IMG/VR virus record: IMGVR_UViG_3300043449_000272 | Coordinates: 1 to 41,946 of that record | Direction: 5' to 3' (one strand) | DNA from: a virus | Length of the DNA stretch: 41,946 nt | Part shown: positions 1 to 41,946 of the stretch, in pieces | Numbering within the stretch: the first letter of the stretch is position 1 | Layout of the letters: the number at the start of each line of letters is the position of its first letter | Program-made: the position numbers and the translations under genes | Notes under the pieces: model-generated | What the model was told of the DNA's origin: nothing | Database searches by the model: none | Seen by the model: only the letters and a program-made list of their open reading frames with translations

Positions 1-1045
1 GATGCTTTTCTTTAATAGGCTTAAATGATTTTTCAGTTAATGTTAGTTCTGGCAAACTATAATTAGTTTCAGTGATAATACTAATTAAACTATTCTGATA
101 AAAGGGTCTAGTTTCATTGTCAAAATCAGTACACATCTTATTGACTTCAGTTTCACCATCTAATACCAATGGTAATTTACTACTGAATGTGTGTAGTATG
201 TCCATGTTTAAGTTTAAATTAGCATTGTTATCAAAAATATTTTGATAGTCCAATGTATTGTCAATTGTTTTACTAGGGTTTTCTACATCATCTTTACTAA
301 AACTGATATAACTTCTATCTAATAACTTATTCTTTTCTAAACACAATGCCATTTCAATGCGATGCTGTCTAAATCTACGGTTCCACATTAGAAACAATTT
401 GTCGGGCATATTTTCAGGAATATACTCAGGTTCTTTTTCAGGTGCATCTACAATATTAGTAGAAAGAATTTGATGTGATGATGGATATGCAATAACTGTC
501 ATGCGTTCTGCTAATGTATTTGGAATATTACGCTTCTCGCAATAGTTATTATGGAGTTTCTCTGCGTTCACGCATCCTGTTAGATAGATAATCTTATGCA
601 TAGGGAAGCCATGAATGCCTCTAAAATAGCCATACATTGCATCTAAATGTCCATCAGTCATAAATGCTTCTACACTATGGTCAATCATAAAATAGCCATT
701 GTGATATCTTACTAAACGAAACAAGTGGCCTGGCGTGTGTGAGAATTCTAATATGCCGGTTCTGCCGCAGAAATAGTTTCTAAAGTCAATTCGCCATGTT
801 AATGAGAATGGAAAAATAAATGGTCTATCATCGTCAAGTTCTAATGCTTGCGTAGGATATAATTCAAACAATGTTTTACGATTTTTGAATAGTCTATTCC
901 ACATATCATCAGCCCAAAACATACTAGAGTGTGCGTCTGCACCGTCTTGCACATTTGCGAAACTTAAGATATTGGGTAACTCTGTGTTCCAAATCGGTCC
1001 CCTTGGACCAATCCAACTATAAGCAATTTTAATTTTTTCCATCAT
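1..1045 (-). CDS. Putative glycan-related protein (fucosyltransferase-like C-terminal motif), 3' part beyond the left edge
   Basis: An open frame starts at the tandem ATG-ATG at 1045/1042 and runs off the left edge without a stop, giving 348 visible residues. The start lies 5 bases after the stop of the upstream radical SAM gene, so the gene continues the same operon. Visible landmarks are an N-terminal stretch beginning MMEKIKIAYSW, a central segment around residue 155 (IIYLTGCVNAEK), an Arg-rich stretch near residue 235 (LMWNRRFRQHRIEMA) and, at the cut end, an S-(L)-I-S-I-(I)-T-E-T segment followed by LTEKSFKPI. The last motif resembles the 'SEK/TEK-x-(F/W)-KP-(I/L)' box of nucleotide-sugar-binding regions in fucosyltransferase-like and related phage proteins; that link is from memory of the family and is weak. 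Its role in sugar transfer is inferred from this motif and from the neighbouring GT-like genes. I see no good Shine-Dalgarno sequence. Confidence 0.72.
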   Translation of the reverse strand, partial: MMEKIKIAYSWIGPRGPIWNTELPNILSFANVQDGADAHSSMFWADDMWNRLFKNRKTLFELYPTQALELDDDRPFIFPFSLTWRIDFRNYFCGRTGILEFSHTPGHLFRLVRYHNGYFMIDHSVEAFMTDGHLDAMYGYFRGIHGFPMHKIIYLTGCVNAEKLHNNYCEKRNIPNTLAERMTVIAYPSSHQILSTNIVDAPEKEPEYIPENMPDKLFLMWNRRFRQHRIEMALCLEKNKLLDRSYISFSKDDVENPSKTIDNTLDYQNIFDNNANLNLNMDILHTFSSKLPLVLDGETEVNKMCTDFDNETRPFYQNSLISIITETNYSLPELTLTEKSFKPIKEKH

Positions 1046-1047
1046 GC

Positions 1048-1055
1048 TATTTATT
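1048..1055 (-). promoter_or_regulatory. AATAAATA element at a gene junction
   Basis: On the minus strand the junction between the 321-residue radical SAM gene and the left-edge gene reads AATAAATA, overlapping the TAA stop and ending two bases before the next ATG. It contains the same ATAAATA core found at four other junctions in the window and resembles the T4-type late promoter core TATAAATA. Here it is too close to the start codon to give a normal leader, so a promoter role is doubtful; it may only be an A-rich start-site context. Confidence 0.25.
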
Positions 1056-2016
1056 CGACACGGAATTTGGGGATAATGATATCAGTTCCGCACATGCACA
1101 TTTCTTTCTTACATGTAATTTGCTTAGGGCCCACACCTGAAATATCTTCTAAAATGTGGCCAACGTCCCCGCCCATGCCACAACTTGCTAAACTAACTTT
1201 GCCTACAGGATTGATAAAGATGCAGTCACCCACATTACATTTCCAATCATTGTAGAAATTTTCCCCATTGACAATAAGTTCATTAGCATTACAGAATGAT
1301 GTGGTGTCATCATCATAACGACTATAACTTACTGTGTCAGCACGTTTGTTTGGCTTAGGCAAACTTTGATGCATTTCAATGTTATGAGTTTTAAAGAATT
1401 CTTCTTTGGCAGGATCTTTATATTGCCAAGGCCCGGTTACGTGACTTAATTCGTCATATAACGGAGTCCACTCAATAAAGTAATTGGGCATTACTTTCTT
1501 AAGGCCCTCACCGAACTCTACTACTTCCCAGAAACGCTCATCGTGCATCAACATCTTGCTTGACAAGTAATTAACTTTGTCGCATAGATAAATTGAATTC
1601 TCTGTATAACGTTCTTTGTCGGTAAACTCCACGTGAAAACTTGCTACAATATCATCAAACAAATGATGATGTTTCTCCCACCATGCTAGTGGGCGTGATA
1701 GATTAGTATTAACTGCAATAGTACATGCAGGCAATTCTTCGTGTAAGAATTCACAGATAGGAATAAAGTTGCGCCACGCTGTAGGTTCTCCACCTGAGAA
1801 GAAAAACTTAAACTGTTTATATCCTACGCTCTTGTAGCGGTCAATAATAACTTTTAAATTTTCTAAGTACTTGTCTAAGTTGCCGTTATTTGGATTGGCA
1901 CCGGCCCAGTTACCTGGATTACAATAACTGCAACGGAAATTGCAGAAATTGTTAACTTGCCATGTAACTGCTACATACGGTTCCGGCGCTTCAATCGCTA
2001 TTAACTTTCGGCCCAC
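1051..2016 (-). CDS. Radical SAM enzyme with C-terminal SPASM/twitch-like Cys-rich domain (321 aa)
   Basis: This is a radical SAM enzyme: the CX3CX2C motif at C25, C29 and C32 (CNFRCSYC) should bind the [4Fe-4S] cluster that cleaves S-adenosylmethionine, and GGEP follows at residues 75-78. The C-terminal third holds seven further cysteines (C242, C260, C265, C279, C302, C307, C309), the usual layout of a SPASM/twitch auxiliary-cluster domain. This is the standard domain order, unlike the four upstream relatives. The start is GTG at 2016: AGAGGTG lies just upstream, while the ATG at 2020 is in another frame and ends after a few codons. It overlaps the upstream gene by 16 bases. SPASM-type enzymes modify peptides, proteins or sugars; the substrate here is unknown. 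Membership of the family is certain, function is not. Confidence 0.9.
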   Translation of the reverse strand: MGRKLIAIEAPEPYVAVTWQVNNFCNFRCSYCNPGNWAGANPNNGNLDKYLENLKVIIDRYKSVGYKQFKFFFSGGEPTAWRNFIPICEFLHEELPACTIAVNTNLSRPLAWWEKHHHLFDDIVASFHVEFTDKERYTENSIYLCDKVNYLSSKMLMHDERFWEVVEFGEGLKKVMPNYFIEWTPLYDELSHVTGPWQYKDPAKEEFFKTHNIEMHQSLPKPNKRADTVSYSRYDDDTTSFCNANELIVNGENFYNDWKCNVGDCIFINPVGKVSLASCGMGGDVGHILEDISGVGPKQITCKKEMCMCGTDIIIPKFRVE

Positions 2017-3272
2017 TCATACACCTCTTTAATTTCTGGTACTAAATCTTCAAACTTTTCATTTCTAAATTCATCTAATTCATCATTGAACTTTTTGAAC
2101 TCTAATACTCCGCCCTTGTTCTCATCACCTACATTTAGATTATAGATAATCATCTTGAATCCATTATAGATATCATGGTTATCTTTATACTTTTCCTGAT
2201 ATACACGATATAATTCAGTTAGTCTGCGCTTAACATGCTTAGGTAGAATCATGATGTTTGCATACCATGGGTTAGTAGCAAGATTGAAACGTGGGCTTGA
2301 CATAGTATCAATGAATCCATTCTCAATCATGTAATCAAAGAAGTCAGGGAATGTAAAGATGTTCCAAATACTAATTGTAGGAGTGATTTGAAACTTAGCG
2401 TGTGGCACCTTTTCTTTAATCTCTTTGATGTTCTCTACGATCTTATTCCAGTCAGTACCCTTACGAATACATTCAGCAACTTCACCGTGTGCATCCAATG
2501 ACGCCCAAATCTGCAAGTTGGGGAACTTCTTCCAGTATTCAATCAAGTCTACATTCTTTTTGTACTTAAGTGTAGCAAAGTTTGTAGTATAGTTTAATTC
2601 AACTTGATTAGTTAAATCATTCTCAATCCAATAGTCTAAGCATTCATAGTGTTCCGGAGTAATAATGATTTCGCCACCGGCAAAGTATACTTCAGTAACG
2701 TCTGCTAGATATGGCTTTAATTTAACCATGAACTGTTGGTCTTCGTTATTGTTAACCACAATCTTTTGATTAGGGAAATACTTCTTGAACATTTCTTCCC
2801 CGCGCTGATCTTGAAACTCTTGCGCCCACTGACTAGAACAACTTGGGCCGCAACTACGACATTTCATATTACATAAGTTACTGAAACGAATGTCCATGTA
2901 CTTCATCTCAAACTCTTTGAGACTCCCATCATCATTAGTTACATCAGTAATATAGTCTGCATACTCAAGGCCCTTGCGCTTGTTATGACTTTGACGCATT
3001 GTCCATGTACCCATCAACTCTAAGTCATAGCAACGCTTACATGCCTCAACTGGTTCGTCATCCATCATCTTACGGCGAATCTCTTTATAGTCTTCGCTGT
3101 TCATCATTTCAATGATAGACTGATCTCCATCAATCTTTGCAACAGGCATGTTACTATCAGCAACACAGCAAGGCATTACACGACTGTCAGGCCATGCGTG
3201 AAAGTGAACCCAGGGTAATACACAAAAGTGCTTGCCATTCTCTACTAAATTGTTAACAACTGCTTTATCCAT
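2001..3272 (-). CDS. Radical SAM enzyme with N-terminal twitch-like domain, GGEI variant (423 aa)
   Basis: Residues 17-81 form an N-terminal auxiliary-cluster-type domain with C17 (FCVLPWVHFH), C35-C36 and C78/C81 (CKRC). The radical SAM motif follows at C134, C138 and C141 (CNMKCRSC). This order, auxiliary Cys set before the barrel, fits what NCBI names 'twitch domain-containing radical SAM protein'. The usual GGEP SAM-binding motif is GGEI at residues 199-202, unlike its neighbours. It is clearly paralogous to the two preceding radical SAM genes, sharing the xDIRFSN-CN-KCR-CG block, the AGGE block and a SLD/SID-HG-AE-R-GT block. The start at 3272 overlaps the stop of the 103-residue gene as TAATG, and AAGGAGAA sits upstream, so translation is probably strong and coupled. 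Substrate unknown. Confidence 0.9.
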   Translation of the reverse strand: MDKAVVNNLVENGKHFCVLPWVHFHAWPDSRVMPCCVADSNMPVAKIDGDQSIIEMMNSEDYKEIRRKMMDDEPVEACKRCYDLELMGTWTMRQSHNKRKGLEYADYITDVTNDDGSLKEFEMKYMDIRFSNLCNMKCRSCGPSCSSQWAQEFQDQRGEEMFKKYFPNQKIVVNNNEDQQFMVKLKPYLADVTEVYFAGGEIIITPEHYECLDYWIENDLTNQVELNYTTNFATLKYKKNVDLIEYWKKFPNLQIWASLDAHGEVAECIRKGTDWNKIVENIKEIKEKVPHAKFQITPTISIWNIFTFPDFFDYMIENGFIDTMSSPRFNLATNPWYANIMILPKHVKRRLTELYRVYQEKYKDNHDIYNGFKMIIYNLNVGDENKGGVLEFKKFNDELDEFRNEKFEDLVPEIKEVYEWAES

Positions 3273-3583
3273 TATAGTTCTCCTTCACCATATCCACCAG
3301 TAGGCCATTCGTCATCTACTTTTCTATTTTTAAACAAGGTGAGTGATGAACATTTCATTAAACGATTTTTAACGTCACGTACAATAATTTCAATCTCTGT
3401 TGTATCTGTATCTAATGTTACTTGTGCATCGGCATCACTGCCAAATTCATTGCGTAAATCGGTCATAATTAAATCACAGGTTTCTTCTGAATATACTGTA
3501 TCTAAATACTTTTCCATAATGTTTTTGACCTTTTTACCAGTGTCGTGGTCGATGAAGTCTGCATCAGTTGAAAATGTTGACAT
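3272..3583 (-). CDS. Small protein of unknown function inside the radical SAM series (103 aa)
   Basis: I do not recognise this protein. It is acidic and mostly hydrophilic, with two cysteines (in SEETCDL and LMKCSSL), a probable beta-rich central part (QVTLDTDTTEIEIIV) and a flexible Gly-rich C-terminus (WPTGGYGEGEL). It has no signal peptide or membrane segment. AGAGGAA lies upstream of its ATG; it begins 2 bases after the stop of one radical SAM gene and ends in a TAATG overlap with the start of the next. Lodging between two paralogous radical SAM enzymes, with its own good ribosome binding site, suggests a partner, carrier or substrate for them, but nothing in the sequence proves it and no classical leader-core layout is visible. 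Confidence 0.8.
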   Translation of the reverse strand: MSTFSTDADFIDHDTGKKVKNIMEKYLDTVYSEETCDLIMTDLRNEFGSDADAQVTLDTDTTEIEIIVRDVKNRLMKCSSLTLFKNRKVDDEWPTGGYGEGEL

Positions 3584-3585
3584 AA

Positions 3586-4821
3586 TTATTCCTCTAAGTC
3601 TCTTAATTTATTTAATTCAGGGAACACTTGCCAGAAGTTTTCATCTCTAATACGATCCATTGAAGCCGTATGTTGTAAGAATTCCCCACGATAATCTTTC
3701 CATTGATCTTTATCACTAGCAAAGTTAACCGCATCTGTGATTAAACGTGACAATGATGTTCCATCACCTTCATTTGCTTTTGCCCATGCTAATGCTTTTT
3801 CTGCCGCTGGAATCTTTAATTCTTTGGGCAAACTCTTAGCGCAATAGTAATTAGGATGTACTGCTAGATAAAGACTATGATACCAATCTTCTCTACGAAC
3901 AATGTTTTTGTCCTTCAAATACTGATAGAACTCACCAATTGTTGAGTAATTGAAAATACTGAATACAGTATTCATTTGAAAGTTTACGTAATCTAAGTCA
4001 CGGAAAGTTAGTAGATTGCTTTCTACCTTACCCCAATCAGTGCCACTACGTAACCATTCAGCACGTTCACCGTAATGGTCAATACTACAACTTAGTTCAA
4101 TCTTTTTAAAGTGCTTCCACAAGTCTAAGATATCATGCTTTTTGTATTTGATATTGCTTGCGTTTGTGTTATAACGCAATGTGATATCGGTACGACCCAA
4201 ACGAATCATTTCTTCAAGCATTGTATAATGCTCGTCTGTAATCAATGGTTCGCCACCGGCAAAGTATGCTAAGTCGATATGCTCAATGTGAGTTAGTACT
4301 TCTTCTAGTACAGAACCCTTACCATCGTCAACGTGAATAACAATCGGATGTTTTGGATCAAAGTTCTTTTGCATCTCAGCACCCCATTGGCTACTGAATT
4401 CTGAACCGCATGTACGACATTTAAAGTTACAGATGTTACTAAAACGAATGTCAAAGTAACGCATCTTAAACTCTTCTACTGTTCCATCTTCTTGTGTAGT
4501 CGGAACAGTTTCATCAAAGTGTTGTGCAAAATGTTCTTTGCTATAGTTTCTGAAACTATGTGGACCTGCTTCTTCGTGCTTGTAGCAGAAGTCACAAATC
4601 TTATTCTTGCGTTCGTTAAGCATATCCAAACGCAACTCTTTCATTTTAGGACTATTAAAGATTTCCTTAAGTGAATTGTTTTTGGTATTACCAACAGGCA
4701 ATGTATAATCGTTTGAACAGCAAGGATATACATCTCCCTTGGGAGTAGCATTTAAATGCACCCAGGGGAACATGCAAAATGTCTTGCTGTCGTTTAATAA
4801 AAAGTCTTTGTCTTTGTTCAT
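3586..4821 (-). CDS. Radical SAM enzyme with N-terminal twitch-like domain (411 aa)
   Basis: The N-terminal Cys set is C16 (TFCMFPWVHL), C34-C35 and C76/C79 (CDFC), followed by the radical SAM motif at C131, C135 and C138 (CNFKCRTC) and GGEP at residues 189-192. The domain order is the same as in its neighbours. It is closest to the 430-residue gene just upstream: both share the KMRYFDIRFSNICNFKCRTC block, YFAGGEPLITD, and a D-ITLRYNTN block followed by LWKHFK and SIDHYG, as expected of a tandem duplication. I prefer the ATG at 4821, which overlaps the upstream stop as ATGA; an in-frame GTG at 4830 would add only three residues. Neither start has a strong Shine-Dalgarno, consistent with translational coupling. 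Family assignment is firm; substrate is unknown. Confidence 0.9.
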   Translation of the reverse strand: MNKDKDFLLNDSKTFCMFPWVHLNATPKGDVYPCCSNDYTLPVGNTKNNSLKEIFNSPKMKELRLDMLNERKNKICDFCYKHEEAGPHSFRNYSKEHFAQHFDETVPTTQEDGTVEEFKMRYFDIRFSNICNFKCRTCGSEFSSQWGAEMQKNFDPKHPIVIHVDDGKGSVLEEVLTHIEHIDLAYFAGGEPLITDEHYTMLEEMIRLGRTDITLRYNTNASNIKYKKHDILDLWKHFKKIELSCSIDHYGERAEWLRSGTDWGKVESNLLTFRDLDYVNFQMNTVFSIFNYSTIGEFYQYLKDKNIVRREDWYHSLYLAVHPNYYCAKSLPKELKIPAAEKALAWAKANEGDGTSLSRLITDAVNFASDKDQWKDYRGEFLQHTASMDRIRDENFWQVFPELNKLRDLEE

Positions 4822-6110
4822 ACTGGCCACATCTTTGATCTATTCACTTTGTATAATTCTCCAATTTCAGGAAACGTTTTTAGAAATGCTTCTCCGCGGA
4901 TTGCATCTAATCTTTTAACTTCTTCTCTAAATTTATTCTTTTGATCTTCCCATGTATTTTGAGACATGATCCACTGGGGACATACTTCAAGTTGACTAAT
5001 ATGTCCATCATTAAAGTTATGATCTTTCATGTAAGCAATAGTCTTGTTAATATTTTCAACGGCTTGAAGTTTATATTCTTCTGGTAAGATATGACAAGTC
5101 AAGTGTTCTGGTGTTGACATATTGTACAATGTAAAGACAGAATCTCTGGGGGTGTACATTTTCTTATCAATAATATATTTGTAAAAATCAAAAAAGGTCA
5201 ATGCATTGAATACACTTAGTACTGTATTCATTTGAATGTTAATGAAAGGTGTTTGTTTGGCTAACAAGAAGTTTTCTTCAATCTCATCCCAAACTGTACC
5301 GTGACGAATGTATTCAGCACGTGGACCATAATGATCGATACTAGCATAAATTTCAACACGATTCTTAAAGTGTTTCCATAGTCCAAGAATGTCTTTATTC
5401 TTAAACTTCAAGTTACTAAAGTTAGTGTTGTATCGTAGAGTAATATCGTGACGATTACGTCTAATCATTTCTTCTAATAGAACATAATGCTGATCGGTAA
5501 TTAGTGGTTCACCGCCGGCAAAGTATGCAATTTCCATATTATCAATTTGGTCAATAACATCTTGCAAGAATTCTTTACTGTCGTTCTTTGGGTGAACTTT
5601 TGCATACCAAACATTGTTCTTTAAGTCTTCTTGTTCCCACTGAGTACTGAATGCTGATCCACATGTACGGCACTTGAAGTTACAAATGTTACTGAAGCGA
5701 ATATCAAAATAGCGCATCTTAAATTCTTTAAGAGAACCATCTTCTAAGTTTGTATTTTCAATAACGTCATCAATTGCATGCTTGTATTGACGATTTGTCA
5801 TTACACGGAAACTGTCAACATCCTGTGCTTCATGTTCATAGCATTTCTTACACTCTTCACTCTTTACACCGGTAAGCATATCAAGACGTAGTTGTTTCAT
5901 CTTGTCACTGTTGACAAGTTCCATTAAACTTTGTTTACGTGAATTGCCAACACCATCTTCTGTTGCGCAACTTTCTGCAATACAGCATGGTGCGGCAATA
6001 CCCGTTGGGGTAGTATGCAAGTGAATCCACGGGTTCATACAAAAAGTTTCGCTCTTACCGAGCAATAACTTCTTTACGAAAGAGGATGAGTTAGGCTTGT
6101 TTCCTGACAT
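4818..6110 (-). CDS. Radical SAM enzyme with N-terminal twitch-like domain (430 aa)
   Basis: The N-terminal auxiliary-type Cys set is C24 (TFCMNPWIHL), C42-C43 with C48 nearby, and C87/C90 (CKKC). The radical SAM motif is C143, C147 and C150 (CNFKCRTC), with GGEP at residues 199-202 in YFAGGEPLITD. It is a close tandem paralog of the next gene downstream. The chosen ATG at 6110 gives a 37-base overlap with the upstream radical SAM gene, longer than other overlaps here, and has no clear Shine-Dalgarno; a slightly later non-ATG start cannot be excluded, but the first required Cys (C24) limits how much later it could be. The stop overlaps the next start by 4 bases. Family certain, reaction unknown. 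Confidence 0.9.
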   Translation of the reverse strand: MSGNKPNSSSFVKKLLLGKSETFCMNPWIHLHTTPTGIAAPCCIAESCATEDGVGNSRKQSLMELVNSDKMKQLRLDMLTGVKSEECKKCYEHEAQDVDSFRVMTNRQYKHAIDDVIENTNLEDGSLKEFKMRYFDIRFSNICNFKCRTCGSAFSTQWEQEDLKNNVWYAKVHPKNDSKEFLQDVIDQIDNMEIAYFAGGEPLITDQHYVLLEEMIRRNRHDITLRYNTNFSNLKFKNKDILGLWKHFKNRVEIYASIDHYGPRAEYIRHGTVWDEIEENFLLAKQTPFINIQMNTVLSVFNALTFFDFYKYIIDKKMYTPRDSVFTLYNMSTPEHLTCHILPEEYKLQAVENINKTIAYMKDHNFNDGHISQLEVCPQWIMSQNTWEDQKNKFREEVKRLDAIRGEAFLKTFPEIGELYKVNRSKMWPV

Positions 6111-7477
6111 AATCTATAAAAGTCCATCATTTCTGGGAATGCAGAAAGCATATCTGCTTCTCTGCGGTCGTCTAGTTCATTAAACCAATTGTAAAAGTCT
6201 CTACGACCCTCAATTAGTTTCTTGTCATCATAGACTGTCTCTGCCATATAGTCAACCACTCGCTTGAACTTTTCATATTCAATTGTTGTGAATGCGTCAG
6301 GGCGTGAATCATCAACGTTATCTTCCATAAACTTCAATGATTCGTACATGTAGGGCATGAATTCTTCTTTGGGAAGAATATTCATATCGTATTGAATTGG
6401 CTCACGCAAGTATGGAGTATCAAAACGCACACGATGCTTGTCGTGTGGCTTGTCTTCATACCAGCCATATTGCTTGCGCCATTCAAGGAACTTTTCAAGC
6501 AATGACTTAAATGAAGTCACTGAAAAGATATTAAATGTAATCATAAACGTAATTGGACTGTCACTACGTGTTAGATATGTGTGGAAGTTTTGTTCCCACA
6601 ATTCTAAGTCTAGTCCAGTACGAATATATTCCGCACGTTCACCCCATGTATCTAATGAGGTAAACAGTTTGAAACTTTGAATCTTACCTTCATCAGATAG
6701 TTTCTTTACCTTGTCTGCTAAACGTTCTATGAGAACTGGCTTTGTTCCAAGATTACTGTTGATGTTTAGTTCTAACCAAGGCATGGGGTCTTCTTCAATC
6801 TTGTCAAGTAGTTGCCAAGTTGATTTGTGAAGTGTGGGTTCACCGCCAGTGACTCGCATGATGTTTAATGTCTTACGTAGTTCAGGCCACCATTCCCAAA
6901 ATGCATCAACATATGGGTTTTCTTCTTCACGCTGATATAGTTTCATCCAGTCAATGTCACAACGATGGTTCTTAACATTAGTAACGGGACCAAACTTTTC
7001 AATTTCTTTATAGAAACTAGTACTGTACTTAGGGTGACAGTAACCACACTTGAAGTTACATTCGTTACCAAAGTTGATTTCTAAGTATTCTGGATTGATG
7101 TTTTGATCCCAAGCACCCTTTGCTGTTTGTTCAAAACGTTCTTCTGTAAAGATTGAACTATTACGAATATGGCGATCACTAATGTAATCGGGACCCATTG
7201 CTTCAATGTTCCAGCAATACTGACAACCTTCGGGCTTCTTGCCCTCAAGCATCATCTTACGTTCTAGTTTCTTTTCCATTGTGTTATGCAATGCTGAAGG
7301 ATTATCCTTCAACTCTGATAATGGAATCTTGTGTGGCTTGGGGTGATAACAACTATGTGTCTCGCCTGATTGCAAGTACATTGTCACGTGATGCCACTTA
7401 GCCAAACAGAATGTAGGAGTTGATTGATTTTCAACTACAACTCTGATATCTTTAATTCTGTTTGTTTCGTAACTCAT
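6074..7477 (-). CDS. Radical SAM enzyme, divergent N-terminal twitch-like member (467 aa)
   Basis: First and most divergent of the four N-terminal-domain radical SAM genes. C24 (TFCLAKWHHV), a single C43 (SCYHP, where relatives have a CC pair) and C85/C88 (CQYC) form the N-terminal set. The radical SAM motif is C140, C144 and C147 (CNFKCGYC), with GGEP at residues 211-214 (RVTGGEPTLH) and a SLDTWGERAEYIRTG block shared with its relatives. The loss of one Cys of the pair suggests a differently ligated auxiliary cluster or none. The ATG at 7477 overlaps the stop of the upstream GT-like gene as TAATG, with GAGGG a few bases before. This couples the radical SAM series directly to the glycosyltransferase-like genes. 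Substrate unknown. Confidence 0.9.
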   Translation of the reverse strand: MSYETNRIKDIRVVVENQSTPTFCLAKWHHVTMYLQSGETHSCYHPKPHKIPLSELKDNPSALHNTMEKKLERKMMLEGKKPEGCQYCWNIEAMGPDYISDRHIRNSSIFTEERFEQTAKGAWDQNINPEYLEINFGNECNFKCGYCHPKYSTSFYKEIEKFGPVTNVKNHRCDIDWMKLYQREEENPYVDAFWEWWPELRKTLNIMRVTGGEPTLHKSTWQLLDKIEEDPMPWLELNINSNLGTKPVLIERLADKVKKLSDEGKIQSFKLFTSLDTWGERAEYIRTGLDLELWEQNFHTYLTRSDSPITFMITFNIFSVTSFKSLLEKFLEWRKQYGWYEDKPHDKHRVRFDTPYLREPIQYDMNILPKEEFMPYMYESLKFMEDNVDDSRPDAFTTIEYEKFKRVVDYMAETVYDDKKLIEGRRDFYNWFNELDDRREADMLSAFPEMMDFYRLCQETSLTHPLS

Positions 7478-8427
7478 TACCAGCCCTCAATTTTTCTAAT
7501 AACATCCATCTCTTTAACAAGAGGACCCAAGTTGTGCTTGTCTGCATTGTAGTGACGCTTAAAGAATTTGCTTTGCTCTGCATTAAATGTACAGATAGGT
7601 AGTCCTAATTTTGCATGCAATTCATCACCAATCAATTCAGCACTTAATTCGGCATTGTTGTTCTTGTATTTCTCCCACATAACGGGATAGTTATCAAACC
7701 ACATAACATTCTTGTGGTCCCAATCTGTAAGCATTGTCATGTAAGTACCAAGTCTTGCACCATAGATAGCCCACATACCGTTCTCTACATCTAGTCCAAC
7801 GTTGTGCCAAATAGTGAGGTTGTTTAGATTGCGTGATGCAACTCTTTCTTTAAAGTCATCTATACTGGGCTTTGCACCCCGATCAAGTACCATTTTGACA
7901 CCCTCACGGAATCCTGCTCTCCACGCTTGGAAGGGAGTATAATTCGGATACGTAGTTGAGTAGCAATCATACATTGCCCAGTATAGATTATCGGCAGAGT
8001 CCATACAGAAATCTACCTGCGTAGCGTCACTTCCGTCGCTAGTTTCATGTGTCTTCATATCAGCAACATATGATTTAGTCCAACTTGACATGCCACCGTT
8101 GCCATAACGCAACCCATTGATAGCATTAACTGCTCTCCAACGATATTGTGCAAGGTGATAGTTTGAGTCAAGACCAGTAAAGTCTAGTTGCATATTAAAA
8201 AACGATTCATCGGGCATGTTGTCACCATCAATTAGAATGAAACGTTCTGTATCGCTTATTTCACCTGCGGCTTTGTGTGCGGCGTCAGAACCTTTGACTC
8301 CGTCAACACGCTTTGCCCAAGGCACCATGTTCTTAATCTTTAGCCAAAATTCTTCTTTCTGCGGCTCATCATAACTTAGATAAATGCAGTCTAAGTCTGC
8401 TACATCAATGATATCATCGGAGTTCAT
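7477..8427 (-). CDS. GT-A-like glycosyltransferase family protein (316 aa)
   Basis: The N-terminal region reads like a GT-A nucleotide-sugar fold: a short strand (LDCIYLSYDEP, from residue 12), a basic stretch around AKRVDGVKG (38-46) and a strand ending in an acidic DGDN motif at residues 67-70 (ERFILIDGDN), where GT-A enzymes carry their metal-binding DxD. The rest is rich in aromatic residues (for example AQYRWRAVNAINGLRYGNGG and the YPNYTPFQAWRAGFREG region), compatible with acceptor binding. It overlaps the upstream small gene by 14 bases and the downstream radical SAM start by one base. A sugar transferase is the best guess; donor and acceptor are unknown. It could be an inactive fold-mate, since only the DxD-like motif is visible. 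Confidence 0.7.
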   Translation of the reverse strand: MNSDDIIDVADLDCIYLSYDEPQKEEFWLKIKNMVPWAKRVDGVKGSDAAHKAAGEISDTERFILIDGDNMPDESFFNMQLDFTGLDSNYHLAQYRWRAVNAINGLRYGNGGMSSWTKSYVADMKTHETSDGSDATQVDFCMDSADNLYWAMYDCYSTTYPNYTPFQAWRAGFREGVKMVLDRGAKPSIDDFKERVASRNLNNLTIWHNVGLDVENGMWAIYGARLGTYMTMLTDWDHKNVMWFDNYPVMWEKYKNNNAELSAELIGDELHAKLGLPICTFNAEQSKFFKRHYNADKHNLGPLVKEMDVIRKIEGW

Positions 8428-8761
8428 AAGTTTTTAATTTCCAATTTTGCTTCTTAATCTTTTTGTCTTTGGTAGTGAGAACAATACTTAAATCTTCGGC
8501 CGCGCAAGTTTGACCTTCATCATTTGGAACTAATTTAGAAACAACTGCGTTAGCACTAACTCTAATTATCTTTCCATCAAGTACTCTTACATCAGGTCTG
8601 CCTTCGGCATAAGTTTGTGAATCAATTACTACATAATTGCCTTCTAACTTTTCACAAGTGTATGTAACAACTTTGCCCTTATCATCATAGTAAAGTCTGA
8701 ATTCGGGCTTTACAATTTTGGGGGCTTCCCAAATTAAAATGTATTCTTCATCGTTATTCAT
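8414..8761 (-). CDS. Small protein of unknown function between GT-like genes (115 aa)
   Basis: I do not recognise its function. I choose the ATG at 8761 (protein begins MNNDEEYILIWEAPK) because GGAGA lies seven bases upstream; the longer in-frame start at 8785 would add eight residues without such a site. The protein looks beta-rich: FRLYYDDKGKVVTYTC, NYVVIDSQTY, DVRVLDGKIIRVS. Its C-terminus is Lys-rich (KDKKIKKQNWKLK). Two cysteines are present. It has no membrane segment or signal peptide. It overlaps its neighbours on both sides (8 and 14 bases), so it is made together with the GT-like proteins and may be an accessory subunit or a carrier; this is inference from position only. Confidence 0.8.
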   Translation of the reverse strand: MNNDEEYILIWEAPKIVKPEFRLYYDDKGKVVTYTCEKLEGNYVVIDSQTYAEGRPDVRVLDGKIIRVSANAVVSKLVPNDEGQTCAAEDLSIVLTTKDKKIKKQNWKLKTYELR

Positions 8762-9512
8762 TTGTATTCTCCAGTATTGTATCACAGAAGTCTTTCAAAT
8801 GATAGTGGAAAGGATACATTTGTGGAATAGTATTTACTCGTAGTGTATTGGGTAATATTTCGTAAACTAATACATCTCTCCAGTCTTCACTAGGAGTTCC
8901 ATTAATAAACTGCTTCATGTGAATCATTGACATATCTTTAAAGTTAGGAAGTGTAGTATGCTCTACGCCAATGATGTGACATGCTAGTGCGTATACCCAA
9001 TCTGTTGTTGCTAATTCGTCTTTGTTACACTTTAAGATAGCACGATACTCATCCCAATTTTCAAAGATATCTCTGACAACTTTGAAAAACTGTTCTGCAC
9101 GTTCACTCTTCTTAAAATAAGTTAATCCGTTATATGTGTCTGGTAACTTGTTATCATCAATGAATCTACGATATGCACGAACAGGAGTAATCTCTTGTTT
9201 AAAGTTTCGTGCTGTAGTTGATACTACTACATCACGTTCTTTAAGAACGTCCCACCAATAGTCGATTGACTTTGGTAGATACATATCTGCTTCTAATTTG
9301 ATTGTATATTCATAAGGACTTGCTTCATATACTTGCCAGTCATTTTGTAACTTCCAATCAGTATCAACTGCTTGATCGCCATATGGTAACATTTCAGTGG
9401 TAATGATTGTTACGTTTGCATTAGGCATAACGTTTTTAATACTACGTTCTAATGCTTTAGCGCATTTAACATAGTCATTACCCTGTGCCATGATTACAAA
9501 GCCTTTATCCAT
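8754..9512 (-). CDS. GT-A-like glycosyltransferase family protein (252 aa)
   Basis: Begins MDKGFVIMAQGNDYVKCAKAL, a typical first strand and helix of a GT-A fold, followed by a second strand NVTIIT (residues 33-38) and an acidic EADM motif at 74-77 (YTIKLEADMYLP) in the DxD position. A later segment, LTYFKKSERAEQFFKVV, matches a block in the next upstream gene (VIMFRKSDRAEQIFKCL), so the two are paralogs. Histidines near the C-terminus (IHMKQF, FHYHLKDF) could help bind metal, as in GT8-like enzymes. AAGGGA lies upstream of the ATG, which overlaps the upstream gene by 8 bases. It probably transfers a sugar; donor and acceptor unknown. The E-A-D instead of D-x-D weakens a claim of activity. 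Confidence 0.72.
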   Translation of the reverse strand: MDKGFVIMAQGNDYVKCAKALERSIKNVMPNANVTIITTEMLPYGDQAVDTDWKLQNDWQVYEASPYEYTIKLEADMYLPKSIDYWWDVLKERDVVVSTTARNFKQEITPVRAYRRFIDDNKLPDTYNGLTYFKKSERAEQFFKVVRDIFENWDEYRAILKCNKDELATTDWVYALACHIIGVEHTTLPNFKDMSMIHMKQFINGTPSEDWRDVLVYEILPNTLRVNTIPQMYPFHYHLKDFCDTILENTNE

Positions 9513-10317
9513 TGTGAATAATCCCTTCGAATAAGTCTTTGTTCATTAAGTGAAAGTCCATATCTTTCATAGTAATGTATTCTTTACGAATTTTACCTCG
9601 TTGCCAGTTATCAAACATCACCGTATATTCAGTATTGAATTCGGAATTAACATTAGGATAAATTTGCGTATTTTTTCCAACGTGCAATAAATCCCAAGGA
9701 ATAACATCGCGGGAATCACTACTATGGCCGTTAGCAATACGGAGGGCAAGAGTAAGAGCGTAATCGTTGCGATATACACCGGCGATAAAATTATGAATGT
9801 TGGCGTAGTGTTCATAGTTCTTTTGTACCATTTCTAAACATTTAAAAATTTGTTCTGCTCTGTCACTTTTTCTAAACATGATAACAGTTGCCCACAATGT
9901 TTCATAACTATATGCTGATAATAATTCTTGTGATACTTTAGGATGCATTAGAAAACTTGTTCTATCGTGACAACAGAATTCAGTATCGATATCAAAGAGT
10001 GTTAGTAACTTTTTAGAGTTGACAACATAGTCAACGTCTAGTAGAATGGTTTCATCATATGGACTTAAATCATAGGCCATATAACGACCTTTATTGATCC
10101 ACATCCCCCAATCACGGAAATTGTTTTTGTCAGGGACTACTTTAATAATCTTATCCCAAACTCCGTCTTCCACATCTTTGGGCAAAGATGCTTTATCAGT
10201 TACAATAGTAACTGGTAGATTTAAAAAGTGCCTAACTCGTTTGGCAGTATGTTCTGCCATTTCATAATAATTGTATTTAGGTGAGTTAAACGCAAATAGT
10301 ATTACGCCTCGACTCAT
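9505..10317 (-). CDS. GT-A-like glycosyltransferase family protein (270 aa)
   Basis: Opens with MSRGVILFAFNSPKYNYYEMA, then LPVTIVTD (residues 34-41), and carries a good DxD motif DVD at residues 94-96 in ETILLDVDYVV, the usual metal/nucleotide-sugar site of GT-A folds. RKSDRAEQIF is shared with the downstream 252-residue paralog. DFHLMNKDL near the C-terminus places a His in the position where such folds often have a metal ligand. The protein start overlaps the upstream small gene by 4 bases (ATGA), so translation is likely coupled. It stands near the head of the accessory island, directly after the fibre genes, which makes fibre or host-surface glycosylation plausible but unproven. Confidence 0.75.
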   Translation of the reverse strand: MSRGVILFAFNSPKYNYYEMAEHTAKRVRHFLNLPVTIVTDKASLPKDVEDGVWDKIIKVVPDKNNFRDWGMWINKGRYMAYDLSPYDETILLDVDYVVNSKKLLTLFDIDTEFCCHDRTSFLMHPKVSQELLSAYSYETLWATVIMFRKSDRAEQIFKCLEMVQKNYEHYANIHNFIAGVYRNDYALTLALRIANGHSSDSRDVIPWDLLHVGKNTQIYPNVNSEFNTEYTVMFDNWQRGKIRKEYITMKDMDFHLMNKDLFEGIIHNG

Positions 10318-10619
10318 CTTTTAGACTCTAGTTCTTTCCACTCAGCATGCCATTCATACATAACAGAATGATATACATTTGTTAACTTATCCAATAAATC
10401 ATCACGATTTACTTCAACTGGATTATCAAAAGTGTCTATCATTACCAACTTAGTAACATTACTTGATTGTAAAAAGGCAATGGTTTGTTGATCGGCTTTC
10501 CACAAGCCGCCCTGTTCTGCAATGATTAGTTTATTGTTGTATTTCTCTGCGAGATATGCTTTTGCAGAGTTATGATTAAATCTGGCTTTTGCGTCTGCTA
10601 TTAAAGTTTTGGTATCCAT
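10314..10619 (-). CDS. Small conserved phage-type protein, function unknown (101 aa)
   Basis: A basic, largely helical protein beginning MDTKTLIADAKARFNHNSAKAY, with a central KLIIAEQGGLWKAD segment and a short beta segment LVMIDTFDNPVEVNRDDLL, ending in a Trp-rich helix (YEWHAEWKELESKR). I recall close relatives in marine T4-like phages, but no assigned function. It sits immediately after the fibre genes, where many phages place a fibre-assembly chaperone; this is a positional guess only. AGGAGTG lies upstream of the ATG, but both the Shine-Dalgarno and the start codon fall inside a perfect inverted repeat, suggesting translational control. It overlaps the downstream GT-like start by 4 bases. 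Confidence 0.82.
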   Translation of the reverse strand: MDTKTLIADAKARFNHNSAKAYLAEKYNNKLIIAEQGGLWKADQQTIAFLQSSNVTKLVMIDTFDNPVEVNRDDLLDKLTNVYHSVMYEWHAEWKELESKR

Positions 10620-10652
10620 CTTACACTCCTAAGAGTATTTAGATGGATACCA
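10610..10652 (-). promoter_or_regulatory. Perfect 12-bp inverted repeat enclosing the ribosome binding site and start codon
   Basis: On the minus strand TGGTATCCATCT (10652-10641) and AGATGGATACCA (10621-10610) are exact inverted repeats separated by 19 bases. The right arm contains the ATG of the 101-residue gene, and the loop holds its AGGAGTG ribosome binding site. In mRNA the start codon would be paired. No T-run follows, so it is not a classical terminator. The left arm also carries a four-codon ORF (ATGGTATCCATCTAA). It marks the border between structural genes and the accessory island, in the widest gene gap of the window. Confidence 0.65.
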
Positions 10653-10670
10653 TGTAGTGCCTAAAAAAGA

Positions 10671-11624
10671 TTATGAACCAGATACAGTGCCTGCTAGGGT
10701 AATTGCACCCCAACTGTTTGCAATGTTAGTTGTTTCGGGAAGAGATAATGTCATAGTAGTTGCCGAACCTGATGATGCGGCTAGACCATCTGGAACTTCG
10801 TCCCAAATAGTATAAATTGTGATAACTGAACCGGCATCACCGTTTGAACCAACTGTACCATTTGACTTAGCAATAAAGCGAATAAATGTACCTAAATATC
10901 CGGCTGGGCCAGTACTTGCAGTTTGAGTAAACACTGTTGCGTTGGCAGTTGTCATACCATAATAGCCTTTAGTAGAATCTACAGTAGGAGCATTACCACC
11001 TCCACCAACTTTCTGAATACCAGCGTATGATGTTCCAACAATACTAACAGTACCTGATGTTGGTGCTGACTGAACTACAGTACCGACGTTACTTGCTAAG
11101 TTGTTAAGCAATAAGTTGATACCTGTACCACCGGGATGCGATACTGTCATTTTAATTTGACCACCTGAGTTAAAGAAGTAACGTGCGGCATCGCCATTAG
11201 CAAAAGTTGCAGTATGTGTAAAGGTTAATTGATTTGACCATGCTGAACCATAAGTAGCAGTGTTAGATGTTGTTGAACCTTGTGTGGCTGCGTTAAGTCT
11301 ACTTCCATAAACTGTTTGCAAATTAGTAGGAATAGCAGATAAGAAGGTAACAGTACCACCTGCTGTTGGTGCAGTAACAGAAGTAATTGTTGATCCTTGA
11401 TGGGTTGCGGCGCTCGCCGTATTTGTCACAAGTGCGTTCCATTGACCCGTAGCAACTACCGTATTTCCTACTGCAACGTTAGCAACTGCGGTTTGACCAT
11501 ATCCGGCTGTACCGCCACCTGTTGCCCATGTAGCATTCAGTGTATTAGCAGTTGTAGTTGGGTTACCCCCTACGAACGTGTTAAAGTCTGATGCTTGAAT
11601 TAATCCAAATTGTGCGTATGCCAT
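10671..11624 (-). CDS. Tail fibre or virion structural protein (317 aa)
   Basis: Composed mainly of Gly, Thr, Ala, Ser and Asn, with no cysteine seen and no membrane segment, typical of beta-rich trimeric fibre proteins. The N-terminus MAYAQFGLIQASDFNTFVGG followed by GYGQTAV, a GQWNALV segment and THQGSTI matches, from memory, a family of small structural proteins of marine T4-like phages. The C-terminal region contains GTFIRFIAKSNG and YTIWDEVPDG, probably a compact folded tip. It starts 12 bases after the 406-residue fibre gene with AGGAA upstream of ATG. Its role as a baseplate- or fibre-attached virion protein is an inference from composition and position, and no receptor-binding specificity can be read. 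Confidence 0.72.
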   Translation of the reverse strand: MAYAQFGLIQASDFNTFVGGNPTTTANTLNATWATGGGTAGYGQTAVANVAVGNTVVATGQWNALVTNTASAATHQGSTITSVTAPTAGGTVTFLSAIPTNLQTVYGSRLNAATQGSTTSNTATYGSAWSNQLTFTHTATFANGDAARYFFNSGGQIKMTVSHPGGTGINLLLNNLASNVGTVVQSAPTSGTVSIVGTSYAGIQKVGGGGNAPTVDSTKGYYGMTTANATVFTQTASTGPAGYLGTFIRFIAKSNGTVGSNGDAGSVITIYTIWDEVPDGLAASSGSATTMTLSLPETTNIANSWGAITLAGTVSGS

Positions 11625-11636
11625 TTTTTATTCCTA

Positions 11637-12857
11637 TTATCTAATCGTGACGATGGCTTCTACAAAGCCTAAATCATCAGTTGTTTTGTCTTCTAACGCT
11701 CTACCAATAGTATTGAATGCAGATGCTTCACCTGGATTAGCACCACGTGCTATGCCTTCGCCAGCACTGACAAGACGCTGACCTTTTGTAATTTTACCTG
11801 TAACTTTAACTTGTACACGACCTGACACCGCGACCGGTGGGTGAGTCTTATCATCACCTGCGCCTGCATTCATCAAGTACGCCGCAGTATCAGAGATAAC
11901 ACCAAAAATGTCATCTGACAATTCATATTGAACTGCGGTGATTTCTTTGTCACCACCAAGTTGAACAACTGTACCCGGAGCATATTCTTCGTCGGCTGCG
12001 AAACGCTCGGCCAAGTCAGCGTATGTTGCTTGCATTCTAGAACCAGCACTTAGAGTCCAGTTACCAGTTAGTGTACCTGCAGTAGTATTTGCACCAGTTG
12101 TAAGAACAGTTGCTTGAGTTTGTACAGTAAGAATGTTACCACCATAAACAGTTAGATAACTTGCAACGTTTGTGTTGCTATATGTACCAGCGAATGAGAT
12201 TGGATCACCGTTTGCATACATGTACTTGTCAGTACGAATACCAAACAAGTTACCAGTGTTATTAATGTAAATACCACCTGTATTGAAGACAACAGCATTA
12301 GCATTATTACCGCCTGCAGAACCATTGATTGTCCAAACACCAGTCAACGTACCTGCGGTAGTTGCTGATCCGGTTGTGATAGCAGTAGTAGTTAGTGTAC
12401 CAATATTTGCGGCAGTGATATTTGCTTGTGCGATGTTAGCATTTGCAGAGATTGAAAGATAACTTGCGGTGAATACGTTTGCAGTCACTTCATTAGTTGC
12501 AGATAAGTTATTTGAAGAAAGATTTCCAGTAACTGTGACTGCACCGAATGATGTATTACCACCTGATGATGTAGCAGTTAGTGCTAACCATGCTAGAGCA
12601 TTGCCCTCACCGTCTGTTGGACACACATAAAGAGTACTATTGTTGGTGTTGTACCAAAGTTGACCTCGCAGTGGGTTTGGGGGAGGGGTAGTATCTGCAA
12701 AGTTTTCCATTGCGTGGACAAAGTTTGTGTCCAAAGACTGCCCGTAACCGGCGTAGTTTCTACCCGGTAAACCCAAAGAAGTACTAGTCGTATTAATAGT
12801 ACCATCAGCAATGGTAGTTAGGACTGTACCATCACTTTTTACAATTGTATATGCCAT
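11637..12857 (-). CDS. Tail fibre protein with a C-terminal DLAERF-type domain (406 aa)
   Basis: The N-terminal 85 residues (MAYTIVKSDGTVLTTIADG, GLPGRNYAGYGQSL, PPPNPLRGQLWYNT) match, from memory, the attachment region of fibre proteins in T4-like marine phages. The middle is Thr/Asn/Gly/Ala-rich with a repeated TTAGTLTGxWT unit, a fibrous shaft. From about residue 280 a distinct domain starts (ADLAERFAADEEYAPGTVV, later FGVISDTAAYLM, VAVSGRVQVKVTG, IGRALEDK). This domain type ends many phage fibres and is reminiscent of the Peptidase_G2/chaperone-type C-terminal domains that trimerise and may self-cleave; I cannot confirm cleavage. GGAGTGA lies upstream of the ATG, and a GATAAATA element lies 22 bases before the start. 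Confidence 0.8.
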   Translation of the reverse strand: MAYTIVKSDGTVLTTIADGTINTTSTSLGLPGRNYAGYGQSLDTNFVHAMENFADTTPPPNPLRGQLWYNTNNSTLYVCPTDGEGNALAWLALTATSSGGNTSFGAVTVTGNLSSNNLSATNEVTANVFTASYLSISANANIAQANITAANIGTLTTTAITTGSATTAGTLTGVWTINGSAGGNNANAVVFNTGGIYINNTGNLFGIRTDKYMYANGDPISFAGTYSNTNVASYLTVYGGNILTVQTQATVLTTGANTTAGTLTGNWTLSAGSRMQATYADLAERFAADEEYAPGTVVQLGGDKEITAVQYELSDDIFGVISDTAAYLMNAGAGDDKTHPPVAVSGRVQVKVTGKITKGQRLVSAGEGIARGANPGEASAFNTIGRALEDKTTDDLGFVEAIVTIR

Positions 12858-12879
12858 TTTTCAATCACTCCGTTATCTT

Positions 12880-12887
12880 TATTTATC
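12880..12887 (-). promoter_or_regulatory. GATAAATA late-promoter-like element before the fibre gene
   Basis: Minus-strand GATAAATA lies in the 30-base gap between the 206-residue gene and the 406-residue fibre gene, directly after the TAA stop and 22 bases before the ATG, leaving room for a short leader with GGAGTGA. The core matches T4-type late promoters (TATAAATA) at seven of eight positions. Of the five copies in the window, this and the one before gp6 have the best promoter geometry. There is no experimental support. Confidence 0.4.
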
Positions 12888-13508
12888 TTAGATAGTAACC
12901 AAATTAGTTAGACTCTGAATTCTAACTGTATAATCGATCTGAATCTGTCTGTTCAACGATTTTTGAACAGGGTGAAAAATTACATGCGTCAATAGACGGG
13001 TAATTATGTCACCGTTACTGTCTGTTCCATAGTTGGCCAACAGACCTAATTCGTCAAATGTGTAAGAACTATCAGTTTGTGTGCTGTTATCAAACGCTGC
13101 CTGTCCTGAAGGTTCACCATAATCTAACAAACATTGAACTAGAATGTCAGTATAAACACGACCTGTGGTGTGAAAAACTGTCATTTTGTTACGTGTTGGG
13201 TCTAAGTTGAAAACGCTGGTATCGTCTACAATCTTCTCGTAAGTTTGGTTGTATAGAGCGGCGTTCTGACCGGTCACGTTAGGTGGCAAATAAGTGATTA
13301 CGCCAGTTTCATCAACTGATGCACCACCATTACCAAAAGCCATTTGATAGATTTCTCCATAACCACGACTACTCAGAGTATCAGCGATAGCCTCTGACAT
13401 ATTCTCGTAGTTGATAGCATTTTTCTTTTCTACGAAAATTTCCCCGTTATTAGGGTCGTAAATCTTAAGAAAACCCTCAACTTTATACGATAACGTAATC
13501 AAAGACAT
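12888..13508 (-). CDS. Conserved virion-type protein of T4-like marine phages (206 aa)
   Basis: Begins MSLITLSYKVEGFLKIYDPN and continues with KKNAINYENMSEAIADTL, YQMAFGNGGASVDETGVITYL and, at the C-terminus, HVIFHPVQKSLNRQIQIDYTVRI. I recall this family from structural gene clusters of marine T4-like phages; the exact function is not known to me. The pattern is beta-rich with no membrane segment. GAGGGG precedes the ATG, which overlaps the stop of the 50-residue gene by one base (TAATG). Its first 30 residues resemble the C-terminal half of that small protein (KI-DPN--E----K), suggesting a shared domain. Position after the giant baseplate-type gene and before fibre genes suggests a connector or short-fibre component. 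Confidence 0.75.
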   Translation of the reverse strand: MSLITLSYKVEGFLKIYDPNNGEIFVEKKNAINYENMSEAIADTLSSRGYGEIYQMAFGNGGASVDETGVITYLPPNVTGQNAALYNQTYEKIVDDTSVFNLDPTRNKMTVFHTTGRVYTDILVQCLLDYGEPSGQAAFDNSTQTDSSYTFDELGLLANYGTDSNGDIITRLLTHVIFHPVQKSLNRQIQIDYTVRIQSLTNLVTI

Positions 13509-13660
13509 TAATCATCCCCTCTTTTATGAAGTATTACTTCTTTCGAATTCGGATCAAAAATCTTCACACTAGAAGAGAAGTAAAATCCACCAACTTCATT
13601 GGGTTTAGGACCAGGACGGTCAACTTGATTTCCTTCACTTTTTGATTTATATTCATTCAT
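13508..13660 (-). CDS. Small protein sharing a motif with its neighbour (50 aa)
   Basis: A short frame from ATG at 13660 to TAA at 13508-13510 encodes MNEYKSKSEGNQVDRPGPKP followed by NEVGGFYFSSSVKIFDPNSK and EVILHKRGDD. It fills the space between the giant gene and the 206-residue gene exactly: it starts 15 bases after the giant gene stop and ends in a TAATG overlap with the next start. The GF-----VKIFDPN--E----K pattern is also found at residues 12-30 of the 206-residue protein, so it looks like a real, related small structural protein and not chance. The ribosome binding site is weak (AAAGAA), and a GATAAATA element lies just upstream. Function unknown; basic C-terminus, no membrane segment. 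Confidence 0.75.
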   Translation of the reverse strand: MNEYKSKSEGNQVDRPGPKPNEVGGFYFSSSVKIFDPNSKEVILHKRGDD

Positions 13661-13665
13661 TTCTT

Positions 13666-13673
13666 TATTTATC
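13666..13673 (-). promoter_or_regulatory. GATAAATA element after the giant gene
   Basis: Minus-strand GATAAATA stands 2 bases after the stop of the 6404-residue gene and 5 bases before the ATG of the 50-residue gene, in the longer string TGATAAATAAAG, which is nearly identical to the AGATAAATAAAG before the 406-residue fibre gene. It resembles a T4-type late promoter core. As a promoter it would start transcription inside the small gene and serve the 206-residue gene better than the 50-residue one. Confidence 0.35.
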
Positions 13674-13675
13674 AT

Positions 13676-16600
13676 TTAGGTAATATCCACATGTAAGAAT
13701 TGTGCAGGGACAGTATCGCTAATCTGCAATGGATCTCCCTCAACTGGGTTGAAATTATATGAATTCCAAGTTTGACCATAATAGACACTTGGAAGTTGAT
13801 TATTAGTCAACAATCCATATACTTCAGTATAAGTTGGAATTAATGTCTGCATTGCAGTACCGTTAGCACCGCGTTGTAGTTGACCCAAAGTGTTATTAAC
13901 AAAGTCTACTGTTCCGAACTTAATAATTTCTCCATTAATGTAGATAATGTTACCTGCAAGAGTATTGATTGTTAATGAGTTTCCGGCTGTGATATATGCA
14001 CCGGCTGCAATCTTCAAGACTGGAGCCAAATTCTCAATAATCACTTCAAAATTATCACTATCAATTTCATTACCCGTAGTATTATTTAAGACCTGAACTC
14101 CAGTGATAATTGTTTTATCTGCGGTTAGACCAATATAATAATAGCCGTTGACTAGTGCTGGGGCAGTTACATTTTGTACCACAACATCAGTTAATCTAGT
14201 TACATCATTAACATAAATTAAAGTACTCAAGTCATAGATTGGTTGCATTAACCAAGTTCTAGTCTGTGTATTATCTCTATACACTGTTCCTTCGTTGATT
14301 TGATTTACAAAGTTAATGTAAATCTCTTCGTCAGGGGTTGCGTGAGGGATCATACTTGTAATGATGACTTCATCACCTGGGATAATTTGAGTAAGAATAC
14401 TTACTTCGTTGTCTGCATTTACACGTAACTTACTTGAAGGTACACGCAATCCGTTAACAGTTACCCATAAACGATCTACGTTTACTTGTTCCCACTGAGT
14501 TACGTTAGCAGGACCTGTATCATTTGTTAATGCAAATGTAGTTCCATTTCTAGTTGCTGAAACGCTGAACTGTGTAAGGCTAAAGATTTCCTTAATATAA
14601 TAAGTTGTACCCTGTACTAGACCACCAATAATTGTATTACCGGCTTGCTGTCCAACTTCAGTGAAGATTACCGGAGTACCTACTACTAAGTTAGCAGTAG
14701 AACTTACAGTAATTCTACCGGTAGTTGCTGTTGCTGTTGCTTGAGTAGTAATGATAAAGAATGTACCTGCTCTCCAAGTATATCCGCCGCCGGTATATGA
14801 TGCTACCGCAGTAACTGGGTAGTTAACTGCACTGAGTGCAGGATCATATGGCTGAGTATACAAATCAAAAGTATACTTGTCAATAATCTTAGCATAGTAA
14901 ACGTTGTTGTTCAACTGAATTGAACCAGTTGTTCCATCGATTCGAATTAAAGTGTTTTCTCCAAATTCATTAGCAATTGCAGTAGTTACACGTACTGATG
15001 GTGTTCCACCGACTTGTACTAGCATGTTACCAGAGCCGCTTGTAGTTACAATTTGGTTACCATCTTGGTCTTTGATTGTGAATTTAGTTGAACCAACTTT
15101 TGAATCAACAAAGTATACTGTACCATTAGTTGCAATGCCACCAAAAGATGTTCCAAAGAACTGAACAGTCTGTCCTACAATAAAGTTATCATTTGAATCG
15201 ACTGTAATCTCGTTTGGTGAACCAGCAGTTGATGCAGTTGCAAATGTAGTTGCGATTGGGGGCGCAATTACGTTAGTAATATTAGAGATAGCGGCGACTG
15301 TTAAACCGTTTGCAGTTGAAAGCATTGCACCTGAAGCATTAGTAAGTTGTACTGCTTCACCACCAACTGTCTCTGAAACTACAAATTCAGTTGAACTTAA
15401 AATTTCAGTAACATAATAAGTTTGACCTGCAACAATTCCACCAATAGTTGGCGCACTAAAGATAATTGAATCATTAACATTCAATGAACTTGTGTTGCCT
15501 GATGAGAGAGTTAAATAATTCAAATTCTCATCATATGCGACTACAGACGGAGTGTCTTGGTCGTAAGACTGTGCAATTGGTGTATCTTGATCGTAAGTAC
15601 CTTCGGTGTGAGTCGTTGTACCAACAGTCAATGTAACGAATGCTGATCCAGGTGTACCTGTAATACCATATTGTGAGATAAGATATTGTCTTTGTGTATC
15701 ATTGTATGAAGTTACACTTACGGTTGCACCAGCAGCCGGCGGATTAATAAAGTTCACTGTGTTAAGACTTGGATCAATTGTGTATTGAGAAATAGTCTGT
15801 CTTACTCCATCAATCTCAACAATAGCGTTATAAGCATTATCATCACCAACAAAGTTATCTAAGTTAAATGATGAACTTGAACCGTTGCCTGTAAATTCTT
15901 CAACTTGAGGTAAAGTATATCCATATTGTGCAGGAAGTGTTTCACCAAAGATTGAATATGAGATAAAATCAGTACTGTTATCATAATTGCCAGTAGCAAA
16001 TATCATTTTGGCAGCAATGCCGTTTGGTTGAATGCCAAACGCATAATCATTACTAATAAATGATGCACCACCTGTTGCATCAGTAAGAACCTTAACTGGG
16101 CCTCCCAAAGTTTCTGAAATAGTAAACTCGTTACCATCTACAATTGATGCGATATAATATGTTGTTAACGGTGTGATATCATCTCCAAACATTGTGTTAC
16201 CAAACACGATTGGAGTACCAACTACTAATCCACCAGTCGAATTGGTTGTGATTGAGTTGTTGACTGAGTTAGTCTTTGTTACACTACCTGTTTTACCCAA
16301 TACAAGTTGTACCCCATTGTGATATACAATTGGGTCTGTCCAAACAAGTCCAGTACCAACTTGAATATTAATTAACATTGAACCAGTTGCACTTGTCAAT
16401 GAAAGGGTTGGGCCTGCAGTACCAGTAATACCGTTATAAGATGCAGAAATCGTAATTGCATTAGTAGCATAACTTATTGATTTAACATAATACTGTGTTT
16501 CTTCTGCGACACCACCGAATACAACACCCTGGAATGTGATCGGGCTATTAAGCACTAAATCTTCAACGCTTACGCACGTAATACGATCGGTTAATGAATC

Positions 16601-19600
16601 TGTAGCGATTGCTTCTACTTCGATTGCATTTGTACCAGGTCTAATTACGCCACTACCATTGAAAATGTTCTCACTGTAGTTGCAACTTAGATAGATTTCA
16701 TCAAATCCTGTTACAGAATTTACTCTGATAGGATCAGTATCAGTATTAGATTTAACTAACTGATCGCCATTACCTACTTCATATACATCAATTCTTAACT
16801 TTTGTGCAGGTAAGATTGATAGAGGAGTATCCAATGTAATTGTTTTGTTTACCCAATCCACTGTATATGCGCTAGTGCTTAATGTAGTGCCAAGCAATGT
16901 AGTTGCATCTAACACTTGCACAAAAACTTGCACTGGATATAGAACAACTTTATTGAAATTATATTGAGTTTGGAATTCACTTGTCGGTGATAATTCAACT
17001 GATACAACATTATACCCAGAGTGTGAGTATTCTGCTACATCCCAGTTTGTTCCTGGACGTGTTGTAACAATCATTGCTAGATTATCTGTAATAACACCTG
17101 GTACTAATTCTTCTGGACCATAACCAAACTCGAATGGTGCACCTTGAACATCATAGACTGTTGGAGCAACAGTAAACAATGATGAACTTGTCCATGTAAC
17201 ACCGTTATCATCTGAAACAAGAATTGTATTGTTATCGCCGACAACGATAAAGTTTGAAGTATCTTCGTTCCAATTAATTCCGTTTAGATTTTCAATTGTA
17301 CCTGAATCTTGCAATGTCCAAACTAAGTAATCACTTGATGTTTTAATAGTACCATCGTCACCTACTGCAATCCATACACTGTTAGCGTAAATTACGTCAC
17401 GTAGTGTTGCTGGGGTTGCGTCTAATGCATCATACAAAGTCATCATTGTTTGTTGAGTGATACTAGTATTAACTAGAGTTACCGGGCTACCACCCAATGA
17501 TGTAGAGACTTTCAACTGTGTTGCAGAAATAATGTCTTCGATATAATAAGTAGTTCCAGTTGATAGTCCACCAAATGCGATGCTAAAGCGCACAGTATCA
17601 TTTACCGCAAAGCCAGCAGTATTAGTTACGTTAATTTCGTTAGTAGAAGTATTGACTGAGATGATTTCTACTTCATTTGCACCTAACCAGTTAGAACCGT
17701 TACCACTGTAATAAACGACGCCTGACTCACCTACTGCAACTGCAATTGTACCATCACTTGCTATGCCATATAATCCATTAGGAGTTAGTGTATTGGCTTC
17801 ATTCCAATTTTGACCAGTAGCACTGTATAAAATCAAATTAGTATCGACTAGTTCTGTTAAACCAGTTGAATAATCAGGGCGTTTTCCTTTACCAACTGCG
17901 ATAAATCCACTGAATGATTCTAAATCAACTCCTGCAACTCCGTATAATTCATTGCCGTATGCAGGATTAAACGTGTTGACTTCTGTCCAAACATATGTGT
18001 CGGGACTGCGAACAATATTGTCACCAACTGCTACCCAATAACCATTACGGTAAGCAACGGACTGTAACGCAAGAGCCGCAATACTAATTGAAGTCATATC
18101 GTATGGAACATCAGCAAACGGAGTTGCGTCATATGGAGTAAAGTAACCATTAGTTGTCCATGTGATGCCATCATTACTTCTGAACACAGGGGTTGCAGAG
18201 TTAGTTGAAGTCATTACATAAAAACCACCTGCTCTAATAATATCAGTAGAACCGATACCAACGTTTGTTAGTTTAGCAATGCCCCAGTTTTCGCCATTAG
18301 CACTTCCGATTACTGCTGAATAGTCAGGAAGATTTGCTGATGCTAGATAGTGAGTGCCATTCCATAGAACAGAAGTAACATCTACTTGTGTTGGGTAGAA
18401 TGGTTGGTCTGTTAAAACAGTATCAACTTCAAACTGTTGCGCCGGTTCAAACGGGTTACCATAGTAAATTGCATTTGGATATGAGATACCTTCAAACAAT
18501 TGTGTCAAGTCTACGCCAGGCATATTGATTGTTGGTTCGTAATAACCAATTACACGATCAAGTGCATTTAATCTACGATCACCTGAATCTAGTAGTTCCC
18601 ACTTACCAAATACAAACTCTGGGTCATTGTTAGAAATAACGCAGACATATACACGACCGTTAAATTTAACGATTGACTGATTGAAGTAGAATGGTTCCGG
18701 TAATAGTGCAAAACTTCCCACCTTAGCAATAGTGAAATCTACTGAAGTGGTAGTTACCATATTAACAATAGTAGTTGCGTCTCCGGGCACTGTTGAAATA
18801 GTAAATGTAGTTCCATTTAAAATGTCTAAGACATAATAAGTTGTACCTGCAACAATATTTGTTACTGCAACACTAGTATCACCGGTGAAGACTACTCCAT
18901 CATATTGATTGAATATTGAAGTATCTGCAATAGTTAATGCGTCAGTACCAGAGTTAATTCCGGTTACTGATGCAGAAGTAAAGCCTACATAACCAAAGTC
19001 AATACCTGATACAGGTACTGTCATCAATGGGTTAGAGTACACTGCTAATGTGTTTGGTGTTACTACCTTCAAGTAATACTGTGATGAACTTGCTGGTACA
19101 GTACCTGCACAGATCACATCAGTGATTTCACCGTTAGTACCAATAGTGTTAACAGTCAATGTGATATCGTTAGTTGGACTTGTGCCACCAACTTCGTCAC
19201 CACTGATTGTAATTGTGTTATTGATTGCAAATCCTGAACCTGCGTCTGTAATGATTGCTCTGTAACCACCCAATACATAAGAAATAGTAAACTCAGGTAC
19301 ACCTGTTGTGTATTGAATTAGACTTGAACCTAAAGTACTTGTTGTCAATGCAAATTCGCCACCGCCCAATGTTGCTGAGACTACGATGTAAGGATCGCCA
19401 GTACCTACCATGATACCATTTGATGTAGTCAAAGTAATAGCACTTCCACCGGCTACGTCAGTAACCTTAAATGTAGTTGAACTTGGAATTGATTCTACGA
19501 AATATTCTTGACCGATAATTAGGTTACCTAATGCAACACCACTGAATACGATTGGCATACCAACGTATAATGATTCAGTTGTTGTGCATGTCAATCTATT

Positions 19601-22600
19601 AGTTGATGATGAAGTGCTTGATACTTCTACTTCAATATTTGGTAGATATCCACCTAATCCATCTGGCATACCTGAGTATTCAATCACATAGTAAGTTGTT
19701 GCTGTCAACAAGTTACCGATTGCTGAACCCACTCTGATTGGCATGTTTACATAGAAGTTATCAGTACCGCCTTCAGATTCTTTAATAGCAATTCTATTAA
19801 CTGTGGTGATAGTTGCGTTAATTGTTCTGTCAATTAAGTCGCCAATTGTACCAGAACTGATATTTGGATATTGTTCTGAAGTGTCATATAATGTGAACAA
19901 CTGACCATTTACTTGACCAGGACTTACTGGCAATGATACGTTCATTGTCATTGAACCTGTAGCAGTTGACAATGTTACTGTATCTGTTTGGCTTGTTAAT
20001 AACATGCTACCAGAAGCATTATTCAATTGGAATACTGAACCGTTAATTAAAGTAGAAATAGTCAATTGTGTTGCACTTACTACTTCACTTACATAATAAG
20101 TTGTGCCTGCAACAACATTACCAAATGTAGTTCCAGTAAAGATAATTGGATCGTTAGTTGCAAATCCATCAGTAGATGAAACAGTGATTCTATCATTGGT
20201 TGCAGTCACAGTTGCAGTGGTTGTTAATGGATCTTTATTTTCAGAAATAGTAAATGTTTCATCATCAATTACAGTTGTAATGTAATAAACTTGATTTTCA
20301 GTTACGCCACCAAACACATCATCAGTAAAGAATACAGGTAAGTTAGTATAGAAACCAGTTGTTCCACCTGTACCAACGATACTAGTTGGAACAGTCAATG
20401 CATTAGTTTGTGCTTGAGTTGCAGTAACTTGCATAATACCTGGATAGTTAACAGTCAAGATTGCAGTATCAGTTACAGCCGCAACATAACACTGTAGACC
20501 CTGTAGTCCAACTGTTGCATCAGTCAACGGTTCAACTGAACCATTTTCGGTTAGTGATACTGAGAAATCAGAATCATTAATTACCTTTGTAACATAGTAA
20601 GTTGTGTCTGGTGTTAAGCCTCCAACACCTACGCCAACAAACTTAACTGGCATACCTACGTAGAAACCAATTGTTGATCCAGATGCATTTGGTTCAGTAC
20701 TATCATATGATAGTCTTACGAAATAACGATCTTCATCATCATAACCTGGACCGGCATCTACTGTCTCTTCAACATAGCGAATGAAGGAAGACCAATCTAA
20801 TTGTCTGTCATTATTAACGTCAACAATTTCAAATGCGACACCCTGCGCACTTGCTAAGATAGTATCAATAGAAGGCTGTGTGCTTTGTAATTGGATTGAT
20901 GAACTTGAAACACTGTCGCTATTGTCATAACTACCAGCAAAGAATGATCCATAATATGCACTTGATACCCAATCTTGTACCTGTGAGTTATATGTTGTTC
21001 TGTCAAAACGTAGAGTAATATTGTTTTCTCTAACAGGGCTTGCAGAAGTAATAGCAGATGCTTTGGCCCCTAAATCTAACGAGAAGTCATTACCTTCACC
21101 ATTGTCAAATAATTCAATTCTGTTACTATCGTTTACTGCATCACCATAACTTGAATATAGCGCAACAATTGTTGTTGGATCAGATTCTAATACATTGATA
21201 TAGTACCATTGATTGTTTGAAAGTCTACCAACACTAGATGTGTTTTCACCTTGCTTATACTGTACTAGATCGCCTGTACGTAAGTTAGGTGCATACAATC
21301 TAATAGTATGCAATCCTGAGTTAATGTCAGTATTGTTAAAGAAAATTCTTACTGATGGGTCAATTCTAATTTCAGGTAATACTGCATATCCTTGACCTGG
21401 ATCAACAACAGTAACACTTAGAACTGAGTCCAAATTCATCACTGCTTCAAGTACTGCAGGTCTTGATGGTGCAGGATACAATGTTTCATCGATATAAGCA
21501 ATAACTCTTGGTGGCTCTAAGTAACTACGACCACCGTCAAGTACAAGTACAGCCGGAAGATCAATATAAATCTTTTCACCCGGGAAATGGTCAACAATAG
21601 AAGTTCCATTTATACCACGCTGTAGTCCACTAATTAAGTTCAATGCACGATCAACTGCTGAGTAACCGATATCTTCATTGCCGATACGAATTGTACCGTT
21701 GATTGGGAAACCTTGAGCATTGTCAACGATAATGTAATTTGCACTTAAGTTCAAATATGAAGTTAAGATAGTAATTTCATAGTTAGGTTCACCTACAATA
21801 GCAACGCCCTTGTTAGCAAACCATTGTGAATACTCAGGATTAGACCAAATTTCATCATCAACACCATATTCATATTCGTTATTTGGCAAGCCATAAACTA
21901 ACTGAGGCGTGATAAACTTTTGGTATTGTGAGTTATATTGTGCTGGCAAATCAAAGTCTGTGAAGTCGCCGACGTAATCTTCAGTACCAGTGTACTTAAA
22001 CAAGAATTCTTTAATGACAACGTGATACGGCTTGACTTCGTTCAAGTAGCCTGCTAAGAAATCTTGATTGTCTGATTGGAACACCTCTAGCGGTCTCAAC
22101 TCACGAATAGTATGAGAAACATCTACTAGTGAAGTTTTATTCAACCATGGCAAGTAGTTCTGTGATTCAGTTGTTTCAGATTGAATATATTCAAACAATA
22201 GAATCAATGACTTGTTTCTAAATGTGATTAGTTCATCAATATAAATTTGTTCATTCAATGCACGAATAATGAAACGAGTTTCTTCGCTTGGATATTCATC
22301 ATATGAAACTGTGTCAAAGAATTCACCACCGAAGCCCAACTTGGCTTCAAAGTAATCCCATAGAAAAACTTTAAATTGAATTGTGCCGTTTTCAAGACCA
22401 ATGCGTGTCCAAACACCTGATCCATCATATCTATAAACTTCAAACTTACCTGCACCGTTTTGTTCAACTGTTACTAATGTACCTGTTGCAACGTTAAGTG
22501 TAGCCAAGTCTGCATAGATAGGAACTTGTTGTGCTGACTTAGTGTTGTTGTCATAACCAGTTGCCCACCAATTGATGTATTCCCAATAATCCGGAGTGTT

Positions 22601-25600
22601 AAAATATTGTCCTGTTGCAAACAAGAAACTTGCGTTCTGTCTTGTTTCAGCAATTGGGAACTGTGCTAACACAGTGTTAGCATATAGCAAATAGTTTTTA
22701 AGTGCTAGGAATCTATTAAAGAAGAAACTTTGTCTTGGGCGAGCCAATATACCTGACTGCACTGCTTTTGGCAAGTATGGGTTAGGTACAACTGAGCCGG
22801 CTTCATCTAGGCCACATAGAGAGTCAAGCAATCTATCATATAGGCCTTCTGGATTTGCGTTAGTTGTAGTTGAAGTGTTTTGCAATGCAATACTTGCCGG
22901 TAGTCCTGGCAAGAAGTCATCTGCATAGTTTTCTCTAATTAATGCAAACTGTTCATGTGAAACATCATCGGTCGTACCGTTAGCAAATCCTACATGGAAC
23001 ACTGAGTCATTAGCATTGATATATTCTTGCGAGTTATACAAAGCAAATGTATTTGGCAATATAGGTGCCATATAAGCAATGCCTGAATTACGTGGGTTTG
23101 CAATATATGATGCAATGATTGTATCCGATAGAGTTTTACCTCTCTTAGTGTACACTACATTTGAGTTACGTACCCAGAAGTAATATACTGGAACTACAAT
23201 GTTACTAGAATTAATTGTGCTACTAATGCTATACAAGTTAGCATCAATTGGAACACCTGCGCCAGTATATGATGCCGGCGGCACGAAACTTGCAGTCCAA
23301 GTATAAACTGCAACGTCTGATCCTGGGAATATAGTTCCCCAGTATTTTGCATTGTATGTTACATCATTTTGATGATAGTTAACCCAACGAACGTTATTAG
23401 TGTTGAACCAAATTTGACCAACGTGTTCTGCGCCCCAAACATAACCTGTTTGATCTGCTAGGTCTGAGTTATAGTAAGCAGGATCAACGCTTGATACGTA
23501 ATCAATGTTTTCACGTGCCGCACCCAATAACTTATCCTGCAACGGATCCATGTAATCTAAGTTGACTAATGTGTTATTGGTTTCTGCGCTAAAGAGTTGA
23601 GTATTCTGAATCTTTTCAATGTCAACAATAGCAGATGATTGTCTGTATACAGTCCAATCTTCGATGCCAGTTGGGTTAGTGTAAACAACAACTTCACCAC
23701 CAACAGCCGCTGGTTTAAATCCTGGAGTACCGATTACAACTTGATTATTGTTAAATTCAAGTGCTGTACCATAGTATGGCTGACTACCAATATCTTGACC
23801 TTGCGCATTTACGCTTTGAGCATAAACAAATGCACCTGGATTCAATACGCTTTCATTGTAGTTGCCTAGATAATCAAACATGTATACTGCACCTGCATTA
23901 GGTACAGTGTCAACAAAACGTGTTGAGTTGTTATCGAATACTGTATCGTTATCTAAGTTCTCATCATCAATAAAATCAAATGTTGTTCCTTCATATCTAG
24001 TTCCTACTGGAGCAGAAATTACTACATTATCAAATTCGTTGAACTTAATTGTTGAACCAAATTGAGTTGGTCCCATCTTGTGCGGAGATTTAATAACTTG
24101 TGTATTAGTATATAAAGTAATACCCATTTCACTAAGTGTATCATTGTCGAATGCACTAATCAATAACTTTTCATTAATCAATGCTAAGTCAGTATTGATA
24201 ACTTGAATAATAAGTTTGTTGTCCGAAGTGTAAGATGCTTCGATGTTAGTAACTTGGTTAGTGTTGATTGTATTGGCAACATGCTCGGCGTCACCTGCTG
24301 TTAACGCTACAAAATATCCATTCAACAATACTGTTCTGTTAGTAGTAACATTACATTCACCTGTACCAATTACTACACCATATTTGGCGCCGCCGTTAGT
24401 ATAACGATATACCGCGCCTTCTACATTGTCATTGTCAATCTCTAGCGGAGAACCAATCAATAGTTCAGATGCAGGTGAAGTGATATCCATTGCATAAGAG
24501 TATGTGATGTTAGTTCTGTTAGTAAAGTCAGAAGTAAATGTTTGTGCTAATTGGAACTGATTGTCGCTTACAGTAATAACATCGCCGGCACGTAATGTAC
24601 CTGTGTAGATGAATGTTGAGCCAATTGCACCATAATTATTATCTTGTACTAATACTCCGTTAACAGAGACATACAATGGATTGACTTGTACATAGATATT
24701 GAATGACAACCCAGTATCATTAGTTAAAGTTAACGGTGTATTACTTGAACGTGATGTTTTAATAGTAAAAGTACTACCTGAAATATCTTCGATATAGTAA
24801 ACAGTGTTAGGAGAAATACCAGTATCACCAAAATCAGTTCCAGCAAACATTACTGGATCATTAATAGCAAAACCTGTCATTGAAGCATTAGCAGTAATAT
24901 AGTTGCTAGAAACTATGCTTCCTGTTCTTGCTGACCCGGCAGCAGGAGTCCATGCTAGTTGGAATACTTGTGGATCAGTTCCTACAGTGTTATATTGTGC
25001 TTCAATAGTTTGTACTGTTCTTTGGTATAGATATGCTGTACCCCAGTTGTTAATAGAACCACTGTAGTCTTTGTTTGGTGCGCCAATAACAATTGTATCA
25101 CCGTTGTAATCAGTTGTCAATGACTTACTAAAGTCATCACCTGATACAAGACCTTGAACTGAACCATCGATTACAGTTGATTCAACAAATGTAACTTGCA
25201 TTACAGTACCGGTGTCACCAATAGTTCCTGCTCCTGAAGCAACAAAAGTAATACCCACTTTGTTTTCAATAGCACCAACTGCGGTAAAGTCAGAGTCGCC
25301 CAAACTTGTAATAGTATAAGTTTGACCTGAAGTCAAGTAACCATCGGTTAGACTGATTTGGTCTCTGCGATAGACATATACTCTATTGTTGTCAATATCT
25401 GAAATGTAAATCCAATTTTTATCATCAGAGATAGCAAGTGCTGAACCCCAATCAGTGACTCCGCCCGGCGCCGCAATTGCTGCCTGATAAGTTACGATAT
25501 CATCAGACACAATGCTGTTGTTTAATGTATAAATGTATACCTTAGGTGTACCACTAGTCGGTTCTGAGATTACATACAAGTCATCACTGTGTACAATAGT

Positions 25601-28600
25601 TGTACCAAATGATGTACCATTTGTTAACGTTTCTGCTAATTCATATTCAGTTGTAAGTGCATTGTATGCATAACGATATACTTTACCCTGACCAGCATCA
25701 CTAACTAAGTAACCCATTGCAGGAGTATAAGAAACTGCTGAACCAAATGTAGTTGCACTAGTCTTAGTCAATTCTTTTTGATATTGATAGTTGATTGACT
25801 TGCGATATACTGCCCATTCGCCGTCTGTGTTTTCATCTACCCAAACTTTATTCTTAATGAATTCTGCTTCAAGCAAATCAAGACCTGTAATTTCAGACGG
25901 TGAAGTTACACGCTGTGATTGGAATGCTAAACCAATACCATAACCTTGAATAGTAGTTTGGTTAGCATTAATAATTGTTAAGTTAATTGTAACTTCAGTT
26001 AAACTAACGATATCAGTTACAATATAATAACCATTTACTGTAGTTGAGAAGTTAATAATAGCCATTGGCTGCAACTTAGTAAGATTGTGCGGCTTATTAA
26101 ATGTTACTGTTGCTGTATTGTTTAAGTTGTTACGAACTTGTAGAATTTGACCAACTGGCTTCCATGAGAATACATTCCACTTGTCTTTGAAGTTTGCCAT
26201 CCATAGATAATCTCTAACGTAAAAGTCTTGGATAGGAACAATCTGATTATTAGCATCTACGCCTCTTGGCAATCCTGCAAAGAAGTATGAAGACAACTTA
26301 ACGTCATTAAAGTTTACATAACCTGCATCTGGATATAAATTATTAGGTGCTGTATTAGTTGTAGTGTTTAGAATGTTTGGAGAATTTACAGGTCGACCAT
26401 AATTATATAAATTATACAATTGTACTTCTTGCATTGAGCCTGGTGTAGGCATACCTTCAGTCAACGAAACAATGCTCGGGTTACCAGTCATATTGTTTTC
26501 GTTGATCTTAAATTCAACAAAGTTTTCGTTTAATACACCACCGAATTCACCTTGTTTAATTGCCCAGTTTTCATATACGTCATAATCGATGCCACCTTGT
26601 GGCAAGTTTGCGCCCTTAAATGCTTCAACAGCATTTCGAGTACCTTTGTTTTTAATCAAGTTCTTGTAAACGTTAACCTGAGTAATATCAGTTAAATCTG
26701 CAAGTGCAAGATAATCACGTGGGCGATATCCAATCAATGAGAATGACAACAAGTCTGCGTCTTGCTCAAGGTTCGCTTCGTTTACATTATAGTACAATGC
26801 GCTTTCGTAAGAACGTGTTGAACTGTTTGGCAACAAGCCCTTTTGAATATCGTTATAATCAGTTTCTTTCCAATTACGCTCATTGAATACTGTTGATGGT
26901 TCAATGATACTAAGAGCAGTCCAGTATTTGTTCTTGTATAGAACAATTTCACCTCTAGTATACTTTACTGTAGTATTCCACTCTTTAACATTGTCCTGAT
27001 TAAGAATGAATCCATATGCATTAACTGTACCGTTCCACTCTGCGGTCTTTGTGCCACGAACAGTGATACGATTTTGTCTGAGACCAGTAACAAGATTGTA
27101 AATGATATCATTGAACAAAGTAGTATTATCAAATACAATACCATGTTCAAAGTTACTTAAATCAAATTGACCATATGACATTGTGTCGCCCTGGTTTAGA
27201 GTATGCGCTCTGAATGAAGTATCGTCACGTGTAATGCACAATTGATTAATTGAGATTGGGTACAAGTTTTGATTTAGAACAAAGTTAGTTTGTTGTAAAG
27301 TTAATGGCTGTACAATTGTACTTTCTTTGTCAACTTTGATAACTGTTGCAGATGGGTTTAACGTAACAACGCTACCATCTTCCCAACCAGTTTGAGTCCA
27401 GTACAAGAATTCTTCTACCATTAGTTGCCATGTGATGCCTACGCCATTTTCGATTTCTTCAAAAACCATGCCTTTGTCAACAAGCCAAGCGCCATAACTC
27501 ATCAAGAACTGTGCTATTTCTTGTACATTATAGAACTTTGTTCCATATGGTACTACTGTTTCAGTAGTTGAATAATCTTTAGCAACTTTTACTTTTAGTT
27601 TTTCAACTTGAACATTGTTATAGTTTCCATTTTGTATTGGATTTAAAATATTAAAGTAAGCAAATGTTTGACCATTTCCATAGATACTCCATGTGCCTTG
27701 ATCTTGCTGAATGACTACAGAACTATATGCCAATCTATCAAAGGGTTGGTTGTCATATAATAACACTGAATATGATTCGTCTGGAATCAACAATGAAGCA
27801 TTACGTGAGTTAGGTGTACCCTTCTCAACATAAAACTTAAGAAGAGTCTTATCACTATAACCTGCAAGACGATAGATTAGACGAACATCTAAGTTATCTA
27901 ATAGAGTTGTAATATTTTCTGTTGCAGTAATACCTAATTGCTTTTCATAATCAACGATCCAGTTGATGTATGAAGTCTTAGCAGTACCATTACCATAAAT
28001 TTCAATATCACTGATAATCAAGTGACTTCTGTTATTAACTAGATACTGATTAAATTCTTCGTTATATTTGTAGTTGTCTAAGTCTACGCCCAAGTTAAAG
28101 AATTCTGCAGGACGAGTCAATGCAAAAATTCTTGTTAGATCAAACGGGTATGTAGAACTTCTACGATATGAAAGTTCTGATGGTGAATCGTCACCAACTT
28201 TCCAGTCTTTCTGGAATGTGTTTGGATTATAGTTACCTACAATAGAAACTAATGGTGACAATAAATCTCCATTGCTGTCTACTGGAATAATATCTAACAA
28301 GCCAGGACGTGCTAGTTCAGGTTGGATATATGGATTACCATTGTTCCAAATCAACCCCATTTCTAAGTCACCCCATAGAATGCCGTTGTCACTTGTATAT
28401 GGAGCGGGACCATAACGTGTTTCCCACCAATCAGGCTTATTAGCAAATGCTAACATTTCCCAAGGTGTTTCGTTAGGAGTAGTAGTGTCATAGAAATATT
28501 CATATACACCTCTCCAATAACCCTGTTGAATTGGAGTCCTTGTTAGTTTGTTTCCACTGTTTGTATAGTTGTACGTGTATTCATCATTACGATTGTAATA

Positions 28601-31600
28601 TTGAGTCTTATAATCAATACGGTTTTGACCAACCCAGTTTAAGAAACTAGTTGAATAAATTTGCAAAAACTCGTCATATGAATAACTTGAGTCTCTAAAG
28701 AATCCAGGAACAATTTCATAACGTTCAATTGGAACAATAGTGCTTAACTTCAAGTTATTGTAAATTCTAGTTTCAAACTCAAGCAATGCTTGGTCGCGGA
28801 AGTCAACTAGAACACCTGCTGTAGGATTGTAATCGCCATACAATTTAGTGTATGAACCATCATGTCCCTTAATGAAATATGTGGGCTGAGTGTAATCGCT
28901 ATCTAATACAACTGCAGGTTCAAATGCAGGATATAGTCCCAACTTAGTTGGAGTATTAGGAACATATGAACCATATGTCTGATTATATTCATTAATAGTG
29001 ATTTTGTCACCGGCAAGTAGATTGATAGTTACAGTTAATGATGGTGAATCAGAACTGATAACATATTCTTCACCCTTAAGCAATTGCTTTTGTAGAGGAA
29101 CACCATCTACTGTTCTGTTTAGATAAACTAGAACACCTTCATAGTTTGCTGAACTAAAGTTATAAACTTTAGTTAATGGATAGATTGCATTGTCTAGATC
29201 ATTGTTAAACGTATATGTATTTGATCTGTAAGGTGCCTTACTTGGCAGCATGTCTGACCAAAAGAATGCTTGCAAATCACTCTTAGATGCAGTGATTGTG
29301 TCTAGTGCTAAATCTAAAATTGTAGCAGGAGTATAACGTTGAACGTAGTCAGTAGTGTTAACTGTGTCAACTAGTAATTGCTTATACTTAACATATTCAC
29401 GGCTATTGAATAATAATGAATCAAACAAGTTATGCTCTTGTTTGCGTAAGAATGTTCCTGGCAATACTAGTGAGGCACTGTTTTGAATAATCTTTGTGCC
29501 ATATGGTACAAGATTTCCTAAGTCTCTAAAATTGTTTGATCCAAAAATGTCACCAGTTGTATTTGGAGCATTAATGAAAATATCTCTATACTGTTGACGA
29601 ATATCACCGACGTTAGCAGTAGTTACATCTTGGTTGAATGGATTGTTGTTTAGGTTGATAGGGATACCATAGTAAGCAGTACTGCTTACTTGATCGCTCA
29701 ATACTAATACTTGAATTACAGTTGATTCAACAGGAACAATGCTTAATGAAATAGTGGTTGTGTTTGTACCAATTGTATATGCGTAATCGTTAGGAGATAC
29801 GTATACGTTATTAACATATACTTGAACTCTTGGCCATCCCTTTTCATCTGTTGCTAAGTCAGGCAATGCGGCTACGTCACATGTAAAAGTTAGAATTGGG
29901 TTTGCAACATCATAATCAAAACTGAAGTTTTGATATTGAATGCTTGGTGCAACGGCTGTCTGCCAACCTAATTCTCTTACATAATTACCACGTGTTACAT
30001 AGTTGTGAACATATCCAATGTTTACTTTTTCAGTAATTGAGTTACTGCCTTGAACGTATTCAAATAGTTGGCTGTTTAAAGTAACATCAAAACTAATATC
30101 ACCCACGTTATCAATTGATGAGTAACGTATTGGGAATCCTAAGATAGAATCATCTAACCCTGACCCAATACCATATGAAAACAATGTGCAACCAGTAAAT
30201 GATGTACTTCTATAAATGTCAGCATCACCTAAACTAATTCCATTTTCATCATAGATATCAAACAACGGAGCCTGATTAACAGTAACTTTTTGTTGTGCTT
30301 CGTTCCACTCTACACCAGTATAGTAGAATGATTCACCCTGATAGTTGTAGCCTCTTAATACTGCTAACTGGTCATCGGGTAAGCATTCACCGTCTTCAGC
30401 AACAGTCAATGTAATAATAGGTGTTGAACTTGGTGTAAGAGTTGAAAAGTTTGCTACATAAATTTTGTTTCGCACATTAAGATCAGTATCAGCCGCAAAA
30501 ACAATTCTTGCTTCTGGGAACAATGCATAGTTATCTACAGTTGTATCTGTGCCAATAATAGAAACATTAGTAGTACTACCAATTGATGTTTCAGTTGGCC
30601 AATTAACATTGAGTGTTAATGTCGCTGTTCCGCTGATTCCAGTAATTTGTGTATTAGTTGGTAACACACTTAGCGAGTCAGCAATATACATTCCAACTTG
30701 GAATGTGCCAGTAGTATCACTTGCCGGCACAGTAATCGTAGCAGTAGTAGTTGTTAGTGGAGTGATAGATGCAGTGTATGCGGTGTATACTTCAACGTCT
30801 GGATAGAAGTTTTCTGCACCAGCAACTGTTGACAATGCATCAGTTGTTCTAGTATCAATAAAATCAATTGCTTTCTTACCATACGAACCTGAGTCAAATA
30901 GTTTTAGATTTGGATAAAACTCAATAATTGGTCTTTTGGCTTTGTTTGCAGCCGTTGCATATGTAGTAACAATATCTGGATTGTTATTGTATGACGCAGT
31001 GTTGTTGATTACATCAATGTGGAACCAGCGGTTACTACGTGACCATGCATTTCTACTGATTGAATTTCTAGCGATTGTAATATAATCAGGGTCAACTGGT
31101 ACAAACAAATTGCTGTCATAGTTTCCAATATCATATGGCAAAATGTCATATGGATTATATGAACTTAGTGTAAAATCTTCAGGACATACCAATGAGTCGA
31201 CCGGTACTAATTCAATTCCAGTACCTACGCCTTCAACATAATATTGACCACTTAAGTAACTTGAAGGGATAACATCTCCGTCAAACTCTACTTTTAAGCC
31301 GTTAGTAAAGACCACACCGTTAGTTGAAGTATAATTAGTTTTACCCAAGATATCTTCTTCAACATTAATAGTATTGGTCAAGTTACTTTCAATGATTCGA
31401 ATAGTACCAACTTTATTCGCAGTTGTTCCATCTTGATAATACAATGTATCAAGAGGAGCAGTAATATATGGAATCAATGAGATTACGCCAATAGTGTTGC
31501 GATAGAAGTTTCTAGAAACCCATTGAGTACCAAATGCGGCTATAATTTTTTGTTCTGTTGAGATTAGGCCATCTGGAATCAATCTTAATACTGGGTCAGA

Positions 31601-32890
31601 AGGATCACCAACATACTCAATACGATAGAAGTTTTCGGCTACGTTTGTGTAGAAACCTTCTTCATACAAGCCTTGATTAGCATTCATAGTCATTGCACCT
31701 GAACCAACAGTCAATACTAAATCTGGACCGTTTAGTTGAGATGCGATTGTAAATGTAGTTGAACTTAAAATGTTATTAACATAATAAATGTCACCACCGA
31801 TTACATTTCCAAATACTGGATTGTCGAATGTAACTGTTTGTCCCTCAGTTAATACTGATGTATCACCTGATGCTAACTGTAGGTAACTAGTAGTTGTACT
31901 ACCAATTGTCAATGTTAGAGGAGGAACGATTAAATCATTATTTGTATCATAGTTTGTTTCACCAAAGAATGATTGAACATATCCAATTTCATTTGGTACG
32001 CCGGTGTCATAGAACATCACACGCAAGCCATCAAGGGCAGTGATACCATCGATATTGCCAACGTCTGCTAAACGCTGACTGTTGATTTCTGAGAACGGTG
32101 TTGTGCTTACTACGTCAACTACATTGTTGCCTGGGAAATTATATTCATCCTGAGCATTTTTAGAAGGAACAGTAAATGTCACTACACCCTGTGTTGCACC
32201 ATTGTTTGATACACCATATACGTCACGTACTGGCAAATTAGGCTGAGTTAAACTATATCCAGTAACGCCTGGCTCACCCTGAATCCAAAATTGTGATGGC
32301 TGATTAACTAAGAAACGATATGTACCACCACGCAATAATGTAAGAGTTGGATTGATTGTTCCTGACTCTGATCCCAAACTTCTAATGCTATAACCGTTAG
32401 TTAAGTCTGTTACAACATAATCGTTAGTAGCAAACACAGTGGCAGACGCTACAGTTACAGCGGGTGCGCCTGTAGGCAACCAGTAATATTCGTTGAAGTT
32501 AATGATCTTATCTAAATTAGTGAACGAATCCCATGAGTAGAATTGACTAGTAAACAATCTACTATTGTTATTTGTTACTCCACCTTGAAGATTCAATGCA
32601 TCAACAATACCAGGATAAGTAATAAAATCCTGTGCAATTGGTGAATTCTTTTTAGTGAAGACAACACCTGGATCTAATTGATAATCTGTACGAACTTTAG
32701 TAGGTTCAGTAACATAATAGTCTTTAGCATTTACGCCATAACCAAACTTACTACCGACATAGCCTTGGATTTTAGTTGTGTTGGGTGGATTAACTAACTG
32801 ATCTAATGTCGCTCCTAAGAACTCAGCATTAGTTGGAGTTTGGAAAATCTCTGGGAGAAAATTAAGGGTTCTTACTCTATTTGTAGCCAT
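13676..32890 (-). CDS. Giant modular virion structural protein, baseplate/tail-appendage type (6404 aa)
   Basis: A single uninterrupted frame of 19,215 bases. The N-terminus (NFLPEIFQTP, FLGATLDQLV, YYVTEPTKVRTDYQLDPGVV) and C-terminus (GQLQRGANGTA, VYYGQTWNSYNF) resemble, from memory, the ends of very large structural proteins in marine T4-like phages. The interior is modular: at least 14 copies of a roughly 70-residue unit (near residues 335-400 and 2660-2730, then clustered from about 4055 to 6125), seven FG-GAP-type repeats at about 2375-3085 and BNR/Ycf48-type repeats at about 4815-5245. Composition is rich in Thr, Asn, Ser, Val and Tyr, with very few Cys and no transmembrane segments. 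It follows gp6 by 8 bases, in the place where T4 encodes wedge proteins gp7/gp8, so a baseplate-rim or fibre-like role is likely. The ribosome binding site is weak. Its exact place in the virion is unproven. Confidence 0.85.
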   Translation of the reverse strand: MATNRVRTLNFLPEIFQTPTNAEFLGATLDQLVNPPNTTKIQGYVGSKFGYGVNAKDYYVTEPTKVRTDYQLDPGVVFTKKNSPIAQDFITYPGIVDALNLQGGVTNNNSRLFTSQFYSWDSFTNLDKIINFNEYYWLPTGAPAVTVASATVFATNDYVVTDLTNGYSIRSLGSESGTINPTLTLLRGGTYRFLVNQPSQFWIQGEPGVTGYSLTQPNLPVRDVYGVSNNGATQGVVTFTVPSKNAQDEYNFPGNNVVDVVSTTPFSEINSQRLADVGNIDGITALDGLRVMFYDTGVPNEIGYVQSFFGETNYDTNNDLIVPPLTLTIGSTTTSYLQLASGDTSVLTEGQTVTFDNPVFGNVIGGDIYYVNNILSSTTFTIASQLNGPDLVLTVGSGAMTMNANQGLYEEGFYTNVAENFYRIEYVGDPSDPVLRLIPDGLISTEQKIIAAFGTQWVSRNFYRNTIGVISLIPYITAPLDTLYYQDGTTANKVGTIRIIESNLTNTINVEEDILGKTNYTSTNGVVFTNGLKVEFDGDVIPSSYLSGQYYVEGVGTGIELVPVDSLVCPEDFTLSSYNPYDILPYDIGNYDSNLFVPVDPDYITIARNSISRNAWSRSNRWFHIDVINNTASYNNNPDIVTTYATAANKAKRPIIEFYPNLKLFDSGSYGKKAIDFIDTRTTDALSTVAGAENFYPDVEVYTAYTASITPLTTTTATITVPASDTTGTFQVGMYIADSLSVLPTNTQITGISGTATLTLNVNWPTETSIGSTTNVSIIGTDTTVDNYALFPEARIVFAADTDLNVRNKIYVANFSTLTPSSTPIITLTVAEDGECLPDDQLAVLRGYNYQGESFYYTGVEWNEAQQKVTVNQAPLFDIYDENGISLGDADIYRSTSFTGCTLFSYGIGSGLDDSILGFPIRYSSIDNVGDISFDVTLNSQLFEYVQGSNSITEKVNIGYVHNYVTRGNYVRELGWQTAVAPSIQYQNFSFDYDVANPILTFTCDVAALPDLATDEKGWPRVQVYVNNVYVSPNDYAYTIGTNTTTISLSIVPVESTVIQVLVLSDQVSSTAYYGIPINLNNNPFNQDVTTANVGDIRQQYRDIFINAPNTTGDIFGSNNFRDLGNLVPYGTKIIQNSASLVLPGTFLRKQEHNLFDSLLFNSREYVKYKQLLVDTVNTTDYVQRYTPATILDLALDTITASKSDLQAFFWSDMLPSKAPYRSNTYTFNNDLDNAIYPLTKVYNFSSANYEGVLVYLNRTVDGVPLQKQLLKGEEYVISSDSPSLTVTINLLAGDKITINEYNQTYGSYVPNTPTKLGLYPAFEPAVVLDSDYTQPTYFIKGHDGSYTKLYGDYNPTAGVLVDFRDQALLEFETRIYNNLKLSTIVPIERYEIVPGFFRDSSYSYDEFLQIYSTSFLNWVGQNRIDYKTQYYNRNDEYTYNYTNSGNKLTRTPIQQGYWRGVYEYFYDTTTPNETPWEMLAFANKPDWWETRYGPAPYTSDNGILWGDLEMGLIWNNGNPYIQPELARPGLLDIIPVDSNGDLLSPLVSIVGNYNPNTFQKDWKVGDDSPSELSYRRSSTYPFDLTRIFALTRPAEFFNLGVDLDNYKYNEEFNQYLVNNRSHLIISDIEIYGNGTAKTSYINWIVDYEKQLGITATENITTLLDNLDVRLIYRLAGYSDKTLLKFYVEKGTPNSRNASLLIPDESYSVLLYDNQPFDRLAYSSVVIQQDQGTWSIYGNGQTFAYFNILNPIQNGNYNNVQVEKLKVKVAKDYSTTETVVPYGTKFYNVQEIAQFLMSYGAWLVDKGMVFEEIENGVGITWQLMVEEFLYWTQTGWEDGSVVTLNPSATVIKVDKESTIVQPLTLQQTNFVLNQNLYPISINQLCITRDDTSFRAHTLNQGDTMSYGQFDLSNFEHGIVFDNTTLFNDIIYNLVTGLRQNRITVRGTKTAEWNGTVNAYGFILNQDNVKEWNTTVKYTRGEIVLYKNKYWTALSIIEPSTVFNERNWKETDYNDIQKGLLPNSSTRSYESALYYNVNEANLEQDADLLSFSLIGYRPRDYLALADLTDITQVNVYKNLIKNKGTRNAVEAFKGANLPQGGIDYDVYENWAIKQGEFGGVLNENFVEFKINENNMTGNPSIVSLTEGMPTPGSMQEVQLYNLYNYGRPVNSPNILNTTTNTAPNNLYPDAGYVNFNDVKLSSYFFAGLPRGVDANNQIVPIQDFYVRDYLWMANFKDKWNVFSWKPVGQILQVRNNLNNTATVTFNKPHNLTKLQPMAIINFSTTVNGYYIVTDIVSLTEVTINLTIINANQTTIQGYGIGLAFQSQRVTSPSEITGLDLLEAEFIKNKVWVDENTDGEWAVYRKSINYQYQKELTKTSATTFGSAVSYTPAMGYLVSDAGQGKVYRYAYNALTTEYELAETLTNGTSFGTTIVHSDDLYVISEPTSGTPKVYIYTLNNSIVSDDIVTYQAAIAAPGGVTDWGSALAISDDKNWIYISDIDNNRVYVYRRDQISLTDGYLTSGQTYTITSLGDSDFTAVGAIENKVGITFVASGAGTIGDTGTVMQVTFVESTVIDGSVQGLVSGDDFSKSLTTDYNGDTIVIGAPNKDYSGSINNWGTAYLYQRTVQTIEAQYNTVGTDPQVFQLAWTPAAGSARTGSIVSSNYITANASMTGFAINDPVMFAGTDFGDTGISPNTVYYIEDISGSTFTIKTSRSSNTPLTLTNDTGLSFNIYVQVNPLYVSVNGVLVQDNNYGAIGSTFIYTGTLRAGDVITVSDNQFQLAQTFTSDFTNRTNITYSYAMDITSPASELLIGSPLEIDNDNVEGAVYRYTNGGAKYGVVIGTGECNVTTNRTVLLNGYFVALTAGDAEHVANTINTNQVTNIEASYTSDNKLIIQVINTDLALINEKLLISAFDNDTLSEMGITLYTNTQVIKSPHKMGPTQFGSTIKFNEFDNVVISAPVGTRYEGTTFDFIDDENLDNDTVFDNNSTRFVDTVPNAGAVYMFDYLGNYNESVLNPGAFVYAQSVNAQGQDIGSQPYYGTALEFNNNQVVIGTPGFKPAAVGGEVVVYTNPTGIEDWTVYRQSSAIVDIEKIQNTQLFSAETNNTLVNLDYMDPLQDKLLGAARENIDYVSSVDPAYYNSDLADQTGYVWGAEHVGQIWFNTNNVRWVNYHQNDVTYNAKYWGTIFPGSDVAVYTWTASFVPPASYTGAGVPIDANLYSISSTINSSNIVVPVYYFWVRNSNVVYTKRGKTLSDTIIASYIANPRNSGIAYMAPILPNTFALYNSQEYINANDSVFHVGFANGTTDDVSHEQFALIRENYADDFLPGLPASIALQNTSTTTNANPEGLYDRLLDSLCGLDEAGSVVPNPYLPKAVQSGILARPRQSFFFNRFLALKNYLLYANTVLAQFPIAETRQNASFLFATGQYFNTPDYWEYINWWATGYDNNTKSAQQVPIYADLATLNVATGTLVTVEQNGAGKFEVYRYDGSGVWTRIGLENGTIQFKVFLWDYFEAKLGFGGEFFDTVSYDEYPSEETRFIIRALNEQIYIDELITFRNKSLILLFEYIQSETTESQNYLPWLNKTSLVDVSHTIRELRPLEVFQSDNQDFLAGYLNEVKPYHVVIKEFLFKYTGTEDYVGDFTDFDLPAQYNSQYQKFITPQLVYGLPNNEYEYGVDDEIWSNPEYSQWFANKGVAIVGEPNYEITILTSYLNLSANYIIVDNAQGFPINGTIRIGNEDIGYSAVDRALNLISGLQRGINGTSIVDHFPGEKIYIDLPAVLVLDGGRSYLEPPRVIAYIDETLYPAPSRPAVLEAVMNLDSVLSVTVVDPGQGYAVLPEIRIDPSVRIFFNNTDINSGLHTIRLYAPNLRTGDLVQYKQGENTSSVGRLSNNQWYYINVLESDPTTIVALYSSYGDAVNDSNRIELFDNGEGNDFSLDLGAKASAITSASPVRENNITLRFDRTTYNSQVQDWVSSAYYGSFFAGSYDNSDSVSSSSIQLQSTQPSIDTILASAQGVAFEIVDVNNDRQLDWSSFIRYVEETVDAGPGYDDEDRYFVRLSYDSTEPNASGSTIGFYVGMPVKFVGVGVGGLTPDTTYYVTKVINDSDFSVSLTENGSVEPLTDATVGLQGLQCYVAAVTDTAILTVNYPGIMQVTATQAQTNALTVPTSIVGTGGTTGFYTNLPVFFTDDVFGGVTENQVYYITTVIDDETFTISENKDPLTTTATVTATNDRITVSSTDGFATNDPIIFTGTTFGNVVAGTTYYVSEVVSATQLTISTLINGSVFQLNNASGSMLLTSQTDTVTLSTATGSMTMNVSLPVSPGQVNGQLFTLYDTSEQYPNISSGTIGDLIDRTINATITTVNRIAIKESEGGTDNFYVNMPIRVGSAIGNLLTATTYYVIEYSGMPDGLGGYLPNIEVEVSSTSSSTNRLTCTTTESLYVGMPIVFSGVALGNLIIGQEYFVESIPSSTTFKVTDVAGGSAITLTTSNGIMVGTGDPYIVVSATLGGGEFALTTSTLGSSLIQYTTGVPEFTISYVLGGYRAIITDAGSGFAINNTITISGDEVGGTSPTNDITLTVNTIGTNGEITDVICAGTVPASSSQYYLKVVTPNTLAVYSNPLMTVPVSGIDFGYVGFTSASVTGINSGTDALTIADTSIFNQYDGVVFTGDTSVAVTNIVAGTTYYVLDILNGTTFTISTVPGDATTIVNMVTTTSVDFTIAKVGSFALLPEPFYFNQSIVKFNGRVYVCVISNNDPEFVFGKWELLDSGDRRLNALDRVIGYYEPTINMPGVDLTQLFEGISYPNAIYYGNPFEPAQQFEVDTVLTDQPFYPTQVDVTSVLWNGTHYLASANLPDYSAVIGSANGENWGIAKLTNVGIGSTDIIRAGGFYVMTSTNSATPVFRSNDGITWTTNGYFTPYDATPFADVPYDMTSISIAALALQSVAYRNGYWVAVGDNIVRSPDTYVWTEVNTFNPAYGNELYGVAGVDLESFSGFIAVGKGKRPDYSTGLTELVDTNLILYSATGQNWNEANTLTPNGLYGIASDGTIAVAVGESGVVYYSGNGSNWLGANEVEIISVNTSTNEINVTNTAGFAVNDTVRFSIAFGGLSTGTTYYIEDIISATQLKVSTSLGGSPVTLVNTSITQQTMMTLYDALDATPATLRDVIYANSVWIAVGDDGTIKTSSDYLVWTLQDSGTIENLNGINWNEDTSNFIVVGDNNTILVSDDNGVTWTSSSLFTVAPTVYDVQGAPFEFGYGPEELVPGVITDNLAMIVTTRPGTNWDVAEYSHSGYNVVSVELSPTSEFQTQYNFNKVVLYPVQVFVQVLDATTLLGTTLSTSAYTVDWVNKTITLDTPLSILPAQKLRIDVYEVGNGDQLVKSNTDTDPIRVNSVTGFDEIYLSCNYSENIFNGSGVIRPGTNAIEVEAIATDSLTDRITCVSVEDLVLNSPITFQGVVFGGVAEETQYYVKSISYATNAITISASYNGITGTAGPTLSLTSATGSMLINIQVGTGLVWTDPIVYHNGVQLVLGKTGSVTKTNSVNNSITTNSTGGLVVGTPIVFGNTMFGDDITPLTTYYIASIVDGNEFTISETLGGPVKVLTDATGGASFISNDYAFGIQPNGIAAKMIFATGNYDNSTDFISYSIFGETLPAQYGYTLPQVEEFTGNGSSSSFNLDNFVGDDNAYNAIVEIDGVRQTISQYTIDPSLNTVNFINPPAAGATVSVTSYNDTQRQYLISQYGITGTPGSAFVTLTVGTTTHTEGTYDQDTPIAQSYDQDTPSVVAYDENLNYLTLSSGNTSSLNVNDSIIFSAPTIGGIVAGQTYYVTEILSSTEFVVSETVGGEAVQLTNASGAMLSTANGLTVAAISNITNVIAPPIATTFATASTAGSPNEITVDSNDNFIVGQTVQFFGTSFGGIATNGTVYFVDSKVGSTKFTIKDQDGNQIVTTSGSGNMLVQVGGTPSVRVTTAIANEFGENTLIRIDGTTGSIQLNNNVYYAKIIDKYTFDLYTQPYDPALSAVNYPVTAVASYTGGGYTWRAGTFFIITTQATATATTGRITVSSTANLVVGTPVIFTEVGQQAGNTIIGGLVQGTTYYIKEIFSLTQFSVSATRNGTTFALTNDTGPANVTQWEQVNVDRLWVTVNGLRVPSSKLRVNADNEVSILTQIIPGDEVIITSMIPHATPDEEIYINFVNQINEGTVYRDNTQTRTWLMQPIYDLSTLIYVNDVTRLTDVVVQNVTAPALVNGYYYIGLTADKTIITGVQVLNNTTGNEIDSDNFEVIIENLAPVLKIAAGAYITAGNSLTINTLAGNIIYINGEIIKFGTVDFVNNTLGQLQRGANGTAMQTLIPTYTEVYGLLTNNQLPSVYYGQTWNSYNFNPVEGDPLQISDTVPAQFLHVDIT
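14515..20720 (-). repeat. Cluster of twelve diverged ~70-residue modules inside the giant gene
   Basis: Units share the pattern xxITVxSTxxFxVxxPIxFxG, then FG---G--YYV, then I-S-T-FTIS---G---L--A-GSM. I place them at about 14515-14730, 15025-15220, 15320-15520, 16060-16270, 16375-16600, 17440-17663, 18735-18960, 19410-19605, 19620-19800, 20000-20225, 20225-20405 and 20500-20720. Two further copies lie outside the cluster at 24695-24905 and 31688-31890. Spacing is irregular and copies are diverged at the DNA level, so they arose by old intragenic duplication and not recent tandem expansion. Boundaries are by eye. Their fold is probably small and beta-rich. Confidence 0.75.
17160..18440 (-). 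other. BNR/Ycf48-like beta-propeller region of the giant protein, split by an inserted module
   Basis: This part encodes repeated units with the pattern xxVAVGDxGxIxxSxDxxxWT: GENWGIAK, SNDGITWTT, WVAVGDNIVRSPDTYVWTE, YSATGQNWNE, YYSGNGSNWLG, WIAVGDDGTIKTSSDYLVWTL and SDDNGVTWTSS. Such Asp-box-like repeats form beta-propellers in sialidase and Ycf48-type proteins, often binding glycans or proteins. One roughly 70-residue module (17440-17663) interrupts the series between two units. No sialidase catalytic set is recognisable, so a binding or spacer role is more likely. Confidence 0.65.
23640..25765 (-). other. Probable seven-bladed FG-GAP (integrin-alpha-like) propeller in the giant protein
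   Basis: Seven units have the FG-GAP layout, an (F/Y/W)G-S/T start, an I-I-x-x-P/D centre and a closing V-Y-x-Y strand: TFGSAVSYT...KVYRYAY, SFGTTIVHS...KVYIYTL, DWGSALAIS...RVYVYRR, DFSKSLTTD..VIGAPNKD..AYLYQR, AMDITSPASELLIGSP..AVYRYTN, QFGSTIKF..VVISAP..AVYMFDY and YGTALEF..VVIGTPG..VVVYTN. They lie near 25750, 25610, 25445, 25135, 24480, 24065 and 23775. Larger inserts separate units 3 to 6, among them a YTITSLGDSDFTAVGA-type segment and one 70-residue module. Confidence 0.65.
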
Positions 32891-32898
32891 ATCTATAC

Positions 32899-35800
32899 TT
32901 ATCTTACCTGTAATTCAGCGGGCGTGAGTGCTGGGACGACCAATACATCATTTGCTGTTGCGCCATTTACGAAAATTTCGTAAGGCATACATTTTATTTC
33001 ATACAAATCTCCAAAAGGTTGTGTAGGGTCGTTTGGTACTAGTACCGCAGAACTAATAAGTTCACCACATTGTGCATGTAGATAAGCACTTAATTCTGAA
33101 AAATAGAAAGTGTCACCGAAGTTCCAGTTGTTAACATTGAAATAATTATTCATTGCCGACAAAACTGCACTACGGATTTCACTATCGCTTGCATTAACAT
33201 TGCTTGCTTTAATAACTTTAATTGTGCCACGTAATGCAGACGGTGCCTTTGGCCCAAATAATGGTTTAAACACAACGCTATTTACGATCACTGCATCACT
33301 TAACATTTTAAAATCTTGCACTTGACTATACTCAGTTGTTAGTTCACTAATAGTTGGTCTATCAGGTTCTGCAATAGTATTTGTAGTGTCTGTAATCCAA
33401 TTTGTATAGGCTGTATAGTAAGCCTGAGTAACAACATACAAGTCAATAATGTTAGTTGTTACTGGATCAATACGTGTAGTGTTGTTTGAGTTATGTCTAT
33501 ACTGGAAACTTAATCCTTGACGACCAGGCTTTACATTATACTGTGGTTGTTCAGTCATAATGTATGATGGAGTTGTCACTGTTTGATCCTGAACAGATTT
33601 ATAAAATTTGTTTTCAGTATATGCATAGAATAATTGTCCTAATGGATAATCATACTTTACAACTTCAACTTGTGTCTTAGTTCCATACTGATAGATAACA
33701 TCAGATGTTGGGATAATATATTCACGTGTTAAACTGATTGCGTCTTCTACTGTTTCAAAGAAAACATATACACCAATATTGGCACCACCGGTTACATAAC
33801 CAGTAATGTCACTAAAGAAATCTGGATTTAAAATCAATTCACGATTGTTAACATCAGTTGCCGCAACTTCTACTTGGAAATCATTAACATAACCATCTGA
33901 TTCAATTGTTTGACCTAAAATATTTACTTTAGTATCTCTACCAATTGGGTTGCTTGAATTGTATTGTGAGTTGACACCAAGCATGTTAATAAAATCTTGA
34001 ATAATTTTACCTGAGAACGGATCATATACTAATTCATCTCTTGCAAAAGTAAATCTAGTATCTGCCACTGAACCAAAGTAATAAGTCAATGACTTGTAAG
34101 TAATAGAATATCTATTGTTACCTAGACTTGTAAACTTCACAAAGTAATTAGGATTTGTAAATGCCTGAATTGACCAACGTTCTTGGTTAATAGTTAATGA
34201 ATTGTTAAACACAAGAGTAAAGTCTTGTTGCAATTCCATTCTAATGATACATTCCTGAATCAATGTTGTTGACAACGAGTTATCGAACACAGGGATAATC
34301 TGTGATAGAGTAACACCATTAGGAACATAACCATTTAATCTAATAGGGCCTGATCCATTTGCAAAACTACCTTCGCTATTATTGCTACCATCACCGATAA
34401 CGTTTAAAATAGTTGTCCAAATATAATTATAATATCCAGATGGTGCAATACCTGCTACTAGTCTATTGTTATTATCAAAGTAAAAACCTGAAGGTGCAGT
34501 AAATTTACAAATTGCACCAGTTGTGATATACTTAAGATTACTAGTTGAGAATGTTCCAACTGACATTGGTGATTCTAAACTACCGCTTACTGTATAGAAA
34601 TAACCAGACTCTGTTCCTGAATCTACCGAACTTGTTCTCCAAAGTACAGAAGGATTTGTTGGTGCAGGGTATCTAGTATAATTTTGAATATAATATTGTG
34701 TTGCATTGTTGTCTGCTAGAGCCGCGGCTAGTGTATCGGTAAAGAATGCAATAATATCGCTGGTGTTATTAATAGTTAGTGTTAAATTACCGTCAGTATC
34801 ATCTTGATATAATGCACCATCACTACCAAAACTGTTAGTACTTGAATATTTGCCTGTTGGATCAAGTAAATCTAAGTTCTTTGATACACCAACACTTGAA
34901 CGGTTGATTGCTTTGGATTTAATGATTGAACTGTATAATGTATATGGGAAGTTATTGTAATCTTCTCCATTGACCATACGATTTTGTGTATAGTAACGAG
35001 TTGGAGCACGTTGCTTAATGTTAGCAATTGTTTCACGTGCTTGTGCAGTAGAAACAGTTGTAGTTAATTCAAGACCCATAGTTAATGTTTCTACTCTTCC
35101 CAAACGACTTACGTATGAGAATGATACAGAAACACCATTCATTTCGCTAGGCTCAATTGTATAAGTTAACGCATTACCTGCACGAACATATGCACGATAG
35201 TTGCCAACTGGAATCTCACTGAATACTCCGTCACCAAAAACATAAGTTACTTGGTCATTGAAACGTGAATCAACTGAATAGATTTTCTTATTAGAGAATT
35301 CAGTTTGCAAATATGCGTCAGCATAAACGTTATCTACTTTTCTCCAAAGTGTTCTAGTGTTATCATTGTTTAATTGATACAACCACGTGTCAGAGTTATT
35401 GACACCCTGAATGGTTCCAATATCAATAGTTTGATTTGAAATTTGTTGTTGTAAGTTAAAATCAAAATTCTGTAATGCACCTTGTTTAAAGTAGAAAAAG
35501 AATCCAGTATTTGGACTGCCAAATCCTAACTTATCATTACGATATAGAATATTAAATTTACCTGAGGGTGCAGGAGGAACTTCATAGACATAATCTTCAT
35601 CTATTGATGTTGCACTAACAAGTTCAAAACTCATTGACTGGCCGTCAATTGTTGACTTAAAGGGAACAATTGGCAATGAATTAGGTGGAATTTGCAATGC
35701 ATATTCGCTAGTAGTAATTCCTAATAATTCTGAAACGTTACCCGGACGACCAATTCTTTGCGAATCGATCATTGCCGCATTTAAAATAGTATTGTATTGT

Positions 35801-36261
35801 TCTAACCAATTTGGGTTAGCAGGGTCATTCCATAAAATAGGAATGTTACTTAGATTAACACCATTAATGTCGGTGATATTTTGAGAAGTAGTAATGCTTG
35901 TTACTTTGATATAGCCCTGACCAGCAATGTTTCTTTTAGGAGTATAACTTACAAGATTGGCAAGTTTGATAACAGAATCACGGCGTTCTGCGGTATCAAT
36001 AAAGTTTTCACGTGCGTTTAAGTCACTGCGGAACGCAAGACCTTGTCCCATGAACGCCATAACGTCCAGTAGGGCAATGAATTCAGAAGATTCAACATAG
36101 TCATTGAATGTTTCTGGGTAGTACAGACGCAAGTAATCGATGAAACTTTTACGCAAAGTCTCATAGTCATAACTTCTAAAGTCTGCTTCTCTGAACGTTT
36201 GGTAGATAGTCTTCCAATCGTTCGTTCCAAATAATGCTGATTGTCGTGAACTGGTTGCCAT
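32899..36261 (-). CDS. gp6: Baseplate wedge protein, gp6/J-like (1120 aa)
   Basis: The N-terminus (DWKTIYQTFREADFRSYDYE, LRKSFIDYLRLYYPETFNDY, SSEFIALLDVMAFMGQGLAF, then LNARENFIDTAERRDSVIKL and ANLVSYTPKR) is the characteristic opening of T4 gp6-type wedge proteins, which join the wedges into a ring around the hub in the baseplate. The C-terminal part ends with a SALRGTIKVIK block, a helical ASDSEIRSAVLSAMNNYF segment and a PFGDLYEIKCMPYEIFVNG tail, also usual for the family. At 1120 residues it is much longer than T4 gp6 (660), with extra beta-rich sequence in the middle. It lies 50 bases after the gp25-like gene with AAAGAGAAA before the ATG. The pairing with gp25 is typical and supports the call. 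Confidence 0.88.
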   Translation of the reverse strand: MATSSRQSALFGTNDWKTIYQTFREADFRSYDYETLRKSFIDYLRLYYPETFNDYVESSEFIALLDVMAFMGQGLAFRSDLNARENFIDTAERRDSVIKLANLVSYTPKRNIAGQGYIKVTSITTSQNITDINGVNLSNIPILWNDPANPNWLEQYNTILNAAMIDSQRIGRPGNVSELLGITTSEYALQIPPNSLPIVPFKSTIDGQSMSFELVSATSIDEDYVYEVPPAPSGKFNILYRNDKLGFGSPNTGFFFYFKQGALQNFDFNLQQQISNQTIDIGTIQGVNNSDTWLYQLNNDNTRTLWRKVDNVYADAYLQTEFSNKKIYSVDSRFNDQVTYVFGDGVFSEIPVGNYRAYVRAGNALTYTIEPSEMNGVSVSFSYVSRLGRVETLTMGLELTTTVSTAQARETIANIKQRAPTRYYTQNRMVNGEDYNNFPYTLYSSIIKSKAINRSSVGVSKNLDLLDPTGKYSSTNSFGSDGALYQDDTDGNLTLTINNTSDIIAFFTDTLAAALADNNATQYYIQNYTRYPAPTNPSVLWRTSSVDSGTESGYFYTVSGSLESPMSVGTFSTSNLKYITTGAICKFTAPSGFYFDNNNRLVAGIAPSGYYNYIWTTILNVIGDGSNNSEGSFANGSGPIRLNGYVPNGVTLSQIIPVFDNSLSTTLIQECIIRMELQQDFTLVFNNSLTINQERWSIQAFTNPNYFVKFTSLGNNRYSITYKSLTYYFGSVADTRFTFARDELVYDPFSGKIIQDFINMLGVNSQYNSSNPIGRDTKVNILGQTIESDGYVNDFQVEVAATDVNNRELILNPDFFSDITGYVTGGANIGVYVFFETVEDAISLTREYIIPTSDVIYQYGTKTQVEVVKYDYPLGQLFYAYTENKFYKSVQDQTVTTPSYIMTEQPQYNVKPGRQGLSFQYRHNSNNTTRIDPVTTNIIDLYVVTQAYYTAYTNWITDTTNTIAEPDRPTISELTTEYSQVQDFKMLSDAVIVNSVVFKPLFGPKAPSALRGTIKVIKASNVNASDSEIRSAVLSAMNNYFNVNNWNFGDTFYFSELSAYLHAQCGELISSAVLVPNDPTQPFGDLYEIKCMPYEIFVNGATANDVLVVPALTPAELQVR

Positions 36262-36272
36262 ATAAGTTTCTC

Positions 36273-36298
36273 TTTTGATATATTTATCATTATCAAAA
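36273..36298 (-). promoter_or_regulatory. GATAAATA element in the loop of an 8-bp inverted repeat before gp6
   Basis: In the 50-base gap before the gp6-like gene, minus-strand TTTTGATA (36298-36291) and TATCAAAA (36280-36273) are exact inverted repeats around a 10-base loop ATGATAAATA. The GATAAATA core (36281-36288) ends 19 bases before the ATG, good geometry for a T4-type late promoter with a short leader carrying AAAGAGAAA. The repeat could be a symmetric binding site or a weak RNA hairpin; with only two G/C pairs it is not a convincing terminator. Confidence 0.4.
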
Positions 36299-36311
36299 AG
36301 TAGGTTTTTAC

Positions 36312-36767
36312 TTATATGAGAGCGGCTGTGTTATTTCCGCGATTAAAAAAGACGCTAATTACTGATGATTGATTAAATGGAACCACTGCTAATTGTACTT
36401 CAATTAATATGCCATTTTCTTGAGGAAATGCTTTAACAAAGTTTAAGTTGATTCTAGGATCGGTTGATGCAACTCTACGTATTTCAGATTCTAATTGAAA
36501 CTGTACGTCCGCAGTGTTAGGATCAAATACAAAGTTCCAAACTTTAGTTCCATATCCGGGTTGACCCACTTTGCTTCCTAATGGGATATTTAAAGCATTG
36601 ACAAAATCTTGAATTACTAATTGAGAATCCAATAGTCTATACTTCTTGCCCCAAACAATTCCCTTACGAATGCCACCTGGACCTCCGTCGATGCCACTAA
36701 TGCTAACATCGTTAGATGTTTTGGGCTTGCATGCGTCTTTAGTACTGAATCCGATATATTGTGGCAT
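36312..36767 (-). CDS. gp25: Baseplate wedge protein, gp25-like (151 aa)
   Basis: A gp25/lysozyme-like family baseplate protein, the conserved wedge core component that contacts the sheath initiator in contractile tails. The family signature is clear: DFVNALNIPLGSKVGQPGYG (residues 54-73), then VWNFVFDPN, then EIRRVASTDPRINL (95-108) and GILIEVQLAVVPFN. The length of 151 compares with about 130 in T4; the extra residues are at the N-terminus (PKTSNDVSISGIDGGPGG). In spite of the family name no muramidase activity is expected. The ATG lies 20 bases after the spike gene with AAGGA and a TATAAATA string before it. The gp25-gp6 order is conserved in T4-like phages and in type VI secretion systems. 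Confidence 0.92.
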   Translation of the reverse strand: MPQYIGFSTKDACKPKTSNDVSISGIDGGPGGIRKGIVWGKKYRLLDSQLVIQDFVNALNIPLGSKVGQPGYGTKVWNFVFDPNTADVQFQLESEIRRVASTDPRINLNFVKAFPQENGILIEVQLAVVPFNQSSVISVFFNRGNNTAALI

Positions 36768-36771
36768 AATG

Positions 36772-36779
36772 TATTTATA
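36772..36779 (-). promoter_or_regulatory. TATAAATA, exact T4-type late promoter core, before gp25
   Basis: Minus-strand TATAAATA stands in the 20-base gap between the spike gene and gp25. It is an exact match to the T4 late promoter core but ends only 4 bases before the ATG, with the AAGGA ribosome binding site on its upstream side. If used as a promoter it would give a leaderless or internally started message for gp25 and serve mainly gp6. It may instead be chance in an AT-rich gap. Confidence 0.35.
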
Positions 36780-36787
36780 TCCTTATT

Positions 36788-39700
36788 TTATCCGTTACCA
36801 GTGACATTAACAGGAGGTATGCTACCAATAATGCCTGAAATAGAATTATTAATAGTCTGAGAACTTGGTGCAACAGATGGAGCATCTATTAGTGCTTTAA
36901 CTGCGGATGCACCTTGTCCTGGAACTTTTCCTAATGCAGGAGAAGCACTAGATATTATGTTAGTAACGCTTGATACTCCTGATAACACTGATGATGCTTT
37001 TGTTAATCCTGATGCAATATCCCCGCCTATACCAGTCTTAGATAACAAATCTGTTCCAATGCTTGATGCAGACTTTATTAATCCTGAAATTCCACCTTCT
37101 GATACGCTATTGGCCGCGGCTACTGCGGCTTCGCCAGGTGTTCCTGCTGGAGCAATAGTGTTTTTCAAGTCATCAAGTTTGTCAAATAATGCTTTACGCT
37201 CTGGACTATTAACTAATGCAAGCCAAGCATCTCTTGCTGATTTAACACCAGGATCACCTTGCGGCAATGACGATTCTGCTTCATAGAATGCCTGTTGTGC
37301 GGCTTCAATCTTATCAGTGATTTCATCAATTTGCTTGAAGATTTTGTCTGATTCTTTAAATTTATCTAATGCTGTTGAAAGTGCATTCTTAGCACCTTCT
37401 GAGATTTCTCCAACAAGATTTGGCATAGGAATCTTAGGATCACCTAATACGCTAGTAATTTGAGAAGTAATTGATGCTCTATCCGTAGTATTGAAACTGA
37501 TTGTTGGTAGTTTGATTGAGCCACCTGTACCAGAACTTAACGCTGAGATTGCAGATTTTAATTCTGCGGCTGCGCCTGCAGGTAAGCCAGCAGATGCAAG
37601 ACCTGCTAGAGCATTTAATCCATCTGGTAGTTTAGGTAATGCAAGACCATTCATAGCCGCTGATTGTGCATCTTTGATTAGACCAGAAATCTTTTCTGCT
37701 CCAGGAATTACATTAAGTGCGCCTACTGCATTGTTTACAACTGCACCTACAGTTTTTATTCCTCCAGGCAAGTTACTTAATCCAGATGCTAGTGATGCGG
37801 CTTTAGCGGCTGCGGCACCAGTCTGTACTTGTGATGCCGCATTTGCAAGTGATTTTAATCCACCTGTACTTGCGATAGTTGAGGCAGCACCGGCTACGGC
37901 ATTTACTGCATCTACTGCGCCTGCTACTGATTTTGTAATATTAGTAAGTTGCGAGCCTGGAGAACTAATTAATCCAGTAACTGCCGTAATTCCGCCTACT
38001 GTAGTTGTTACTGTTTTTACTGCATTTGTTACTGATCCAATTGCATTCTTAGCAGTAGTAACTGATCCAGTAATACCTGCAACTGAATCGTTTACTTTGC
38101 CTGCAACGCTAGATACTGATACCAATGATTCTCCTACGCCAGCAACACCTTTTAACCCACTTAGTGGATCAGTGATTTTGCCCAATCCACCTGCGGTTGC
38201 ATCGACTCCGGCAACTCCTGCTAATCCACTTAGTGGGTCAGTTACAGTAACTAGTTCGCCAGGATCTTTAATTAAATCAGAACTTAATTGATCTGTTTGC
38301 CCCTCAACAGTAGCGGCATCTGCGGCCGCAGTTTTTGCAATCGCTGTTAGATTTTGCGGGACACCGGCTTCTAATGATTTAAATGATTGTTTGATAGCAT
38401 CAAATGCTGATCCAGCAACACCCTTAGCCTGATCTAACAATCCAGTTAAACCAATCTTTGCGCTCTTACCCATAGCCTCAAGTGCGCCTGCAATTCCGCC
38501 TAATCCACCTACACCAGTAGTTGCAAGATTTGCGGCCGCTGAGCCTGCTCCAATTGCTTTCAGTGCGCCTCCGACACCTTCGGCTACACCTACTACTTTG
38601 CTTGCAATACCAGTAGCAGTATTAAGTGCCCCAGCAACGCTTGAATTTCCCGATAATGCCCCTGTTACTGCACCGACTGCGCCAGTGACACTAGTTACCT
38701 TACCTGCAATACTCTTTACAGCATCAACAGTTGGACCTAAACCTACTGATGCAGCCGAATTAACTAAACCTGCTACTTGTGCAGGAGCCTCTTTACCTGT
38801 TAATGCACCTACTGCGGTTAATGCAGTTTGTGCTTGTTGTAAATTATTGACTACTGAAGTTGCTTGTGCAGAAACGTTTTTGACTAAATTAGGTAAGTCT
38901 TGTGCTCCTGGCTTTCCAGTAAACACGGCTGATGCCATTGACTGTGCAATGTTTGATCCTGTTTGTACTAGACCTTTAACAAGTGTATCTGCGCCGGGCT
39001 TGATGACTCCAGAACTTGCTAATTGAGTTGCAGTTTGTGCGAATGCGCCAACTGCCGCAGTTGCGGCTCCTGATGCAGTTTTTACTACTGCGGCGCCTTG
39101 TTTTACGGCTGCGGCTGCAGGACCTTCTGCGGCCGCTTTTGCAACTGTTCCTAATACTGCACCAGTAGTGTTCTGATCTAACGCACCTGATACTGATGGT
39201 GTTGTAGGTGCAGATGCCGCTGTTGCAGGAGAAAGCGGACTACCGGCTGCAGGTGCTGCCGCGGCAGTAGTTGCCGCCGCTGCCGCTGACGGTGCAGCCG
39301 GTAATTGACTTGATGCATTTAAATCTGTCTTAACGTCTACTCCTTGACCTGCATTTGCCCAAGGTGCGTGAGCAGGCGCACGTGATGCAATAGTAAGTAA
39401 CTTGCCTGGCGAAGCCATAAAGCCCTTCTTCTCATCATATAACGTATCAGTCTGTGCAACGATTGGAATAATATCAACTTCTTGAGGTTGTGTACTTGCT
39501 GAGCCACTATTCAAATTAACTTTAGAGCCATTTACATATGCAAGTCCACCTGCATTCATTGAACTATCGCCACCTGATGCTAATGCTACTGCCGAACCTG
39601 CTTTAACTGTAAAGTTACTTACTGCATATGCTTTGATATCAGTAGTTGCACGTAATCTTAATTCTTCTTCAGTGTTGACATGAAAATTCTTTGCTTGGAT

Positions 39701-40747
39701 ATTAAAATCTTTCATGGCATGCATGTTGATATTATTATCGGCATGTAAGTTTAAATCACCCTGTGTTCTAATGTTTACTGAGTTAGTAGAGTACATATCA
39801 ATTGTACCTTCTTTGCCCAACTCAATATATGATTGTCCATTTGAGTGAAGTATCATTAATGTTTGACCATCATCGCTCATTAAGATTTGATGACCCAATG
39901 CTGTACGAATACGAATAAGTTGGTCACGACCAATAATGTCACCATCATCCATAACAAATGAGTGACCACCTCTACGTGCTACAACTCTAAGTTGTTCACC
40001 CTTACTTGCGTCTAAATTAGAAGCAACGGATTCGTCATCGAATCCACCTTCATAGATAGGTCGACCGGGTGTTGATACACCCCAACCAACACGTGATGCA
40101 GCCTCACGTTGCGCACTTGAACTGATAGGGCCACGAATAGGATCACGAATGATACCCTGTTGATTCATAATTGAAGCAGTATAACTATGAACAGGCCTTG
40201 GTGCAGAAACGTAATCAGGGCTGTTTGCTAAGTCTGCATTGTTTGTATTAATGTTTGTTACTGGAAGTCTTACTGCACCGCCATAACTTTCTGCTTCGCC
40301 GCTGTTAGCAATAATGTTATCGCTTGAGCCAATAGCAGGAACCATTTGCAATGCATCAGGTTCAGGAACACAACCAATATAGAAGCCATAGTTAGGATCA
40401 CCATTGATGAATACGCAAACTACAGTTGTACCAATATCCGGTGGAGCGTGCCACTCACCATATGAACTTGGATTTGCTTTAAAGTCACCAAACCCTTTGT
40501 CTCCTGCATCTGGAATAACTTTACCAAAAAAGTTACTCATAAAACTTACTGTTACCCAAGAATCCGAATTATTAGACTCTTGTGTACCGGGCTGGTCAGT
40601 GATATAAACTTTGATACGTCCTGATCGTGTAGGATCTACGTTATCTTTTACAATACCAAAGACAGGTACGTTGCGAGTATTGCCGCCACCTGCATCTGGT
40701 TTACTTGCCTTCGTTGCGCCTTTTGCTTTGAATTCGTCTTGTGCCAT
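36788..40747 (-). CDS. gp5: Central baseplate spike, gp5/VgrG-like, without lysozyme domain and with a long Ala-rich tail (1319 aa)
   Basis: Residues 27-128 form the OB-fold seen in gp5/VgrG (VFGIVKDNVDPTRSGRIKVY, then WHAPPDIGTTVVCVFINGDP and GFYIGCVPEP). A linker (PVHSYTASIMNQQGIIRDPI) leads to a beta-helix needle at about 252-415 (ALGHQILMSDDGQTLMILHS, IELGKEGTIDMYS, LNLHADNNINMHA). T4 gp5 has a lysozyme domain between OB-fold and needle; here there is none. After the needle comes a tail of roughly 850 residues, very rich in Ala, Gly, Ser and Val, with duplicated TDPLSGLxGVAGV units near 38140-38250 and a short helical, charged segment near residue 1120-1180. The tail's role is unknown. 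AAGGAA precedes the ATG, 10 bases after the hub gene. The call as spike is firm. Confidence 0.85.
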   Translation of the reverse strand: MAQDEFKAKGATKASKPDAGGGNTRNVPVFGIVKDNVDPTRSGRIKVYITDQPGTQESNNSDSWVTVSFMSNFFGKVIPDAGDKGFGDFKANPSSYGEWHAPPDIGTTVVCVFINGDPNYGFYIGCVPEPDALQMVPAIGSSDNIIANSGEAESYGGAVRLPVTNINTNNADLANSPDYVSAPRPVHSYTASIMNQQGIIRDPIRGPISSSAQREAASRVGWGVSTPGRPIYEGGFDDESVASNLDASKGEQLRVVARRGGHSFVMDDGDIIGRDQLIRIRTALGHQILMSDDGQTLMILHSNGQSYIELGKEGTIDMYSTNSVNIRTQGDLNLHADNNINMHAMKDFNIQAKNFHVNTEEELRLRATTDIKAYAVSNFTVKAGSAVALASGGDSSMNAGGLAYVNGSKVNLNSGSASTQPQEVDIIPIVAQTDTLYDEKKGFMASPGKLLTIASRAPAHAPWANAGQGVDVKTDLNASSQLPAAPSAAAAATTAAAAPAAGSPLSPATAASAPTTPSVSGALDQNTTGAVLGTVAKAAAEGPAAAAVKQGAAVVKTASGAATAAVGAFAQTATQLASSGVIKPGADTLVKGLVQTGSNIAQSMASAVFTGKPGAQDLPNLVKNVSAQATSVVNNLQQAQTALTAVGALTGKEAPAQVAGLVNSAASVGLGPTVDAVKSIAGKVTSVTGAVGAVTGALSGNSSVAGALNTATGIASKVVGVAEGVGGALKAIGAGSAAANLATTGVGGLGGIAGALEAMGKSAKIGLTGLLDQAKGVAGSAFDAIKQSFKSLEAGVPQNLTAIAKTAAADAATVEGQTDQLSSDLIKDPGELVTVTDPLSGLAGVAGVDATAGGLGKITDPLSGLKGVAGVGESLVSVSSVAGKVNDSVAGITGSVTTAKNAIGSVTNAVKTVTTTVGGITAVTGLISSPGSQLTNITKSVAGAVDAVNAVAGAASTIASTGGLKSLANAASQVQTGAAAAKAASLASGLSNLPGGIKTVGAVVNNAVGALNVIPGAEKISGLIKDAQSAAMNGLALPKLPDGLNALAGLASAGLPAGAAAELKSAISALSSGTGGSIKLPTISFNTTDRASITSQITSVLGDPKIPMPNLVGEISEGAKNALSTALDKFKESDKIFKQIDEITDKIEAAQQAFYEAESSLPQGDPGVKSARDAWLALVNSPERKALFDKLDDLKNTIAPAGTPGEAAVAAANSVSEGGISGLIKSASSIGTDLLSKTGIGGDIASGLTKASSVLSGVSSVTNIISSASPALGKVPGQGASAVKALIDAPSVAPSSQTINNSISGIIGSIPPVNVTGNG

Positions 40748-40757
40748 TTAATTTTCC

Positions 40758-41946
40758 TTAGCCGCCTCGTGCATCATCATCTGCTACTGGGCCAGACTTA
40801 GTAGGAGTTGTTCCTGAAGCAGCCGCCGCATTTTGTCTAGATAAGCGGGCAGTTTCGGCATTACTTTGATTAGCAACGTTAGTTTGTTTTGATGGGTTAT
40901 CACTCTTAAGACCCGTTGTTGGTGTAGAAGCATTACTGTTCGGTGCTGCCGCAGGACCTGCATTAGGTTGAGTGCCATTTTCTGTACGGTCAGCCGGTCT
41001 TGCCTCTGCTTCATTTGCACTTGCTGGATCACCAAAGTCATTGATGTTACATTGTAACACTTGTTTAAATGCACCATTGGCAAAAGTACTTTGAACTTCA
41101 CGTACCATGTAACTTACACCTTTAACTTGTTTAGAAATATCTTCAGGATATTTCCAAAACAAAATTGATTCGTTGATATTAAGTGTACCCGGGGCTTGTT
41201 TAGTTCCATCTAGGTTTTCTCCGCCACCTGACGTATAGTCAACTGCTTCTTTAAAATCAATCTCAATAAACACTTGGCCGCCGTTTGGATTTACAGTAAA
41301 CCCGTCTGTGCCATAAAATCTACTATAGATTTGATTTTCAGAACCTGCTGAATCTTGTACTAAGAAATCAGGATCTCCTAAAATAGTGATCTTTGCAGTA
41401 GCATATGCACCCGGATCATACAGTGAAGTCAAATAGTTATTCTGCGCTTCCATAGCGTTACCTAACTTACCGATTCTAGGCTGACTAGTTCTTTTATTGG
41501 GAGTCTTTGACGTACTTGTTGCACCACCTGATCCACCCGAGTTACCCGAACCCGCTGGTGCAGTTCCTGTAGAAGTATTACTCGGTGCGGCATTGCCTCC
41601 ACTACTTGAAGTGGGTGTACCAGTACCACCATCTAATACAACGTTGAAGTATGAATTGTCTAAATTCTGCTCGTACATCAATACTTCGGTATTTTTGCCC
41701 GTGTACCAATATTCATAACGTTTATGAGGGCCATAATATTTTTTTCCAGGATTTGCATATGCACTATCAATCACTGGCGTATCATACGTTTGAATAACAT
41801 AAGTCATTGTATATGCCCAATCAGCAACAACATCATCCCATTCGGCATTTGATATTTCTGCACTACAGTTATACCACTTAATAGATTTTTTAGTATCAGG
41901 TTTATTCTGAACAGTGCCATCTTTTTTCTTATCATTTTCAAGTGAG
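40758..41946 (-). CDS. Baseplate hub-type protein, 5' part beyond the right edge
   Basis: The frame is open through the right edge: codons upstream of the ATG at 41807 continue as SIKWYNCSAEISNAEWDDVV to the edge without a stop, so that ATG is internal and about 395 C-terminal residues are visible. Landmarks are YWYTGKNTEVLMYEQNLDNS, a Gly/Ser/Thr-rich linker, KITILGDPDFLVQD, then ILFWKYPEDISKQVKG and YMVREVQSTFANGAFKQVLQ, and a long disordered tail rich in Asn, Ala, Ser and Thr. The V-EV-STF-NG-F-Q-L segment is typical of gp27/gpD-like hub proteins that hold the central spike, and the spike gene follows 10 bases later. The hub identity is inferred from this motif and position. The low-complexity linkers are unusual for T4 gp27. 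Confidence 0.75.
   Translation of the reverse strand, partial: SLENDKKKDGTVQNKPDTKKSIKWYNCSAEISNAEWDDVVADWAYTMTYVIQTYDTPVIDSAYANPGKKYYGPHKRYEYWYTGKNTEVLMYEQNLDNSYFNVVLDGGTGTPTSSSGGNAAPSNTSTGTAPAGSGNSGGSGGATSTSKTPNKRTSQPRIGKLGNAMEAQNNYLTSLYDPGAYATAKITILGDPDFLVQDSAGSENQIYSRFYGTDGFTVNPNGGQVFIEIDFKEAVDYTSGGGENLDGTKQAPGTLNINESILFWKYPEDISKQVKGVSYMVREVQSTFANGAFKQVLQCNINDFGDPASANEAEARPADRTENGTQPNAGPAAAPNSNASTPTTGLKSDNPSKQTNVANQSNAETARLSRQNAAAASGTTPTKSGPVADDDARGG

Follow-up and report, generated by a model that had tools for sequence, protein, structure and literature searches.

The DNA analysed here (41,946 nucleotides, referred to below as the window) comes from an uncultured giant bacterial virus, a jumbo T4-like myophage of which it represents one fragment. 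It carries five intact radical SAM genes (R1 to R5) in a row at positions 1051-7477, all on the minus strand and with one small ORF (S) interposed. The block is placed just after a giant baseplate gene and tail-fibre genes, which is the position of the "host recognition cluster" in marine T4-like phages. Its gene order and nearly all of the cluster ligands of the encoded enzymes are preserved over hundreds of uncultured aquatic phage fragments. We propose, with about even confidence, that R1-R5 provide the radical SAM chemistry of a glycan island which the phage encodes in its tail-fibre cluster; with this island an unusual, radically tailored glycan would be synthesized in the cytosol and transferred, most likely, onto the tail fibres. 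Sugar genes of phages have mostly been portrayed as loosely associated accessories that change rapidly. In contrast, the genes described here form an ordered radical-chemistry set, in which the cluster ligands are kept and two of the enzymes travel together.

Identity of the radical SAM enzymes

Four of the genes, R1 (6074-7477; 467 aa), R2 (4818-6110; 430 aa), R3 (3586-4830; 414 aa) and R4 (2001-3272; 423 aa), encode radical SAM enzymes with an N-terminal twitch domain. R2 is an optional, fast-evolving copy related to R3, S (3272-3583; 103 aa) is likewise optional, and R5 (1051-2016; 321 aa) encodes a radical SAM enzyme with a C-terminal cysteine set. Adjacent ORFs touch or overlap, by 37 nt between R1 and R2, 13 nt between R2 and R3 and 16 nt between R4 and R5, a spacing as in an operon. 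The CX3CX2C motif occurs once per protein (at C140 in R1, C143 in R2, C134 in both R3 and R4, and C25 in R5), and the original prediction of five such genes separated by one small gene was thus confirmed for all ORFs and motifs. The alignments also bore out the predicted division into four proteins with N-terminal cysteine sets and one with a C-terminal set: each of R1-R4 contains four N-terminal auxiliary-cluster cysteines (C24/C43/C85/C88 in R1; C19, C37/38, C79 and C82 in R3), and in R5 five C-terminal cysteines (C260, C279, C302, C307 and C309) are invariant in alignment A1.

The whole-protein scores of R1 (318 bits), R2 (371 bits), R3 (376 bits) and R4 (361 bits) all lie far above the cut-off of family NF033640 (170 bits). 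The cut-off of PF04055 (29.5 bits) was exceeded by R1, R2, R3 and R5 (36.8 bits for the latter); R4 remained below it (19.3 bits) but belongs to NF033640 by its score of 361 bits. With these scores, the radical SAM identity of R1-R5 is not a matter of chance. R5 matched NF033640 in the core only (30.8 bits, below the cut-off) and, judged by this score and the C-terminal location of its cysteines, is a separate radical SAM enzyme outside the R1-R4 family. Viperin (NF038283) was its top match by E-value, yet the score of 33.8 bits against a cut-off of 180 led us to reject this assignment; a profile search of the PDB gave a weak match to MoaA (E 9e-4).

The same search with R3 retrieved BtrN (4m7s; E 8e-4), a radical SAM dehydrogenase that acts on an aminocyclitol in butirosin synthesis. 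The two share a twitch domain with a 4-Cys auxiliary cluster; however, the profile similarity is weak and confined to this domain, which is C-terminal in BtrN and N-terminal in R1-R4.

The suggestion that at least three of the genes arose by tandem duplication holds for R2, R3 and R4 (identities of 46% for R2-R3, 34% for R4-R2 and 32% for R4-R3). R1 is a distant paralogue (21-24% identity) and evolves the slowest.

Conservation and co-inheritance

The order U1-R1-(R2)-R3-(S)-R4-R5, where U1 is a glycosyltransferase-like gene described below, recurred in 62 different viral contigs; contigs of the jumbo relatives reach 364 kb. There was essentially no loss of cluster cysteines in the relatives: the radical SAM motif was kept in 288/288 cases and the N-terminal 4-Cys set in 225/226. 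In the tree, the paralogues form old, separate clades (R1 is one clade with an SH-aLRT of 100, and R2 groups with R3), so they are not recent arrivals. All five genes are under purifying selection, with dN/dS values against close relatives of 0.03-0.10 where dS was unsaturated; S, which is present in few relatives only, gave 0.14-0.26.

To count co-occurrence we used the 118 loci that were selected on R1 only and extended 5 kb or more downstream. R4 and R5 were both present in 69 of these loci, both absent from 47 and discordant in 2; moreover, 7-8 of the 9 independent R4/R5 switches went in the same direction and 0 in the opposite one (median p 0.016). R4 and R5 therefore come and go together. 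R1 was the sole enzyme of the set in 40 of the 118 loci, which rules out a single fixed five-gene unit. A near relative (L225, with an R1 86% identical) illustrates this state, having kept R1 and lacking all of R2-R5. Where R2-R5 are absent, the core T2-T1-U5-U4-U3-U2-U1-R1 is retained, and U1 was present in 44/48 loci without R4. R1 thus belongs to a tail-fibre/glycosyltransferase core, often without the other four enzymes. R2, found in about half of the cassettes, is a fast, optional copy of R3. The notion of one pathway of five enzymes is supported as regards the conserved order and cysteines, but the set is not indivisible.

Neighbouring genes and the sugar-gene island

The genes preceding R1 match the layout of a T4-like host recognition cluster: a giant gene (6404 aa) in the VrlC position is followed in order by fibre-type and glycosyltransferase-like genes, which lie on the minus strand like the block itself. 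T3 (12888-13508) encodes a fibre-cluster protein that is 82-95% identical in relatives. T2 (11637-12857) encodes a tail-fibre-like protein with a Peptidase_G2 autoproteolytic chaperone domain (PF11962; 26.5 bits, cut-off 25). T1 (10671-11624), by position and conservation a putative tail-fibre or surface protein, adjoins the glycan genes and is a candidate acceptor. Between the fibre and transferase genes lies the small U5 (10314-10619), conserved in order in relatives. U4 (9505-10317) and U3 (8754-9512; phrog_1903) are paralogues (25% identity) and candidate GT-A (GT8-like) transferases; they gave no Pfam match and were assigned by reading of motifs in alignment A6, namely an invariant Asp of a DxD-like motif and a C-terminal H...K in U3, and a conserved DxD, H256 and K260 in U4. 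U2 (8414-8785) is a small protein of the core with a conserved position. Pfam searches with T3, T1, U5 and U2 also gave no match.

U1 (7477-8427) usually adjoins R1, with or without R2-R5, and D1 (2-1045, minus strand) lies at the other side of the block, cut by the window end. Because profile searches of the PDB with these two proteins yielded nothing useful, their folds were predicted instead. The U1 model is GT-A-like, its best Foldseek match being the capsid glycosyltransferase of PBCV-1 (2p6w; E 3.7e-4, prob 1.00, approx. 133 columns, N-terminal domain only), and the model of a complete D1 relative in contig L087 resembles GT-B folds of the OtsA/VldE type (E 2e-4, prob 1.00), which suggests that D1 is a GT-B-fold glycosyltransferase. 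Copy counts for D1 are approximate, since its cluster (c3) was built by single linkage and fused genes mix D1-type proteins with UDP-sugar dehydrogenases.

The analysis confirmed the predicted join to glycosyltransferase-like genes, which continues into a long sugar-gene island. In T4-like host recognition clusters the other border is the neck gene gp14; the window stops inside the island, and the genes past D1 were read from relatives that extend beyond its end. They encode GT-B transferases, NAD epimerases (PF01370, 157 bits), a UDP-sugar dehydrogenase (PF03721/PF00984), a DegT aminotransferase, RmlC (PF00908), a sugar C-methyltransferase (PF08484) and a carbamoyltransferase (PF16861). Further downstream, the relatives carry 1-2 B12-dependent (B12-binding) radical SAM genes; the predicted series of five is therefore all present but forms part of a longer row. 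Searches of the window for tRNA genes, Rfam matches and tandem repeats found none.

Possible roles and related loci

In the glycan pathway that we propose, R1-R5 would tailor sugars by hydrogen abstraction via the 5'-deoxyadenosyl radical. BtrN, which has a 4-Cys auxiliary cluster, oxidizes an aminocyclitol (PMC9012708), and we count this, together with the BtrN-like twitch, in favour of sugar tailoring; by this analogy R1-R4 may be epimerase-like or dehydrogenase-like, the BtrN-type reaction being a two-electron oxidation of an alcohol. The B12-dependent enzymes of the island may act as methyltransferases. Transferases of the GT-A and GT-B type (U1, U3, U4 and the D1 family) would attach the sugars in the cytosol to a virion protein before assembly, the acceptor most likely being the fibre-type proteins T1/T2. 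R1 with U1/U3/U4 might provide a basic decoration, R3/R4/R5 a further, linked step whose genes are acquired or lost together, and R2 a duplicate adapted to a sugar that changes. Against a sugar substrate, the SPASM/twitch enzymes of known systems act mostly on peptides.

A more specific proposal, which we put forward only tentatively, is that R3-R4-R5 form a radical SAM relay, a unit in phages that is partly shared (R4-R5) with relatives in predatory bacteria, and that it builds a carbohydrate (or other) modification hitherto undescribed in viruses and bacteria, which is put on the fibre. Orthologues of R4 and R5 (41-46% identity) lie side by side, as in the phage, in 4/291 Bdellovibrionota genomes searched, in the order R4-R5-rSAM(-R1), R1 being present there in one. 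These loci differ from the phage block in being chromosomal, with a shorter third radical SAM enzyme (approx. 340 aa), no fibre genes and no evident sugar genes around; the Bdellovibrionota R1 and R4-R5 genes, mostly without an obvious sugar cluster nearby, count against the glycan reading. The single R5 match outside this group, among 398 genomes of the phylum of a Rhodobacteraceae bin, was a phage contig binned as Rhodobacteraceae.

It is rather unlikely that the island instead changes the host surface polysaccharide (O-antigen-like) against superinfection or re-adsorption, the radical SAM enzymes tailoring a host-linked sugar. This interpretation has been put forward for pelagimyophages, whose host recognition clusters are rich in GT8 genes (PMC7029224), and with its deoxysugar, carbamoyl and aminotransferase genes the island looks similar to sets of O-antigen genes. 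However, none of the 15 proteins of the window contains a TM-like segment, and of approx. 130 island proteins in relatives only 3 do. Nor was a flippase, a polymerase or an initiating transferase of the membrane-bound type seen in the islands read, which thus lack the membrane flippase and membrane-bound transferases of Gtr-type O-antigen conversion. We count this near absence of membrane proteins in favour of a cytosolic virion glycan, but a flippase supplied by the host could rescue the host-surface role. The genes also lie in a structural operon behind fibre genes, where late expression is expected.

We consider it improbable that the enzymes directly modify side chains of a fibre or small protein, in the style of RiPP or anaerobic-sulfatase maturation, with the sugars as a separate layer. 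Many SPASM/twitch enzymes act on peptides (PMC8326336), and the cluster contains two small candidates, U5 and S; RiPP clusters are marked by a conserved precursor peptide and a recognition element beside the radical SAM gene. But U5, which is conserved, gave no recognition-domain match in the Pfam search, and the module recurs beside sugar enzymes rather than peptidases or exporters. S is missing from most relatives and was rejected as a universal peptide substrate.

Phage DNA glycosylation by GT-A and GT-B enzymes is established, but a role of R1-R5 in glycan hypermodification of phage DNA is highly improbable, as the module is bound to the fibre genes of the late structural operon and no DNA-modification gene was seen beside it in the stretches read.

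The pathway cannot be called wholly undescribed, as originally supposed, since Zaragoza-Solas et al. 2020 (PMC7029224) had already noted cassettes of radical SAM genes next to tail-fibre and GT8 transferase genes in pelagimyophages. In that paper the cassette receives one phrase, and the host recognition clusters described there, from pelagimyophages and cyanomyophages, are hypervariable; what differs here is the fixed order R1-(R2)-R3-R4-R5 common to many contigs, the all-or-none pairing of R4 and R5, and the occurrence in jumbo phages. A paper on moraphages (PMC12619734) reports glycosyltransferases and not radical SAM genes.

Among 50,697 phage records, R5, U1, U5 and a divergent R1 had no match. 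Should the pathway indeed yield a glycan on the virion, phages would possess a radical sugar chemistry of several steps, serving attachment or the evasion of recognition by host or predator. A testable reaction would then be available for NF033640, a family to which none has been assigned. The Vibrio phages K566/K567 (approx. 255 kb) offer a cultured way in: they carry four NF033640-type genes among GT8 genes, and we count this independent interleaving, as seen in K566, in favour of the glycan reading. They differ from the phage described here in that their proteins are 23-29% identical, R1/R5 orthologues were not found in them and the genes are arranged in another order.

Gene layout and identity of the radical SAM genes

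The window is a linear virus record of 41,946 bases (ORFs were called with a simple script), and every gene of interest lies on its minus strand. Transcription passes from a Phage_base_V-type baseplate gene (36788-40747, minus strand) through gp25-like (36312-36767, minus strand) and gp6-like (32899-36261, minus strand) baseplate genes to a giant ORF of 6404 aa (13676-32890, minus strand). This ORF shows no frame break, separates the baseplate wedge from the fibre genes and occupies the position of VrlC in marine T4-like phages. It is followed by the fibre-type genes T3, T2 and T1, the small gene U5, three glycosyltransferase-like genes with the small gene U2 among them (order U4, U3, U2, U1), the radical SAM genes R1, R2 and R3, the small ORF S, R4, R5 and, cut off by the window end, the GT-B-like gene D1. 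Since the gp6-like protein resembles those of Serratia phage BF (34% identity) and, to a similar degree, Cronobacter GAP32 and Agrobacterium Atu_ph07, the phage was placed among the jumbo T4-like myophages; contigs of its relatives reach 364 kb. In its N-terminal part, the giant protein shares approx. 30% identity with structural proteins from the jumbo phages PA5oct and Atu_ph07.

The original prediction had described five radical SAM genes (1051-7477), each with a CX3CX2C motif, four with N-terminal auxiliary cysteine sets and one with a C-terminal set; all five coordinates, the motifs and the sets were confirmed. R1-R4 widely exceed the cut-off of NF033640 (twitch domain-containing radical SAM proteins); R5 belongs to a different radical SAM family. 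Where computable against three relatives, dN/dS of R1-R5 was low (0.03-0.10), which indicates functional constraint on all five genes.

Conservation and modularity of the cassette

Used as queries against viral contigs, R3 and R5 yielded 124 and 110 relatives, respectively. The order U1-R1-(R2)-R3-(S)-R4-R5 on one strand recurred in 62 loci with distinct R5, selected by similarity to the window's own genes. Within this set the radical SAM motif was intact in all 288 genes, and the N-terminal four-cysteine set in 225 of 226. In a tree of 145 proteins, R1 (support 100) and R4 (98) each formed a single clade and R2 and R3 together a third; branches were shortest for R1 and long for R2. The separate paralogue clades and the recurrent order indicate old duplications and block-wise inheritance of the set.

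Loci fetched by R1 alone provided a less biased sample (173 distinct, 118 with at least 5 kb downstream); the contigs are fragments, and absences were counted only where the sequence was long enough. R4 and R5 were both present in 69 of the 118, both absent in 47 and discordant in 2, and in 40 R1 was the lone enzyme of the set. The R4 state changed at least 11 times on the R1 tree; among nine independent well-supported pairs, R5 tracked R4 in seven or eight and ran opposite in none (median p 0.016), the linkage for R3/R2 being weaker (p 0.07). Loci without R2-R5 retained T2-T1-U5-U4-U3-U2-U1-R1; in locus L225, whose R1 is 86% identical to that of the window, U1-R1 is followed by S and D1, with R2-R5 absent. 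These patterns indicate that R1 is part of a fibre-plus-transferase core, and R3-R4-R5 a linked extra. L225 also carries a 544-aa repeat-rich Gly/Ser/Thr protein (L225:4766-6400), inserted between U2 and U1.

Radical SAM cassettes have been noted previously in the host recognition cluster of T4-like marine phages (PMC7029224), which matches the present island in position and content. Searches of the open-licence literature turned up no earlier account of the constant gene order, of R4 and R5 occurring all-or-none as a pair, of the cysteine retention, of the counterpart in Bdellovibrionota (see below) or of the B12-radical SAM companions.

Sugar-gene island and possible product

In the nearest relative, L087 (R4 98% and R5 96% identical), the sequence beyond the point where the window stops encodes D1, then an NAD epimerase (PF01370), a D1-like protein, an SGNH-like protein and a B12-binding radical SAM protein, followed by further genes. 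Further on, the island in longer contigs encodes another B12-radical SAM protein, as well as UDP-sugar dehydrogenase, DegT aminotransferase and carbamoyltransferase enzymes; RmlC, a sugar-type C-methyltransferase and an E1-like enzyme are added in some loci. AlphaFold models of middling confidence (mean pLDDT 79 and 72) gave modest fold matches: a GT-A-like N-terminal domain in U1 (top match the capsid glycosyltransferase of PBCV-1 at E 3.7e-4, across only ~133 columns) and a GT-B fold in D1 (OtsA, VldE; E 2e-4). U3 and U4 retain a DxD-like Asp and, towards the C-terminus, a GT8-type His...Lys pattern. The Peptidase_G2 domain in T2 is one that phage fibres typically carry.

The solid part of the case is the anatomy, the conservation and the company of genes. 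On the established chemistry of this enzyme class, SAM cleavage and hydrogen-atom abstraction would be expected of each enzyme. A four-cysteine auxiliary cluster, which BtrN also has, is in keeping with the oxidation of an alcohol group on a sugar or cyclitol (PMC9012708); the R3 twitch region is weakly BtrN-like. The simplest account of the product is a virion glycan, because sugar-nucleotide genes and cytosolic transferases adjoin fibre genes. The main rival is a change of the host surface, as proposed for pelagimyophages (PMC7029224). The scarcity of membrane proteins counts against it, though not decisively: by hydropathy only, transmembrane-like segments were found in none of the window proteins and in just 3 of ~130 island proteins. 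The radical SAM enzymes may instead modify a peptide.

Four of six large contigs (200-364 kb) carry one additional NF033640 gene distant from the cassette, preceded in one case (L209:14896-16110) by a DegT-like aminotransferase. In jumbo contigs the island is closed by giant proteins of 1234-1568 aa that include a U1-like domain (L208:7610-11311, L210:13736-18070, L213:1-4707); these three had no Pfam match.

Counterparts outside these phages

About a quarter of the Bdellovibrionota genomes (74 of 291) carry relatives of R1 (E < 1e-40), and four of the 291 carry R5 (E < 1e-100), with R4 adjoining in each; a shorter third radical SAM gene follows R5 in all four, and R1 is next in one. The R4-R5 partnership therefore either predates these phages or crossed between phages and bacteria, in either direction. 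R4-R5-radical SAM triplets lie on the Bdellovibrionota chromosomes L168, L200 and L201, and some R1-type genes of this phylum adjoin SGNH-like membrane-anchored proteins. Among 398 genomes from the one other phylum searched, the sole match was a mis-binned phage contig, L169 (NZVE01000006.1). Binned as Rhodobacteraceae, this contig is a piece of such a phage that includes the complete cassette, and its binning is no sound host link.

The cultured Vibrio phages K566 and K567 carry four NF033640-type genes, two of them over the cut-off, interleaved with GT8 genes; in K566, a possible laboratory model, this N-terminal-twitch radical SAM/GT8 stretch spans 14959-22704 (L006).
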